Source of the DNA: a bacterium
Lineage (GTDB): Bacteria > SZUA-182 > DTGQ01
Direction of reading: 5' to 3'
Assembly: GCA_040755755.1 (NCBI GenBank)
Contig: JBFLZW010000030.1
Coordinates: 62,001 to 126,000, forward strand
DNA: 64,000 nucleotides
Positions 1 through 64,000 of the stretch are shown one piece after another. Position 1 is the first letter of the stretch, and the number at the start of each line of letters is the position of its first letter. The notes under the pieces were generated by a model. It saw nothing but the letters and a program-made list of their open reading frames with translations. It had not been told where the DNA came from and ran no database searches. A program made the position numbers and the translations under genes.

Positions 1-56
1 ATTTCCAGGCATACTGAAATAATAGATACTCTGGTAAATAAAAAGGGAAAAGGGTA

Positions 57-431
57 ATGTTTGACCGGGACTTGGCTATGATGTATGGAGTAGAGACCAG
101 AGTATTGAATCAGGCAGTGAGAAGGAACATAGCCCGCTTTCCAGATGATTTCATGTTTCGGCTAACCAAAGAAGAGATGGAAAATTGGAGGTCACAAATT
201 GTGATTTCCAATTCTGACAAAATGGGCTTGAGACACAAACCCTTAGCCTTCACAGAGTTGGGAATTGCTATGCTTTCCAGTGTGCTCAACAGCGAAAGAG
301 CCATACAAGTAAATATCCAGATCATGAAAATCTTTACCAAAATGCGGGAAATGCTCATAAACTATCAGGAGATCAAGCAGAGAATTGATGATATGGAACG
401 AAGGTACTGTTACCTTAACGGCTGTGGCTGA
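57..431 (+). CDS. ORF6N-domain protein, truncated at both ends
   Basis: The first 100 residues match the ORF6N (KilA-N-related, phage/Bro-like) DNA-binding domain: the DRDLAMMYGVETRVLNQAV block, RFPDDFMF, WRSQIV and FTELGIAMLSSVLNSERAIQVN. The conserved domain normally begins earlier, around RGxRVM. Here codons for GKRVM lie just upstream in frame, after a stop at 39-41, so the present ATG is internal and the 5' end is lost or frameshifted. After the coiled part (QEIKQRIDDMER) the frame ends within a few unrelated residues, while a different frame stays open to 555. I read it as a decayed phage-type regulator gene. Whether the remaining ORF is translated is unknown. Confidence 0.6.
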   Translation: MFDRDLAMMYGVETRVLNQAVRRNIARFPDDFMFRLTKEEMENWRSQIVISNSDKMGLRHKPLAFTELGIAMLSSVLNSERAIQVNIQIMKIFTKMREMLINYQEIKQRIDDMERRYCYLNGCG

Positions 432-555
432 GCGGCTGGTAAAAAATGCTATTATGGCTGAAGTTGATGAAGATGTTGCAGCAGTATGGCAAACCATTAT
501 TGAAGACGAAACCGGCGGTGAATGGCTAAGGAAACAGATCAGTAATTTTACATAG
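400..555 (+). pseudogene. C-terminal coding fragment, family unknown
   Basis: This frame overlaps the end of the ORF6N gene, shifted by one, and reads through TLTAVAERLVKNAI and AAVWQTIIEDETGGEW to a TAG at 553-555. The composition is protein-like and acidic, with no own start. It looks like the tail of another gene joined to the ORF6N remnant. I do not recognise the family. Confidence 0.3.
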
Positions 556-566
556 AGAACATTCCC

Positions 567-716
567 ATGCAAAATACTCATCATGAGAAAAAATATGAGC
601 TTCTTATTGGAAGAAATCTAAACTGGATTCGAGAAGACAGAGAATTTTCTCAAGATGCGAAGCGTTTATCCGGAACGAGACTTATACAACAAAAAATCAT
701 TGCCCCCTGTCTTTAA
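567..716 (+). pseudogene. N-terminal fragment of a possible HTH-type protein
   Basis: An ATG at 567 opens a 49-codon frame whose segment LLIGRNLNWIREDREFSQD resembles the start of a Cro/CI-like HTH domain. It then changes character and stops at 714-716. It is probably a decayed regulator, too short for a firm call. Confidence 0.3.
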
Positions 717-726
717 GTGACAAGTG

Positions 727-777
727 TTTTTGAGGTCACAAATTGTGACCTCAAACAGTCAGGATGACTTATCGTAA
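727..777 (+). pseudogene. Second ORF6N-gene scrap
   Basis: In this frame the DNA reads FLRSQIVTSNSQ before a TAA at 775-777. This is the core ORF6N block (compare WRSQIVISN in the gene at 57-431), isolated from the rest of the domain. It is evidence that at least two ORF6N genes once lay here. Confidence 0.45.
731..753. repeat. 23-bp perfect palindrome, partly repeated at 188-204
   Basis: TGAGGTCACAA and TTGTGACCTCA form 11-bp arms around a central A. Seventeen of the bases (GAGGTCACAAATTGTGA) recur at 188-204 inside the ORF6N gene, where they encode RSQIV. The palindrome is therefore coding-derived, but it now sits about 37 bp upstream of the next gene start, where it could also act as an operator. 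Confidence 0.6.
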
Positions 778-789
778 CATCAGGCAATC

Positions 790-2037
790 ATGAATCCGAC
801 CATCATCGGTGAAACATTAATCTCCTGTCTTGGCCTGGGGGCCGGATATCCGGCAGCGGACGAGTTCGCGGAGCTATCGCCCGCTGACTGGGACAGGATC
901 GTACGGCAGGCGATCAGGTTTCAAGTGGCTCCCCTGCTCTATCACCGGCTGAAAGCCGCCGGTTCCGAAACCGTCATTCCCCTTCCTGTTACCCGGAAGC
1001 TGCGGGAGAGTTACCACGCCAATGCCTTGAAGAATATGCACCTGTACGAGGAGCTATCAACCATTGTCCGGACATTCCAGGATCATGGCCTTGCGGTCAT
1101 TGTCCTGAAAGGTGCGCACCTGGCCAAGGTTGTTTACGGTAATATTGCTCTTCGGCGGATGTGTGATCTGGACCTTCTGGTTAAAAGAAAAGACCTGGCA
1201 GCAGCGGTGAAGGTATTATCGGGCATTGGCTATCATCCCGCCAGGCCCTTTGAGATCGAGGAGGTATGTACCCAAAGTCGCCATCTGCCTCCCTTTGTCA
1301 AAGACAAGTCCGTCCCGATCGAGATTCACTGGCACATCGAGCCTCCCGATACTCCCTTTACCGTAGATATTGACGGGCTGTGGCAAAGAGCACGGCCAAT
1401 GGTGGTCAATGACGTCCAAATGCCGGTCTTATCCCCCGAGGACCTGATGCTGCATCTGTGCCTGCATGCGGTCCAGCATATCCTGGAAGGTGTGGGGTTA
1501 AGGCCATTGTGTGACCTGACCGAAACCATGAAGCGCTATCAGGCTGAAATGGATTGGCAGAAGCTCCTGGATCGCTCCAGGGAGTGGGGGACGGACAGGC
1601 CCCTCTATCTCATGCTCTCTCTCATCAGGGAATTGGGGGGGCAGGCTGCTTCGGGAAATCTCCTCGACATTCTCAAATCAAATCCTGTCGAGCCGCAGTT
1701 TGTGGCTGGATTGAAAGCTCATACCATGATGAAGACGAGCGACTGCCTGGCCCTGACGACGGATGTCGCCCGGTTTTGGAGACCAGAAAGCCCCACCGAG
1801 AGGATAGCCCTTCTTGTGAAAAAGGCATTCCCCTCCCGGGAATACCTGGCCAGGATATATCAGGTGCCTCAGGACTCAGCCCGGATATATTTCTACTATC
1901 CGGTGCGTATGAAGGATCTGCTCCTTCGCTACGGATATACCCTGTGGCGGCTGTTTCGCCGTGACGCCCAAGTAGTACCCCTGGCCAGGCTTGAGAGCAG
2001 CCAGCTTGCCCTCAGAGACTGGCTCATGTCGCGCTGA
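790..2037 (+). CDS. Nucleotidyltransferase-fold family protein (NTP_transf_5-like)
   Basis: This 415-residue protein carries the hallmark block of the uncharacterised nucleotidyltransferase family: VLKGAHLAKVVYG, then LRRMCDLDLLV near residues 100-130, where the D-x-D is the expected metal-binding pair. An EIHWHIEPP segment and an LMLHLCLHAVQHI helix follow, as is typical of the family. No membrane segment is visible. Family members often occur in polysaccharide or exosortase loci, but no such genes are adjacent, so the substrate is unknown. The gene stands alone and ends just before a strong hairpin terminator. Confidence 0.75.
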   Translation: MNPTIIGETLISCLGLGAGYPAADEFAELSPADWDRIVRQAIRFQVAPLLYHRLKAAGSETVIPLPVTRKLRESYHANALKNMHLYEELSTIVRTFQDHGLAVIVLKGAHLAKVVYGNIALRRMCDLDLLVKRKDLAAAVKVLSGIGYHPARPFEIEEVCTQSRHLPPFVKDKSVPIEIHWHIEPPDTPFTVDIDGLWQRARPMVVNDVQMPVLSPEDLMLHLCLHAVQHILEGVGLRPLCDLTETMKRYQAEMDWQKLLDRSREWGTDRPLYLMLSLIRELGGQAASGNLLDILKSNPVEPQFVAGLKAHTMMKTSDCLALTTDVARFWRPESPTERIALLVKKAFPSREYLARIYQVPQDSARIYFYYPVRMKDLLLRYGYTLWRLFRRDAQVVPLARLESSQLALRDWLMSR

Positions 2038-2046
2038 GTGAAATTT

Positions 2047-2086
2047 AAAAAGCCCGCAGAGATGGTATCTCTCATGCAGGCTTTTT
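2047..2086 (+). terminator. Rho-independent terminator after the nucleotidyltransferase gene
   Basis: AAAAAGCC and a GAGAT/ATCTC inner stem pair with GGCTTTTT, leaving a T-run on the plus strand and, through the A-run, also on the minus strand. It lies 10 bp after the stop codon and may serve both directions. Confidence 0.75.
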
Positions 2087-2097
2087 CATTGGAGTGA

Positions 2098-2139
2098 GCA
2101 AAAGCTCAGGGGCACAGTGAAGATGCCCCTGAGCTTTGC
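2098..2139 (-). terminator. Strong hairpin, probable terminator of the Gly/Tyr-rich gene
   Basis: GCAAAAGCTCAGGGGCA pairs with TGCCCCTGAGCTTTGC over almost its full length. It lies 27 bp past the stop of the minus-strand gene at 2166-2768. The T-run on that strand is weak, so termination may rely on the next hairpin as well. Confidence 0.5.
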
Positions 2140-2165
2140 ATCCCTTTAGGACTTGAGATTTCCGA

Positions 2166-2768
2166 TTAGATAGCAAGACCTCCAGCACCCAGACCAGCGA
2201 TTCCGCCCAAACCGCCTAGGCCACCAAGCATTCCCAAGCCACCCAGACCAGCGTACGCACCGCCCAGGCCGCCATACAGTCCGCCGCCGTAGAGGCCGCC
2301 CAGACCGCCATACATGCTGCCTAAGCCTCCATATAAGCCGCCCAGACCGCCATATAAACCACCCAGGCCACCGTACACGCCACCTAATCCGCCATACAGA
2401 CCGCCGCCATACATTCCATAACCGGCGTATGTGGCTGGATATGACATATACCCGGCTCCTCCGTATGCGGAATAGCCTGGGTATGATCCGTATGTGGAGT
2501 AGCTTGGGTAGGTACCGTATGTGCTTCCATAGGTGGAGTAGCTTGGGTACGATCTATACGCGCTGCTTCCATATGAAGAATAGCCTGGGTACGATCCATA
2601 ACCGGTACTTCCATAGGTTCCGTAGGTGGAATAGGACGGATACGATCCGTATGATGCAGTATATTGTGCCTGTGAAAGGTTAGTGAAAAGGAAAAGCCCA
2701 AAAAAGACAACTAAGGTAAATACTCCGTATCTAACTTCATTTTTACAACACATACTCTTTAACCTCAT
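2166..2768 (-). CDS. Secreted Gly/Tyr-rich low-complexity repeat protein
   Basis: The 200-residue product begins with a signal peptide (hydrophobic VFTLVVFFGLFLF, cleavage likely after SQA, near residue 34). It continues as about 100 residues of S-Y-x-S/T-Y-G-S repeats and then a Gly/Leu tail of repeated GGLYGGLGG units. Such composition is known from structural or adhesive surface proteins and from some small exported proteins of unknown role. No enzyme motif is present. A second in-frame ATG at codon 6 (MCCKNEV) has its own GAGG spacing and could be the true start. It is preceded by an AT-rich upstream region and followed by hairpins. Confidence 0.7.
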   Translation of the reverse strand: MRLKSMCCKNEVRYGVFTLVVFFGLFLFTNLSQAQYTASYGSYPSYSTYGTYGSTGYGSYPGYSSYGSSAYRSYPSYSTYGSTYGTYPSYSTYGSYPGYSAYGGAGYMSYPATYAGYGMYGGGLYGGLGGVYGGLGGLYGGLGGLYGGLGSMYGGLGGLYGGGLYGGLGGAYAGLGGLGMLGGLGGLGGIAGLGAGGLAI

Positions 2769-2917
2769 TTGCTTACCTGATTATCATAATATAATATACT
2801 TTAAAAACCTAAATAACCAAATACTCACCGATAAACTTCGCAAAACCGCTTTACTTTATTACTGCACTTAAACTTTTATTCTGCCCCCTCTTTACCCTCC
2901 TTATAGTGAAACCTGAA

Positions 2918-3292
2918 TTATGATGCCTCTATATTTGCAATCACCTGATCCAGCACTTGAAACATCTGACTGTTTTTACTGACACATTCATAGGCACCAA
3001 GTTCCCTGGCCTTCGAAACGTTGCTTTGATCAAGGTAAGAAGAAACCATAATTACCTTCATATCAGGATTGATGTCTCTGGCTGTCCGGAGAAGATCAAG
3101 CCCATCTATGCCATTGAGATGAAGATCAAGCAACAAGAGATCAAATTTGCCAGCAGTTATCCTGTCCTGAAATTCTTTATCTGAAGTGCTGATCTCGACT
3201 TCGTAACCCTTTTGGATGAGGTGATACTTTAGAGCATTACAAAGGATAATTTCATCATCCACAATCAAAATTCTGCTAATCTTACTAACCAT
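2918..3292 (-). CDS. Stand-alone response-regulator receiver domain
   Basis: The product is a single receiver domain with the acidic pocket (ILIVDDE), phospho-acceptor Asp in LLLLDLHLNGIDG and a conserved Lys in CVSKNS; no output domain follows. The frame is open to 3364, but the extra 24 residues are not receiver-like, so I start at the ATG giving MVSKISRILIVDDE. It probably works as a CheY/Spo0F-like phosphate relay or by protein contact. Its kinase is not adjacent; the nearest is the PAS kinase at 5193-6266, on the same strand. Confidence 0.8.
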   Translation of the reverse strand: MVSKISRILIVDDEIILCNALKYHLIQKGYEVEISTSDKEFQDRITAGKFDLLLLDLHLNGIDGLDLLRTARDINPDMKVIMVSSYLDQSNVSKARELGAYECVSKNSQMFQVLDQVIANIEAS

Positions 3293-3364
3293 GATGTCCA
3301 CACGTCCACATACCATACCTGGAGCTCTTGTAAAAGTTCCGGTAGAGAAACGAGGTGCAGGCAA

Positions 3365-3757
3365 AAATACCTCCTCATTTCACCAAGTTGTTTAAATTTA
3401 AGGATTAGTCACACGGAAGGAGCCTGTCTGTCTGACAATTTCTCTCAGCATTTCGGTTCAGTGCAGCTCAGGGATCCATACAGGCATCATTTCATGCTTG
3501 TTGCCTTTCTGGTGGATCCTGATCCTTCAATTTGCCGGGAAGCAACCTGACGTATTCTTGCAATTGAGAAATGCATTTATCAGGCCAGACTTGATTAAAG
3601 TGGGTTTTGGAAATTTCCTGCTATATTTTCCCGGTATATTAAGGGGATGATTGACAGGAGCGCTCCTTGATGCAGAGGCGCAAAGTCCCGGAATGAGATG
3701 GTTACCAGTCCCTCAGCATCCCAAAATGGAATGATTGATGCCGGGAGCCTGGAGAGA
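3365..3757. other. Intergenic region without recognisable gene
   Basis: About 390 bp between the receiver gene and the NtrC-type regulator. I see no convincing coding frame, repeat or clear promoter. It must hold the receiver gene's upstream signals unless that gene is read through from the regulator. Confidence 0.4.
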
Positions 3758-5161
3758 TCATCGCTCCGGCTTCGTATCGTCGAAACCGGCCAGTTTCCGG
3801 AAAAGTGTGGACCTTCCGATCCCCAGGAGTTTGGCGGCCTGTTCTTTATTGCCGCCGGTATGTCTCAGGGCTTTCAGGATGTGGTCCCTTTCCATGTCGG
3901 CCAGGGTCTGAAACTCCCCCTGACTCTGGTTTCCGCCAGATGAAAGATGCACTGGGCGGGTACTTATCGGTTCGGCAAAAAACATTTCCCCCTTGGGAAA
4001 GTGCAGGGAAGCGGGGGTAATACGGTCGCTCTCTTCGATAATCATGGCCCGCTCGATAATGTTTTTCAGTTCCCTGATATTTCCGGGATAGGTATACTGA
4101 ACCAAAAGCTGGCCAGTCTCATGATGGAGTCCCTGAATATTGAGGTGGAACTCCCGGTTAAATCTTTGGATGAAGAAATCGGACAGAGGGATGATATCGT
4201 CTCTGCGCTCTCTCAAAGGCGGGATGGTAATGGGAAATACATTGAGCCGGTAAAAAAGGTCCTCCCTGAATTCAGCGCTGATAACCTTTTTTGCCAGGTC
4301 CCGGTTTGTGGCCGCTATCACCCGGATATCCACTTTGCGGTCAACCGTGCTTCCGATTCTCCGGAAGGTCCGCTGTTCAAGAAAGCGAAGCAACTTGGCC
4401 TGTACGGAAAGGTTTAAGGTGGCGATTTCATCCAGAAACAGGGTCCCGCCATCGGCCAGCTCAAGTAAGCCCTGCTTTGCACTCTTGGCATCCGTGAAGG
4501 CTCCCTTTTCAAAACCAAAAAGCTCACTCTCAACCAGTGAGCCGGGTAAGGCTGAGCAACTGATATCGACAAAGACCTTGTCCGGATTCGGGCTGAGATT
4601 ATGGATTGTCCTGGCCACCACCTCTTTGCCCGTACCGCTCTCGCCGGTAATGAGTACCGTGCTGTGTTCTTTTTTGGCAATTTTTTCAATTAATCCATAA
4701 ACCTGCTTCATCTCGGTGCTTTCCGTGATCAGATGATATTGGTTGATTCTCTCCTGGGCCTGCCTTTTCAGAAGAGCATGTTCCTTTGCCAGGTTATGGG
4801 CTTTGAGAGCTTTTTTTGCCACCAGCCTTACCGCTTCGTCCATACTCGATGATTTGATGAGATAATCGTCTGCACCTTGCTTCATGGCCTCAATCGCATC
4901 GTGGATGTCCTGCGAGGCGCTCAGGATGATAACCGGCAGATCGGGATGATCGGCCTTGATGCCTTCCAGGGTCTGAAAACCATTGATTCCGGGCATGGAA
5001 AGGTCAAGCAGTACCAGGTCAAAGTCCTCCCTGGTGAGCCTTGCCAGGGCAGCTTCCCCGCTGGGGACAGGAAAACCGGCCAGACCCTCGGATTCAAGGC
5101 AGCGGCTTAAGCTTCTGGCCATCAATTGATCATCGTCAACAATGAGAACCCGGTAAGCCAT
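3758..5161 (-). CDS. NtrC-family sigma-54 response regulator
   Basis: Domain order is receiver (DDD pocket, phospho-acceptor D53 in LVLLDLSMPG), AAA+ domain (Walker A GESGTGKE at about 173-180, Walker B GGTLFLDE) and a C-terminal Fis-type HTH (KEQAAKLLGIGRSTLFRKL). The sigma-54 contact loop reads GAFTDA instead of the canonical GAFTGA, a common variant. I take the start at MAYRVLIVDD, preceded by a GGGAG ribosome site; the frame extends ten codons further up. It lies 31 bp behind the PAS kinase gene, its evident partner. It should activate sigma-54 promoters on phosphorylation; targets are unknown. Confidence 0.9.
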   Translation of the reverse strand: MAYRVLIVDDDQLMARSLSRCLESEGLAGFPVPSGEAALARLTREDFDLVLLDLSMPGINGFQTLEGIKADHPDLPVIILSASQDIHDAIEAMKQGADDYLIKSSSMDEAVRLVAKKALKAHNLAKEHALLKRQAQERINQYHLITESTEMKQVYGLIEKIAKKEHSTVLITGESGTGKEVVARTIHNLSPNPDKVFVDISCSALPGSLVESELFGFEKGAFTDAKSAKQGLLELADGGTLFLDEIATLNLSVQAKLLRFLEQRTFRRIGSTVDRKVDIRVIAATNRDLAKKVISAEFREDLFYRLNVFPITIPPLRERRDDIIPLSDFFIQRFNREFHLNIQGLHHETGQLLVQYTYPGNIRELKNIIERAMIIEESDRITPASLHFPKGEMFFAEPISTRPVHLSSGGNQSQGEFQTLADMERDHILKALRHTGGNKEQAAKLLGIGRSTLFRKLAGFDDTKPER

Positions 5162-5192
5162 AGCTCTCCCACACCTGCATCTTCCAGACAAT

Positions 5193-6266
5193 TCATAAGC
5201 TGACAGGGATACTTATCCTGACGGTAGTACCTTGTCCTTCCTGACTCTGGATAGTTATCGAGCCTTTATGCAGCTCTATTATTCTGAAGGCAATCGAAAG
5301 CCCCAATCCTGTGCCCTGCGGGGATTTGGTAAAGAATGGATCGAATACGTAAGGCAGGTCCTCCTCTTTGATACCAGACCCATTATCCTGAATGGTTATC
5401 TGTACCTGCCCTGTTTGGCCGCGCCGTCCTTCATGCCCGCCGGTCTTTTCAGGCAGGGCAGTTGTTGTAATGGTGATTTCACCGCCACCCGGCATGGCTG
5501 TTAAGGAATTGAGAAATATATTAAAGAAAACCTGCTGCATTTTTGAGGGGTCAATCATGACCTTGGGAATCTTCAGGTCGTAGACCTTTTTGACCTTGAC
5601 CATACCCAAGCTTAACTTCCTGCTCAATAAACTTAAGGTATTGTCAATCGGCTGATGGATGTTTGTTTTCTTCAAGGCAAAAGGGCTGGGTTTGGCAAAG
5701 TTCATGAGATTTTCAAGAAGACTCTCCAGCCGCTGGACCTCGTGCAGGATGCTTTCAATATCTTGATAGATCGTATCTTTTTGGTTTAACCGCTCCATAA
5801 CGGATACGGCCATCAGTCCGATGCCTGCCAGGGGGTTCTTGATTTCGTGGACGATGGAGGAGGCAAGCTCGCCCATGATTTTCAGTCTTCCCTGATGCTG
5901 GATTTCCTGCTGCATCTTTATTTCCCTGGTTACAATCCGGCCAATCTCGAATACTCCCTGCAACGATCCCTGTTCATTATAAATGGGATGCCGGGTGATA
6001 TAAACATTGTCATTTCCAATAGAGATCAATAACTTCTCAGCAGTCCCGTTCTCAATCTTCGTATGCAGAATCGGACAATCTTCACACGGGTCCTGCCGCT
6101 CACGGATGATAGCGTAGCATTTACTTCCAATGCATTCATGAGCGGATTTGGTCAATAATTTTTCATAAGCCTTATTGACCATTAAGATAGTGTAGTCGGT
6201 GTCAATAAGCGATACAATATCAGCCACCCCGTAGAAAATGCCTTTAAATCTATCCCGGTAATCCAT
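5193..6266 (-). CDS. PAS-domain sensor histidine kinase
   Basis: The 357-residue soluble protein has an N-terminal PAS domain (about 5-115) with a Cys cluster (C50, then CEDC at 61-64) resembling the PxCxxCP motif of PAS4-type sensors. A HisKA domain follows with the H-box SSIVHEIKNPLAG (phospho-acceptor His140). The HATPase domain has an N-box (QQVFFNIFLNSLTA) and DNGSGI and GTGLGLSI glycine boxes. No transmembrane helix is present, so it senses a cytoplasmic cue, perhaps redox or metal through the cysteines. It is the first gene of a two-gene unit with the NtrC-type regulator. Confidence 0.9.
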   Translation of the reverse strand: MDYRDRFKGIFYGVADIVSLIDTDYTILMVNKAYEKLLTKSAHECIGSKCYAIIRERQDPCEDCPILHTKIENGTAEKLLISIGNDNVYITRHPIYNEQGSLQGVFEIGRIVTREIKMQQEIQHQGRLKIMGELASSIVHEIKNPLAGIGLMAVSVMERLNQKDTIYQDIESILHEVQRLESLLENLMNFAKPSPFALKKTNIHQPIDNTLSLLSRKLSLGMVKVKKVYDLKIPKVMIDPSKMQQVFFNIFLNSLTAMPGGGEITITTTALPEKTGGHEGRRGQTGQVQITIQDNGSGIKEEDLPYVFDPFFTKSPQGTGLGLSIAFRIIELHKGSITIQSQEGQGTTVRISIPVSL

Positions 6267-6698
6267 AAATTAACCGACTGGCTCCATTCCTCAACAAGAA
6301 AGGGTATTCCTCGAAGACCTTATACTATAATTATATTTTCTTCAAAACAGATGTCAAGGCAAGATGCCCAAGCCCAAATGTTCCCCATCTTCCCAATCTG
6401 GCAACGACACATCATTGAAGGGACAGGCCCCTTGCTTGCCTTGGGCGGCTACAGCAGGAGAGACTCTCTGGCAGGGGCTGCCCCTCCAGGAGAATACAGG
6501 TAGCCTGAAAAAGATGGGAAACATCTGGCCCAAACCAGCCACTATAATCGATTCTTCTTGACTAGATCGTGATCCAGGATGGATAATATTTTTGCATGGG
6601 GATTGAAAAACTGTAATTTCTCCCTGTAATTTCGTGGAGATTTTTGGGAAAGCTTTTAGCCTGATCCAAGATATTACCATTAGCTCAGGAAAAGCCAT
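6267..6698. other. Intergenic region with inverted GATGTTCCCCATC-like repeats
   Basis: Between the divergent kinase and restriction genes, ATGTTCCCCATCTTCCC near 6377-6395 is mirrored by AAGATGGGAAACATCT near 6510-6527. Related copies occur at about 25252, 25361 and 25454. No coding frame is credible here; promoters for both flanking genes must lie within. Confidence 0.45.
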
Positions 6699-9600
6699 AT
6701 GAAACAAGTAGTCATAGAGAATCCGATCTTAAACTCGCCCTTTACCGAACCCAATAGGCATTTTTGTTTTACCGATGAGGGCATATCCAATGAAGTTATT
6801 GATGGCCGCCGTGCCAGCTCTTATTTTGTTCCTATCGCACGGCCACGGAAGAAGAGCAGGCAAAAATCACTGTTCGAGACTGAATGGACACAGGACCGCA
6901 TTGTAGAAAACCAGGTTATTAATCAGATCCGCCAACGGGTCGGTATCTGGCGCAAAGGCGGCTATGTCGGCGTGACGCCTGTTACGAGTCGCCTTCTGCA
7001 CCACTGGACCGATCCTGACCGTGACAGGAAATTGTTTTTTTGCCAGATTGAGGCACTTGAAACAGCGATTTACATCACCGAAGTCGCCCGGAAATACGGT
7101 GATGCCTGGATTGAAAACACCCTGCGTGAGGCAAACGACACATCGAACCCCGGCCTGCCCCGCATGGCTTTCAAAATGGCTACAGGAGCAGGGAAAACGG
7201 TAGTCATGGCCATGCTTATTGCCTGGCATGCCTTGAACAAATTAGCCAATCCCCATGATGCCCGTTTTTCCGATACGTTTTTGCTGATTACACCGGGCAT
7301 AACTATCCGTGACCGGCTGCGTGTGCTTTTGCCCAATGATCCCAATAACTATTACCGCCAGCGGGATATTCTTCCCCGTTATCTCCTGGAGCAGCTTGAC
7401 CGGGCCAGGATTCTGATCACCAATTTTCATGCTTTTCTGTTGCGGGAGAAAGTCACTGCCGGAAAACTCACCAAAGCTATCCTGGCCGGAAATGCCACCG
7501 GAGCTTTCACCGAGACACCGGACCAGATGGTGCGCCGCGTATGCCGTGAGCTCGGCAATAAAAAGAACATCATCATTATTAACGATGAGGCACATCACTG
7601 TTATCGCCGCAAACCCGATGACCTTATTGCCAATAATTCCCTTGATGGAGCGGGTGAGAAGCTTACCGCTGAAGATCGCAGGGAAGCACAGAAGCGTGAT
7701 GAAGAAGCCCGGATCTGGATTTCAGGCATCGAAGCTGTAAAGTCCAAGATCGGGGTCAAGGCCATCTATGATTTGTCAGCTACGCCTTTTTTTCTGCGCG
7801 GCTCCGGGTATCCCGAAGGAACGCTCTTCCCGTGGGTTGTCTCCGACTTTTCCCTTATCGATGCCATAGAGTCCGGTATTGTCAAGGTGCCCCGCGTGCC
7901 CGTAGCTGACGATTCCGTGACCGGAGAGCAGCCCACCTATCGTGACCTTTGGCTGCGCATCCGTGAGCACCTGCCCCGCAAAGGCAGGAGAACCGAAAAG
8001 CTGGGCGGTGAGCCAAAACTTCCGCTGGAACTGCAAGGTGCACTCCACAGCCTCTCCAGCAACTACGAAAAATATTACCGCCTGTGGGAGAGCAATGCCG
8101 AAGCCAGGGCCAAGGGCATCACTCCGCCGGTATTTATCGTGGTCTGCAACAATACCAATGTCTCGAAGCTTGTCTTTGATTATATTGCCGGATGGGAAAA
8201 ACAGGTCGGAGAACGCAGAATTATTCAGGCTGGAGCTTTGGAAATTTTCCGCAACGATGACGGCCGTGGCGACTGGCTCCACCGCCCAAACACGATCCTG
8301 GTCGATAGTGAACAGCTTGAATCCGGGGAGGCCATGAGCCAGGAGTTCAAGAAAATCGTTGCCCGTGAAATTGAGGAGTTCAAAGCTGAATACTGCCTGC
8401 GTTTTCCTGGTCGCAGCATCGAAAGCATTACCGACGAAGAGCTGCTGCGCGAGGTAATGAATACTGTCGGCAAGCAGGGTAAGCTGGGAGAAGGGATCAA
8501 GTGTGTGGTCAGTGTATCCATGCTCACTGAAGGCTGGGACGCCAACACCGTTACCCACATTCTTGGTGTGCGTGCTTTTGGCACTCAACTGTTGTGCGAG
8601 CAGGTGGTCGGACGGGCACTGCGGCGCATGCGTTACGCTGTCAATGACCAGGGCAGGTTCGACCCGGAATACGCCGAAGTTTACGGCGTGCCCTTTTCGT
8701 TTATCCCCTGCTCCGGCTCCAGCCCGAATCCCAGGCCGGGTCCGATGCCGACCCGCGTGCATGCCATTGAAGAGCGAATCGCCTGTGAGATCACCTTTCC
8801 GCGACTCCTTGGCTACCGATACAATGTGGCCTGCGAGCGGCTGAGAGCCACTTTCACCGAGAACACCAGACTCACGCTGTCAACTGCCGATGTCCCGACC
8901 AGGACCGAAAACGCCCCCATTGTCGGTGAAAGCAGCATCCACACTCTCGATGACCTGAAGCGTCGGCGGCCAAATGAAGTTGCCTTCCTCCTGGCCAAAC
9001 TCACCCTTGAAAAGTATTTCCGTGATGACGGCGGTTATGACAAACCCTGGCTCTTTCCTCAACTGCTTGGCATCGCCAGGCAGTGGCTGACCGAGTGCCT
9101 GACTTTAAAAGACAGCACCTTCCTGCAACTGCTGCTGCTCATTCAGTTTGCCCATGACGCTGCTGACCTTATTTATCAGGCCATCATTCAGTCAACCGAC
9201 AGTACTCTGACGATTAAGCCTATCCTTCGACCCTATGATACGCTCGGATCGACCCGCTTCGTGGACTTCGATACCACCCGTCCGGTATATGCTACCCTGG
9301 CCGATAAGTGCCATGTCTCTCATACTGTGCTGGACAGCAACTGGGAAGCAAAGATGGAAGAAACGCTGGAGGCGATGGATGAGGTAATCCGCTATGTAAA
9401 GAACCACAACCTCGGGTTCACCATCCCCTATACGATCAACGGTGAGGAGCGGCAATATATCCCGGATTTCATTGCCTGCATTGATGATGGCCGGGGGAAT
9501 GAGGACCTGCTCAACCTCATCATCGAGGTTACCGGCGAAAAGAAGAAGGATAAGGCAGCCAAGGTGATGACTGCCCGCACTCTGTGGGTCCCGGCGATCA

Positions 9601-9707
9601 ATAACCACGGCGGCTTTGGCCGCTGGGCCTTTCTTGAAATTGCCGATCCCTGGAATGCCCGGCATATCATCCGAGATTATCTCAGGGAACCGGTCGGCTC
9701 AAGATAA
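6699..9707 (+). CDS. Type III-like restriction helicase-endonuclease
   Basis: This 1002-residue SF2 helicase has Walker A MATGAGKT (about 158-165), a DEAH box in INDEAHH (about 295), LSATPFF (motif III-like) and VVGRALRR (motif VI, about 634). A C-terminal PD-(D/E)XK-like nuclease centre follows: IPDF near residue 920 and LIIEVTGEKK near 940. The size and order match the Res subunits of type III restriction systems and the related BPTD_3080-type enzymes. A good AGGAA ribosome site precedes the ATG. Its methyltransferase partner lies 2.1 kb downstream on the same strand, beyond two Rpn-like genes. The final motif has Thr between Val and Gly where Lys is usual, so the catalytic Lys may be one of those in GEKKK. 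Confidence 0.85.
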   Translation: MKQVVIENPILNSPFTEPNRHFCFTDEGISNEVIDGRRASSYFVPIARPRKKSRQKSLFETEWTQDRIVENQVINQIRQRVGIWRKGGYVGVTPVTSRLLHHWTDPDRDRKLFFCQIEALETAIYITEVARKYGDAWIENTLREANDTSNPGLPRMAFKMATGAGKTVVMAMLIAWHALNKLANPHDARFSDTFLLITPGITIRDRLRVLLPNDPNNYYRQRDILPRYLLEQLDRARILITNFHAFLLREKVTAGKLTKAILAGNATGAFTETPDQMVRRVCRELGNKKNIIIINDEAHHCYRRKPDDLIANNSLDGAGEKLTAEDRREAQKRDEEARIWISGIEAVKSKIGVKAIYDLSATPFFLRGSGYPEGTLFPWVVSDFSLIDAIESGIVKVPRVPVADDSVTGEQPTYRDLWLRIREHLPRKGRRTEKLGGEPKLPLELQGALHSLSSNYEKYYRLWESNAEARAKGITPPVFIVVCNNTNVSKLVFDYIAGWEKQVGERRIIQAGALEIFRNDDGRGDWLHRPNTILVDSEQLESGEAMSQEFKKIVAREIEEFKAEYCLRFPGRSIESITDEELLREVMNTVGKQGKLGEGIKCVVSVSMLTEGWDANTVTHILGVRAFGTQLLCEQVVGRALRRMRYAVNDQGRFDPEYAEVYGVPFSFIPCSGSSPNPRPGPMPTRVHAIEERIACEITFPRLLGYRYNVACERLRATFTENTRLTLSTADVPTRTENAPIVGESSIHTLDDLKRRRPNEVAFLLAKLTLEKYFRDDGGYDKPWLFPQLLGIARQWLTECLTLKDSTFLQLLLLIQFAHDAADLIYQAIIQSTDSTLTIKPILRPYDTLGSTRFVDFDTTRPVYATLADKCHVSHTVLDSNWEAKMEETLEAMDEVIRYVKNHNLGFTIPYTINGEERQYIPDFIACIDDGRGNEDLLNLIIEVTGEKKKDKAAKVMTARTLWVPAINNHGGFGRWAFLEIADPWNARHIIRDYLREPVGSR

Positions 9708-9856
9708 GGGGAGAGAAGCTGGATATCAGTGGGGATTCTCCTGGGAGTGGAATGGGTGTAAACAAAAGAACCTGCCTTGAGTTATAATAATAAATGGAAG
9801 CCCCATTTCTCAAGAGAGGGTGGAACCGAGCGTGTTAGAGAGCGAAGGAGTGAAGA

Positions 9857-10728
9857 GTGAAAAAGGTAGATATTTACGATCGCAGCCTCAAGGTTCTGGC
9901 CAGGCATTACCCGAAAATATTTTTGAGCCTTTTAATCGAATCTGTCGAGAATTTCAAGATCAGGGTGGAAAACCCTGAGATTAACCTGCCGGAGAAGCGA
10001 ATAGATTATGCATGGAGGGTAAGCGATGGTAAGCAGGAGGCTTACTTTGTCTTTGAATTCCAGTTTCGGGCCAGTCGGAAGGCTTTGCGCAGCGCCTACG
10101 CCAAGTGTGCCCTGATACATGAGGCTATGGGGCTTCCTGCAATCGGGGTCATCCTCTATCTGAGGGAGAAGGGTTCCCATAAAGACAGCTATGAGGTCGG
10201 CTTCCATGGCTGCACCAATACCTACCGCTTTGAAACCAACACCTGTGGGAGTGCCGGGAAGAGATCGAGAGCGGGAAGAGGAAAGAGCTTGCGCCCTTTT
10301 TAATTCTGATGGCCGATCACCCCGATGAGAAGGTACTGCGCAGGGAAAAGGAACTGATCGGGCAGGTGAAGGATGAGAAGGCGAGGGCAAATCTGTTATC
10401 AATAGCCATGACCTTGGCTTTTCGTCACTTTAAAGAGAAGTGGGTAAAAGAATATTTTGCGGAGGAAATGACCATGATCAAATCAGCCAATATTGTCCAG
10501 GAATGGATTGATGAGGCAACCGAGAAGGGAATCCAGCAGGGAATTCAGCAAGGTGCGCAGGAGTCGATCAAAGAGGTACTGGAAGCACGGTTTAACCTTG
10601 TTCCTGATGAGCTGGTACAATCAATCAGGCAGGTCAATGAGCTTGCCATATTGCACAAGCTCCTGAAGAAAGCAGCCGTGGTTAATTCACTGGAGGAGTT
10701 TCAAAGTATTGTGAAGATACTCCTGTAA
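9857..10728 (+). pseudogene. Rpn-like PD-(D/E)XK nuclease/transposase gene, frameshifted
   Basis: Start is GTG with an upstream GGAG. Residues 1-127 match the N-terminal half of the intact neighbour (YDRSLKxLA, FLSLLI, DYAWxVS, FEFQ), with the D...ExQ nuclease signature of the Rpn/PDDEXK transposase family. At about 10237 one base is missing relative to the neighbour (ACCA-ACACC against ACCATACACC). The frame then runs out at 10303 while the correct continuation (MADHPDEKVLRRE onward) stays open at 10309-10728. The product is therefore either two pieces or none, unless this is a sequencing error. Rpn proteins are linked to RecA-independent recombination; here the gene sits between restriction and modification subunits. 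Confidence 0.8.
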
Positions 10729-10790
10729 GTCTCCACCGTGTAAGTTTGTGGCTGGGCATTCTACCGGGGGGGAGAACCGAGGAACAAAAA

Positions 10791-11678
10791 ATGAAAAAGG
10801 TTAAGCCGTATGATCGCAGCCTCAAGATTCTGGCCAAGTATCATCCTCATATCTTTCTCAGTCTGCTGATTGATCCTGCCGAGGTTGAGGGGCTGGAGAT
10901 CACGGTTGAAAACCCTGAGCTTAATCTGCCTGAGATGCGGTGCGATTACGCATGGCACGTGAGCAGGGGTGATGAGGAAGGGTATTTTATCTTTGAATTT
11001 CAACTCAAGCCTGACCGTGAGGCGTTAAAGAGTGCCTTCATCAAGTGTGCCCTCCTGCACGGGGACACAGGTTTGCCAGTCGTTGGGGTGATTCTCTATC
11101 TGACCAGGAGCACTTGTCAGCACAGCTATGAGGTCAGTCTGCATGGCCGCTCGAATCAATACCGCTTTGAAACCATACACCTGTGGGAGTACCGGGAAGA
11201 GATCGAGAGCGGGAAGAGGAAAGAGCTTGCGCCCTTTTTAATCCTGATGGCCGACCATCCCGATGAGAAGGTATTGCGCAGGGAAAAGGAACTGATCGGG
11301 CAGGTGGAGGATGAGAAGGAAAGGGCAAATCTGTTATCAATAGCCATGACCCTGGCTCTTCGTCACTTTAAAGAGAAGTGGGTAAAAGAGTTATTTAAGG
11401 AGGAAATAGCCATGATTAAGGAAGCCAATATTTTCCAGGAATGGATTGATGAGGCAACCGAGAAGGGAATCCAGCAGGGAATCCAGCAGGGTGCGAGGGA
11501 AACTGCTCAGGAGTCGATCGTAAAGGTCCTGGAAACACGGTTTGATTTAGTTCCGGTCGAACTGATTAAATCAATAAAAAAGATCGATGAGATTTCTGCC
11601 TTGCATGAGTTGTTAAAGAAAGCTGTTGTGGTAAAGTCATTAGCCGAATTTAGAAAAATTCTCCGAATGCTGGGATGA
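10791..11678 (+). CDS. Rpn-like PD-(D/E)XK nuclease/putative transposase, intact copy
   Basis: Starting at MKKVKPYDRS (GAGGAAC ribosome site about 8 bp upstream), the 295-residue protein has the nuclease core CDYAWHVS...YFIFEFQ (D...E-x-Q) at about 45-75. A helical middle with KVLRREKELIGQ follows, then a low-complexity GIQQGIQQGARE stretch and a C-terminal helical tail, as is usual for Rpn proteins. It is the intact partner of the frameshifted gene just upstream. The N-terminal thirds have diverged while the middle is nearly identical in DNA, which suggests gene conversion. The catalytic Lys is replaced by Gln, as is common in this family. Confidence 0.75.
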   Translation: MKKVKPYDRSLKILAKYHPHIFLSLLIDPAEVEGLEITVENPELNLPEMRCDYAWHVSRGDEEGYFIFEFQLKPDREALKSAFIKCALLHGDTGLPVVGVILYLTRSTCQHSYEVSLHGRSNQYRFETIHLWEYREEIESGKRKELAPFLILMADHPDEKVLRREKELIGQVEDEKERANLLSIAMTLALRHFKEKWVKELFKEEIAMIKEANIFQEWIDEATEKGIQQGIQQGARETAQESIVKVLETRFDLVPVELIKSIKKIDEISALHELLKKAVVVKSLAEFRKILRMLG

Positions 11679-11710
11679 ATTCTTTGGCTACAATAAGCCA
11701 TAAGGGAAGG

Positions 11711-11845
11711 CAACTACTCAGTTAGATAGATTGCAGGCATTTAAACTGTAGGAGGAGACACAGGGCGTCCCGACCGCAAGGAAGGCTTTTAGACTAACAG
11801 ACTACAGACTACAGACTACAACAGCCTCAACAACCTGAGTAGTTG
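11711..11845. repeat. 11-bp inverted repeat bracketing a tandem 8-mer tract
   Basis: CAACTACTCAG at 11711-11721 is perfectly mirrored by CTGAGTAGTTG at 11835-11845. Between them lies a short tandem tract of ACAGACT units (about 11798-11820). The block fills the gap before the methyltransferase gene and may be a small insertion or a leader structure. Confidence 0.5.
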
Positions 11846-11860
11846 TAAGGAAAGTACATA

Positions 11861-14692
11861 ATGGAAAAGAAAAAGAACACCCGAACGATTTCGGTTGAAT
11901 CTCTGCGTCATCAGGATACGCGGATCAACATCCCCACCGAAGAGCTGCGCGATTTTGTGGCCGAGGATGAGCAGGCCCCTGAGACTCTGCTCTATCCCCG
12001 TGATCCGTCACTGGACCCGCAACTGGTGTGGAAAGGCAAGGATGAGCAGGACCGGACCGACCTGGCTGTGCCGGTTGTCCCTATCTATATCCAGGAGAAG
12101 ATTCATCCACAGGCCATCATCGAAGACCTGCGGCGCGTAAAGACCGGCAGTCGCCCGGCTGAGCGGCAAATGCGCCTGTTCGATGATTTCAATGGCATCG
12201 ACTTCGAGCAGTTGATTGACTTCTACCACCACGAGCAGCACTGGTCCAACCGCATGATCCTGGGCGATTCACTGCTGGTAATGGCCTCGCTGGCCGAAAA
12301 AGAAGGCTTAAAGGGCAAGGTGCAGATGATCTATATTGATCCGCCCTACGGGATCAAATTCGGCTCCAACTGGCAGGTAAGCACCAGAAAACGCGATGTG
12401 AAGGACGGCAAGCCAGAAGACGCCACCCGCCAGCCGGAACAGATCCGGGCTTTCCGCGATACCTGGAAGCTGGGAATTCACTCGTACCTGGCGTATTTGC
12501 GCGACCGGCTGGTAGTGGCGCGGGAGCTTCTGACCGAGACAGGCAGCGTGTTCGTGCAGATCGGGGATGAGAATGTACATCTGGTGCGGTGTCTGCTGGA
12601 TGAGGTGTTTGGGGGGGAGAATTTTGTAAGTCAGATTGTCTTTGAGAAGACCGGAGCGAAGACGAGTGGCCTATTGGATAATGTTTTTGATGTGCTTCTC
12701 TTTTATGCAAAGAATAAAGATACTGTGAAATATCGTCAACTTTACTTAACCCGTGATGAAACCACTGGTCTTGAGCGCTATAACTATGTAGAGCTACCTA
12801 CAGGCGAAAGCATTAAACTGACAAAAGCTCAACTCTCAGGCAGCGATGCGATTCCGCAAGGACGCCGATGGCGTGACACAAGTGTGCTATCACAAGGTGA
12901 ATCAGCAGGCAAAACTGGAGAGCCTATTTGCCTTGCCGGTAAGACTTATTACCCAAAACCTGGCCGCCACTGGTGCACAAGCAAGGAGGGATTCAACAGG
13001 CTTTGGCAATGTAGGCGTGTAGTTGAAATCGGAAATCTATTGCAATTTAGGCGCTTTGCTGATGATTTTCCCGTTGTACCATTGAAAAATAAATGGGAGG
13101 CGACAATGATCGGCACGGAAACTACGTACGTCGTCCAGACCGCGACCAAAGTCATTGAGCGCTGCATCCTCATGACCACTGACCCTGGCGATCTGGTCCT
13201 CGACCCCACCTGCGGCAGCGGCACCACGGCATACGTTGCCGAGCAGTGGGGTCGGCGATGGATCACCATTGACACCAGCCGGGTGGCTCTGGCCCTGGCC
13301 CGTACGCGGCTCATGTCGGCCCGGTATTCCTACTACCTGCTGGCTGACTCACCCGAAGGCTCCCTCAAGGAAGCTGAATTGACCGGCAAGCTGCCGCCGC
13401 CTTGCAGGACTTCCAGCGACATCCGTAAGGGCTTTGTCTATAAGCGTGTTCCGCACGTCACGCTGAAATCGATAGCCAATAACCCGGAGATCGATGAGAT
13501 CCATAGCCGCTTTCAGGCACAATCCGAGCCTCTGCGCACCGGGCTTAATCGCCTGCTTGGGCAATCCTGGGAGGAGTGGCAGATACCGCGCGAGGCCGGA
13601 GCGCAGTGGCCTGAAGAGGCCCAAGCCCTGCATGGCGGGTGGTGGCAGTTGCGCCGGGAGCGGCAACAGGCAATCGATGCTTCCATAGCCCGCCATGCTG
13701 ACAGGGAAACGCTGTACGATCAGCCCTATGAAGACAGCAAGCGCGTTCGCGTCACCGGCCCATTCACGGTGGAGAGCCTGTCACCTCACCGCGTGCTCAG
13801 TACCGATGCCGATGCTGACCCTCCGGCCACCGAAGGTACCGCCCGTCGCGCCGCGATCGACTTTGCCACAATGGTTATTGAGAACCTGCACAAGGCCGGA
13901 GTGCAGAATACCCGGAAAAATGAGCGGCTCAGGTTCGATTGCCTCAGTCCTTTTGCCGGTAGATGGATCCAGGCAGCCGGAGAGTACACTGATGCCGACG
14001 GCAAGGTGAGGCGGGCAGCAGTTTCCATAGGCCCGGAGCATGGCACTGTCGGCCCGTATCAGGTGAAGGAAGCAGCCAAAGAGGCGCTGCAGGGGGTGGG
14101 TTTTGACCTGCTCGTCGTCTGCGGCTTCGCCTTTGATGCCCATGCCGGTGAAACGGCCACTGAGTTCAGCCCTCAAACAAAAGAGTCATCTGCGGGAATT
14201 ACAGCCGAGCAGCAGCGACAGTATGGCAAGCTCCAGGTGCTCCTGGCCCGTATGAATCCCGATCTGGCTATGGGGGATGAATTGCTCAAGAAAACCGGCG
14301 CAGGCAACCTGTTCATGATTTTTGGCGAACCGGATGTAGACATTCAACCGCAGCAGGATGGAAAGTCCATCATAGTCAAGCTCAAAGGTGTGGATATATA
14401 CGATCCCACAACCGGCCAGATCCGCAGCAGTTCAACCGATGATATCGCCTGCTGGTTTATAGACACCGACTATAACGGCGAAAGTTTTTTTGTCCGCCAT
14501 GCTTACTTCAGCGGCGCTGATCGACCATACGACAAACTTAAGCGGGCCCTGCGGGCGGAAATCGACGAAAGCGCCTGGCTTTCGCTTTACAGCACGACCA
14601 GCCGCCCCTTTGAACGTCCGAAAAGCGGTAAAATCGCGGTCAAGGTCATCAATCATTATGGTGATGAAGTGCTCAAGGTATATATACTGTGA
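11861..14692 (+). CDS. Type III-like adenine-specific DNA methyltransferase
   Basis: The 943-residue protein has beta-class motif order: the catalytic DPPY (in YIDPPYGIKFG, about 161-164), a variable target-recognition region, then the SAM-binding DPTCGSGTT (about 447-455) and GRRWITIDTSRVALALARTR. DPPY points to N6-adenine methylation. About 450 residues follow the core, including a region around 660-940 of unknown role, longer than classical Mod subunits but usual for the partners of BPTD_3080-type helicases. It forms one restriction-modification system with the helicase at 6699-9707, although the pair is split by Rpn-like genes. Confidence 0.85.
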   Translation: MEKKKNTRTISVESLRHQDTRINIPTEELRDFVAEDEQAPETLLYPRDPSLDPQLVWKGKDEQDRTDLAVPVVPIYIQEKIHPQAIIEDLRRVKTGSRPAERQMRLFDDFNGIDFEQLIDFYHHEQHWSNRMILGDSLLVMASLAEKEGLKGKVQMIYIDPPYGIKFGSNWQVSTRKRDVKDGKPEDATRQPEQIRAFRDTWKLGIHSYLAYLRDRLVVARELLTETGSVFVQIGDENVHLVRCLLDEVFGGENFVSQIVFEKTGAKTSGLLDNVFDVLLFYAKNKDTVKYRQLYLTRDETTGLERYNYVELPTGESIKLTKAQLSGSDAIPQGRRWRDTSVLSQGESAGKTGEPICLAGKTYYPKPGRHWCTSKEGFNRLWQCRRVVEIGNLLQFRRFADDFPVVPLKNKWEATMIGTETTYVVQTATKVIERCILMTTDPGDLVLDPTCGSGTTAYVAEQWGRRWITIDTSRVALALARTRLMSARYSYYLLADSPEGSLKEAELTGKLPPPCRTSSDIRKGFVYKRVPHVTLKSIANNPEIDEIHSRFQAQSEPLRTGLNRLLGQSWEEWQIPREAGAQWPEEAQALHGGWWQLRRERQQAIDASIARHADRETLYDQPYEDSKRVRVTGPFTVESLSPHRVLSTDADADPPATEGTARRAAIDFATMVIENLHKAGVQNTRKNERLRFDCLSPFAGRWIQAAGEYTDADGKVRRAAVSIGPEHGTVGPYQVKEAAKEALQGVGFDLLVVCGFAFDAHAGETATEFSPQTKESSAGITAEQQRQYGKLQVLLARMNPDLAMGDELLKKTGAGNLFMIFGEPDVDIQPQQDGKSIIVKLKGVDIYDPTTGQIRSSSTDDIACWFIDTDYNGESFFVRHAYFSGADRPYDKLKRALRAEIDESAWLSLYSTTSRPFERPKSGKIAVKVINHYGDEVLKVYIL

Positions 14693-14718
14693 ACGGGTGA
14701 ATATTGAACTTCTTATTA

Positions 14719-14792
14719 GGAGTCAGAAGCCAGGAGTCAGAAGTCAGAAGAAAAGATAGCCTTTATTCTGACTCCTGACTCCTGACTCCTGA
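14719..14792. repeat. GGAGTCAG-type direct and inverted repeat between convergent genes
   Basis: Three GGAGTCAGAAG/AGTCAGAAG units (14719-14750) are mirrored by three CTGACTCCTGACTCC units (14765-14792), so the transcript can fold into a long hairpin. A related direct-repeat tract lies at 45103-45136. Here it separates the convergent methyltransferase and asnB genes and could stop transcription from both sides. Confidence 0.6.
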
Positions 14793-14853
14793 ATTCTCGA
14801 CAAAAAGTAAAGTTTTAACCCGTCTGCAGTATAACCTGTAAAAGAGACAGGTC

Positions 14854-16758
14854 TCATGAAGACCTTTGGCCCGCATACCGGCTGTACCACATCTGGAACA
14901 TGAACAGGGTCCAGAGTTTTTTCCGGTGATCGAAGCGTCCGCTCCAGTGCTCCTGTAAAAGCTGCTGGATACAGTCGGGGTTGAATATTCCCTGGGCCTG
15001 GATTTTATCCGGGGCAAAGACTTCGGCAAACAGGGATTTCAGCTCTGCCTTGATCCACTTGGCCACGGGGATGCCAAACCCTTTTTTGGGCCGGTGGATG
15101 ATCGATGGCGGCAGAAGCCCCTGTGCGCTCTGCTTGAGCAGATATTTGGTTGTCAGGCCGTGCAGTTTGAGGCGAGAGGGAAGGCGGGTGACAAAACCGA
15201 CAAACTCATGGTCCAGGAAGGGGACCCGGACTTCAAGGGCATTGGCCATACTGGCCCGGTCAGCCTTGACCAGAAGGTCTTCCTGGAGATACAGCTTCAT
15301 ATCCAGGTAGAGGAGCGCATCCAGCCAGTCCTCTACCGGCGCGGAGCTTAGGTAAGAGCGGATAAGGGAAAATTCATCATGGCCCTGGATTGCTGCCCGA
15401 AAATCAGGGTGCAGCAGGCTCTTCTTTTCATCCGGAGTGAAGGAACCCATCCACACCTGGTGACGGATCTCATCAGGATAGCCGATGCCGGCAATGAACC
15501 GCTTGGCCCGAAAATCAAAGCTGAAATTATCAGTGGAAACCGGCAGCCGGTTGATGAATCGCTCCAGCACCCCCTGCCTGATCAGGCGGGGAATGAGGGT
15601 GTAGAGTTTGACCAGCCGGTGGGCCTGGTAGGTGTAATATCCGGCAAAGAGCTCATCTCCTCCATCGCCGCTGAGGGCCACGGTCACGAATTTCCGGCAG
15701 AATTTACACAGCAGGCAGGTGGGCAGAATCGAGGCATCCCCCAGAGGCTCATCCAGATTATCGGCCACCTGCGGCAGAACAGTCAGCAGGGTTCCGGTAT
15801 CGAAGGTCTGGCTGCGGTGATTGATCCTCAAATGGTCAGCCACAATTCTGGCATACCCCGATTCATCAAAGGATTTCTCCCGAAAGCCGATATTGAAGCT
15901 GTCTACCCTGTCTGAGGCGAAATTCCTCATCAGGGCGGCGATCATCCCTGAATCGATTCCTCCACTTAAAAACGTCCCCAAAGGGACATCACTGACCAGC
16001 CTTCGCCGGACCGCCACGGCGAGCTTGTCAAGCAGCGCCTCCCGGTACTCGTGCGTACTGGCCAGGCGGATCTTGGAGCGATAGTCAAGGTCCCAGTACT
16101 GGTGAATGCGGATGCTGCCCCCCTGATTCACGGTCAGGAAGTGGCCGGGGGGAAGCTTTTGAATAGACTGAAAAATGGTTTGCGGAGCAGGGATGTATTC
16201 ATAGGTGAGATACAGATTGACTGCCTGCGGGTCAATCGTGCGCACAAATCCAGGGTATTCGAGAATCGCCTTGATCTCGGACCCGAAGACAACGGCATCC
16301 CGGATGCGGGCAAAATGCAGGGGCTTTATGCCAAGCCGGTCCCTGGCCAGAAAAAGGCTTCTGTTTCTCGTATCCCAGATAGCGAAGGCAAACATGCCAA
16401 CCAATTGATGAAGGCACTCGACACCCTTTTCCTCGTAGAGATGAACAAGCACCTCGGAGTCCGAGCCGCTCCTGAAGATATGGCCTCTTTCCTGCAACCC
16501 CTCGCGCAGTTCCCGGAAATTATAAATCTCCCCATTGGCCACAACCCACAGGGTCCGCTCTTCATTGGAAATCGGCTGATGGCCGGTCTCAAGATCAATG
16601 ATGCTGAGGCGGCGCATGCCAATCACCGCATCCTGATCCAGATACGTGCCCATATCATCCGGCCCCCGGTGATGCATGGCCTGACACATCCGGTGGATGA
16701 CCTGGGAAGCTTCCTCCCGGTGAAGGTCATAATTGATAAAGCCACAGATTCCGCACAT
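14854..16758 (-). CDS. asnB: Asparagine synthase (glutamine-hydrolysing)
   Basis: The 634-residue enzyme transfers glutamine amide nitrogen to aspartate using ATP. The N-terminal nucleophile Cys2 (MCGICGF) begins the class II amidotransferase domain with HHRGPDD and ANGEIYNF. The synthetase half has the PP-loop FLSGGIDSG near 260 and the later ALSGDGGDELFAGY and DRASMANALEVRVPFLD blocks. Length and motifs fit the AsnB family, whose members also amidate other substrates in surface-polysaccharide loci. Nothing nearby suggests that, so biosynthetic AsnB is the plain reading. It is the last gene of the long minus-strand unit, 22 bp after truA. Confidence 0.92.
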   Translation of the reverse strand: MCGICGFINYDLHREEASQVIHRMCQAMHHRGPDDMGTYLDQDAVIGMRRLSIIDLETGHQPISNEERTLWVVANGEIYNFRELREGLQERGHIFRSGSDSEVLVHLYEEKGVECLHQLVGMFAFAIWDTRNRSLFLARDRLGIKPLHFARIRDAVVFGSEIKAILEYPGFVRTIDPQAVNLYLTYEYIPAPQTIFQSIQKLPPGHFLTVNQGGSIRIHQYWDLDYRSKIRLASTHEYREALLDKLAVAVRRRLVSDVPLGTFLSGGIDSGMIAALMRNFASDRVDSFNIGFREKSFDESGYARIVADHLRINHRSQTFDTGTLLTVLPQVADNLDEPLGDASILPTCLLCKFCRKFVTVALSGDGGDELFAGYYTYQAHRLVKLYTLIPRLIRQGVLERFINRLPVSTDNFSFDFRAKRFIAGIGYPDEIRHQVWMGSFTPDEKKSLLHPDFRAAIQGHDEFSLIRSYLSSAPVEDWLDALLYLDMKLYLQEDLLVKADRASMANALEVRVPFLDHEFVGFVTRLPSRLKLHGLTTKYLLKQSAQGLLPPSIIHRPKKGFGIPVAKWIKAELKSLFAEVFAPDKIQAQGIFNPDCIQQLLQEHWSGRFDHRKKLWTLFMFQMWYSRYAGQRSS

Positions 16759-16780
16759 TTTTCGTCCTATTTGAATATAG

Positions 16781-17515
16781 TCAATACCTTACCGACATCA
16801 GAAAAAGTCCATGAGGCGGAGCCGTGGGCCCTGCCAGGCGCTTATCCCTGGTCCGCAGGACCTGTGCGATCTGCTCAGCCGTGATTCGCCCTTTTCCCGC
16901 TTCGAGCAGCGTGCCGACGATCCGCCGGACCATTTTATGCAAAAACCCTTCGCCCCGCACAATAACAACCAGCAATGGGCCTTCCTGCCCAAGCTCAGCA
17001 CAGGTGATAGTGCGGACCGTATTTTCCTTTTCGTCACCGGCTGTACTGAAAGAAAAAAAATCGTGGGTTCCCACAAACTCTGCCAGAGACTCCCTCATCC
17101 GCTCAAGATCGAGGGGAACCGGAACAAAGAGCGCATAGCGGCGAAAGAAGGGGGACCGTTCAGGCTGGCGAAGGAGATAGTAGCGGTATTCTTTCTCTTT
17201 GGCATCAAATTGAGCGTGGAAGGTGGGATGCATGTCCACAGCCTGGTGAATGACAATATCGTCCGGCAAAAGGGCATTCAGGGCGCGCATGATGACTGCC
17301 GAAGAATGGCCGCTTTCGGTGAGAAAATGGGCTGTCTGCCCCTTGGCATGCACTCCGGCATCGGTCCTTCCTGCACCGTAAACACAAACCGGATGGCCCA
17401 GAATCCTGGCCAGGCGATCCTGCAAGATTCCCTGAACAGTGACCAGCCCCGGCTGGACCTGCCAGCCATGATAGAGGGTGCCGTCATATTCAATGGTCAA
17501 TTTTATGGTGCGCAT
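16781..17515 (-). CDS. truA: tRNA pseudouridine(38-40) synthase TruA
   Basis: The protein has the catalytic Asp in GAGRTDAGVHA (about 51), IEYDGTLYHGWQ at the N-terminus and GEGFLHKMVRRIVGTL near the C-terminus, all TruA signatures. It makes pseudouridine at positions 38-40 of the tRNA anticodon arm. The frame is open much further up (to 17842) but those residues are the shadow of der, so I start at the ATG giving MRTIKLTIEYDG, for 244 residues. It begins 16 bp after der, with no strong ribosome site visible. Confidence 0.93.
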   Translation of the reverse strand: MRTIKLTIEYDGTLYHGWQVQPGLVTVQGILQDRLARILGHPVCVYGAGRTDAGVHAKGQTAHFLTESGHSSAVIMRALNALLPDDIVIHQAVDMHPTFHAQFDAKEKEYRYYLLRQPERSPFFRRYALFVPVPLDLERMRESLAEFVGTHDFFSFSTAGDEKENTVRTITCAELGQEGPLLVVIVRGEGFLHKMVRRIVGTLLEAGKGRITAEQIAQVLRTRDKRLAGPTAPPHGLFLMSVRY

Positions 17516-17531
17516 GCGGGTTGTATCATAA

Positions 17532-18872
17532 TCATGTGGCCGACGAGGACCTGGTTTTCTTTTCCCGTTCCCGGAAATGGATCTTGACCGGAATCTGCTC
17601 CATTCCCAGGAGGCTGCGCAGTTGATTCTGGAGGTAGCGGGCGTAGGAGAAATGAATAGCCTGCGGATAATTGACAAAGAAGAGAAATGTCGGCGGCTTG
17701 GTAGAAACCTGAGTCTGGTAGTAGAACTTGATTTTCCTCCCGTGGTGGAGTGGAGGAAGCTTGCTCTCGATAATCTGGCGGGTAATCCGGTTGAGCTCTC
17801 CCGTCGGCACTCTCTTGGTGTATTGGTCATACAGGGTTTCAATCAGGGGGAGAATGTTGAAGACCCGCTGGCCGGTCAGAGCGGAAACGAAAACAATCGG
17901 AGCAAACGATAAGTATGCCAATTCATATCGGATACGGTCAACGAAGGAGCCCAGGGTTTTATCGTCTTTTTCCACCAGGTCCCATTTGTTGACTACCAGA
18001 ATGCAGGGCTTGCCAGCTTCATAGGCATATCCGGCAATGGTGGTATCCTGCCTGGTGACGCCTTCGACCGCATCGATCAGGATGAGCGCAACATCGCAAG
18101 CTTGCAGGTGCTTGAGAGCGGAGATGATGCTGTATTTTTCGAGGGCCTGCTCCGTCTTGCCTTTTCTGCGGATCCCGGCCGTATCGACCAGAATGTATTG
18201 CCGACGGTTGAACCGGAGGTAACTGTCAACCGAATCCCGTGTCGTTCCGGGCACATCGGTCACCAGCATGCGCTCCTGACGCAGGAAGGAATTGACCAGA
18301 GAGGATTTGCCCACATTCGGCCGGCCGATGATCGCTACCCGGATTCCCTCCTCCGCTTCCGGGCGTACGGCGGCATGATGGGGCAGTTCCTGCCCGACCG
18401 CATCCATAAGATCGGAAATTCCCACGGCATGCTCTGCCGAGATGGTGACAAATGGTGCCCCGAGAGCATAAAAATCCGCCAGCACCTGCTGGGAAGGAGA
18501 AATGTCAATTTTATTGACCACAAACAGGATTTTTTTCCTGCTTCGGTGCAGCCGCTGGATGATCTGCCGGTCTATGCCAAGGAGTCCATCCCGTGCATCC
18601 ATGAGGTAGAGTACCAGGTCTGCCTCCTGGACAGCCAGGTCGGTCTGATGCTGCATCTGGACAGCGATTTCCTCCCTGGCATCCAGTTCCAGCCCGCCCG
18701 TATCGACCAGGAGGTAACTATGATCGTCGTAGGTGCAGGTGGCATACATGCGGTCACGGGTCACGCCGGGCTGGCCATCGACGATAGCCTGACGCTTGCC
18801 GATCAACCGGTTGAAAAGCGTGGATTTCCCGACATTGGGTCGGCCTACGATTGCTACTACGGGAATTGGCAT
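17532..18872 (-). CDS. der: Ribosome-assembly GTPase Der (EngA)
   Basis: Two tandem G domains are plain: the first with GRPNVGKSTLFNRL, DTGG and NKID; the second with GRPNVGKSSLVNSF, DTAG and NKWD. A C-terminal KH-like domain of about 100 residues ends in a basic tail. Der is essential for 50S subunit maturation. At 446 residues it has the normal length. The ATG (MPIPVVAIVGRP) lies 6 bp after the lon stop codon, so the two are co-transcribed. Confidence 0.96.
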   Translation of the reverse strand: MPIPVVAIVGRPNVGKSTLFNRLIGKRQAIVDGQPGVTRDRMYATCTYDDHSYLLVDTGGLELDAREEIAVQMQHQTDLAVQEADLVLYLMDARDGLLGIDRQIIQRLHRSRKKILFVVNKIDISPSQQVLADFYALGAPFVTISAEHAVGISDLMDAVGQELPHHAAVRPEAEEGIRVAIIGRPNVGKSSLVNSFLRQERMLVTDVPGTTRDSVDSYLRFNRRQYILVDTAGIRRKGKTEQALEKYSIISALKHLQACDVALILIDAVEGVTRQDTTIAGYAYEAGKPCILVVNKWDLVEKDDKTLGSFVDRIRYELAYLSFAPIVFVSALTGQRVFNILPLIETLYDQYTKRVPTGELNRITRQIIESKLPPLHHGRKIKFYYQTQVSTKPPTFLFFVNYPQAIHFSYARYLQNQLRSLLGMEQIPVKIHFREREKKTRSSSAT

Positions 18873-18878
18873 GGTTAA

Positions 18879-21287
18879 TTAGCCGATCGAAGTAGCCTGC
18901 AACCCCCGGTTAGCAGGCTGCTGCTCCTTCGCCCGATCAGAGTACCCCACCAGGGCGGTTTTCAGAACCTGGTCCATGCTCTTGACCAGAATAAACTGGG
19001 TGACTTTTTTCACCATGTCCGGAATTTCCTTGAGGTCTTTTTCATTCTCCTCAGGCAGGATCACGGTCCGGATCTCCGCCCGGTGAGCGGCCAGGACCTT
19101 TTCCTTTAATCCGCCGATGGGCAAAACCTTCCCCCGCAGGGTAATCTCTCCGGTCATGGCTACATCATTGCGGACCGGTTTTCCGGTGAAGACCGAAGCC
19201 ATAGCTGTGGCCATGGTAATACCGGCCGAGGGGCCGTCTTTGGGAATAGCGCCTTCCGGTATGTGGAGATGAATGTCATTTTTCTGGAAACAGTCTCCTG
19301 AAATACCCAGCTCTTTGGCCTTGGAGCGGATGTAGCTGTAAGCGGCCTGCGCCGACTCCTGCATGACATCACCCAGTTGTCCGGTCAGGGTAAGCTCGCC
19401 TTTGCCATCCATGATGACTGCCTCGATAGGAAGGATATCTCCTCCGACTTCAGACCACGCCAGGCCGTTGGCGATGCCGATTTCATCCTCCTGGGCCTTG
19501 TCTTTCTTGGGAAACCAGGGAGGTCCAAGATATTTGGGGACACTGTGCACTCCGATCTGAACATGGGTATCCTTCCCTTTCTGAACCACCTGCCTGGCAA
19601 CCTTGCGGCAGACCGAGGCGATTTCCCGTTCGAGGTTTCTCACCCCTGCCTCTCTGGTGTAGCGGTAGATGATATATTTAATCGCCTTTTCGGAGAACTC
19701 GAGGTTTTTGGCAGCCAGCCCATGAGATTTCAACTGCTTGGGGATCAGAAAGAGCGAGGCGATCTTGACCTTCTCAAGGTCCGTGTATCCGGGCAGGCGG
19801 ATGACCTCCATCCGGTCCTGCAAGGGGCCGGGAATCTTGTGGATCACATTGGCCGTGGTAATGAACATGACCTCCGAAAGGTCATAATCGACCTCCAGGT
19901 AATGATCGCTGAAGGAGTGGTTCTGCTCCGGGTCCAGCACTTCGAGAAGCGCTGCCGATGGATCCCCCCGGAAATCCGTGCTCATCTTGTCGATCTCGTC
20001 CAGGAGAAAGACCGGATTTCTGGACTGGGCCTTTTTCATGCCCTGGATAATCCGCCCCGGCAAAGCACCGATATAGGTTCTGCGGTGTCCCCGGATTTCA
20101 GCTTCATCCCGGACTCCACCCAGGGAAAGACGGACAAAGTTTCTGCCCGTGGCACTGGCAATCGAGCGGGCCAGGGAGGTTTTCCCAACTCCCGGCGGGC
20201 CGACAAAGCACAGGATAGGACCTCGCATTTTTTTGACCAGCCTTCGGACAGCCAGATATTCCAGGATCCGCTCTTTGGCCTGCTCAAGCCCGTAGTGGTC
20301 ATGATTCAGGATTTTTTCAGCATTTTCCAGGTTGATCTTGTCCCGGGTCTTTTTGTCCCAGGGCAGTGAGATGAGCCAATCGATATAGTTGCGGACCACC
20401 GTGGCCTCGGCTGACATCGGCGGCATCAACTCCAGCCTCTTCAGCTCGCGCAGGGCTTTATCCTGGGTTTCGGCATTCATTTTGCCCTCCCGGATTTTCT
20501 CCTCAAGCTCCTGGATTTCCGATTTCCGGTTATCCATCGTGCCCAGCTCTTTCTGAATGGCCTTCATCTGCTCCTGGAGGTAGTACTCTTTCTGGGTTTT
20601 TTCCATCTGAGTCTTTACCTGGCTGCGGATCTTCTTTTCCAGTTCCTGAATATCGATCTCGGCTGACAGGAAATTGTACAGCTTCATCAGCCGCTCTTCA
20701 GGGTCGAGACTTTCCAGAATGGCCTGCTTATTGTCCATCTTCAAAACCACGTGAGAGGCGATGATATCAGCCAGACGTCCGGGCTCTTTAATATTCGAGG
20801 CCGACTGGATCAGCTCAGGCGGAATTTTGGGATTTGATTTGGCATACTTTTCAAACTGAGTATTGATATTTCTCATTAAAGCTTCTATCTGAGGAGAATT
20901 TTCGATTTCCCGCTCACAATCGGAAGCCACGACATTGAAGAATTCATTGCTCTCGATAAATTCCTCAACCCGGCAGCGGCCTATTCCTTCGGCCAGCACC
21001 TTGATTGTGCCATCCGGAAGCTTGAGCACCTGTAAAATTTCTGCAATCGTACCGATTGCAAAAATATCTTCCACCTGGGGATCATCAACCTTGGGATTCC
21101 TTTGCGATGCAAGGATAATCTGGTTGTTATTCAGCATGGCCTTCTCGACAGCCTTGATCGACTTTGGCCTGCCGATGAACAGGGGAACGATCATATGGGG
21201 AAAAACAATAATATCCCGCAAGGGTAATAACGACAAAACCCGTGTTTGCTGATTATTCTTCTGCTTATTTTTATCCTTAAAAAACAT
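18879..21287 (-). CDS. lon: ATP-dependent protease Lon
   Basis: Domain order is N-terminal LON substrate-binding domain ([13 protein letters not shown] onward), coiled region, AAA+ domain (Walker [10 protein letters not shown] near 360, FLLDEIDKM Walker B) and the C-terminal Ser/Lys protease. The nucleophile Ser is in [11 protein letters not shown] (about 686) and the partner Lys is in [14 protein letters not shown] (about 729). The length of 802 is standard. It degrades misfolded and regulatory proteins in the cytoplasm. It lies 11 bp behind clpX in the tig-clpP-clpX-lon series, as in many proteobacteria. Confidence 0.97.
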
Positions 21288-21298
21288 GGGGGAAAACC

Positions 21299-22543
21299 TT
21301 ATCCTACCTTCTCGTACAGAAAAATCGGCGTCTCATGCCGCCCGATGACATCCTTGGTGATCACGCATTCTTTGATCCCGCTGCTGTGTGAGGGTAAATC
21401 GTACATGATGTCGAGCATGACATCTTCCAGAATCGACCGTAAGCCCCGGGCTCCGGTTCCCCGGGTAATGGCCTCGTGGGCAACTGCTGACAGCGCATCG
21501 TCGGTAAACTTCAACTTGACATTCTCCAGCTCAAAAATCTTCTGATACTGCTTGATCAGGGCATTCTGAGGATCTTTGAGAATCGAGATCATCATCTCTT
21601 CATTCAATTCGGTCAGGGTGGCAATCACCGGGAAACGGCCGACAAATTCCGGAATCATGCCGAATTTTATCAAATCGATCTGCTGAACCTTGCCGATAAG
21701 ATCCGAGGCGCTTTGTTCTTTTTTACTTTTGACACCGGATAAAAATCCTACCGGATTCTTATCCAGCCGTCGGCCAATGATCTTTTCCAGACCGATAAAG
21801 GCTCCTCCGCAAATGAACAGGATATCTTTGGTATCAACCTGAATATATTCCTGGTGGGGATGCTTCCTTCCTCCCTGGGGAGGAACGCTGGCTATTGTAC
21901 CTTCAATAATTTTCAGCAGGGCCTGCTGCACCCCTTCACCCGAGACGTCACGGGTGATGGACGGGCTATCGGTCTTGCGGCTGATTTTATCGATTTCGTC
22001 TATATAAACAATCCCTTTTTCAGCTTTGGCAACATCGAAATCAGCAGCCTGCAAAAGTTTTAAGATGATATTCTCGACATCCTCTCCGACATATCCAGCT
22101 TCGGTGAGCGTGGTGGCATCGGCGATAATAAATGGAACGTCAAGCATTTTGGCCATGGTCTGGGCCAGGAGGGTTTTCCCGGAACCGGTTGGTCCGATCA
22201 GCAGGATGTTGCTTTTCTGAAGCTCGACATCCTTCGGATCGACATTGGCTTCAATACGTTTGTAATGGTTATGGACCGCCACGGCCAGGGTCTTTTTCGC
22301 CCGCTCCTGCCCGATGACATACTGGTCAAGAAAATTTTTTATCTCAATTGGCTTAGCAAGCTTCTTAAAGTTCTCGATCCGCTCCTCTTCCCATTCTTCC
22401 TCAATGATGTCGTTGCAAAGCTCTATACATTCGTCACAGATGTATACGGTCGGCCCGGCAATAAGCTTTTTGACTTCATTTTGAGTTTTGCCGCAGAAAG
22501 AACACTTTAAGGTTACATTTTTCGAGCTTTTACCTTTAGCCAT
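21299..22543 (-). CDS. clpX: ClpXP unfoldase ClpX
   Basis: The N-terminal zinc-binding domain (CSFCGKTQ, then CDECIELC) is followed by the AAA+ domain with Walker A GPTGSGKT (about 117-124) and Walker [10 protein letters not shown]. Sensor and pore motifs such as GYVGEDVE and [16 protein letters not shown] follow. It unfolds tagged substrates and feeds them to ClpP, whose gene lies 33 bp upstream. The length of 414 is typical. Confidence 0.97.
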
Positions 22544-22576
22544 TTTTCATTCCCTTATGGTTGATAAAAATACCTA

Positions 22577-23185
22577 TTAAATCTTTTTAACGATTACTTC
22601 ATCCACCAGACCGTATTCTTTGGCCTGTTCGGCGGACATATAATAATCCCGTTCGGTATCCGCCTGGATCTTGTCAACGGGCTGGCCGGTATGCCTGACC
22701 AGGATTTCGTTCAATCGCCTGCGCATGAGTAAAATCTCTCTGGCCTGAATATCGACATCCGTGGCCTGCCCCTGAAATCCGCCAAGGGGCTGATGGATCA
22801 ATATCCTGGAGTGAGGGAGGGCATAGCGCTTCCCCTTGGCACCGGCAGCCAGGAGCAGGGCTCCCATGCTGGCGGCCTGCCCGATGCAGATGGTCGAGAC
22901 ATCCGGCTTGATATACTGCATCGTATCATAAATAGCCAATCCGGAAGTCACTACCCCGCCGGGACTGTTAATATAGAGATGGATATCTTTATCCGGATCA
23001 TCCGCCTCCAGGAACAAAAGCTGGGCAATAACGAGATTGGAGATATAATCTTCAATAGGGCTTCCCACAAATACAATCCGATCCTTCAGCAATCGGGAAT
23101 AAATGTCCAAAGCCCGCTCGCCGCGGCTGGACTGCTCTATTACTATTGGTACCAGACTCATCGATTCCGTCACCTTATATCCCAT
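22577..23185 (-). CDS. clpP: Clp protease proteolytic subunit ClpP
   Basis: The 202-residue serine peptidase has the catalytic Ser in [11 protein letters not shown] (about 99), His in [12 protein letters not shown] (about 124) and Asp in the [20 protein letters not shown] region. It forms the 14-mer chamber used with ClpX. The N-terminal segment ([24 protein letters not shown]) includes the usual processed propeptide. It lies 11 bp after tig. Confidence 0.97.
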
Positions 23186-23196
23186 TTCCTTTCCTG

Positions 23197-24459
23197 TTAC
23201 CGGAGCACCGCGTGTTCCAGCAGAAAGTCTGTTGTTTTTCTGTCTTGGATGTTTCGTTCGATTCTCGACTTGGATAATCTTTTGACAATTTCTTCAGGAG
23301 ATTTATGATATTGCCTGGCCAGCAATTGAACCTGATGATCGACCTCTGCAGGGGGAACCTCGATTCTTTCACGCAGGGCGATTTCCTGCAAGACCATGGC
23401 CACCCTGACATTCCTGACCGCTGCTTCCCGCAGGTTCTGCCTTACCCTGGCAATATTCGATTCAGCCTTATCGAGCGCCTGCCCTTGAGCCAATAACCGA
23501 AGCTCCAGATCATAGAAAAGCTCATCGATTTCCTGTTCGACCATCAATTCCGGAGGTTCAATTGAAACAGAAGCCACTAACTTGCCGAGTAAGGAATTGG
23601 CCATTTTCGCCTTCGCATCCTCCTCACGCCGTTCTTTTATCTTCTCGGCAATTTCCTCTTTCAGGCTTGCCAGACTGGCACTATCCCAGTCCCTGGCAAA
23701 ATCGTCATCAATCTCAGGAAGAACTTTTTCTTTGATTTCCTTAATCGCTATTTTGAATAAAATTCTTTTCCCGGCCACTTCCCGGTTCGAGTAGTTGCCG
23801 GGGAATGATTCTTCGAATTCTTTCTCCTCGCCCTTGATCATGCCGACAAGTTTTTGAGAAAATTCAGGCAAAAATTGTCTGGCACCCGGAATGATCACGG
23901 CATCCTTCTTGCTTTCGCTCCAGGCCGGATTATCACGGTCCGAAGCCTCATAATCAAGGATCACCAGATCACCCTCCTGGACCGGACGTTCCGAGATGAC
24001 CTGATATTTGGCATGCTGCTCCTGCAGGTCCTTCAGGGCATTCTGGACATCTTCTTCAGTCACTTCCACGTTTATCCGGTCGATTTCAACACCCCGGTAG
24101 TCAGGTAACTCAAGTCTGGGGTAGGCAGCGACAATCACCTTAAAGGAAAAAGGCGCATGCTCCTGAACGTGAAGCTCACCTTCAAATTCAGGATAACCGA
24201 TTAACTGGAGCCTTGTTTCCGTAACAGCCTTTTCCAGATATTCAGGCACCAGATCCTTGATAACCTTCAATTCGATTTTTTTCCAGAAGTGGACCTTTAA
24301 TATATCCCTTGGCACCTTGCCGGGCCGAAATCCTTTCAGCCTGGTAGCAGAACCTACCTGCCGATAGGCCTCGTTGATCTTCCTGGTTACCACATCCTCC
24401 GGGATTTCAACCGTGACTGCCTTTTTACTGTCCTCTAAGTCGGTCACATCGACTTTCAT
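23197..24459 (-). CDS. tig: Trigger factor chaperone
   Basis: The 420-residue ribosome-bound chaperone has the N-terminal ribosome-binding signature ([11 protein letters not shown] near 45). A central FKBP-like domain ([12 protein letters not shown] to the [16 protein letters not shown] region) and a helical C-terminal domain follow. It binds nascent chains at the exit tunnel. It heads the protein-coding part of the unit and is 34 bp from tRNA-Leu, so the tRNA genes and this operon may share transcription. Confidence 0.95.
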
Positions 24460-24493
24460 AGATTCTCTCCCGCCTAGCTATATCGCATCTTTA

Positions 24494-24574
<81 letters not shown>

Positions 24575-24754
24575 TTTCAGGATAATGCTTGCGCTATTTG
24601 TGAACCCCTTACAATGCCTATAAAAATGAATGGAGGAATACCCCTCTCACGGATAAAGCCTCTTTTTCAGCGCTTTCCTGAGATTACTTGAAGGAGTTCC
24701 TCCAGATGATAATTTTTTTCTCTTGTTTTTGGCAAATCGAAAAACCAGGGAAAT

Positions 24755-24830
<76 letters not shown>

Positions 24831-24901
24831 ACATACCCAAAAGCATTTATAATAATATAGTATATATAATACTCAATTCAATACGTCAAATACATTCATT
24901 A

Positions 24902-24975
24902 TACGCCCGGCAGGGCTCGAACCTGCGGCCTGCGGATTCGAAGTCCGACGCTCTATCCAACTGAGCTACGGGCGC
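24902..24975 (-). tRNA. tRNA-Arg (anticodon TCG)
   Basis: A cloverleaf with acceptor GCGCCCG/CGGGCGT, an AGCTCAGTTGGATAGAGCG D arm, the anticodon arm CGGACTTCGAATCCG giving TCG and a GGTTCGAGCCC T arm. CCA is not encoded. Confidence 0.94.
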
Positions 24976-24989
24976 ATTCTTCGTGGTAT

Positions 24990-25068
24990 TGGGGTGAGTG
25001 GAGGGACTTGAACCCTCGGCCACTGGAGCCACAATCCAGAGCTCTATCCAAACTGAGCTACACTCACC
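24990..25068 (-). tRNA. tRNA-His (anticodon GTG)
   Basis: A cloverleaf with eight bases before the TA of positions 8-9, consistent with the extra G-1 of tRNA-His pairing with C73. The anticodon arm CTGGATTGTGGCTCCAG gives GTG, the T arm has GGTTCAAGTCC and CCA is encoded. It is the promoter-proximal tRNA of the cluster. Confidence 0.94.
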
Positions 25069-25205
25069 ATGATCATCTGTCACCAAAAAGGATTATCAGT
25101 CGTCAATCAAATATCAACATTGTCACCATATTCGTCAGGTCATCGAACTCTCTGTTTCCTTTAACTGACATTCAAGATAATCGCTTTTGTCCGCAAAGCT
25201 AAACT

Positions 25206-25234
25206 AGTATACACTTTTAGATACAATTTTTCAA
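25206..25234 (-). promoter_or_regulatory. Sigma-70-type promoter of the tRNA-tig-clp-lon unit
   Basis: On the minus strand TTGAAA and TATACT stand exactly 17 bp apart, about 140 bp upstream of tRNA-His. This is the only strong promoter-like element seen ahead of the tRNA cluster and could drive the tRNAs and the operon behind them. Confidence 0.6.
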
Positions 25235-25251
25235 CTCAAATTGATCTGTTC

Positions 25252-25470
25252 CAGATGTTCCCCATCTTTGATGGGAATCTCCACTACACTCCTCCCCCTT
25301 GAGGGGGGAGGCTGGGTGGGGGTGATGGTTATGTTCACCCTCCTCATTGAGAAAAGGAACATGGGGAAACATCCGGATATCTTTAATCTCCCTTGAGTCT
25401 GAAAAGTTAGAATATTGCGAAATCCTTGAGATGTCAAGAGAAAAATATGAGAATCAGATGTTCCCCATTT
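25252..25470. repeat. Dispersed intergenic repeats: GATGTTCCCCAT motif and a G/C-rich palindrome
   Basis: AGATGTTCCCCATCTTT near 25252 has an inverted partner (ACATGGGGAAACATC) near 25361 and a further direct copy near 25454. Between them at 25288-25325 lies a 38-bp element with a CCCCCTTGAGGGGG core. It matches, with one difference, the reverse complement of 57304-57341 inside a coding region. Nothing in this stretch looks protein-coding. Confidence 0.65.
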
Positions 25471-25548
25471 CCCTCATTTCACTATTGACTTTGCTTTAAC
25501 ATTTCGCCATAATTCAAATCTGTCCTGACCGAAAGGAGGTAAGAAACC

Positions 25549-26367
25549 TTGAGTACCAAGAGTACTGGTAAGGTAACGATCCCCGGTTTAAAGCAAATGA
25601 AACAGAATAACCAGAAGATTACCATGCTCACCGCTTATGACTATCCGACGGCCGTCCTGCTGGATACGGCCGGAATTGACATTCTGCTGGTGGGAGATTC
25701 TCTGGGCATGGTAGCGCTTGGCTACGAAAATACCCTGCCTGTGACGATGGAAGAGATGCTCCATCATACCAAGGCGGTCAAAAGAGGGTGCAAGCGGGGG
25801 CTCATTGTGGGTGATATGCCTTTTTTGTCCTTCAACATGGACAGCAGCCGCGCCATTGAAAATGCAGGCCGCTTTATCAAGGAGGGCGGTGCCGGGGCAG
25901 TCAAGCTGGAAGGGGCTATGGAGCCTATCTTACGGTCTATCCGCTGCCTGGTGGAAGCAGGCATTGCAGTCATGGGGCACATCGGCCTGACCCCGCAACT
26001 GGTGCATCAGATGGGCGGGTTCAAGGTTCAGGGAAGGGAAAAGGAGAGTGCGGACCTGCTGAGCGAGAGCGCCGGGAAACTTGAGGAGGCTGGCGTCTTT
26101 GCTCTGGTCCTTGAGGGGATTCCGGCAGACCTTGCGCGAAATATTACCCGGCAGATCGCTATCCCGACCATTGGCATCGGGGCGGGACCGCACTGCGACG
26201 GTCAGGTATTGGTCACTCCCGACCTCCTTGGGCTCTCGGATGCTCCGAAACCCAAATTCGTCAAGCAATACGCTTCCCTGCATACGGTGATGTTGTCAGC
26301 CATACGTTCTTTCCGGCAAGAGGTCCTTGAGGGAAAATTCCCCTCGGATGAATACAGCTATCACTGA
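25549..26367 (+). CDS. panB: 3-methyl-2-oxobutanoate hydroxymethyltransferase
   Basis: The 272-residue enzyme makes ketopantoate, the first committed step of pantothenate and CoA synthesis. Signatures include LTAYDYPTAVLLDTAGID, LVGDSLGMV, the AGAVKLEG strand and PTIGIGAGPHCDGQVLV. The start is a TTG with an ideal AAGGAGGT ribosome site 8 bp upstream. The gene stands alone, convergent with the penicillin-binding protein gene; panC and panD are not in the window. Confidence 0.95.
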   Translation: MSTKSTGKVTIPGLKQMKQNNQKITMLTAYDYPTAVLLDTAGIDILLVGDSLGMVALGYENTLPVTMEEMLHHTKAVKRGCKRGLIVGDMPFLSFNMDSSRAIENAGRFIKEGGAGAVKLEGAMEPILRSIRCLVEAGIAVMGHIGLTPQLVHQMGGFKVQGREKESADLLSESAGKLEEAGVFALVLEGIPADLARNITRQIAIPTIGIGAGPHCDGQVLVTPDLLGLSDAPKPKFVKQYASLHTVMLSAIRSFRQEVLEGKFPSDEYSYH

Positions 26368-26409
26368 ATGGTGCAGATGTTCCATCTCCGAGTCCATACT
26401 CAGCCGCAC

Positions 26410-28824
26410 TCAACGGTAACCATCGGTAGGCTGCTCCGTATCCAGTCGTCTGGCGGGAGGTTCCTGTTGTTGCGATGACTGTGGTTGAGGAGAAGGCTGA
26501 GGTTGAGGTTGTTGCGGGGCGGGCACTTTTTCCGGAGACTGGGAATCGATGCTGAGAAAGCGGTCGGCAGCTATTTGATGAGCGTTGCAGAACCTGTCGG
26601 GCTCGGTTCCTTCACGGAATGCCTCCAGGATGACTCTGCGGCAATCCGGGGTAGCTAACAGACCAGTGTCTGCATCGATATTTTCAAAGGTAATCCCTCC
26701 GGGAACGGGGAAGTTGCTGGCCGGCTGATTGGCCAATGCCCGGCTCATGAAGTTTACCCAGATCGGGCAGGCTGCTTCGCCTCCGGTTTCCCGCTCTCCC
26801 AGGCTCTTGTATTCATCGAATCCCACCCATACTCCTGCCACCAGCTCCGGGCTGAAGCCGATAAACCAGGCATCGATATAATCATTCGTTGTCCCTGTTT
26901 TACCGGCCAGGGGCCTGCCGAGGCGCTTGGCCCGCCACCCGGTGCCATGCTGGATGACACCTGCCAGCAGGGAAGTGATAAGGTAGCTGGTCTGGGCATC
27001 CAGCACCCGGCGGGGTGATGGATCATGCTTCTCCAGCGTCTCTCCCTTGTCATTGAGAATAGATTTGATCGCGACCGGCTGGTTGAATATTCCCTGGTTG
27101 GCAAAGATTCCATAGGCTGAGGTAATCTCCAGAAGCGAAACGCCCGAAGTCCCCAGGGCCAGAGAGAGGTCATGATCGAGGGGAGAGTTTATCCCCATTC
27201 TTCTGGCCAGTTTAATGACCCCGTCTATCCCCACCTGATCCAGCAGCTTGACGGTAACGACATTGCTGGAGCGCTCCAGGGCTTTCCTGATGGTGATAGG
27301 GCCACTGAATTTTCCGGAATAGTTTTCCGGTTTCCAGCCTTTGGCCTGAATGCCATCCTTATAGACAATGGGAGAATCAATCACGATGTCAGCCAGGGTC
27401 CTTCCCCGGAGAAGAGCTGCCGTATAGATAAAGGGCTTGAATGCCGACCCCGGCTGCCTGCGTGCCTGGACCGCCCGGTTATATTGGCTCTTCGAGAAAT
27501 CGTACCCCCCCACCATGGCCCGGATATGACCGGTCTTTGGATCGAGCGCCACCAGGGCCCCCTGAACAGCGGGCTCCTGCTCCAGGGACAGAGTCAAACA
27601 GCCATCGCTGGAATCCGGAAATTTTTTTATCCGGACAAGAACCTTATCCCCGGCTTTCAGGATTGCACCCGGACTCTTTGCCCTGGTCCATTTCATGCTC
27701 TCCCAGGAGATTTCTCCGCAGTGGTCATCAAGTACATCCACCAAAACCCGGTCATCGAGGACAGCCCTGACCCGTGCGGGCAGTTTTCTGGAGACGGGTT
27801 TTTTCTCCTCGATAGCCTGATTGATCTCCTCCACCGGCAGGTCATCCTCCTCCCAGTCACGGGGAAGGGGCCGGAAACCCTGCCGTTTGCTGAGCTCTTC
27901 CAGCCCCCAGCGCAAAGCTGACTGGGCGATTCTCTGCATCTGTGGATCAAGGGTAGTGTGAACCTGGAGCCCCCCTTTATACAGGCCGGGTGATCCATAC
28001 TTTTTTTGCAGTTCCTGACGGATGTATTCCACAAAATAGGAGGCAGGCGTTTTTTCCTCTTCTTTCTGAAAATGAAAGGGAAATTGCAGAGCTGACTGAT
28101 ATTGTTTCCGGGAAATGACCCCCTCCTCCTGCATCCTCCGCAAAACCACAGCACACCTCCTCTTTGCCAGGTCCTCGTTGCAGAAAGGGGAATATCTGCT
28201 CGGTGCCCGGATCAACCCGGCCAGCAGGGCGGACTCAGGCAGATTCAGATCCCTGGCCTTTTTCCCGAAATAGGCCCTGGCAGCAGCCTCAACGCCATAG
28301 GCGCTATGCCCGAAGTAAACGTGATTGAGGTATAATTCCAGAATTTCCTGTTTGGAATATTTGGCCTCAATTTTGTAGGCCAGAAGGATTTCCTTGACTT
28401 TTCGCTCGATGGTCTTCTGGGGATAGAGAAACACCAGCCGGGTCAACTGCTGGGTAATTGTGCTGGCTCCTTCGACAAACCGCCCGGCGGTGAGATTTCT
28501 GCCCAGAGCACGCAATACGCGGGGCCAGTAAATGCCCCGGTGCTGGTAAAAGTTGACATCCTCGGTGGACAGGACCGCTTTGATAAGGTTCGGGCTGATC
28601 TCGGCCAAAGAAACGGGAATCCGCTGTTCAAGGCAGAAATTGGCTATCTGTTCGCGATTTCCTGCATAGATCCGGGTGGTTTGTCCGGGATTATATTCCC
28701 GCAGAAAGCCTGTGTCAGGGAGGGTGTGAGCCGCATGATAGATATACCCCGCCCCAATACCGATGCCAATGGCGATAAGCAGGAGGGCACAAAAACCTAA
28801 ACAGGCAAACTTATTCCTCATCAC
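26410..28824 (-). CDS. Class A penicillin-binding protein (PBP1a-like)
   Basis: This bifunctional peptidoglycan synthase has a single N-terminal membrane anchor (residues 7-30). The GT51 transglycosylase domain follows with EDVNFYQHRGI and STITQQL. The transpeptidase domain has the active Ser in GSAFKPF, then SSNVV and KTGTTNDY. Its C-terminal tail is rich in Pro and Gln (about the last 45 residues). The 804 residues are normal for MrcA/PonA-type proteins. Its start overlaps the receiver gene at 28811-29221 by 14 bp, so it is translated together with the HEPN/receiver pair, an uncommon setting for a cell-wall synthase. Confidence 0.92.
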   Translation of the reverse strand: MMRNKFACLGFCALLLIAIGIGIGAGYIYHAAHTLPDTGFLREYNPGQTTRIYAGNREQIANFCLEQRIPVSLAEISPNLIKAVLSTEDVNFYQHRGIYWPRVLRALGRNLTAGRFVEGASTITQQLTRLVFLYPQKTIERKVKEILLAYKIEAKYSKQEILELYLNHVYFGHSAYGVEAAARAYFGKKARDLNLPESALLAGLIRAPSRYSPFCNEDLAKRRCAVVLRRMQEEGVISRKQYQSALQFPFHFQKEEEKTPASYFVEYIRQELQKKYGSPGLYKGGLQVHTTLDPQMQRIAQSALRWGLEELSKRQGFRPLPRDWEEDDLPVEEINQAIEEKKPVSRKLPARVRAVLDDRVLVDVLDDHCGEISWESMKWTRAKSPGAILKAGDKVLVRIKKFPDSSDGCLTLSLEQEPAVQGALVALDPKTGHIRAMVGGYDFSKSQYNRAVQARRQPGSAFKPFIYTAALLRGRTLADIVIDSPIVYKDGIQAKGWKPENYSGKFSGPITIRKALERSSNVVTVKLLDQVGIDGVIKLARRMGINSPLDHDLSLALGTSGVSLLEITSAYGIFANQGIFNQPVAIKSILNDKGETLEKHDPSPRRVLDAQTSYLITSLLAGVIQHGTGWRAKRLGRPLAGKTGTTNDYIDAWFIGFSPELVAGVWVGFDEYKSLGERETGGEAACPIWVNFMSRALANQPASNFPVPGGITFENIDADTGLLATPDCRRVILEAFREGTEPDRFCNAHQIAADRFLSIDSQSPEKVPAPQQPQPQPSPQPQSSQQQEPPARRLDTEQPTDGYR

Positions 28825-29221
28825 TCATAACCCCGGCGACAAGCTCTTTCAGTTTATCCAGATCCAGGGGTTTTTTCATATATTCAAAGGCGCCCAGGCT
28901 CATTACTTGAATATAGGACGCTACTTCCTCATAAGCAGTCACAATAATCACCTTGATCTGAGGATTCTGGTCCCGGATCAACTCGAGTAAGGCAATTCCA
29001 TTTAAGATCGGCATTCGCAGGTCCGAGATAATCAGCCGGACATCATGTTTTTTTGCCAGGCAAAACGCATCCTCACCGTCACAGGCAGCCAAAACAGCAT
29101 ATCCATCTTCTTCCAGAAGAGTTTTCAGGGCGGTACGAAACTCCTCATCATCATCAACAACTAAAATATACGGCCGGCTGATATCAGGGCTGCTGCTGGG
29201 TGGATTCATCTTTTCGTCCAA
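28811..29221 (-). CDS. Stand-alone receiver-domain response regulator
   Basis: One receiver domain with pocket VVDDDEEF, phospho-acceptor Asp in LIISDLRMPILNG and Lys in YMKKPLDL. There is no output domain. The start overlaps the HEPN gene by 38 bp and the end overlaps the penicillin-binding protein gene by 14 bp. A second ATG four codons in (MNPPSSSP) is an alternative start. The tight overlap suggests the three products act in a common process, perhaps envelope stress, but no partner kinase is nearby. Confidence 0.88.
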   Translation of the reverse strand: MDEKMNPPSSSPDISRPYILVVDDDEEFRTALKTLLEEDGYAVLAACDGEDAFCLAKKHDVRLIISDLRMPILNGIALLELIRDQNPQIKVIIVTAYEEVASYIQVMSLGAFEYMKKPLDLDKLKELVAGVMSDEE

Positions 29222-29639
29222 TGCTTTTAACCAGATATTCTTTCAATACCCGGTATACATACTCCCCTTTGGTGAGGGCATCCATACCCTCGGCCTCTCC
29301 ATAGACCTTCGAGGGGACCCACAGCGGCAGGTCCTTGCGCTGATACAGGGGAAATCGCGTTCTGGCTCCATGTTTTTCCAGAGAGGTAATCGCCTCGTAG
29401 AGTTTTTCGATTTCAGGGATATCTTTTTGAAAGACAGCCACAAACAGGGTCGAGGTTTTATGATCGCGGGTGACCACATTGCGCAGCGTTAAACACCCTT
29501 TGGTTATTTTCTCTACTGCTTCCTGAGCAAAATGAATGGTCCGGCTATAAAGGCCATTTACATAGGTCAGTCTCGCAGCCTGGATGTCAATCTCACTCTC
29601 CAGCAGGTAAGCCTCCGCAATATCTTTCGGATCGTGCAT
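29184..29639 (-). CDS. HEPN-domain protein
   Basis: The 151-residue helical protein matches the HEPN fold: LLESEIDIQAARLTYVNG, then YSRTIHFAQEAVEKITKG, the usual helix pair in which a short R-x-x-H lies where RNase-active members carry Rx4-6H. The rest has DHKTSTLF and an EIEKLYEAIT helix. HEPN proteins often pair with nucleotidyltransferase toxins, but here the partner is a receiver gene overlapping the 3' end. Function is unknown; the spacing of the R-x-x-H leaves RNase activity doubtful. Confidence 0.75.
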   Translation of the reverse strand: MHDPKDIAEAYLLESEIDIQAARLTYVNGLYSRTIHFAQEAVEKITKGCLTLRNVVTRDHKTSTLFVAVFQKDIPEIEKLYEAITSLEKHGARTRFPLYQRKDLPLWVPSKVYGEAEGMDALTKGEYVYRVLKEYLVKSIGRKDESTQQQP

Positions 29640-29771
29640 ATCTTTTTCTCCTTTACTTTAAAAACTCCTTACTTCCTCTCGCCGCAGGCTCAGAAAGCTC
29701 AATTATCACAAATAGATAATTCCTTGTCAAGAAATAATCGCCTCCTTTTGGGCTCAAAAGCTCATTTTGGA

Positions 29772-30491
29772 TCATTTATATACGGGATCATCCTTGCCAA
29801 GGCCCTCAAAACCCCGCCTGCGAATCCGGCAACTGTCACACCGTCCGCAGGGTCTGCCCGACAGGGGATCCGGCTCATAGCAACTGGAGGTCAGGCCATA
29901 ATCTACACCCAGAGCCAGCCCTGTGCGCAGGATTTCCTTCTTGTCCAGGTTGATCAGCGGGGTGTGGATAGTGATCCGGCCCCTTCCCTCCACTCCCATG
30001 CGGGTACCAAGGTTGGCCGTTTGCTGAAAGGAATCGATGAAAGCAGGTCTGCAATCCGGATACCCGGAATAGTCAATGGCATTGACGCCGATAAAAATAT
30101 CGGCGATACCCTTTGTTTCAGCCCAGGCTACGGCTACTGACAGAAAAATGAGATTACGGGCAGGTACATAGGTCACTGGAATACCGGATGAAAGCTCGGC
30201 ATCGGTCCGGTCGCGCGGCACGGCAATATCACTGGTCAAGGCGGATCCGCCGATCAGCCGAAGGTTCAGAGGAACGATCAAATGCTCCCGGACCTGAAAA
30301 AACTCAGCCACCTTCCTTGCACATTCCAGCTCATAGCGGTTTTTCTGACCATAATCAAAGCTCAGTGAATAAATCTCATACCCTTCTTTCCGTGAGGCAA
30401 CAGCCAGAGCCGTGGTTGAATCCGCTCCGCCGCTGGAGAGGACAACCGCTCTTTTGCGGTCCATTATCGGTTTCTCGTTCCAGTTCGTCAT
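29772..30491 (-). CDS. queC: 7-cyano-7-deazaguanine synthase
   Basis: QueC converts 7-carboxy-7-deazaguanine to preQ0 with ATP and ammonia. The PP-loop VVLSSGGADSTTALA and the zinc-binding cysteines at the C-terminus (SSCYEPD, then CGRCDSC) are present. The ATG overlaps the queE stop codon (ATGA), so the two are translationally coupled. Length of 239 is typical. It closes the purine/queuosine operon. Confidence 0.95.
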   Translation of the reverse strand: MTNWNEKPIMDRKRAVVLSSGGADSTTALAVASRKEGYEIYSLSFDYGQKNRYELECARKVAEFFQVREHLIVPLNLRLIGGSALTSDIAVPRDRTDAELSSGIPVTYVPARNLIFLSVAVAWAETKGIADIFIGVNAIDYSGYPDCRPAFIDSFQQTANLGTRMGVEGRGRITIHTPLINLDKKEILRTGLALGVDYGLTSSCYEPDPLSGRPCGRCDSCRIRRRGFEGLGKDDPVYK

Positions 30492-31126
30492 CGGCCCCTG
30501 ACCTCCTGTCCCCAGATTAACTTATGCAATTGGAGTTGCAGCCGGACCGGCAGGTTGTGCTCGATAATCCACTCAGCCAGGGTCGAAGGCTCGATCCAGC
30601 CGAAAACAGGAGAGAAAAGCACCCGGCAGACCCTCTCCAGTTGATAATGGGTTACAATCCGCGTAGCCCACTTAAGGTCCTCCTGATCGGCTATTACAAA
30701 CTTTACTTCATCCGGGGGAGAAAGCTTTTCGATATTTTCCCAATAGATCCGATGACTCTCGCCGCTGCCGGGGCATTTGATATCCAGAATCCTGATAACT
30801 CCGGACGGTACCCTGCCAATATCCAGGCTCCCGTTGGTCTCCAGTAAAATGGTGTGCCCGGACCGGGACAACTGCTCCATAAGCTCGTAGCTTTCCTCCT
30901 GCAGCAGGGGCTCTCCGCCGGTCAGAAGCAGAAGATGGGTCTTGTATTGTCTCACCTGACGGCAGATTTCCTCGACCGAGGAGAGAAAATAATCATCATA
31001 GGCATATCGGGTATCGCAATACCGACAGCGAAGATTGCATCCACTCAGACGGATTATTCCACAGACACATCCTGCATAGGTTGACTCACCCTGGATACTG
31101 GTAAAAATTTCATTTACGCGCAGCAT
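30488..31126 (-). CDS. queE: 7-carboxy-7-deazaguanine synthase (radical SAM)
   Basis: The 212-residue radical-SAM enzyme has the cluster motif CNLRCRYCD, the N-terminal FTSIQGEST typical of QueE, and TGGEPLLQ. It forms 7-carboxy-7-deazaguanine from 6-carboxytetrahydropterin. It follows the nucleosidase gene by 15 bp and overlaps queC by 4 bp. QueD and QueF genes are not in the window. Confidence 0.95.
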   Translation of the reverse strand: MLRVNEIFTSIQGESTYAGCVCGIIRLSGCNLRCRYCDTRYAYDDYFLSSVEEICRQVRQYKTHLLLLTGGEPLLQEESYELMEQLSRSGHTILLETNGSLDIGRVPSGVIRILDIKCPGSGESHRIYWENIEKLSPPDEVKFVIADQEDLKWATRIVTHYQLERVCRVLFSPVFGWIEPSTLAEWIIEHNLPVRLQLQLHKLIWGQEVRGR

Positions 31127-31141
31127 TTGATTGAAATCCCT

Positions 31142-31831
31142 TTAATGAATATATTGCTTCAAAAAAAAACTCAACGCCTCCAGATTGGCCTTGGCCGCCT
31201 GCTGACAGGCGCGATAGAGTCTGGTATGATCTTCCGTTATCGTCTCTTTGCCTAATTGATCCGGCAGCCGGAAATGGAGCGTATCCGAAATTGCCCGCAG
31301 GATCATAACCGGCAATTGCCGCTTCTGACAAAGTTCAGCAACAGGGAAAGACTCCATATCGAGTGCTAAAGCCTGCGGGTAGCGCTGCCGCAGGTCCTGC
31401 TTTTCTTCCACATTTGCCACCTGACTTACGGTCAGCAGGGTGCCCTGAGCGATCATGCCACCGGCCGAAAGCGCAGCCAGCGGGGGAGAGTCAGGCAGAA
31501 GCGATAAATCCCGCCCCACTCCGTTCCGGGAACCTGAAACCTCCACTATCTCCCGTGCGGCCACGATCGAGCCGACCTTCAAATGCGGCTGCAGCGCTCC
31601 GGCCCAGCCGATATTGATAACCAGGCAGCCTCGATGAGCGTCCAATAAGGCCTTGCCCAGGTTCTTTTGAACCATCGCTCTGCCAACACCGGTCTTTACG
31701 ACCCGGACCAAATGCCCGGCGTACTCACCCTCCCACAGCCAGGAGGAGATCCTTTTCAGATTACTGATTAATCCCTGAATTTCCGCATACAGGGCAGCTA
31801 CAATAATGATCGGAGAATATTCGTTCTTCAT
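31142..31831 (-). CDS. Nucleosidase/phosphorylase of the MTA/SAH nucleosidase superfamily
   Basis: The 229-residue protein has the PNP/UDP-phosphorylase fold signs: [14 protein letters not shown] at the start, the [10 protein letters not shown] and INIGWAGAL strands, and [13 protein letters not shown] with the Glu expected to bind ribose. An RAISD motif near the C-terminus holds the likely catalytic Asp. It could cleave methylthioadenosine/S-adenosylhomocysteine, futalosine or a related purine nucleoside. ATGA overlaps at the purF end, and queE next downstream is a SAM-dependent enzyme producing 5'-deoxyadenosine, a possible substrate. Confidence 0.75.
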
Positions 31832-33243
31832 TCGCGATGTCGGTCAGTCTGAATGATTTCTTCCCCCGGGAAAAAGATGGGATACTCTCCGGTGAAGCAG
31901 GCAAGGCAGATATCTTCCTCTTTCGAATCAATAGCCTTCTTCATACCCTCGATGCTTAAATACGCAAGGCTGTCAGAGGTAATGTAGCGGCAAATCTCCT
32001 CGACCGAATGGGTTGAGGCGATCAGTTCCCTGCGGGTCGGGGTATCGATCCCATAATAGCAGGGGTATCTCATCGGCGGGGAAGCTATTCGTATATGAAC
32101 TTCTCTGGCGCCGGCAGCCCGGATCATTTTCACGATCTTCCGTCCGGTGGTGGCCCGAACCAGGGAATCGTCAATGACGATCACCCGCTTTCCACACAGG
32201 ACATCCCTGACCGCGTTGAGTTTGACCTTGACTCCGAAATGGCGTATGGACTGGCGGGGCTCGATGAAGGTCCGGCCCACGTAGCGGTTTCGAATCAGCC
32301 CCAGATCATACGCTATCCCTGACTCCTCCGAAAATCCAAGGGCAGCGCTGGTTCCCGAATCAGGTATGGCAATAACCAGATCTGCATCAACCTTTGTCTC
32401 CCTGGCCAGTTGCCTGCCGAATTCCTTGCGGACCAGATGAACATTTTTCCCGCGAAGGTCACTGTCGGGCCGGGCAAAGTAGATATATTCAAACACACAG
32501 AATTTCTGAGGCTCGGCGGCAAAAGGTTTTCGGCTGAACATCCCCTGCCGGTTAATGATCAGCATCTCCCCCGGCTCGATTTCCCGGACAAATCGGGCTT
32601 CGATCAAATCGAGGGCGCAGGTCTCCGAAACCACGACCCACGACGAGTCTCCAAGTGATCCCAGAACCAGAGGACGAAAGCCATAGGGATCCCGTACGGC
32701 AATTAATTCATCGCCATTGAGAAATATCAGCGAATAAGCACCACTGACTCTGGACAAAGCATCGATAATGCGGTCGGCAAAGCTTTTCTGCCGTGACCGG
32801 GCGATGAGGTGGACAATGACCTCGCTGTCCGAGGTGGACTGGAAAATGGACCCTTCCTCCACCAATCGCTCCCGGATCTGCAGCGCATTGACAATATTGC
32901 CATTGTGGGCTATGGCCATCACCCCGCCGCTATACCGTACCACCAGAGGCTGTGCCTCGTTGAGGCTGCTGTCACCGGCAGTGGAATAGCGCACATGTCC
33001 AACCGCCACCTCTCCCGGCAGCCGGTCAAGCCGCTCCTCGGTAAACACTTCGGCCACAAGGCCCATGCTGCGCTCGGTCTTTAATTCATGGCCATCCCAG
33101 GAAATAATGCCTGCACTTTCCTGGCCCCGGTGCTGCAGCGCATAGAGTCCCAGATAGGCAAGCCGTGCCGCCTCGGAATGCCCATATATACCCACCAGAC
33201 CGCAATATTCCTTCAATCTTCCTTCCATGATACTGCTGCTCAT
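31828..33243 (-). CDS. purF: Amidophosphoribosyltransferase
   Basis: PurF makes phosphoribosylamine from PRPP and glutamine. The amidotransferase Cys follows a 13-residue leader ([10 protein letters not shown]), so it is presumably exposed by propeptide cleavage. [20 protein letters not shown] and the PRPP site [14 protein letters not shown] are present. The 471 residues are typical. Both ends overlap their neighbours by 4 bp (purC before, nucleosidase after). Confidence 0.95.
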
Positions 33244-33956
33244 CTGGCTGGCTGCCCGATGATGCGCCGGTAGACCTCCCGGTAGGCCTCCTCGACCTTG
33301 CCAAGATCCCTCCGGAAGCGGTCCTTGTCGAGCTTCTCCTCAGTCTCGATGTCCCAGAGCCGACACCCGTCCGGCGTAATCTCATCCGCCAGAAGAACCT
33401 GATCGCCGAATCTGCCGAATTCGAGTTTGAAATCCACCAGCGAGATCCCGATTTCCCGGAACCAGCCCTGCAAAAAAGCGTTTACCGAAAGAGAGGTCTT
33501 TTTGATTTCTTCCATCTCCGCCTGACCTGCCAGATCAAAGACTGCAATATGGTCTTCGTTGATCATGGGATCGCCCAGGGCGTCATCCTTATAGTAAAAT
33601 TCCAGAATCGGCCGGGACAGCGTCCCTCCCTCTTCCAGACCAAACCGTTTAGCCAGGCTCCCGGCAATCCGGTTTCGCACCACGACCTCCACCTGGATGA
33701 TTTTTACCCGCTTGACCAGCATTTCGCGGTCGCTCAGCCACTGGACAAAATGGCTGGCGATCCCCTGCCTGGCCAGAAGCTCGAAAATGTGGCTGGAAAT
33801 CCGGTTGTTATAGATTCCCTTCTCAACGATGATGCCTTTCTTCTGAGCGTTAAAAGCAGTGGCATCATCTTTGAAATACTGAATAATCAAGTTCGGATCC
33901 TCGGTTGTATAGAGGATCTTGGCCTTTCCCTCGTAAATCTTTTCTCGTTTTTCCAT
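33240..33956 (-). CDS. purC: Phosphoribosylaminoimidazole-succinocarboxamide synthase
   Basis: The 238-residue SAICAR synthase has the N-terminal [11 protein letters not shown] strand and [26 protein letters not shown] and LVDFKLEFG, which are SAICAR synthase signatures. It follows purB by 41 bp and overlaps purF by 4 bp. Confidence 0.96.
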
Positions 33957-33997
33957 GATTCTCTTTCCTGCTGTGTCCTGAAAAACCTGAAAACGGA

Positions 33998-35305
33998 TCA
34001 GTCCACTTCCTGATCCCGGAAAACCCGCTGAAACAGGGTATCGACATATTTTAAATGATATGACACATCAAAGCAAGCAGTCAGTTCTTCCTGCGTAAGA
34101 TAGCGGGTTATCTGCGGGTCTGCGCTGAGAAGCTCCTGAAAGCCGCCCTCGCCCCGCCAGGTTCTCATGGCATTGTGCTGCACTATTCTATAGGCTTCTT
34201 CCCGCAGCACTCCTTTGGCCACAAGTTCGAGTAAAACCCGCTGGGAAAAAATCAACCCTCCCGTCAATTCGAGGTTCTTGCGCATCCTGTCCGGATAAAC
34301 CAGCAGGTTTTCGATCAATTGGGTCATTTTGGCAAGCATATAGTCAAGCAGGATCGTACTGTCAGGGGCTATGATCCGCTCGACGGAGGAGTGGCTGATG
34401 TCCCGCTCATGCCACAGGGCTACATTCTCCAGGGCAGACAGGGCATTGGAGCGCAGGATTCTGGCCAGGCCGCACATCTGCTCGGAGACGACCGGATTTC
34501 TCTTGTGGGGCATGGCTGATGAGCCCTTTTGCCCCCTGCCGAATGCCTCTTCCGCTTCCAGCACCTCCGTGCGCTGAAGATGCCGGATCTCGGTGGCCAT
34601 CTTCTCGATGCTGGCCCCGATAATGGCCAGGGTGGTGAAAAATTCCGCATGCCGGTCCCTTTGAATTACCTGAGTGGATATGGCAGCCGGCCGCAAGCCA
34701 GCCTTGCGGCAGACAATGGCTTCAATCTCAGGGGGCACATTGGCGAAGGTGCCCACGGCCCCGGAAATCTTGCCCACGCCGATGGTCTTCCGGGCATGGC
34801 GAAGCCGCTGCAGGTTCCGTTTCATCTCCGCATGCCACAGGGCCATCTTTAAACCGAAGGTTACGGGTTCGGCATGAACCCCATGAGAGCGGCCAATCAT
34901 GATTGTGTCTTTGTATTGCCATGCCTTGCGCTCGAGAGCGGCCAGGAGTCCCGTCAGATCCTCGATCAGGATATCCGAGGCCTCGACCAGCAGCAGGGCC
35001 AGGGAAGTGTCCAGAACATCGGATGAGGTCAGCCCCATGTGGAGAAAATGCGACTCCTCCCCCAGGTTTTCTGATACCGCGGTCACAAAGGCAATAACAT
35101 CATGCCTGACTTCCTGCTCGATCTCCTGAATCCGGTCAATATCAAAACGGGCGCCTTTTTTGATTTTTTCCACCGCTTCCTCCGGGATTTCCCCAAGCTG
35201 CGCCCAGGCTTCGACAGCCCAGATTTCAATGTTCAGCCAGGTTTGAAACCGGTTCTGCGGCTCCCAGATTTTCCCCATTCTGGGCAGGGTATATCGCTCG
35301 ATCAT
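33998..35305 (-). CDS. purB: Adenylosuccinate lyase
   Basis: The 435-residue fumarase-superfamily lyase acts twice in purine synthesis, on SAICAR and adenylosuccinate. The signature loop GSSAMPHKRNP holds the catalytic Ser, and TSSDVLDTS and GRSHGVHAEP carry the other active-site residues. The ATG has a GAGGTAA ribosome site. It opens the operon purB-purC-purF-nucleosidase-queE-queC behind a hairpin leader. Confidence 0.96.
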   Translation of the reverse strand: MIERYTLPRMGKIWEPQNRFQTWLNIEIWAVEAWAQLGEIPEEAVEKIKKGARFDIDRIQEIEQEVRHDVIAFVTAVSENLGEESHFLHMGLTSSDVLDTSLALLLVEASDILIEDLTGLLAALERKAWQYKDTIMIGRSHGVHAEPVTFGLKMALWHAEMKRNLQRLRHARKTIGVGKISGAVGTFANVPPEIEAIVCRKAGLRPAAISTQVIQRDRHAEFFTTLAIIGASIEKMATEIRHLQRTEVLEAEEAFGRGQKGSSAMPHKRNPVVSEQMCGLARILRSNALSALENVALWHERDISHSSVERIIAPDSTILLDYMLAKMTQLIENLLVYPDRMRKNLELTGGLIFSQRVLLELVAKGVLREEAYRIVQHNAMRTWRGEGGFQELLSADPQITRYLTQEELTACFDVSYHLKYVDTLFQRVFRDQEVD

Positions 35306-35325
35306 GCGTGGTTACCTCATTAGTA

Positions 35326-35380
35326 GGCTGTTGAACCGTGGAAGTAGCCCTGATACTTGAAATAATCAGGGTAGACAGCC
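35326..35380 (-). promoter_or_regulatory. Structured leader just upstream of purB
   Basis: GGCTGT at 35326-35331 pairs with ACAGCC at 35375-35380, enclosing a second stem CCCTGAT/ATCAGGG (35348-35354 with 35365-35371). The structure ends 20 bp before the purB start. It does not match the purine or PRPP riboswitch consensus that I know, and it could also be the terminator of the upstream toxin operon. Confidence 0.4.
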
Positions 35381-35439
35381 GGTATATAAACAGTATTGGT
35401 AGGTAAGCTTAAGGGTCAGTTTCCTCGTTTCTCATTCTC

Positions 35440-35730
35440 CTATAAGCTTTTCAAGTCTCTCTTCCCGTGAATAAGTCCCAGCACTATAATCTGGGATTCT
35501 TTAACACAGTAAATGAGGCGATATTCGCGTATCAAAAGTTCTCGGATGCTATGGTTGCTAAGCTCAGGAACAGTGCGCCCTCTTTCGGAAAATTTATTGA
35601 GCGCGCGGCTTGCATCAAGGATTTCCTGTACAAATACGGCTGCATAAGAGCTGGAATCCCTGGCAATATACTCGGCAAGTGCTTTAAGATCAGCAGTGGC
35701 TTCATGAGACCAGATTACTTTTCTAGCCAT
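35440..35730 (-). CDS. RelE/ParE-family toxin
   Basis: The 96-residue basic protein has the ParE/RelE fold signs: WSHEATADLKALAEYIARDS, ELSNHSIRELLIREYRLIYCV and LGLIHGKRDL near the end. Such toxins inhibit translation or gyrase. It overlaps its putative antitoxin gene by 16 bp, which lies first in the operon, as is usual for these pairs. Confidence 0.85.
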   Translation of the reverse strand: MARKVIWSHEATADLKALAEYIARDSSSYAAVFVQEILDASRALNKFSERGRTVPELSNHSIRELLIREYRLIYCVKESQIIVLGLIHGKRDLKSL

Positions 35731-35903
35731 TTTGCCATCATCTTCTCAACTTCTTCCTGGGTATAAGTCCGTCCCTCTTCCGCGTCCTTTAAACCACGCT
35801 CAATTTTTTGAAGAACATAGAGATGATATTGAATGTCTTCTAATGAACAATCGTCTGGTAAACGGGTGAGGAGGTTGCTAACCTCTTGCTTTGCTGTTTG
35901 CAT
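35715..35903 (-). CDS. Antitoxin partner of the RelE/ParE toxin
   Basis: A small protein (62 residues from MQTAKQEV, a few more from the upstream ATG) with an acidic helix and the segment LQKIERGLKDAEEGRTYTQEEVEKMMAKW, the toxin-binding tail common in ParE/RelE antitoxins. It overlaps the toxin start. Confidence 0.75.
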   Translation of the reverse strand: MQTAKQEVSNLLTRLPDDCSLEDIQYHLYVLQKIERGLKDAEEGRTYTQEEVEKMMAKWLEK

Positions 35904-36141
35904 ACTTACTCTCTCCTTAAGCAATATATATTAATACTATCTTATCGTACCACTTTGTTAACGATTTATTCCTCTCAGGTTCCCCATTGAGAGGGGATTA
36001 TCGATTTCTCCTATTCTATAGCTTCAGCTTCACTATTCATAGAGGACTCTACCATATTCTTTTTCCTCCATCGTTGCTTATGTCACCATATGCTATCTGA
36101 TTGTTGATCTTAACCGGCTGTGGATTTATCGCGCTGTGTGC

Positions 36142-36252
36142 TTAATCGATAAGCAATTCTTCTATCTCTTTTACGCTCGTGGCAATTCTTATTGCCTCTT
36201 TAATGGTATCAAGTCTGGTTATGTCCTTTTCTTTTTCTACCCTCGGTAACAG
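36142..36252 (-). pseudogene. Displaced 3' end of the Rpn-like gene at 36519-37151
   Basis: Read on the minus strand, these 37 codons give LLPRVEKEKDITRLD, TIKEAIRIATSVKEIEELLID and a TAA. This is the standard C-terminal tail of Rpn-like transposase proteins. Joining it to codon AAG at 36537-36539, by removing the MITE and one target duplication, restores one continuous frame. It is therefore the severed end of the neighbouring gene. Confidence 0.85.
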
Positions 36253-36260
36253 CTTTAATC

Positions 36261-36536
36261 CGAATGGCACTTACATAAGCCAAGCTTATAATATAGAGAG
36301 GACACAAAGCACACAGGGAAAAAATATCTCCCGCAGAGACGCAGAGACGCAGAGAACAACCAATCCGGCAAGGTCCTGATGAAAGTCGGGATATATCGAT
36401 GTGTCAACGGCCTGGAAGCAAGCAAAAAGTAAAAAGGCACAAGGAGGAACTTGTTTTACTTTTACTTTTCAATGATATCCTCTGCGTCTCAGCGTCTCTG
36501 CGGGAAAATTACTAATTCTTATGTAAGTGCCATTCG
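36261..36536. mobile_element. MITE copy 1 (276 bp) with 19-bp inverted ends and 8-bp duplication
   Basis: The ends are CGAATGGCACTTACATAAG (36261-36279) and its exact reverse complement (36518-36536). CTTTAATC flanks it on both sides (36253-36260 and 36537-36544). An inner pair of CGCAGAGACG/CGTCTCTGCG-rich arms forms a second stem. There is no transposase gene. A copy of the same length lies at 62634-62909. The insertion cut the Rpn-like gene at 36519-37151. Confidence 0.93.
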
Positions 36537-37151
36537 CTTTAATCCCTCTAATCCAAATTTCAATTCCAGACCCAATTTGATAGCTTCGATAAGCCCCTCC
36601 AGCCTGCCTCTCTCCATGCCTTCCAGCCTTCCTTTCTCTCTGCCTTCCTGAAAGATATCCTGTCCTGCCCTGGTCTGGGCCAGATCAAAGTCTAACATTT
36701 GTATTACCTCCTCTCGTGACAGGTCCCGAAACCGATTCAGAAGAAACAAAGACAGAACGTTGAAAACATCCTGGTGGAGATTCTTCGGATAGACCTTATA
36801 GGCTGTATCTACCCATTTACGGCTTCGATCCATGAGGTCATTTTTTGGCAACCGCCTGGGAACCGTAAATGGGGCCAAGACCACCAGCCGGGAATCAATG
36901 GCCATTAACTGGCCTTCTGAATAGCCGGTCAAAACGATCTCCTTGAACCGCCCCTCAATTGAGAATACCCCATCCAGGCTCGAAAGCTCGAAAGGCAGGG
37001 CCTCTTCCTGATATTCCTGGTCGGTGAAAATAATCCCAGCCATGACCGGCCCGGTATATCGCTCCTGAGCACAGGATAATGCCACCTTGGAAGCTAAAAG
37101 AAACAGGTGATAAAAAGCATCATCTGTGCCCCGCGTACCTGGAGTGGTCAT
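36519..37151 (-). CDS. Rpn-like transposase/nuclease-family protein, 3' end cut by a MITE
   Basis: The frame encodes a C-terminal part of the Rpn/DUF4351-like family: the QDVFNVLSLFLLNRF region, an ALELKF-type tail preceded by GREKGRLEGMERGRLEG, and IKLGLELKFGLEGLK. The last five residues (RMALT) and stop come from the MITE end. The original tail lies at 36142-36252. The nuclease D...ExQ core is not visible at the N-terminus, so the 5' part is missing or diverged as well; the start lies 23 bp from the nadE stop codon. It is probably non-functional. Confidence 0.65.
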   Translation of the reverse strand: MTTPGTRGTDDAFYHLFLLASKVALSCAQERYTGPVMAGIIFTDQEYQEEALPFELSSLDGVFSIEGRFKEIVLTGYSEGQLMAIDSRLVVLAPFTVPRRLPKNDLMDRSRKWVDTAYKVYPKNLHQDVFNVLSLFLLNRFRDLSREEVIQMLDFDLAQTRAGQDIFQEGREKGRLEGMERGRLEGLIEAIKLGLELKFGLEGLKRMALT

Positions 37152-37174
37152 TAGTCACTGTTCCTCCTCTTAAA

Positions 37175-38905
37175 TTAATGCCTATTGAGCCAATAGCCAT
37201 TGGTTATGGGCATGCGCCGGTCCCTGCCGAAGGCTTTGGGAGTGATCTTGATGCCTGGCGGGGCCTGACGGCGCTTGTATTCATTTCGGTCAACCATGGT
37301 CAAGACCCGCCTGACCATCTCCGGGTCATAGCCTGCGGCCACAATTTGTGCCAGGGACTCATCCTTTTCGATATAGCGCCGCAGGATGGCATCCAGCAGA
37401 GGGTAGGGAGGGAGCACATCCTGATCTTTCTGGTTGGGAGCAAGCTCAGCCGTGGGCGGACGGTCCAGGATGGTTTGGGGTATCAGGTCATAGCCTGCTT
37501 TCTTGTTCCGGTATCTGGACAGGTGGTAGACCAGGGTCTTGGGCACATCCTTGATGGCCGCAAATCCACCGGCCATATCGCCATAGATGGTGCAGTAGCC
37601 GACACTGGTTTCGCTCTTGTTGCCGGTGGTCAATACCAGCCAGCCGAATTTGTTCGACAGGGCCATCAGCAGATTGCCCCTGATCCGCGCCTGGAGGTTC
37701 TCTTCGGTCACATCGGGCGGATGGTGGCAGAAGATTTCGGCAAGGCCCCGCAGATATGTCTGATGGATGTCCTGAATCGGAAGCTCAAGGTGCTGAATAT
37801 GCAGGTTATCAGCCACCCGCCGGGCATCCCCCTGGGTTTCAGGAGAGGAAAACTGGGAGGGCATGATCACTCCGACAACATTCTCACTTCCGAGGGCATC
37901 TGCGGCCAGAGTGGCGGTCAGGGCAGAGTCAACACCTCCGCTCAGGCCAATGGCCACTTTCCGGAAGTTGTTTTTCCGCACGTAATCCCGGATTCCCAGG
38001 AGCAGTGCCTGGTAAACCTCAGCCAGAGGAGAAAGGCAGGCAGGTTTGCGGGGAGGAATAGGGTCGCGATGCTCTTCAACGGCTATCGGCAGGGAGAGCC
38101 TTTGAACCGCATACTCTTCCTTCGTCGGCCTCTGTGCCTGCCGGATGGTTCGGGTGCGAACCAGGGCGGCTACCTCAAAGTCAACCAACAGCAGTTCCTC
38201 CTCGAAAGATTTGCCCCTGGCCAGAATATGTCCTTCAGGATTCAAAACAAAACTGTGCCCATCGAAAACCAGCTCATCCTGTCCGCCTACCAGATTGGTA
38301 TAAGCCAGAAAGACCTGATTTTCCCTGGCCATCCTGCCGAACAGACGCTCACGAAGGTGCCTTTTGCCCTGATGATAGGGGGAGGAGGAAATATTAATGA
38401 CCAGGTCAGCCCCCTGGCGGCTCAACTGCCCGACAATATCCGGGTACCACAGGTCCTCACAGATTGTAATGCCCACGGTGATTCCAGCCATCTCCACCAG
38501 GCAGCACCTGTTCCCTGAGTGAAAGTAGCGCTTTTCGTCAAACACCCCGTAGTTGGGCAGATGAATCTTGTGGTAGATACCCTTGATCTCCTGCTGGCAG
38601 ATCAGGGCGGCGGCATTATAAACCCTTCCGTCACTTCCCCGGTCGGCAAATCCCACGCAGGCGATGAGGGATCCATCAACAGCCTCCCGGATCTGATGAA
38701 GGATATGGAGATTGTCCTGAATGAAGGAGGGATTCAGGAGCAGGTCTTCGGGGGGATAGCCGCAAATGCACAGCTCCGGAAAGGTCACAATATCCGCACC
38801 TGCCTCTTTGGCCAGGGTAAGGTAATGCAGAATCTTATGCCTGTTGCCCTGGAGGTCCCCGACCATCGGGTTAAGCTGGGCCATAGCCAGACGTACACTG
38901 CTCAT
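37175..38905 (-). CDS. nadE: Glutamine-dependent NAD+ synthetase
   Basis: The 576-residue protein fuses an N-terminal nitrilase-type glutaminase (TFPELCICGYPPEDL, KIHLPNYGVFDE, ITICEDLWYPD with the nucleophile Cys) to a C-terminal NAD synthetase (PP-loop GLSGGVDSALTATL, TTGNKSETSVGY). It amidates nicotinic acid adenine dinucleotide using glutamine. Length and architecture are those of the two-domain NadE form. It stands alone on the minus strand. Confidence 0.95.
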   Translation of the reverse strand: MSSVRLAMAQLNPMVGDLQGNRHKILHYLTLAKEAGADIVTFPELCICGYPPEDLLLNPSFIQDNLHILHQIREAVDGSLIACVGFADRGSDGRVYNAAALICQQEIKGIYHKIHLPNYGVFDEKRYFHSGNRCCLVEMAGITVGITICEDLWYPDIVGQLSRQGADLVINISSSPYHQGKRHLRERLFGRMARENQVFLAYTNLVGGQDELVFDGHSFVLNPEGHILARGKSFEEELLLVDFEVAALVRTRTIRQAQRPTKEEYAVQRLSLPIAVEEHRDPIPPRKPACLSPLAEVYQALLLGIRDYVRKNNFRKVAIGLSGGVDSALTATLAADALGSENVVGVIMPSQFSSPETQGDARRVADNLHIQHLELPIQDIHQTYLRGLAEIFCHHPPDVTEENLQARIRGNLLMALSNKFGWLVLTTGNKSETSVGYCTIYGDMAGGFAAIKDVPKTLVYHLSRYRNKKAGYDLIPQTILDRPPTAELAPNQKDQDVLPPYPLLDAILRRYIEKDESLAQIVAAGYDPEMVRRVLTMVDRNEYKRRQAPPGIKITPKAFGRDRRMPITNGYWLNRH

Positions 38906-39041
38906 TTTCTTCCCTCTGATTGTTCATTCTGATTTTTCGATTCACTGCTCCTTCATTCTACCGTGAACCGCTTTTTGGGGCAAGCCTTTTCCTCCAGCTA
39001 CATCGGCAGCAGGAGAGAAAACAGGATAGGATTAACAGGCT

Positions 39042-40400
39042 TCAGTCCATGAACATGAAAATCCTGGCAAAGCGGTCAGCCATGCTCTCCTTTCTGGTCA
39101 AACCCAATTCCTGGAGTCTTTTGACCAAGAAAGCCTGGAACTGCCGTATATCCTGGGATTCCTTCACGCCCTCAATCATTATCTGACGAATCTGGCTTTC
39201 GGGCATACGGATGGACATGGACCTGATCATTCTTCGCAGCTCGACAATTTTCTGGGCCAGACTTTTTTTGCCGCTGACTATGCGGTCGATGACAGGCAGA
39301 ATATCGCTCTTGATGTTCCGCTTGATAAATTCCTGAAATCCGGACCAGGAATGCATCTTTTCCAGCCCCTCCTGGATCAGGAGCAGCAGGTTTTCTTCAT
39401 CAATCAACGGGTTTTCTTTCTGGATCCTTTTTCTCATCTCGAAGAGGAATAGCTGAATGGGGCTTTTATCCTCCGGTTGACCTGCAAACCGGCTCTTCTT
39501 GGCTTCTCTGAACTCCTCCGCAGCCATGAACTGCGGCACGATCTGCTGGTTTGCCCTTTGCAGTGCCTGCGGGCTCAGCCACTGCGGCAGATATTTTAAA
39601 TACCCGCTCTTGATTATATCGAGCTCAGCCAGATCTTTGCATGCCCGGATAATGGAGCAGATGAACAATGCCGCCGAAATTCCCAGTGATACAACCGCCA
39701 ATCCTCCCACTGCCCACCTGAGGAAATAAGCCATGCGCCAGGCATTCAGGAAAAGCTGAACCGAACACAGCAGGGAAAGCCCGAAAAAGCCCTGTGAGAA
39801 CATGAATTGAATTACCCACCGGGCGCTCATACTGTTGATAAACAGTCCGAGCATATCCTCCCGGTCGATAATTTCGATCAGCTTGGCTTCCCGCTGCAAA
39901 TGAACGGCAAAGGGAGGAGTCTTCACCAAAAACCGGCTGGCTACCAGGCGCAGAAGGTCTGAAGGGTCTTTAAAGCGGTTGATCGCCTCCCAGTCAGTGG
40001 ATGAAAGGATCGAGCCCATTTTGGCTTTCAGGAGGGGATAAAGGGATTCGCCAAAAACGGGATCCGAGGTAATCAGGCCATAACTTTTGGCATTCAGACA
40101 GACCTTAAAGATATAGAGGCTTACCAGGTAGGCTTTGGCCTCGTTGATAGATATTTTTTCCTGGCAATAGTAGGATTTAATGATATTCGGAACGGGGATA
40201 AGGACTTTCTTTTGTTCTCTTCCGAAAATCACCCCTAAAAACTTCGATACATCATACCCGCATACCTCGCTGAGTGCCTTTTGTATCTGTTCCAGCCTGA
40301 GCTCTTCCATCCACGTTTGAAAACGGGCCATATTTGTTCTCAACTGCTCCTTTTGACTTTCCGTTAAGGGATTCATGAGAGATTTCGTGAGTATATCCAT
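39042..40400 (-). CDS. Membrane protein of unknown function
   Basis: This 452-residue protein is not one I recognise. About 190 helical and polar residues precede two or three hydrophobic segments (about 196-265: WVIQFMFSQGFFGLSLL, FLRWAVGGLAVVSLGISAALFICSI). About 180 highly charged helical residues follow, with repeated I-x-R/K motifs near the end. No catalytic motif is visible. A second ATG at codon 9 (MNPLTESQ) is a possible start. Both neighbours are intergenic or unrelated. Confidence 0.6.
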   Translation of the reverse strand: MDILTKSLMNPLTESQKEQLRTNMARFQTWMEELRLEQIQKALSEVCGYDVSKFLGVIFGREQKKVLIPVPNIIKSYYCQEKISINEAKAYLVSLYIFKVCLNAKSYGLITSDPVFGESLYPLLKAKMGSILSSTDWEAINRFKDPSDLLRLVASRFLVKTPPFAVHLQREAKLIEIIDREDMLGLFINSMSARWVIQFMFSQGFFGLSLLCSVQLFLNAWRMAYFLRWAVGGLAVVSLGISAALFICSIIRACKDLAELDIIKSGYLKYLPQWLSPQALQRANQQIVPQFMAAEEFREAKKSRFAGQPEDKSPIQLFLFEMRKRIQKENPLIDEENLLLLIQEGLEKMHSWSGFQEFIKRNIKSDILPVIDRIVSGKKSLAQKIVELRRMIRSMSIRMPESQIRQIMIEGVKESQDIRQFQAFLVKRLQELGLTRKESMADRFARIFMFMD

Positions 40401-41087
40401 AAAAGAGTCTCCGCTCCAATCTCTTCAGCGGTCTTCACTCGGAACCTGATCCAGGATGAAATTTTACCAGGTACTCCTGACAGCCGGAGGCACCTTTTGT
40501 CAGACGCCGGGTGAATGGTGCTGGTTGTAAATATATTCAAGTTCTTTCTCAAAATTCCAGCTTATTGATCTCCTTCCCCCCTAAGTTCGGACGCTGATAT
40601 TCACAATTGAGTTATTTCGTGTACACTATATCTGTCGTCATGATCTCATGTCACCATCTCCACAACTGTGGTCAGGGCTTTGCATTGCAGGTATTCGGAT
40701 AAAAAGCCCGGATAAAACAGGGATAAATTGCCTATAGACCATTAATCAGGCAAAACAGTAGCTTATGCATACTTCGGGCTGGGGGATTTTTGAATCTTAC
40801 TTTTGGACTGCCAATTATTCGGAAGTTGTGAGCTGTTACCATTAACTCAACTCTTCACATAATAGATCAAGGATAAGGCAAAATCAAGGGAAATCACGAG
40901 TCAGTGGATAAGAAGATAAAAGATAAATGTCCGTGGCCTCATCTATCAGTCTCTTATTCTTTTACAAAATCAAATTCTGCTGGTAATATTAAGCAGGTAG
41001 TACTTTTTATGAGATTATGACCAATCGAACAATACATGGGGGTAGCCTGCGCGGCATAGCATGTTATTTTTTCAAGGAGGACGTTCC
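40401..41087. other. Long intergenic region without recognisable gene
   Basis: Almost 690 bp between divergent genes. It is AT-rich in the right half and has no convincing frame. It should hold the promoters of the membrane-protein gene (leftward) and of the small Cys protein gene (rightward). Confidence 0.4.
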
Positions 41088-41336
41088 ATGTCAAGTCAGC
41101 GGAAGAAAGATTATTTTTGTACCCTTGTTTCTGAAGATGTCAAAATCGCCTTGAAAGTCAAACCTTCTCTCAGCCGAAAGCCAACGAATGAACTGTTTAT
41201 CCAATGCAATCAGGTTGATTGCCAGTATGCAGGCCAGAATAGTCCTCCCTGCCCGCTGCAGCTTGATCTCTTCGCTGAAGAGATTGAAAAGAGGGAGGAG
41301 AAGCGAAAAGCCAGAAGAATGGATTTGTGTTATTGA
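41088..41336 (+). CDS. Small conserved-looking Cys-containing protein, unknown
   Basis: Eighty-two residues start at MSSQRKKDYF, after an AAGGAGG ribosome site 7-8 bp upstream; the in-frame ATG at 41061 lacks one. The protein has KVKPSLSRKPTNEL, then four cysteines in CNQVDCQ and PPCPLQ plus one near each end, and a charged helix EEIEKREEKRKARR. The cysteine pattern might bind metal. Family and role are unknown. It precedes the regulator gene at 41668 by 331 bp. Confidence 0.6.
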   Translation: MSSQRKKDYFCTLVSEDVKIALKVKPSLSRKPTNELFIQCNQVDCQYAGQNSPPCPLQLDLFAEEIEKREEKRKARRMDLCY

Positions 41337-41667
41337 ACCAGGAATATCATAAGAGGTTGACGGTCCGAAATCCTGCCGGCCAGGTTCCGCGTGAAACTGG
41401 CACGGCAGCTCTGCGGTGAAAAAGCAGCCCGGTGTATTTTGGCGAAATGAAGAGCGGCCCTTGCGAATGCCAGAGCCCTGAAGCCTCCTGCAACCTCCCC
41501 CAGTCATGCCCGCCATCTCCTGCCCGTAAGCGGCAGAGCTTCCTCATCTTGAAAAATAGTATTTTGATCTCAAAATTATGTTGTAAAATTGGCATAAATA
41601 TAATATAGTAATAGCCTGTAGAAGGCCTGTATAACGCTCTGTGTTACCTAGAAAAGAAGGGGTTCAC
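41337..41667. other. Leader-like intergenic region before the triple-HTH regulator
   Basis: A G/C-rich first half (about 41350-41540) with several short complementary segments gives way to an AT-rich stretch just before the regulator start. I do not recognise a known riboswitch class. It may be a structured leader. Confidence 0.3.
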
Positions 41668-43509
41668 ATGACAAAAAGTCTAAAAGAGAAAATTCTCATT
41701 ATCGATGATGAGACAGAGATCCTCAATTGCCTTTCGCAGATACTGGGAGCGGAAGGCTATACGGTAACCACGACTGATCGGGGAAGCAAGGGACTGGAGC
41801 TTATTACCCACAATCCTCCCGATCTGGTTCTCCTGGATGTCAAGATGCCCGACCTTGATGGGCTGGAAACCCTGAAGAGAATTAAAGAATACGATGAGGA
41901 TATTATCGTTTTTCTCATGACCGCTTATTCTGACATCAGAGATGCGGTGAGAGCGATCAAGGGGGGTGCGCATGACTATTTTTCAAAACCGTTCAACATC
42001 AAAGAGACGAAGGAAAAACTGAGGAAGGCTCTCAAGGAGAAATCCCTGCGGGAAGAAGTGCTGAAGCTGCGCAGGGAGTATTACGGCCGGTCGAAGTTTC
42101 CCAATATTATCACTTCCTCGCCTGCAATGCTCCGGGTCTTCCATGAGCTTGAAAAAGTTGCCCCTTCAGATATTTCCATTCTGATTACCGGCGAGAGCGG
42201 TACGGGGAAAGAACTGGTCGCCAGGGCCATACACGAAAACAGCCCGCGAAAATCAGAGCCGTTCATTCCCGTCGACTGCGCAGCCATTCCCGAGACCCTG
42301 TTCGAGAGTGAGGTCTTCGGACACGAAAAAGGAGCTTACACCAGTGCGGACCAGAAAAGGAATGGCCTGTTTGAGATGGCCCATCGGGGGACTCTGTTTC
42401 TGGATGAGATCGGCAATTTGCAGCCCTCCAGCCAGATCAAGCTTCTGCGAGCGATTCAGGAAAAGAAAATCAAATATATCGGCGGGAAGGAACTGATCGA
42501 TGTCGATGTCCGGATTATTGCCGCTACCAACCTCGATCTTCAGGAGGCCATGCAAAAGTGCGGCTTCCGTCAAGAGCTTTTTTACCGGATCAACCAGTTC
42601 AACATCCACCTTCCTCCTCTGCGGGAGCGGAAAGAGGATATCATCCTCCTGGCCAACTTCTTCCTGGAACGGTCTGTCAGTAAAAATGGCGCCACTGCCA
42701 AAAGCCTGGCCCCGGAGACCATAGAAATCCTTCTTCAATACGATTGGCCGGGAAATATCCGCGAACTGGAAAGCGTCATCCACGGAGCTTCCATTCTGGC
42801 CAGGGATGAAATCCGGCCCGAACACCTTAACTACCGGGTAAAAAGCAAGACCTCTTCCTGGATAAAGTTAACAGTCGATATTCCGGTTAATGCCTCTCTG
42901 AAAAAGGTTATGAAAACCACCGCTGAACAGGTGGAGAGGGCCTATATCCAGAAAACCTTCCTCAAGGCTGAATACAAGAAGTATGAAACCAGCAAACTCC
43001 TTGGCATCGGCCTTAAGACACTCTACGGAAAGCTCAACAAGCATAACCTCTGCCTCAAGTCCAGGGAACCGAATGAGAAAAAGAATGAGCAAATCACCTT
43101 CTCTGCCGGTATGACCCTCCAGGAGGCAGCCTCCCAGGTCAGGGAAAAACTGGAAAAATGGATCATCATCAAAGCCCTCCGTGAGGCAGAGGGGAAAAAA
43201 TATTTCGCTGCCCAAAAACTGAAGGTCGATTATAAGACCCTGTGGCTGAAGTCCAAAAAGTATAAGATTGATAATAAGGCTATTTATGAGGAAGAAGTCC
43301 CCCGTCACTTTCTGGGTGTGGACCTGTGCTGTGAGCTCGGCCTGACTGAAGCCTGTAAGGCTGCCTTATCAGCCATGGAAAAAGAATTGATCCAGAAAAC
43401 CATTGAAAAAACCCACGGCCATAAAACCGAAGCCGCGAAGATCCTGAACATCGATTATAAAACGTTATATAACAAGATCCTGCAGCATGACCTGAATCAA
43501 AGGATCTAA
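41668..43509 (+). CDS. Sigma-54-type response regulator with three C-terminal Fis HTH units
   Basis: The start at MTKSLKEKILIIDDE has an AAGGGGT ribosome site. The receiver (phospho-acceptor D57 in LVLLDVKMPDLDG) is followed by an AAA+ domain (Walker A GESGTGKE near 175, Walker B GTLFLDEIG). The loop reads GAYTSA, not GAFTGA, so sigma-54 contact is doubtful. The C-terminal part holds three related Fis-like HTH units: KYETSKLLGIGLKTLYGKL, KKYFAAQKLKVDYKTLWLK and HKTEAAKILNIDYKTLYNK, at roughly 430-465, 500-532 and 573-611. Normal family members have one. It lies just upstream of a receiver-kinase and the envelope cluster, which it may regulate. Confidence 0.88.
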   Translation: MTKSLKEKILIIDDETEILNCLSQILGAEGYTVTTTDRGSKGLELITHNPPDLVLLDVKMPDLDGLETLKRIKEYDEDIIVFLMTAYSDIRDAVRAIKGGAHDYFSKPFNIKETKEKLRKALKEKSLREEVLKLRREYYGRSKFPNIITSSPAMLRVFHELEKVAPSDISILITGESGTGKELVARAIHENSPRKSEPFIPVDCAAIPETLFESEVFGHEKGAYTSADQKRNGLFEMAHRGTLFLDEIGNLQPSSQIKLLRAIQEKKIKYIGGKELIDVDVRIIAATNLDLQEAMQKCGFRQELFYRINQFNIHLPPLRERKEDIILLANFFLERSVSKNGATAKSLAPETIEILLQYDWPGNIRELESVIHGASILARDEIRPEHLNYRVKSKTSSWIKLTVDIPVNASLKKVMKTTAEQVERAYIQKTFLKAEYKKYETSKLLGIGLKTLYGKLNKHNLCLKSREPNEKKNEQITFSAGMTLQEAASQVREKLEKWIIIKALREAEGKKYFAAQKLKVDYKTLWLKSKKYKIDNKAIYEEEVPRHFLGVDLCCELGLTEACKAALSAMEKELIQKTIEKTHGHKTEAAKILNIDYKTLYNKILQHDLNQRI

Positions 43510-43531
43510 AGCCATCCCATAGTCTTCCCAA

Positions 43532-43590
43532 ACCGCAGGGAGAGAGAAGCCCGGAGGTCATCACCCTGAGCTTTTCTCTGTACCTGCGGT
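43532..43590 (+). terminator. Long hairpin after the triple-HTH regulator
   Basis: ACCGCAGG with GAGAGAGAAG pairs with CTTTTCTCT and CCTGCGGT around a loop of about 20 bases. It begins 23 bp after the stop codon. No T-run follows directly, so it may be a stabilising or Rho-dependent end. Confidence 0.45.
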
Positions 43591-43747
43591 AGTTCCATTC
43601 TCTCTATCTGCAAATTTTTTGCGTAAAAAAATACCCTTATTAGTTCCTGGATAATTGAAAAAAAGACCGACTAGGTGTGTATGAATATATTATAATTTTA
43701 TGCAAAATTGATTAACTATATAACTTAATTCGGTGACCTGAATAGTT

Positions 43748-45010
43748 ATGCTCATTGCCCAGGATCTCATTCGCCCGATAGCGAAAGTACAGAAAAGAGT
43801 TCTCTTGATCGATGACGACCGCTTCATTCTCCATTCTCTCGGTGAAATGCTGTCCATGAAGGGATACCAGGTGATCAAGGCTCAGAGCGCCGAGGAAGGA
43901 TTACAGCACTTTGAAAGGGAAACTCCCCCGATTGTCATGGCTGATATTATGATGCCTGATATGGATGGATTGGAACTACTGCAAAAAATACGGAAGATTA
44001 ACCCCGATGCTGAAGTCATTATGATTACTGCCTATGACCGGGCTGATCTGGCCATTGAGGCCATGCACTTGCAGGCTGCGGATTTTCTGTCCAAACCTAT
44101 CCGTCCCCAGCAGCTTTTCTCCGCAATCAAACGTGCAGAAGACCGGGTCAAAAATAAAAGGAAAATAGCCCAATATATCAGCCGACTTGAACAGGCACTG
44201 GAGGACCGGACCCAAAGGCTTCTTCAGTCCGAAAAGCAGGCTGCGATCGGCAGCAGGGTCAGTGGCATTATCCATAATGTTTCTACACCCCTGGCCGTAG
44301 TTTCAAGCAGGGCAGAGTATCTTGCCGGCAAGCTTGAGGATCTGAAAAATCTGCCGCAAGTCCGGCAAAGTCCGGCTTTGCAGGAAGAAATGGAAAAGCG
44401 GATCGCCGAAGTACATGTCATAGTAAAAAACGCTCAAAAAATTGCCATGATTATTGATACCATCATGACCAAGTCCTACCGGGAACAGTATGAGCAGCTT
44501 GCTCCACTGGATATAAATCAGCTCGTTACCGATGAGCTGGACTTTTTCCAGTCCGATTTATACTTCAAGCACAATATCAAGCTCTCGAAGCATCTTGATC
44601 CCAATCTTCCCAAAGTTAAAATGATTTACAGTCACCTCTCCCAGGTTTTGGATAACCTGTTGAAAAACGCCATCGAAGCGATGTACGATTCTCTGACCAA
44701 AAATTTGACCATCATCACCGAACAGGATGAGCAGAATATCCTGATCAGGGTTCAGGATACCGGATCCGGAATCGCAGCCAAGAACCTGAAAAAAATCTTC
44801 ACTCCGCATTTCACCACCAAAACCTACCGGCCCGCAGGAGGAAAAGAGCCTCTTTCGAGCGGAAGCGGACTTGGGCTCTCTGCCTCCCTCAGCTTTATTC
44901 AATTGTACGGGGGAACAATTCTGGTGAAGAGCAAGCCCAACGAAGGGAGTGAATTCACGGTCGTCATTCCCAAAAATCCCACTCCACCCCCTGGCAGGGG
45001 GGAAGAGTAG
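43748..45010 (+). CDS. Receiver-histidine kinase hybrid (receiver first)
   Basis: The 420-residue protein begins with a receiver domain (DDD pocket, phospho-acceptor D66 in VMADIMMPDMDG, K in LSKPIRP). A coiled linker (ISRLEQALEDRTQRLLQSEKQ) leads to a HisKA-like helix with H176 in IIHNVSTPLAVV, a divergent H-box. The HATPase domain has the N-box QVLDNLLKNAIEAM and DTGSGI and GSGLGLSAS boxes. No membrane segment is seen. The last residues (PTPPPGRGEE) and the stop codon lie in a G/C-rich palindromic repeat. Its substrate may be the regulator upstream. Confidence 0.85.
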   Translation: MLIAQDLIRPIAKVQKRVLLIDDDRFILHSLGEMLSMKGYQVIKAQSAEEGLQHFERETPPIVMADIMMPDMDGLELLQKIRKINPDAEVIMITAYDRADLAIEAMHLQAADFLSKPIRPQQLFSAIKRAEDRVKNKRKIAQYISRLEQALEDRTQRLLQSEKQAAIGSRVSGIIHNVSTPLAVVSSRAEYLAGKLEDLKNLPQVRQSPALQEEMEKRIAEVHVIVKNAQKIAMIIDTIMTKSYREQYEQLAPLDINQLVTDELDFFQSDLYFKHNIKLSKHLDPNLPKVKMIYSHLSQVLDNLLKNAIEAMYDSLTKNLTIITEQDEQNILIRVQDTGSGIAAKNLKKIFTPHFTTKTYRPAGGKEPLSSGSGLGLSASLSFIQLYGGTILVKSKPNEGSEFTVVIPKNPTPPPGRGEE

Positions 45011-45011
45011 A
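44975..45011. repeat. Palindromic G/C-rich repeat forming the kinase C-terminus
   Basis: CCCACTCCACCCCCTGGCAGGGGGGAAGAG-type DNA, with a CCCCCTGGCAGGGGG core palindrome, ends the kinase gene and supplies its last ten residues. It is related to the elements at 25288 and 57304. Confidence 0.55.
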
Positions 45012-45446
45012 AATGGCAATCGAAAATTGACCCGGTGTGATAACGTAAAATTCGCATAAGTCTCCACGTGCAGATCAAGTGTAGATATAGAGCAATAAGG
45101 TTGGGAGCCAGGAGTCAGGAGTCAGAATCCAGAAGAAGGTAAAAGAATCCTTTATCTAATGAAGTTTTTTGGCTCTACCATTTTGAGTGTGCATCAACTT
45201 GATGGTTACTTTCCTTGCGGGAATTCAACATTCGAACACCATAATCCAACTCTTGACATATCACCAGCAGCCGATTTATTATTATAATGTATAATTATAA
45301 TAAGGTAATCGAGGTAATCACCGCCTGATATTGAAAGAATTTGTCACTCATCACCTCACCCAGCCTCAGAACTGGTACTGACTTCCCCCCGAAAAGTGCC
45401 GCGGATGGTTGGCCGGGGAGATATGGCCGCCAGGGAGATTTGATCC
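45011..45446. other. Intergenic region with repeat tract and promoter
   Basis: Some 436 bp holding a GGAGTCAGGAGTCAG tract at 45103-45136 (related to 14719-14792), the promoter at 45253-45282, and an AT-rich imperfect palindrome at about 45276-45302. No coding frame is credible. Confidence 0.5.
45253..45282 (+). promoter_or_regulatory. Probable promoter of the cyclase-CHAT cluster
   Basis: TTGACA (45253-45258) and TATTAT (45277-45282) are 18 bp apart. An AT-rich near-palindrome (TTATTATAAT, then AATTATAATAA) overlaps and follows the -10 box and could be an operator. It lies about 165 bp before the cyclase start. Confidence 0.6.
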
Positions 45447-48362
45447 ATGCAGCATATGGACAGGGAAGAAGAAATGTCATCCGAAGGGCCGCACGAGATC
45501 CGGTCCGGCAATATTGAAGAAATCCTGCGTGAGCGGGACCGCCTTGAGCAGATGCTCCGGGAGAGATTCGAGAAAGAGGTAGTCATCCTCTTTACCGATA
45601 TCTGCGGCTACACCGGGTATATCGACGCTCACGGCGATGTAAGCGGTCTGGCCCTGATTCAGCGGCATAACCAGATTGTCCTGCCTCTCATTGAACAGTA
45701 TCGGGGGATGGTTGTCAAAACCATTGGCGATGCGGTCATGATTTCCTTCTCAACTCCCCTGGATGCGGTCAAAGCTGCGGTGGACATCCAGAAAAAGCTG
45801 CACGAGTACAATACCACGGTTGAGGATGATGGCCGGATCCGGGTCAAGATCGGGATCAATATCGGCCAGGCACTGGTGGATGAGGCGGATATTCATGGCG
45901 ATGTGGTCAATGTCGCCTCGCGTATTCAGGCCCAGGCCGGGCCGGACCAGATACTCATCTCCAGCCGGGTCTACGAACAGGTGCGGGGAATCGAGGATAT
46001 CCTGTGCCGGTCGCACGGAACCGTGAAGGTCAAGGGCAAGACCGAGCCCCTGGAGCTGTACCGCGTAGTCTGGCGGGATGAAGACATCATTCTGGGCGAT
46101 AAGCCAAAGGTCAGGTCTTTGAGCGGAGCATCACCTTCCCGGCAGCCAGCCAGGAAACCTGTCAGGATCATCCAGCTTGAGGTTACCCGTCAGGATGGCC
46201 GTCTCAAGATCAGCATCGACGAGCGCCTTGCAGGCGAAGAAAGCACGGTACGCAACTACGAGGAAGTCCCGGTATCCCTGGACTGGATTAAAACCCGGTG
46301 CCACGAGATGGTCGAAACCCTGAACGAGGTCAACCGCCAGGGCCGGTTCAGCCGCGAGGTCCTGCTCAAGCTGCGGGCAACGGGCCGGGTCTTTTATAAT
46401 GAGCTTCTGACCCCTCTGGTCAAAACCAAACTCCGGGAGACCAGGGCCGAATACCTGAGTCTGAATATCGACGATCAACTGGTTCAGGTTCCCTGGGAGC
46501 TGCTCTACGACGGTCAGGAATTCCTCTGCCAGCGGTTCAATATGGGCCGTCTGGTGAAAACCCGCCAATCGGTGCAGGGGATCAAAGGCCGTTCCCCGCT
46601 GAACCCCTGCGGGGACAGGGTTCTGTCCAGGCCCCTGCGGATGCTGATTATCGCCGATCCTACCGGCGATCTCAAGGATGCCTACCGGGAGGGGATACAG
46701 ATCCAGGAGCATATGGCTCAATACGGGAATTTCATTAATGTGGCCCTGCGCTCCCAGGGTATCACCCCTCCCTTTATCAGGGAAAAGATGAAATACTTTG
46801 ACCTGATCCACTTTGCAGGCCATGCGGACTACGACCAGGAGAACCCCGAGCGGGGCGGCTGGCGTCTGACCAGCGGCAATCTGACCGCTCAGGATGTCAT
46901 GCAGATGGCAGGATCATCCGCCATGCCCAGCCTCATTTTCTCGAATTCCTGCCAATCGGCCCGCACCGAAGGATGGGTCCTGAAGGAGCACTTTCAGGAT
47001 GAAATTTTCGGCCTGGCCCACGCCTTTCTGCTGAGCGGAGTAAAGCACTATGTGGGCACCTTCTGGGAGATACTTGATGAGCCGAGCAGCCGCTTTGCCC
47101 TGGAGTTCTACAAGTGCCTTTTATCCGGCCTGACTACGGGTGAGGCCATGCGGGAAGCCAGACTGTCGCTGATCAGAAAATATGGCGAAGAAACGGCTGT
47201 CTGGGCAAGCTATCTGCTGTATGGCGATCCCACAACCAATTACCTTGATCTGATAAAGTCGGCTGAGGGAGATGATGAGTCAGAATCGGCAGGCAGCACC
47301 TCTGCCTTCCGGGAAGGAATCGAAACCGGGGAGCCGGGCAGACAGAGCCCCGGGAAAGCTGCCCTGGCTGCGACCGGCCTGAGGCAGCAGTGGCTGCTGG
47401 CGGCCGGAGGCGGCCTTCTTCTCCTTGCAATTCTCTTCCTGTTCACGACCAGACTTTGGCAGCCTTCACAGCCATCATTTCAGACCTTGCCCTTTCCTGC
47501 GGCAGCTCCGGGGGTCTTGCTCTCCCAGACGCCGGGCGGAGCGACAGCGGATTCCGACTTCCAGAAAAGCGTCCAGATCATCAGCCTCCTCTCCTCCTAT
47601 CAGGATCGGTTGAACAGCCGGTTTAAGGAGCGGGGGTTCTTCATCAGGGAAAAGACACCGGATACCTGGACCTCGGTTCCCTTGTCCGTGGGTATGATCC
47701 TGCCCGACTGGGAGAAGGTCGATCCTGCTGCAGCCAGGGCTGCCAAGCCCCATTTTGACCTGCTTTTTAAAAGAATGGTTGAAACCTTCACTCAGACGCA
47801 TGCCCTTGGCCTGTCCATTCTGGAAAGAGAGCGATTGACAGCCATTCTCCAGGAGCTTCAGATCGGAATCGCGAACCTTTCTCCCGATGCCCTCGAAAGT
47901 GCCCGCAGCATTCTCGCGGCCCAGGTAATTCTTTTTCCCGAACCGGTCTTTTACCAGTTCGATCAGGGCGATGATCCGCAGATCAGCCTTCGTCTGGTGG
48001 AAACCAAAAGCACCAAGATCATGGCCGCCTTCTCCGGGTCTTTCACCCCGGAAGCGGAGTCCATCAACAGGACAGCCTCGGACCTGGTCACCAGGATCGT
48101 AAAAACCCTCCAGGAAGAATACCCCTTGCAGGGCCGGATTGTGTCGCTCAAGGGTCATATGGCGGAAATCAACCTCGGATCCTGTATCGGGGTCTCGAAG
48201 AACCAGTCTTTTACCGTGCTGAACCAGGGGAATGATGATCCCCCGAAGGGGAATATCCGCATCCTGTCCGTTGCCGAACATACAGCCCTGGCCGAAGTTC
48301 TGGAACGGCATAAGGAATTTGTGCCCGGCGACCGGATAGTCAGCAAGGGCAGTGGTCAGTGA
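45447..48362 (+). CDS. Class III nucleotide cyclase-CHAT-transmembrane-CsgG/FlgT-like fusion
   Basis: The 971-residue protein begins with a class III cyclase domain (metal Asp D51 in LFTDICGYT and D95 in KTIGDAVMISF, then HGDVVNVASRIQA). A CHAT caspase-like domain follows, with EYLSLNIDDQLVQVPWELLY, catalytic His459 in HFAGHA and Cys502 in SNSCQS, and YLLYGDPT. A Gly/Pro/Ser linker leads to one transmembrane helix (about 648-672, WLLAAGGGLLLLAILFLF). The C-terminal 290 residues include a CsgG-like ILERERLTAILQELQIG stretch and an end module (GRIVSLKGHMAEINLGS) shared with the next two genes. Cyclase and CHAT should be cytoplasmic and the tail periplasmic. It probably couples an envelope signal to cAMP (or another nucleotide) and proteolysis. 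Confidence 0.85.
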   Translation: MQHMDREEEMSSEGPHEIRSGNIEEILRERDRLEQMLRERFEKEVVILFTDICGYTGYIDAHGDVSGLALIQRHNQIVLPLIEQYRGMVVKTIGDAVMISFSTPLDAVKAAVDIQKKLHEYNTTVEDDGRIRVKIGINIGQALVDEADIHGDVVNVASRIQAQAGPDQILISSRVYEQVRGIEDILCRSHGTVKVKGKTEPLELYRVVWRDEDIILGDKPKVRSLSGASPSRQPARKPVRIIQLEVTRQDGRLKISIDERLAGEESTVRNYEEVPVSLDWIKTRCHEMVETLNEVNRQGRFSREVLLKLRATGRVFYNELLTPLVKTKLRETRAEYLSLNIDDQLVQVPWELLYDGQEFLCQRFNMGRLVKTRQSVQGIKGRSPLNPCGDRVLSRPLRMLIIADPTGDLKDAYREGIQIQEHMAQYGNFINVALRSQGITPPFIREKMKYFDLIHFAGHADYDQENPERGGWRLTSGNLTAQDVMQMAGSSAMPSLIFSNSCQSARTEGWVLKEHFQDEIFGLAHAFLLSGVKHYVGTFWEILDEPSSRFALEFYKCLLSGLTTGEAMREARLSLIRKYGEETAVWASYLLYGDPTTNYLDLIKSAEGDDESESAGSTSAFREGIETGEPGRQSPGKAALAATGLRQQWLLAAGGGLLLLAILFLFTTRLWQPSQPSFQTLPFPAAAPGVLLSQTPGGATADSDFQKSVQIISLLSSYQDRLNSRFKERGFFIREKTPDTWTSVPLSVGMILPDWEKVDPAAARAAKPHFDLLFKRMVETFTQTHALGLSILERERLTAILQELQIGIANLSPDALESARSILAAQVILFPEPVFYQFDQGDDPQISLRLVETKSTKIMAAFSGSFTPEAESINRTASDLVTRIVKTLQEEYPLQGRIVSLKGHMAEINLGSCIGVSKNQSFTVLNQGNDDPPKGNIRILSVAEHTALAEVLERHKEFVPGDRIVSKGSGQ

Positions 48363-48428
48363 TCAGTGGTCAGCGGCGTACCAAGAAGCAAGGGTAAGTG
48401 ACTGGAGGCGTGAAGGGGGCAGTTTCCG

Positions 48429-50978
48429 ATGAAACAGGGTCTTGTTCAACTCACCCAATTCCATGCTCATGATTCCACAACAACAGGTATCTATCGCGCC
48501 ATATACGGTGCCCCCCTGTCATTGCTGTCTGCCTGCCTTGCGCTTTCTCTGAGCCTCCTTCTCACCTCGTGCTCAAAGGTTCAACCGAAGGTCTGCCTCA
48601 GAGATGGCCGTCAATATTGTCTGACCACGGATAAAATCCAGGTAATCACCTGGGATGCCTGCTACCGGCGCGCGATCAACTGCATGGAAGGCCAATGCTG
48701 GGAATATGCCATTGAAGAGCTGTATCAGGCCATTGCCCTTCGTTTTGGGGACCAGAGGCAGGTCAGGGCTTACGGCATGCACTTTCGTGAGGAATACTTT
48801 CCTCACCGCGAGCTTGGGATCTGCTATTTTCACCTGGGAAGGATCGAGGATGCAGTGCAGGAACTTGAGCTGTCCCTGAGCCAGACCCCGTCGGCCAGGG
48901 CTAAATATTATCTGAACCAGGGCCGGCGCGCCTATCTTTTGGACAACCATCTGGACACTGCACCGCCAGCCATTCACCTGGAGCTGGGCCTGGATCCGGA
49001 CCTGGAACCAGGGGGAATTTCCCAGGAAGGGGGATCTCTGACCAATCAAGTCCTTTTAACCAATCAGACCCCGTTTCCTATCCAGGGCACTGCGCAGGAT
49101 GATCACTATGTAGCCTCCATCTCGGTTAATCAAAAACCCGTGTTCATCGAACTGGCTGAGGGTTCAATACCATTTTCCGTGCCTGTCGATCTTACCGAAG
49201 GTGAAAACATGGTTCAGGTTGTGGTCAGAGACCTGGCTGACCGACAGGTCCAGCAGAACATCCGGATATCCCTGGACAGTCAAGGCCCGCTGGTTATCGG
49301 CTATTCCATCCGAGCGGCCTGGCCGGATCAAAACATACCGGACAGGACCAGGGGAGCATCCGGGGGAGCGTCACAGGAAACATCCGGCGGAACATCCGGG
49401 GGATCACCCCGGAGAACACCCGATGGAGCATCCGGTCAGATCATCCTGACCGCCGTGGTTTACGATCGCTCAGGAATAGCCTCCTTCAAACTGGACCAGA
49501 AAGAAGCAGCCAGGATCGGTCTTGACCAGCTCTGCCTGATTGAGCAGGCCGTGCCGCTTACCCCTGCTGTTGAGTTCCTGTCCTTCCAGGCCCAGGACCG
49601 GGCGGGGAATATTACTCAGGGCCGGATATCCCTTATCGCAGATGAGGCAGAGGGGCAGGGGCCTGAACGTCCTTCGGTCCGGCATCCTGCCGCCGTGCGC
49701 CTTGCCTGGAGCGGCGGCAGCGCCAGCAGCCTTGAGGGGGAGGGGGCCGGACTGATCCGGAGCCTTCCTCGTGCCCCGGCGGCAGGTGAAGAAAACGGCA
49801 TCTCCTTTGATATTGTCCAGCCCCCCGAAGAAAATTTTACTACTCATTATCCGGAGATATTTCTGGAAGGCAGAATCAGAACCCGAAGGGGTATCCGGAA
49901 AATCGAGCTGAACGGACAAAAGCTCTTTGAGCCTTCAGACCTTCAGGAGATAATGGAAAAAAATATGGAGAAGCTCAAGCGCAGGCTCCTTGAGCAGAAG
50001 AAAGACCCGGCGCACTACGTGCGGCTTTTGCAGGAGGCGGTTCAAAGCTCTAATCTCTATTATCTCAATCGGAGGATCCCCCTGATAAATGAAGTCACTG
50101 ACCTTGACCTGGTGGTTGAGGATGCCGGAGGCATGCGGGGAGCACGCCATTACCGCATCGAGAAGATCCCCAGGGAGGAAGTCATAAAGAGCGAGCAGCG
50201 GATGATCCTGGCACTTCTCCCCTTCGATACCGCCACAGCAGACGATGCTGCCGCGGCAGACGATACCGCAGTACCAGACATGGCCCCGCCATCAGAGATG
50301 GCCGCAGCAGCGAATGAAACAGTATCAGGCAGGGGAAATAATAACCATCTGCAAAGCTTCATCAATGCCAAATCCCTGGAAGCCTTTGTCAATCAGGGCA
50401 GATTTAACCTGGTTGAGCGCGGAAAGCTTCCCTGGGTGCTGATCGAAAAAACCATCCAATTGCATGGCCAGACAGCAGGACAATCAGGAGGACAACCGGC
50501 AGGCCAATCGGAGGGCAGAATTTACCAGAGCGATGTAGCCCAGAAGATCGGCGCGATGGCAGCAGCCGAAGGGGTCATCTGCGGCTATATCCAGCGGCGG
50601 GGGGATGGCACCGAAATCCTGGCCAGATTTGTTGAGGTCAAAACCGGCCTCATTCGCCTGTACCATGATGTCTTTACCCCCACCGAGAGCAGGGAGAGCC
50701 TGGAGACGATCACCGCGGGCCTGGCCATGAAATTCCGGGACTCCTTCCCCGTATGCTCAGGATCGGTCGTCGCCCGGCAGGGAAAGAGCATCCAGGTGGA
50801 TTTTGGCTCGGAAAAGGGAATCTTTCCAGGGATGATGTATAATATCTTTGAGAATGAGCAGGAGCTCATTGCCAGGGCCAATATCAGAGAGGTAGGGAAA
50901 GGGGCCTCCGAGGCCGAGATTACCGGAGGGGAGAGCGCGAACAGAATCAAACCGGGTTACCGGGTGAGGACAAGGTAG
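48429..50978 (+). CDS. Envelope lipoprotein with TPR, Ig-like and CsgG/FlgT-like modules
   Basis: A signal region (LSLLSACLALSLSLLLTSC) ends in a lipobox, Cys near 50; the start could be an ATG further down. TPR-like helices follow (WEYAIEELYQAIALR, FHLGRIEDAVQELELSL), then an Ig-like segment (LDSQGPLVIGYS), a Gly/Ser/Thr linker, a second Ig-like segment (YPEIFLEGRIRTRRGIRKIEL), an Ala/Asp/Thr-rich linker and a CsgG-like core (FNLVERGKLPWVLIEKTIQ). It ends in the FlgT-like module (GSVVARQGKSIQVDFGSEKG). The last 270 residues match the 52491 gene and, more weakly, the cyclase tail. It starts 66 bp after the cyclase gene. It is likely anchored to a membrane facing the periplasm. Confidence 0.8.
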   Translation: MKQGLVQLTQFHAHDSTTTGIYRAIYGAPLSLLSACLALSLSLLLTSCSKVQPKVCLRDGRQYCLTTDKIQVITWDACYRRAINCMEGQCWEYAIEELYQAIALRFGDQRQVRAYGMHFREEYFPHRELGICYFHLGRIEDAVQELELSLSQTPSARAKYYLNQGRRAYLLDNHLDTAPPAIHLELGLDPDLEPGGISQEGGSLTNQVLLTNQTPFPIQGTAQDDHYVASISVNQKPVFIELAEGSIPFSVPVDLTEGENMVQVVVRDLADRQVQQNIRISLDSQGPLVIGYSIRAAWPDQNIPDRTRGASGGASQETSGGTSGGSPRRTPDGASGQIILTAVVYDRSGIASFKLDQKEAARIGLDQLCLIEQAVPLTPAVEFLSFQAQDRAGNITQGRISLIADEAEGQGPERPSVRHPAAVRLAWSGGSASSLEGEGAGLIRSLPRAPAAGEENGISFDIVQPPEENFTTHYPEIFLEGRIRTRRGIRKIELNGQKLFEPSDLQEIMEKNMEKLKRRLLEQKKDPAHYVRLLQEAVQSSNLYYLNRRIPLINEVTDLDLVVEDAGGMRGARHYRIEKIPREEVIKSEQRMILALLPFDTATADDAAAADDTAVPDMAPPSEMAAAANETVSGRGNNNHLQSFINAKSLEAFVNQGRFNLVERGKLPWVLIEKTIQLHGQTAGQSGGQPAGQSEGRIYQSDVAQKIGAMAAAEGVICGYIQRRGDGTEILARFVEVKTGLIRLYHDVFTPTESRESLETITAGLAMKFRDSFPVCSGSVVARQGKSIQVDFGSEKGIFPGMMYNIFENEQELIARANIREVGKGASEAEITGGESANRIKPGYRVRTR

Positions 50979-51669
50979 GGGAAGATCGGGTGCTCACAAG
51001 GGTAGTTTTTTGGTTAATACATTGAATTTGCCAGCGTTAAATTCCTCCCCCTTGAGGGGCAATGCTATTTAAATTAAGGGATAGCGGAGTTCATGCCCAG
51101 AGCTCAGGAGAGCGTTTTTCTCCCTCGCCCCTGAAGGGGAGAGGGTCGGGGTGAGGGGCGTTACTGGTGGGGTAGTCCTTAACTTCAGAACTCCTGAAGT
51201 CCTGGATTTTATTTTGATACGAAAATTAAAGGTAGATTGGTTTGATTACCTGATAAATATTGGATATAAGTCATCTTGATCCATAACTTTACCGTGAGCA
51301 TGAGCCGCCCCATTTCCATGCCAAATATGGGAGTCGGACCGGAGTTTTCACGGTGGCGGAATTGAAACTCATTGCATGCAGGGTAGTATGGAGCATTACT
51401 GATGATAGGCTGCAACAAGCTGCTGATAAGATTGTAGATTGGATATATCAACGATCAAAAGCATTTGTTCAATTTGGATTTGAACTGTGCACACACTATT
51501 TTACTAAGGAGAAGATCACCTTCGATTTATTGTGAAGGGAAGGACATTTCTGCAATGGTTATACTCCTTCGAGAACTGGTAATCATCATGGCCAAAACAT
51601 GCTTACCAGAACTCAATGTAAGGTGGGACTTTTACCCGACCACCATAAAAATGAAGGAACAGGGGACTC
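50979..51669. other. Intergenic region with palindromic repeats
   Basis: Two G/C-rich palindromes of the dispersed families lie here: TCCTCCCCCTTGAGGGGCAA near 51046 and a CCCTCGCCCCTGAAGGGGAG element near 51121-51160. The rest (about 51170-51669) has no credible frame; small open frames there lack start signals. Confidence 0.5.
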
Positions 51670-52224
51670 ATGTCTCAATATAGACGTGCCTATATGCCGG
51701 GGGGAACTCGCTTCTTCCCGGTTGTGACCTTCAACCGGCGTCAGTTTTTGACAACCGAGCTGGCACGGCGATGCTTGCGTTCGGCATGGGAGCACGTGCA
51801 AAGATATCACCCGTTTCGGGCGGAAGCGGTTTGCCTTTTGCCTGATCACCTGCATTGTCTTTGGACTCTTCCCCCAGGTGATATGGATTTCTCAAGGCGG
51901 TGGAGGATAATGAAAGGTGTATTTTCCAAGCAGTATCTTGCTGCTGGTGGCTTCGAGGCAAAGCGGAACAATTCACGGGAACGTAAGGGAGAAGTTGCAT
52001 TATGGCAAAGGCGCTTCTGGGAGCATTTGATTCTGGATGAAGAGGATTTTCAGAGGCACTTTGACTATATCCACTTCAATCCTGTAAAACACGGCCATGT
52101 TGATGAACCAGCAAAATGGCCTTGGTCAACATTCTGCAAGCATGTGCGATTAGGGCATTATGATCCAGGATGGGGTGCCCAGGAGCCGAATTCAATCAAG
52201 GGATTAGCATGCTGGGGGGAGTAA
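51670..52224 (+). CDS. REP-associated tyrosine transposase (RAYT, Y1 family)
   Basis: The 184-residue protein has the family opening YRRAYMPGGTRFFPVVTFNRR, the HUH metal motif in LLPDHLHCLW, a YLAAGG region and the C-terminal IHFNPVKHG block with WPWSTF. RAYTs are single-copy IS200/IS605-related enzymes that mobilise nearby REP palindromes. An inverted pair of such palindromes lies directly downstream (52254-52420). The gene interrupts the run between the two CsgG/FlgT-like genes, so it is probably a later arrival. The catalytic Tyr is likely the one in the FDYIHFNPVK segment. Confidence 0.92.
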   Translation: MSQYRRAYMPGGTRFFPVVTFNRRQFLTTELARRCLRSAWEHVQRYHPFRAEAVCLLPDHLHCLWTLPPGDMDFSRRWRIMKGVFSKQYLAAGGFEAKRNNSRERKGEVALWQRRFWEHLILDEEDFQRHFDYIHFNPVKHGHVDEPAKWPWSTFCKHVRLGHYDPGWGAQEPNSIKGLACWGE

Positions 52225-52253
52225 AAACTTTGCAGGTAGCACCTAATGGGTTG

Positions 52254-52420
52254 CCGGTGGGGCACAAGCCCCACCCTACGGTACCGGATACTTCAGCGTA
52301 CAGTTGACTGCCCAATCATACAATGTGCGGCCAAGTTAAAAAAAACCGACTTGGGACGAACTGTACTGCAAATCGGCGGCAGCCCCTTTAAAATGTAGGG
52401 TGGGGGCTTTTCGCCCCACC
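52254..52420. repeat. Inverted REP pair (REPIN-like) next to the RAYT gene
   Basis: A GGTGGGGC/GCCCCACC hairpin at 52257-52276 is mirrored by GTAGGGTGGGG...CCCCACC at 52395-52420. Inside lie nested inverted pairs: GTACAGTT/AACTGTAC (52298-52305, 52359-52366) and CCAAGT/ACTTGG (52331-52336, 52349-52354). The whole is one long imperfect palindrome, as expected for a RAYT substrate. Confidence 0.85.
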
Positions 52421-52490
52421 AAACACCGCACGCGATCTCATTGTCAAGCCTAACCGGCGGGAGATATATCGCGCTGTAAGTTAACTGCAT

Positions 52491-54113
52491 ATGAAGAATG
52501 ATGAGAATACTGAGAAAAAGGAAAAAATACATCCCTTGCTGCCTGCTCCCGCAGGCAGCAAGGTCAGTGATTCAACAAAGACAGATGAGGCGCTAAAAGC
52601 TGATAAGGTCAAGAATCGAAAGAGCAAACTGCCCCTCCCTGCCAAGGGTGCCAGCATCCTCCTCTGCTTTATCTCCCCTGCCCTGCTCTTTCTTAGCTGC
52701 CTTGCGGCTGGAATCTTGAGTTTCAGCTATGGGCAAAACCAGGCGTTGCACCACCCTGCCCTATCGATTGCCCTATCCCTTTCGGCTTCCGAGGCAACTC
52801 CTCCAAGGCACCTTTCGCCCCCCCGAAAGGCCAATGTCACTAACTTAAGGATTATCCACGACCAACGCCCCTCACCTGCCACAGAGACTCTCTGCCAGCC
52901 CTCTCCCCAAAGGGGCGAGGGGGAAAAGCGCTGCCCCAAGTTAATACCATTGCCCCAAAAGGCCCCATCTCGGCCTGTCCCCCCTGCCCCCACATCTCCA
53001 CCGCAAAGCGAGGATATTGCCATCACGATCAGTTACCCTCAGAAATCCAAGCTGACCACTCCATACCGGCAGATTTTCCTGGAAGGAAAAATTCAGGCCA
53101 GGCACGGCCTGCGGCGGATAGAATTCAATGGCCGGGAGCTTTTCAACAAGGCCGTGCTTGATAAGCTCATTCAGCAATCCTGGACGACAAAGCTTGACCA
53201 GGGGGGCGATAAAGCTTCTGCCAGGCCAACTCAAACCTCATCGAAGCTGCAAAAGACCTTAGCGGGCAGCCTGGAAAATTATAACCTGTACTGCCTGAAC
53301 CAGGTCTGCTCCCTGAAGGAAGGCGATAACAAGCTCTATCTCGTGGTGGAGGACAATGCAGGTCATAAGGCCACCAGACGGTTCGATATCTGCGCTGCTC
53401 CTCTTGTGCCAACTCCTCACCGGATGATCCTGGCGCTTCTTCCACCATCCCCAAAATCAGGCGCGGGCAAGGATGACGATCTCGATGATTACATCCATCA
53501 CCGGCTCGGTGAGGCTATCACCCGCCAGGCACGGTTTCATCTGGTCGAGCGGAGCAAGCTCCCCTGGCTGCTGATTGAAAAGGCCATCCAGACATCCTCT
53601 GGCGGCCATCAATCCGTCAGCGACCACCAAAGAGAAATTTTCCGGCAGGAAATTACCCGACAGATCGGCCAGCTTACGCCAGCCGAAGGGATACTGTTCA
53701 TCGAAGTACACAAAAGCGGAGACGGCCTCGAGATTCAAGGCCGTCTGGTGAATCTGGAGAGCACCACCCTGGCCTTTCACCGGGTGTTCACCCCGATTCA
53801 GGAGCCGCAGGGCGATCAGGATTTCGGGGAGCTGGATACTATCATCTCCGGTTTAGCCATGAAATTCCGCGATTCCTTCCCCCTTTTGACCGGAACCATA
53901 CTGGCCAGGGAAGGATCGATCATCGAGGTGGACCTTGGTTCAGAAAAAGGGGTGTTCTGCGGAATATGCTATAATATATTTACAGCAGACAGACAGGAGC
54001 TGCTCTGCCGGGCAATTGTCCAGGAGGTGGCCAGGGATGTATCCAGGGCCAGGGTTATTGAAGCAGATATGAGCCGGAAGATCAGGGCAGGCTGCCGGGT
54101 GAGCACCCGATGA
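52491..54113 (+). CDS. Exported protein with Ig-like and CsgG/FlgT-like modules
   Basis: The N-terminal 50 residues are charged; a hydrophobic stretch (ILLCFISPALLFLSCLAAGILSF, about 57-80) is either a signal/lipobox (FLSC) or an anchor. A Pro-rich linker follows that includes an in-frame palindromic repeat (PSPQRGEGEKR). An Ig-like segment (YRQIFLEGKIQARHGLRRIEFNG), a CsgG-like core (FHLVERSKLPWLLIEKAIQ) and the end module (GTILAREGSIIEVDLGSEKG) match the gene at 48429-50978 in order. The TPR half of that protein is missing here, so this is a shortened paralogue. It lies 35 bp before the giant gene. Confidence 0.75.
   Translation: MKNDENTEKKEKIHPLLPAPAGSKVSDSTKTDEALKADKVKNRKSKLPLPAKGASILLCFISPALLFLSCLAAGILSFSYGQNQALHHPALSIALSLSASEATPPRHLSPPRKANVTNLRIIHDQRPSPATETLCQPSPQRGEGEKRCPKLIPLPQKAPSRPVPPAPTSPPQSEDIAITISYPQKSKLTTPYRQIFLEGKIQARHGLRRIEFNGRELFNKAVLDKLIQQSWTTKLDQGGDKASARPTQTSSKLQKTLAGSLENYNLYCLNQVCSLKEGDNKLYLVVEDNAGHKATRRFDICAAPLVPTPHRMILALLPPSPKSGAGKDDDLDDYIHHRLGEAITRQARFHLVERSKLPWLLIEKAIQTSSGGHQSVSDHQREIFRQEITRQIGQLTPAEGILFIEVHKSGDGLEIQGRLVNLESTTLAFHRVFTPIQEPQGDQDFGELDTIISGLAMKFRDSFPLLTGTILAREGSIIEVDLGSEKGVFCGICYNIFTADRQELLCRAIVQEVARDVSRARVIEADMSRKIRAGCRVSTR
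52863..52930. repeat. G/C-rich palindromic repeat translated in frame
   Basis: CCCTCTCCCCAAAGGGGCGA with flanks resembles, in reverse complement, the intergenic element at 51112-51162. Here it encodes the segment SPQRGEGEKR in the Pro-rich linker without breaking the frame. Confidence 0.6.
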
Positions 54114-54148
54114 AATAAAAGATGTACAGGGATAGAAAGCAGTAAAAG

Positions 54149-57100
54149 ATGTGCAGGAACAGCAGTAAGAAAACATACACAACTCTTTGGGAGACAGCCT
54201 TTTTCCTTATCATAGCTCTCCTTCTCCTCATCGCCCTCCCCTCCCCTCCCGGCCACTGTCATCAGGAGAAGGTGAATTTTGGACTGACAGGCAGGTTCGG
54301 TTATAATGGAGCGATCATATGCGGGGAAATTTACCGTCACCGGAGCCGCGGCCAGACTTATGTTTACTGCGGGACCCAGGAAGGGCTGGTGATCATCGAC
54401 ATAACCGATCCTGCATCCCCCCGCATGGTGTCCTTCTTCGAGTTTGGAAAAGTCCATGCGATCAGCTTCTACCATCCGTCTGGCGAAGCCTCCGAATTTG
54501 CCCTGCTCCTGAAGGAAACAGGGGATACAGGGGAAATGGTCACACTCTCCATCGACGACCCCGCCCACCCTGCCTGTGCCGGCCGCTACAGTTTCCCCGA
54601 ATATCCCCGCCGGATTTCTGTCTTTGACCATTATGCCTGCGTGGCGAATGAATCGCGCGGTCTGGTCATTCTCGACCTTCGCGACCCGGCCCGTCCGGTC
54701 TATGCAGGCGGATATCATACTCCGGGGCAGGCCAGGGATGTTGCCATATTTGGTCATTATGCCTGTGTGGCTGATGGCCCTCGCGGCCTGACCGTGATCG
54801 ACCTGACCAATCCGGCTGATCCCCGCTATGCAGGCGAAAATCCGCTCGATATCAAAGACCTTGGCCCATGGATAGAGCACAAAAAAAATGCCTCGACAGT
54901 GGCCATGTATGACCACTACGCCTGCCTTGGCTTTCAATCGAAGGGAGGAGTAGCGATCGTTGACCTGAGCGATCCGGCCAACCCCTCGCTGGTCAGTTGG
55001 TTCACGACCGAAGGCGAGGCCAGAAAAATCGCCGTCAGCGGCCACTATGCTTATGTGGCTGACGATTCAAAAGGGCTGGTCATCATCGACCTCCATGATC
55101 CGGTAAAACCCGCCAGGGTGGATTCTGCCATGACAGGCCAGGAGGGAATCCCGGAGAGTGGCTCCGAGGGAGGTGCCCGGGACATAGCCGTATCCGGCAG
55201 CTTCGCCTCCCTGGTCAGTCGGTGGGGGAGCAGCCTGGCCATTCTGACTCTCCCGGATCCGTCCGCCCCTTCCGTGGCGGGCAGATACACGACGGAAGGA
55301 TATGCCAGGGCAGTGGCTGTGTCTGGGCATCATGCCCTGGTGGCTGACGAGAAAAACGGCCTGATGATCGTCGAGGTCACTGATCCGGCCAGGCCGGTTT
55401 TGGCCGGGCACTGCTGCACCGCTGGATCGGCCAGTGACCTTGCAGTCTTTGGCAATTATGCCTGTGTGGCTGATGGACCGCGGGGTCTTGCCATCATCGA
55501 CCTGAGTGATCCCGTTCGGCCCCGACAGGCAGGCGGCTATCATGATCAGAGGATGGTAGCCTGGGATGTTGCAGTATCTTCCCGCTATGCCTATGTGGCT
55601 GCCGACAGGCAGGGACTGGTGATTCTCGACCTGTCCGATCCTGACCACCCCACCCTTGCCGGAAGCTGTGCTACGGGAGGGACTGCCTATGGTCTTGCCG
55701 TCAGCGGCGACTATGCTTATGTGGCTGTCTGGAACGGTCTGGTGATCGTCAATATCCATGATCCTGTTCATCCGGTCCTGAGCGGCAGGTACAATCACGC
55801 TGATCTGACTGCTGCCCTGGATGTGGCTGTTTCCGGAAATCACGCTTTTGTGGCTGCCGGAGCCAGCGGCCTTTTCATTATCGATGTCAGCGACCCGGAA
55901 AGTCCGAAACTGGCTGCCCGGTATAATCCCCCAACTCTGGAGAACCATAAATCCGGGGTCCAGAGGGTGACCCTGTCCGGCGGCCATGCTTATCTGGCTG
56001 CCGGGACAGACGGACTGGTTGTGCTCGATGTCAGCGATCCGGCAAGACCCATCCTGTGCGGCCGGGAAGACACGCTGGGTCTGGCCTCGGGTATCGCCAT
56101 CCATGAGGATTATGAGGATTATGCCTTTGTGGCTGATGCGGATGGGGGGCTGGCCATATACCGGATCATCGACTCCCCTGCTCCTTCGGGCAACCTGATC
56201 GTTCTCCCCAGCGGTCCGGCTTCGGCAGCCAACCCGCTCTGGCTTCCCGGCCAGACCCTGGCCAATCTTGCCTGTTCCACTTTTCTGGACCAGGGTTTTC
56301 CCCGCTACTCACTGTACTATCTGAGCCCTGATCCGTATCCTGACCTTGACCAGAACGGCTTTCCCGATCCTCTGCTGGTGCGGGATTCCGACCCTTCAGC
56401 GGCGGACCTCGATCATGCACTCACTGACTGGGCTGTAAATCGCCTGGACAGCGGCCCTCTCTACCTCTACTTTCCGGGGCAGGGAACCGGCGAGACGTAC
56501 CGGATTCTTGGCGATGAAACCATCAGGAGTGGTAATTCTGGTAACCTCCCGGACCAGGAACAGGATGATACCGGCAGCCTGAAAGACTGGCTTGACAGTT
56601 TTCAGAAAGAGACGGGCCGGGACGTTATCTGCCTTCTGGAATTTGCCTCCTCAGGTTCTTTTGCCGCCAGGCTCATGGATTCAAATACCGCCCCCTGCAC
56701 CCGGACCATCATAAGCTGCACTGACTCCGGACCATCATCCCTCGATCCGGACGGCAGGTTTTCCTTTACCGGCCAGTTTCTCAGGCTGCTTCGCACATCT
56801 TGGTCATCACCGCGGCCTGGGCTTTTCTCAGGCTCCGGGCCGGAGGCTCAAGGCTTGAGAATATCGCTTCTCCAAGCCCTTTTTTCCGAAGCCAGGGAGT
56901 CTTTTTGGGCGTCAGGCCTGCCCTGGAACACGCAGCCGCCCCAGATGATAACCGCCCGCGGTGCCAATACCCTGGTGAGCATCAGCCTGTCGGTGGCAGA
57001 CTCCAGCAGCCGCTCGACCGCAGCCACCGGGAGCGACTCCGACATCGTCGGCCCCGCTCCGGTCACGATCACGGACCCAGGCCAGCGCCTTGTGCTCAGG

Positions 57101-60100
57101 GCCACCGGCCACTACCTTGACGGCAGCAGCCGGGACCTGAGCGGATGCGTTTATTATCAGGCTTCAGACCCATCTATCCTTTCCGTAACTCAGGAGGGGG
57201 AGATTTATCCTGACCCCAATACCGGCTATAATGGCCTTGCCTTTGTCATGGCCACCATCATCGATCCTGACTTTGCCCAAAGCGGAGAGGGGGATTCTAT
57301 CGGTCACCCCCACCCAGTCTCCCCCCTCAAGGGGGAGGAGTCAAGAGGAATCCTCCGCAAGGGGGAGAAGCGTAAAGATACCCCGCCCCTGGGCGGGATC
57401 ACCGGGCGTATCCCGGTCAGGGTGGCCATGCCTGCCGGAAAGGAAAAGAATACCTTGCCCAGGGCCATTATCGTGGCCGGAAGGGCCAATGATCCGGCAG
57501 GCTATGATTACCTGGGGGAAATCATTTCCCATACGGCCAGTTATGCCTATGACACTTTCATCGAGCGGGGCTACAGCCCGCAGAATGTCTGCTACCTGAA
57601 CCATGACCAGACTCAGCCGGGGGTGGTGCACCTTTCGCCTGATCAGACTTTCGCTCAAGTTCTTGAGGCCATATTCACCAGAGCGGATAATCCTTATCTT
57701 GATCTCGAAGGCCTGACTGACCTGACTATCCTGCTCATCGATCACGGCCAGCGAAACACGTTTTTCCTGGGGCCAGACAGTGACCAGACCATATCCCCGG
57801 TTATCCTGGATCAGTGGCTGGACAGCCTCCAGAAGAGATGCCCGTCAGCCAGGATAACGGTCATTGTCGAGGCCTGTTTTTCGGGAGGGTTTCTCGATCC
57901 GTTGATCCGGGGGGCTGAAAAGAGAACGGTCATTGCCTCGACTGACGATGTCGATACCTACCTGGCAGCCGATGGCATGGTTTCCCTGACCTCGTTCCTC
58001 TTCACCCATCTGCGAAGCGGGGCCAGCTTCCAGGATGCCTTCGACCAGGCCCGGACGGAGCTGGCATCGGTCAGTTGGGGAGGCTTGCAGCATCCTGTCC
58101 TGAAAAGTACCGAAGGCAGCCAGACCGCAGATCAACTCTATCTTGGCAGCCCGTTTTTCCTCAGCCAGGGCCAGCCGCAGATACTTCAGGTATCGGGACT
58201 TTCCGACCCCAATCATCCGCTGGTTCCCCGAAAGCCTGTCGAGCTCTGGGCCAGGGTGGCAGATCATGAGGGAGCCCCTGTGACAAGCGTCTTTGCCCTC
58301 ATCGGCAATTCCCAGGCCGCTGTCCGGTTTTCAGGCTCGTCGCAAACTCCCCTGATGGCAGCGGATATGACCAGGGTGGACCTCGCCTACAATCCCGACC
58401 GCGGCCGGTATGAGGGCGTGTATGAAGGATTTCCCTCCAGCGGCCCCTATACCGTTCTGTTCATGGCCAGAGACTCAACCGGAATGTTTTCTCATCCACG
58501 GACCGTCTATCCGAAGGTAGAGGGCGGCGATCAGGCCTCCAGCCCGGCAGAATATGCCCTCCTGGTCTATGACGACGACTGCCCGGAGTGCGCCCGTCAG
58601 GCGGAGCTCGCCCAATGGGTACTGGAAAAGAGGCGGGTTCCCAAAGAGAATATTATCAAGCTGTGCGGCAGGGAAAATCTTTCCTCTCAGATGGCTTTTC
58701 TTCTGACCGGCCCGGCAGAATCTGCCTCCCCTGCCTCTTCCGCTCCCCTCGATCATCTTCTCCTCTTCCTCATTTCCGGGGGAGACCTGGCTGACCTCGA
58801 CGGCCCGGCCCTGAGCCGGAAACTGGATGAAATCCAACAGGCCAGAGGCTGCACCATCATCAGCCTGATCGATGCGGACGATGCGGACAGGTTTTTACCC
58901 ATCCTGAAAGGGCCGGGAAGAATCACCATCAGCAGCGGCGGCACTGGCGATTCCGCCAGCGCAGACCTATCCTTCTCCCGCTTCTTCTTCTCCGGCATTT
59001 ACCGCGGCCTGGATGTGTTTCGGGCATACCAGGCAGCATGTCTGGCCGTTAGTTACTTCTCAGGCACAAGACCGCTGCCGCTCCTTGACGACAACGGAAA
59101 CGGCCAGGGCCCGGAATATGGGCCGGACTATGACGGCCGTCTGGCCAGCGGCATCTATCTTGGCGCACCTTTTGAGCCGCTACCGCCAGCCCCGGAAATC
59201 GATCTTTCCCCGTGTGTGTACCTCGATGGCCGGACGGGGAGAATCGCTCCTATCCAGGTCAGGGCGCAGGATGCCGGAAGCAGGGTTTTTGCATTGATCA
59301 CCGCGCCTGACGGATCGAGCAGCCCGGTTGATCTGATGTATGACCCCAATACCGGCATGTTCGGGGCAGAATATGCCGGATTCACCGATAAGGGAGTCTA
59401 CCGGGTAGTGGCATACGCCGAAGGACAGAGCGGACTCACCGACTTCGGTGAGACCCGCTATATAGTCCTCTGGCCGGATGAATTCGAGGCTGATGACAGC
59501 AGGGAGCGGGCTACAGCCCTGTTGGTCAATCAGCCATGCCGGGAGCACAGCTTCCATGATCCTTCCGATGAGGACTGGAGCTATTTTTATGCCTATGCCG
59601 GACTCAGCTACGAGGTCAAGGTCAGCACAAACTGGTCTGGCTGTCCGGTGCGGGTCGAGGTCCTGTCACCGGATGGGTCCCCTGTTGGCGAATCTTCCCC
59701 TTCCGTAGGTTTTACTGCGCTTGAGAGCGGCTTTCACCTGGTCAGGATCAGCTCTACCTGCGCGGACCTGCCCGCAGACTATCCCTCCTACGGGCTTTCG
59801 GTGATTTCTCTTGCGGCCGGAACAGGCGGGGCCTGGGGCTGGGTCAGGGATGCCGATACCGGAGCGGGTATTGTCGGGGCAACCATCTGTTCTGCTGCCG
59901 GACAATGTACGACCAGCCTTGAGGAATGGCGGTCACAAGATCCATCAGCGGCCATCAGACATGTGGACGCCGGCTTCTACTTCATGGATGCCCTGCCGAG
60001 GGCGAGTGCAGGATTGACTCTGACCGCCAGGGCTATCGGCTATCTGCCGCACAGCGAGGTGATATTCGACTATGACGAGGATATCCTCAGCCTGACCTTT

Positions 60101-60793
60101 TATCTTCATCGCGACCCTGAAACTCCGTACCAGCAGCCTCCAACAGATCCGGTGACTGTCCAGAGAACGGTCGGGATCATGAGCCGCGAAGGAGCGAAAA
60201 TCAGGGTGAATGTGCCCCTGTCCGAGGGGCTGAACCTCTTCTCTCATCCGAATGCCGCTCCCAGCCCCCCATATAGTGTCAAGGATTTCATGGGGACCTA
60301 CGGGCAGGCTGATCAGGCCGAAGGTCCCTGCTTTTCAGGCATCGGGCATTACAATGCAGCTCTCGGCAGGCAGGAGACGTGCTTTTTCGTTCCTCCCGCT
60401 CAGGGAGCTTCGGGCACCTGGTCCCCTAATTGCTCCAACCCCTTTCCCATGGTTTCGGGTGAAGGCTATGCATTGTATATGCGGCGGGGAAGAACCCTGA
60501 ATTTTCCGCTTCCCATGCCGAATCCGCCGATCGACCTGAAGCAGGGGCAAAACTGGGTGGGTATTTCCGACCCGCCTTCTGGCTACTCATCGTATCTGAT
60601 GCTTCAGGATATCGGAAGTGCCAGGGAAGTATCCAGCATCTTTGGCTTCGATCCTGAGACCGGCAGGTGGAAAATTACCTACTGGGACCATGACCGGCCA
60701 GCCGGAGACAACTTCCCGATCAGGCCAGGGGTAGGTTGTATAGTCCATATGACCGGCGAGAGGCTGAAGTGGCTGCCGGGAAGGAGGAAGTGA
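54149..60793 (+). CDS. Giant exported LVIVD-propeller protein with three caspase-fold modules
   Basis: The 2214-residue protein has a signal peptide (about 1-38), then 14 LVIVD repeats (GLVIIDLSDPARP type, about 50-680), enough for two seven-bladed propellers. Three caspase/C13-like modules follow. The first (about 690-930) has YLYFPGQGT and LLEFASSGSF, so both His and Cys are lost. The second (about 1100-1340) is intact, with His1199 in LLIDHGQ and Cys1243 in EACFSGGF. The third (about 1465-1670) has lost both. A pre-peptidase-like segment (DEFEADDSRERATAL), a carboxypeptidase-regulatory-like strand (GWVRDADTGAGIVGAT) and a C-terminal domain of about 200 residues end the protein. A palindromic repeat is translated near 1053-1075. 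It presumably acts outside the inner membrane as a protease or peptide-sensing scaffold; substrates are unknown. Confidence 0.82.
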   Translation: MCRNSSKKTYTTLWETAFFLIIALLLLIALPSPPGHCHQEKVNFGLTGRFGYNGAIICGEIYRHRSRGQTYVYCGTQEGLVIIDITDPASPRMVSFFEFGKVHAISFYHPSGEASEFALLLKETGDTGEMVTLSIDDPAHPACAGRYSFPEYPRRISVFDHYACVANESRGLVILDLRDPARPVYAGGYHTPGQARDVAIFGHYACVADGPRGLTVIDLTNPADPRYAGENPLDIKDLGPWIEHKKNASTVAMYDHYACLGFQSKGGVAIVDLSDPANPSLVSWFTTEGEARKIAVSGHYAYVADDSKGLVIIDLHDPVKPARVDSAMTGQEGIPESGSEGGARDIAVSGSFASLVSRWGSSLAILTLPDPSAPSVAGRYTTEGYARAVAVSGHHALVADEKNGLMIVEVTDPARPVLAGHCCTAGSASDLAVFGNYACVADGPRGLAIIDLSDPVRPRQAGGYHDQRMVAWDVAVSSRYAYVAADRQGLVILDLSDPDHPTLAGSCATGGTAYGLAVSGDYAYVAVWNGLVIVNIHDPVHPVLSGRYNHADLTAALDVAVSGNHAFVAAGASGLFIIDVSDPESPKLAARYNPPTLENHKSGVQRVTLSGGHAYLAAGTDGLVVLDVSDPARPILCGREDTLGLASGIAIHEDYEDYAFVADADGGLAIYRIIDSPAPSGNLIVLPSGPASAANPLWLPGQTLANLACSTFLDQGFPRYSLYYLSPDPYPDLDQNGFPDPLLVRDSDPSAADLDHALTDWAVNRLDSGPLYLYFPGQGTGETYRILGDETIRSGNSGNLPDQEQDDTGSLKDWLDSFQKETGRDVICLLEFASSGSFAARLMDSNTAPCTRTIISCTDSGPSSLDPDGRFSFTGQFLRLLRTSWSSPRPGLFSGSGPEAQGLRISLLQALFSEARESFWASGLPWNTQPPQMITARGANTLVSISLSVADSSSRSTAATGSDSDIVGPAPVTITDPGQRLVLRATGHYLDGSSRDLSGCVYYQASDPSILSVTQEGEIYPDPNTGYNGLAFVMATIIDPDFAQSGEGDSIGHPHPVSPLKGEESRGILRKGEKRKDTPPLGGITGRIPVRVAMPAGKEKNTLPRAIIVAGRANDPAGYDYLGEIISHTASYAYDTFIERGYSPQNVCYLNHDQTQPGVVHLSPDQTFAQVLEAIFTRADNPYLDLEGLTDLTILLIDHGQRNTFFLGPDSDQTISPVILDQWLDSLQKRCPSARITVIVEACFSGGFLDPLIRGAEKRTVIASTDDVDTYLAADGMVSLTSFLFTHLRSGASFQDAFDQARTELASVSWGGLQHPVLKSTEGSQTADQLYLGSPFFLSQGQPQILQVSGLSDPNHPLVPRKPVELWARVADHEGAPVTSVFALIGNSQAAVRFSGSSQTPLMAADMTRVDLAYNPDRGRYEGVYEGFPSSGPYTVLFMARDSTGMFSHPRTVYPKVEGGDQASSPAEYALLVYDDDCPECARQAELAQWVLEKRRVPKENIIKLCGRENLSSQMAFLLTGPAESASPASSAPLDHLLLFLISGGDLADLDGPALSRKLDEIQQARGCTIISLIDADDADRFLPILKGPGRITISSGGTGDSASADLSFSRFFFSGIYRGLDVFRAYQAACLAVSYFSGTRPLPLLDDNGNGQGPEYGPDYDGRLASGIYLGAPFEPLPPAPEIDLSPCVYLDGRTGRIAPIQVRAQDAGSRVFALITAPDGSSSPVDLMYDPNTGMFGAEYAGFTDKGVYRVVAYAEGQSGLTDFGETRYIVLWPDEFEADDSRERATALLVNQPCREHSFHDPSDEDWSYFYAYAGLSYEVKVSTNWSGCPVRVEVLSPDGSPVGESSPSVGFTALESGFHLVRISSTCADLPADYPSYGLSVISLAAGTGGAWGWVRDADTGAGIVGATICSAAGQCTTSLEEWRSQDPSAAIRHVDAGFYFMDALPRASAGLTLTARAIGYLPHSEVIFDYDEDILSLTFYLHRDPETPYQQPPTDPVTVQRTVGIMSREGAKIRVNVPLSEGLNLFSHPNAAPSPPYSVKDFMGTYGQADQAEGPCFSGIGHYNAALGRQETCFFVPPAQGASGTWSPNCSNPFPMVSGEGYALYMRRGRTLNFPLPMPNPPIDLKQGQNWVGISDPPSGYSSYLMLQDIGSAREVSSIFGFDPETGRWKITYWDHDRPAGDNFPIRPGVGCIVHMTGERLKWLPGRRK
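57304..57341. repeat. 38-bp palindromic repeat inside the giant gene
   Basis: TCACCCCCACCCAG with a CCCCCCTCAAGGGGG core is the reverse complement of the intergenic copy at 25288-25325, with one difference. It is read in frame as GHPHPVSPLKGEES. A further G/C-rich palindrome follows at about 57380-57396. Confidence 0.8.
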
Positions 60794-60798
60794 AGGAT

Positions 60799-61953
60799 AT
60801 GGTTATTCAGCAGGGAAATGGACGATACCGCCAGGGTGCCGTGTTGTCCATCACGATCACCGCGATTATTGCTACCGTCTCGATTACCGCAGGCCCCTTG
60901 TCTGGTTTCACCAATGAATGCCTGGCCCGGCCTGTCTGGGATTCGGTATATGAGGACAGGATTGGCTCTGACGACGCAAGCCACGCAGAATTTGGCGACC
61001 TCTCCTATGGCAATGAGGCGGTCATCGATTACCGGGTTGGCGATGACTGGATCAGGTTCCCGTGCAGGCTCAACACCAGACAGCACACGCCGCATACCGT
61101 CAATATTCTGTTCGAGACAAGCTGGGCTGACGGCGGTGCCTGGAGTCTGGTTCTGGCTGCCAGTGCGATAGATTCACCCGTAAGTCAGCGTCTTGGTGTC
61201 TGCTTCGATGGCTATCCGGTCCATCCTCCGGGAGGGGAGGAGATTCAACCGGGAACCTTTCAGGAGCATATCTTCTGGCTGGGATATATAGCCCCGGGCC
61301 GGCACAGGATCACCCTGAGCAATGAAACAGACCCCAATTCCCTGGAAAATCCCGGTGACAACTACGGGACTTATTTCGATTACCTCAAGCTGGTTCCCGG
61401 CAGCAGAATCGGCCTTTTTCTGGCCGCCGACACCAATGCTGCGGTCGCGCTGACAGGCTTTACCGCCCTGGCCGCGAACGATCCGGCCATCTCCGGCTCC
61501 GGGCCGCCGAAAGCAAACTTTTATGCCGGATATTGGAAATTCACCATCACCGGCCTTGAGCCGGCTGGCAGCGTGAAAATCGAGATACACTGCCCGCCGG
61601 AATCATTCTTTCCTCTTCAGAAATACTACAGCTACGGCGGCCCTGCACAGGGATGGAGATCACTGGCTGCCAGCAGCATGGATCAGGCACGGTCCATCGT
61701 TACTGTCACCCTCTCCGATGGAGGACCGGGCGATGGCGATACAACCCCGGACGGCTCCATTTCTCATACCGGAGGGATTGCGGTTCCCGTATCCCTGGGA
61801 GAAGGTTATGACTATCAGGGCTGCTTTATCTCCAGCCTGAAACAGGGGCAGGCATCTTCTGGCCAGGTCATCGATGGCAGGAAGAATCTTCTGTTTCGCC
61901 TGCTCCCTGGAGTGCGATGGTACAATGGCGATGTAATAAGGAAGTGCAAATAA
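60799..61953 (+). CDS. Exported protein with a choice-of-anchor-U-like end
   Basis: The start at MVIQQGNGRYRQ follows an AAGGA ribosome site and lies 5 bp after the giant gene. A signal-like hydrophobic stretch (AVLSITITAIIATVSITAGPL) ends near residue 40. The middle, beta-rich part has NVLFETSW and GRHRITLSNETD, typical of a carbohydrate- or protein-binding beta domain. The segment VTVTLSDGGPGDGDTTPDGS resembles the choice-of-anchor U domain found near the C-terminus of surface proteins. A hydrophobic helix and basic tail, as in PEP-CTERM proteins, are not obvious. The product is probably a surface or periplasmic partner of the giant protein. Confidence 0.65.
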   Translation: MVIQQGNGRYRQGAVLSITITAIIATVSITAGPLSGFTNECLARPVWDSVYEDRIGSDDASHAEFGDLSYGNEAVIDYRVGDDWIRFPCRLNTRQHTPHTVNILFETSWADGGAWSLVLAASAIDSPVSQRLGVCFDGYPVHPPGGEEIQPGTFQEHIFWLGYIAPGRHRITLSNETDPNSLENPGDNYGTYFDYLKLVPGSRIGLFLAADTNAAVALTGFTALAANDPAISGSGPPKANFYAGYWKFTITGLEPAGSVKIEIHCPPESFFPLQKYYSYGGPAQGWRSLAASSMDQARSIVTVTLSDGGPGDGDTTPDGSISHTGGIAVPVSLGEGYDYQGCFISSLKQGQASSGQVIDGRKNLLFRLLPGVRWYNGDVIRKCK

Positions 61954-62001
61954 GCCCTGACTTTCTATTTGACCGATATCTCAATTATTGGTATTCTTAC
62001 T

Positions 62002-62292
62002 ATGTCCTGGAATATAAGATTGGCTACGAAAGCTCGAAAAAATTTTATAAAGCTGCCAAGGAAAATGAGGATTACCTTTCAACTCTTGTTGAATGAAATG
62101 GAGCTTCGAGGACCTGATGCACATGAGTGGCCCAATTATGGAAAGCTCTTTGAAAACTGCTATCATTGCCATCTGAAGAAAGGAAATCCTGCCTATGTGG
62201 CAGTCTGGAAAGTTATCAGCAAAAAAGACAAAATTATAGAGGTGACGTATGTTGGAACCCACGAAAAAGCGCACTACGACCGGCTATGTTGA
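62002..62292 (+). CDS. HigB/RelE-like toxin
   Basis: The 96-residue protein from MSWNIRLATKARKNF has the HigB/Gp49-like signs: LPRKMRITFQLLLNEME, NYGKLFENCYHCHLKKGNPAYVAVWKV and EVTYVGTHEKAHYDRL. Such toxins cleave mRNA on the ribosome. The frame is open to 61969, but that part is not toxin-like. It overlaps the HTH antitoxin gene by 44 bp; toxin-first order is normal for HigBA. Confidence 0.82.
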   Translation: MSWNIRLATKARKNFIKLPRKMRITFQLLLNEMELRGPDAHEWPNYGKLFENCYHCHLKKGNPAYVAVWKVISKKDKIIEVTYVGTHEKAHYDRLC

Positions 62293-62593
62293 AATTAGGT
62301 TCCGTATTCCGGTAAAAAACCTGGATAAAGTCAAAAAGGCGATGGCCGATTATGGAGCAGAGGAAGCCGCTGATTCCACTCCCTGGCGGGAAGTCTGTCC
62401 AGATTTCAATGCCAGTCTGGCCCTCCAGGGAGCGCGCCATAGGGAATCACTCACCCAAAAGGAATTAGCTCGTTTGATAGGAATAAGCCAAACACATATC
62501 TCTGAAATGGAGCATGGGAAAAGACCAATTGGCAAGGAAATGGCGAAGCGCCTGGCCAAAGCTCTCCACGTTGATTACAGGGTTTTCCTGTAA
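62249..62593 (+). CDS. HigA-like antitoxin with Cro/CI HTH
   Basis: The 114-residue protein has a basic start (MLEPTKKRTTTGYVEIRFRIP) and a C-terminal XRE-type HTH: SLTQKELARLIGISQTHISEMEHGKRPIGKEMAKRLAKAL. The HTH half would repress the operon, and the N-terminal half probably wraps the toxin. It overlaps the toxin by 44 bp. Confidence 0.82.
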   Translation: MLEPTKKRTTTGYVEIRFRIPVKNLDKVKKAMADYGAEEAADSTPWREVCPDFNASLALQGARHRESLTQKELARLIGISQTHISEMEHGKRPIGKEMAKRLAKALHVDYRVFL

Positions 62594-62633
62594 TCATCAT
62601 CGTCCTCGGTTTGTTGACAATTGTGGGTTAGGC

Positions 62634-62909
62634 CGAATGGCACTTACATAAGCCAAGCTTATAATATAGAGAGGACACAAAACGCACAGGGAAAAACGAT
62701 CTCCCGCAGAGACGCAGAGGCGCAGAGAACAACCAATCCGGCAAGGCTCTGATGAAAGTCGGGATATCCCGATGTGTCAACGGCCTGGAAGCAAGCAAAA
62801 AGTAAAAAGGCACAAGGAGGAGCTTATTTTACTTTTACTTTTCAATGACATCCTCTGCGTCTCAGCGTCTCTGCGGGAGAATTACTAATTCTTATGTAAA
62901 TGCCATTCG
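62634..62909. mobile_element. MITE copy 2 (276 bp) with 8-bp duplication
   Basis: The left end matches copy 1 exactly and the right end has one change (ATGTAAATGCC against ATGTAAGTGCC). GGTTAGGC flanks both sides (62626-62633 and 62910-62917). The inner stem arms are as in copy 1. It sits between the antitoxin and porin genes and broke no visible gene. Confidence 0.93.
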
Positions 62910-62944
62910 GGTTAGGCCATTAGAGAGAAAAAGAAGATACAGTC

Positions 62945-64000
62945 ATGCATAACCGTACTAGCCATACCCATACTTTGATCATAGCCGGTCGCATCCTTCT
63001 GCCGGGGATGGTGCTCTGCCTGCTTCTTTTCACTCTTCCCCTGAGGGCTCAGGGAGCGGTGGAACCTGAGGTCAAATTCACCTCATCCCTCAACCCGGTC
63101 GGATCAGGGGCCAGAGCTCTTGGCATGGGGGGTGCTTTCATTGCCTTTGCCGATGATGCCACAGCCGCATCCTGGAACCCGGCTGGTCTGAAAAACCTGC
63201 TGAGGCCGGAAATGAGCATCGTAGGACAATATGACAACCGCCGGGAGAGCTTTTCCTTCAGCGACTCACCCGGAGCTTCGAATGAATATGGCATATCGAG
63301 CGAGTATCTGAATTACCTGAGTCTGGCCTACCCTTTCCGCTGGCAGGACCGGAATTTCGTCTTCTCGTTGAATTATCAGAACCTCTACAGCCTGAACCGG
63401 AAGATGAACTACCAGTGGCAGGATGAAAATCCTCAGGGAGCTTCCAGCATGACGTATGAAGTCACCTACCGGCAGGAGGGCAGCCTCAAGGCTGCATCAC
63501 CGGCCATAGCCGCCTTTTTGACCCGCACGGTCTCACTCGGTCTTACCCTCAACTTCTGGTCGGATAAATTCGGTGATAACGGATGGGTCGAAGATTACCG
63601 CAAGTCAGGCAAGGGAATCAAAAGAGGAGAGAAGTGTGAAAGCACTGAAGAATTCAAAGACCGTTACTCCTTTTCGGGATTTAACACCAATATCGGGCTT
63701 CTGTGGGACATACGTCCCTCTGTTACCCTTGGGGCTGTGGTCAAGACTCCCTTTACCGCCCGACTCAGGCATGAGGGGAAAAGTCTGAACCATACGATAA
63801 ACCCGGATACGCCGTTACAGGATAATCCTGTCTATTCCCCCCCTTCCACCGATGAGCAGAAGCTCAGCATGCCCTTATCGTATGGGCTCGGCCTGGCTGT
63901 CAGACCATCCGATCGCCTCATCTTCGACCTGGACCTTGCCAGAACCGAATGGAACGGCTATGTACTGCGCGATGCCGAAGGACGCAAAATCGACCCCGTC
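62945..64000 (+). CDS. PorV/FadL-like outer-membrane protein, cut by the window end
   Basis: From the ATG at 62945 the frame is open to the last base (352 codons) and continues beyond. A signal peptide (MVLCLLLFTLPLRAQG) is followed by NPVGSGARALGMGGAFIAFADDATAASWNPAGL, the opening of PorV/UPF0164 and FadL-like beta-barrels. Beta-strand-rich residues with aromatic girdles follow (YLSLAYPFRWQ, FSGFNTNIGLLWD). Barrels of this type are secretion or transport proteins. It could be the outer-membrane part of the upstream envelope cluster, or be independent behind the MITE. Confidence 0.82.
   Translation, partial: MHNRTSHTHTLIIAGRILLPGMVLCLLLFTLPLRAQGAVEPEVKFTSSLNPVGSGARALGMGGAFIAFADDATAASWNPAGLKNLLRPEMSIVGQYDNRRESFSFSDSPGASNEYGISSEYLNYLSLAYPFRWQDRNFVFSLNYQNLYSLNRKMNYQWQDENPQGASSMTYEVTYRQEGSLKAASPAIAAFLTRTVSLGLTLNFWSDKFGDNGWVEDYRKSGKGIKRGEKCESTEEFKDRYSFSGFNTNIGLLWDIRPSVTLGAVVKTPFTARLRHEGKSLNHTINPDTPLQDNPVYSPPSTDEQKLSMPLSYGLGLAVRPSDRLIFDLDLARTEWNGYVLRDAEGRKIDPV

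Follow-up and report, generated by a model that had tools for sequence, protein, structure and literature searches.

The protein of 971 amino acids encoded at 45447-48362 joins, in one chain, a class III cyclase, a CHAT peptidase, a single predicted transmembrane (TM) segment and a CsgG/FlgT-like tail, and it heads a conserved operon in the window, by which we mean the whole 64,000-nucleotide stretch of DNA analysed. Links between caspase-fold proteins and cyclases have precedents; CHAT, cyclase and CsgG/FlgT tail in one chain is a new variant within the records searched. We propose that the protein is an envelope-signal transducer, a CHAT-TM-tail receptor in the form that has cAMP as its output, a proposal that we think could equally well prove right or wrong.

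Domains, catalytic residues and selection

The protein and its parts are as follows.

45447-48362 (+): cyclase-CHAT-TM-CsgG/FlgT-like protein, 971 aa, first gene of the operon
45510-45569 (+): helical segment ahead of the cyclase, residues 22-41, NIEEILRERDRLEQMLRERF, recognised from sequence and kept in three orthologues
45573-46082 (+): class III cyclase domain, residues 43-212, from Pfam and the residue set
46164-47261 (+): CHAT peptidase region, residues 240-605, with the His459/Cys502 dyad, from Pfam and alignment
47394-47450 (+): single predicted transmembrane segment, residues 650-668, from hydrophobicity
47547-48359 (+): CsgG/FlgT-like tail, residues 701-971, putatively periplasmic, from profile and fold

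The reading frame is uninterrupted through all 971 codons, and both enzyme domains exceeded the curated Pfam cut-offs, Guanylate_cyc over residues 43-200 (E = 3.4e-21) and CHAT over residues 311-594 (E = 8e-36). The cyclase retains its metal residues D51 (LFTDICGYT) and D95 (KTIGDAVM), the adenine residues K91 and D152, and the transition-state residues N155 and R159, all six of them invariant across the three orthologues. Class III adenylate cyclases convert ATP to cAMP, acting as dimers, and the residue code of the class, in which a Lys/Asp pair specifies adenine, is established. Since K91/D152 and N155/R159 are present alongside the metal Asp pair, making up the full residue set of a class III adenylate cyclase, the domain is predicted from this code to be of the adenylate type. 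The helical segment that precedes it appears to resemble a cyclase-transducer element. The CHAT domain combines its profile match with the His-Cys dyad of a CHAT peptidase, H459 (FAGHADY) and C502 (SNSCQSA), which is invariant in 15 of 15 CHAT-tail proteins, and thus the catalytic sets of both enzymes look complete. The lone hydrophobic segment at 650-668 has a mean Kyte-Doolittle value of 2.28. A full-length AF2 model built from three orthologues had a pLDDT of 34 and yielded no domain contacts.

The tail had no match in a Pfam scan of the full-length protein. Scanned alone, it matched CsgG with E = 6e-4 and 19.6 bits, slightly below the cut-off of 20.8, and six of nine aligned related tails also matched CsgG; one paralogous tail reached E = 1.9e-6 with FlgT_C, above the cut-off, and the lipoprotein from the same operon exceeded the cut-off for CsgG. 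An AF2 model of the tail from nine sequences (mean pLDDT 78) found FlgT (3w1e) as its best PDB match in Foldseek (E = 4.4e-10), with further matches to the FlgT-containing LPHT ring, PelC, TolB and CsgG. Superposition scores were low (TM 0.28 to about 0.3), and therefore these matches support the fold family, not the detailed arrangement or close structural identity. Profile searches of the PDB gave nothing significant for the aligned tails (best E = 0.15) and just a weak CHAT match, 8tl0 (E = 0.0085), for the whole CHAT-tail set. FlgT, PelC, TolB and CsgG are periplasmic or outer-membrane parts. The CsgG secretion channel itself is a pore of lipoproteins anchored in the outer membrane, whereas the tail here is preceded by a single transmembrane segment and not by a lipobox.

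Two further genomes encode the same architecture (73% and 62% identity), which makes three genomes of two genera within a phylum that was sampled by nine genomes. A contig scan able to pick up only close relatives returned two contigs, from the same two further genomes. Against the closest orthologue, dN/dS (from NG86 dN and dS) was about 0.08 for the cyclase, 0.065 for CHAT and 0.22 for the tail; the cyclase and CHAT domains are both under strong purifying selection. An architecture found in three genomes and held by purifying selection is therefore no chance fusion. The linker evolves fast (dN/dS about 0.40), as might be expected if the cyclase and CHAT were both active yet functionally independent and the operon a historical accident. 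We consider this very improbable, however, because three genomes from two genera keep the order, the two enzymes are both constrained, and the operon content is common to the sigma-type paralogues described below.

These results bear out much of the first-pass annotation, which had placed D51, D95, H459 and C502 exactly where we find them, had read the order cyclase-CHAT-transmembrane-CsgG/FlgT on which the Pfam domains, the single TM segment and the profile and fold of the tail now agree, and had argued that neither enzyme is a relic, in line with two domains of which neither is decaying. The tail also folds as it supposed, with FlgT as the top structural match. It missed the paralogues with sigma and anti-sigma-like genes, as well as the operon, and these most likely supply the protein's meaning; its class III cyclase is now refined to the predicted adenylate type.

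The operon and its sigma-type paralogues

Downstream of the cyclase-CHAT gene, the operon comprises the following.

48429-50978 (+): lipoprotein, 849 aa, with lipobox LTSC, TPR, an Ig-like Glucodextran_B-like stretch and a homologous tail at residues 592-849
51670-52224 (+): Y1/IS200-like transposase gene within the operon, missing from the orthologous operons
52491-54113 (+): exported protein, 540 aa, with a third homologous tail at residues 312-540
54149-60793 (+): exported LVIVD beta-propeller protein (the giant), 2214 aa, with a C13-like caspase-fold domain
57722-57961 (+): C13-like stretch of the giant, residues 1192-1271 (LIDHG..., EACFSGG)
60799-61953 (+): exported protein, about 385 aa counted from the ATG; G002 has an exported protein of comparable size in this position
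62945-64000 (+), continuing past the window to 64330: FadL/PorV-like outer-membrane protein, 461 aa, with a similar protein in the corresponding position of G002

The order is thus cyclase-CHAT-TM-tail protein, tailed lipoprotein, tailed secreted protein, LVIVD giant, exported protein and FadL-like porin. It is kept up to the giant in G000, G001 and G002, the giant of G001 ending at a contig edge, and the exported protein of about 400 aa and the FadL/PorV-like protein follow the giant in the window genome and in G002. The His and Cys of the giant's C13-like stretch are kept in the G002 orthologue; two more C13-similar stretches, near residues 773-838 and 1539-1581, have no dyad. Two insertions break the operon in the window genome, the transposase gene and a HigB/HigA-like pair, and both are missing in G002. 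The pair (61969-62593) is small and toxin-antitoxin-like, and is named by the appearance of its sequence only. NtrC-like and hybrid regulators encoded upstream (41641-45010) were set aside as operon partners because the G002 operon instead adjoins NADH dehydrogenase (nuo)-like genes. The window genome also encodes a CRP/FNR-type protein with a cNMP domain, not linked to the operon, which is a candidate cAMP receptor.

Cyclase-free CHAT-TM-tail proteins are found in G000, G001, G002, G003 and G004, with a more distant one in G005. Their best conserved gene order is an ECF-like sigma factor, an HxxxCxxC-motif protein (about 236 aa), the CHAT-TM-tail protein and a related lipoprotein, followed by a FadL-like protein and then a secreted protein. 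In L042 and L050, Pfam backs the assignment as sigma factor, and in L042 it calls the FadL family; elsewhere a protein of similar size sits at the equivalent place. The HxxxCxxC protein has neither a Pfam match nor a TM segment, and its motif and gene order make it a likely anti-sigma-like protein; no homologue of it was found near the cyclase operon. In these sister operons, the place of the cyclase is taken by a sigma factor and its likely inhibitor, which suggests that a single envelope sensor serves two outputs that can replace each other. In a CHAT tree the three cyclase-type CHAT domains formed one clade (support 99/100), while the deeper backbone forks are open, so the tree does not give a direction from the sigma form to the cyclase form.

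In two of the sigma-type operons (L041, and L042:632-3319), the secreted protein encoded last shares the C-terminal 190 or so residues of the giant at about 28% identity. This region is possibly a sorting or anchoring domain that works with the FadL/PorV-like protein.

Export and flagellar machines contain rings, and FlgT, CsgG and PelC are among the proteins that form them. The operon could accordingly encode an assembly or secretion checkpoint, in which the three tails and the FadL-like protein make a FlgT/CsgG/PelC-like ring that exports the giant, and CHAT and cyclase just report its completion. The fold matches of the tail to these ring-forming proteins, the presence of tails on three of the successive operon products and the C-terminal region common to the giant and the sigma-operon terminal proteins all fit such a device, but FadL-like proteins are common, and we regard it as unlikely.

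Comparison with known CHAT and cyclase systems

The sigma-type paralogues recall two described arrangements. In Craspase, the CHAT protease Csx29 cleaves a sigma inhibitor (PMC10028731), and Craspase/CASP (Csx29 TPR-CHAT, Csx30 and CASP-sigma) thus likewise places a CHAT protease upstream of an inhibitor-held sigma factor. The window CHAT protein differs in that it has no TPR and has a membrane/periplasmic sensor, and in that the cyclase variant comes without a sigma factor; Craspase pairs Cas7-11 with the TPR-CHAT protein Csx29, and no Cas gene was found among the neighbours scanned. For ECF54, proteolytic control via neighbouring proteases, CHAT included, has been proposed (PMC8999054). A CHAT gene lies close to an ECF-type sigma gene in such clusters, as it does in the paralogous operons, although ECF54 is described as having no anti-sigma factor whereas the paralogues have an anti-sigma-like protein. 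The window operon has no ECF sigma beside its CHAT domain; in place of sigma and anti-sigma, its protein has the fused cyclase, together with the TM segment and CsgG/FlgT-like tail. The Leptospira plasmid NZ_CP092665 matches the paralogues in its gene order, with sigma first, then a soluble hypothetical protein, then CHAT. Its CHAT ORF (L055:4950-6161) is absent from the gene table, directly follows the sigma and hypothetical protein genes, and at 403 aa is too short to include a TM segment and tail.

Sensor-coupled relatives are known as well. Cyanobacterial metacaspase-TM-CHASE2 proteins are caspase-fold receptors with extracytoplasmic sensors (PMC3501461), and together with CHASE2-cyclases they share with the window protein the coupling of a caspase-fold or cyclase domain to such a sensor; in the window protein, however, the sensor is CsgG/FlgT-like and both enzymes lie in one chain. 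The likeness to the FlgT/FlgO/CsgG/PelC/TolB N-domain family is one of tail fold, with Pfam CsgG and FlgT_C found in relatives, but here, in place of a ring protein that is soluble or lipidated, the domain is the C-terminus of a predicted inner-membrane enzyme.

Proposed conflict systems exchange caspase-fold modules with cNMP-cyclase modules or fuse the two (PMC7159879), one example being a single-chain cyclase-caspase protein with TRADD-N in Gemmata (PMC8195603). PADLOC matched PycC, the cyclase of Pycsar, weakly (E = 3e-8) and gave a weak match to BovA as well. The protein might on these grounds belong to a defence or conflict device, Pycsar-like or ternary-conflict-like, that senses an invader and kills its own cell, with CHAT as executioner protease and the cyclase making an alarm nucleotide. 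Several observations make this quite unlikely. The weak PycC matches are explicable by the shared class III fold, and the K/D signature of the cyclase is of the adenylate type. The operon genes scanned by Pfam include no Pycsar effector and no STAND/ternary ATPase, gasdermin or EAD domain; the neighbours are envelope proteins, and the operon is the same in three related genomes. Unlike the EACC/VMAP and TRADD-N systems, the window protein has CHAT and a FlgT/CsgG periplasmic tail and lies in an envelope operon, in which no STAND, VMAP, TRADD-N or EAD parts were seen. Pycsar itself couples PycC, a cyclase for cCMP or cUMP, to an effector encoded next to it; membership was rejected, with weak cyclase matches only, adenylate-type residues and no effector identified among the neighbours scanned.

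Plasmid and phage records contained no counterpart: coverage of the cyclase-CHAT query stayed below 80% in all 641 plasmid records and all six phage records with matches, so no plasmid or phage record held both halves, which also argues against a defence role. In the literature, we found no description of a single-chain CHAT and cyclase protein, or of either enzyme on a CsgG/FlgT tail. The first-pass suggestion that the combination is undescribed thus holds for plasmid and phage records, the literature and close-relative genomes, where two other species matched. Its companion remark that CHAT beside a cyclase is unusual is weakened by the caspase-fold/cyclase links cited above and by an overlap in L054. 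At L054:3532-7892, which belongs to G001, the genes for a TPR-CHAT protein and a CHASE2-class III cyclase overlap, a second association of CHAT and cyclase in the phylum, in separate chains.

A model for envelope signalling

We return to the proposed envelope-signal transducer. The protein would be a single-pass inner-membrane transducer, with cyclase and CHAT predicted to be cytoplasmic and the tail periplasmic. The tail may assemble with the homologous tails of its putative partners, the co-encoded lipoprotein and the second exported protein, and this complex would report the state of an outer-membrane or surface assembly formed by the LVIVD giant and the FadL-like porin. From the cleavage by CHAT in Craspase, the proposal for ECF54 and the shared core, we infer that sensing by tail and lipoprotein gates CHAT; the periplasmic signal would pass across the membrane to CHAT, and the class III cyclase fused to it would turn this gating into cAMP, its predicted product, for which the CRP/FNR-type regulator is a candidate receptor.

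In the sister operons, CHAT would cleave the anti-sigma-like protein, its putative substrate, and so free the ECF-like sigma factor. Where the cyclase is fused, CHAT most likely regulates it, either through a conformational change or by cleaving the linker. The cyclase-free paralogues with a sigma factor and an anti-sigma-like protein therefore point to CHAT being coupled either to sigma release or to cAMP synthesis. The shared core would be the CHAT-TM-tail protein and its lipoprotein, and the variable part the cytoplasmic output, either sigma with an anti-sigma-like protein or a fused cyclase. More tentatively, and with somewhat less confidence than in the transducer itself, we suggest a modular receptor family, composed of a CHAT-TM-CsgG/FlgT protein, a matching lipoprotein and a porin, whose output swaps between sigma release and cAMP and in which a protease-gated cyclase reads outer-membrane assembly. 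If this is true, the use of the same membrane CHAT receptor to drive both sigma release and cAMP would be a natural experiment, CHAT signalling outside CRISPR would be open to direct testing, and, in a phylum about which little is known, caspase-like proteases would be tied both to envelope sensing and to signalling by cyclic nucleotides.
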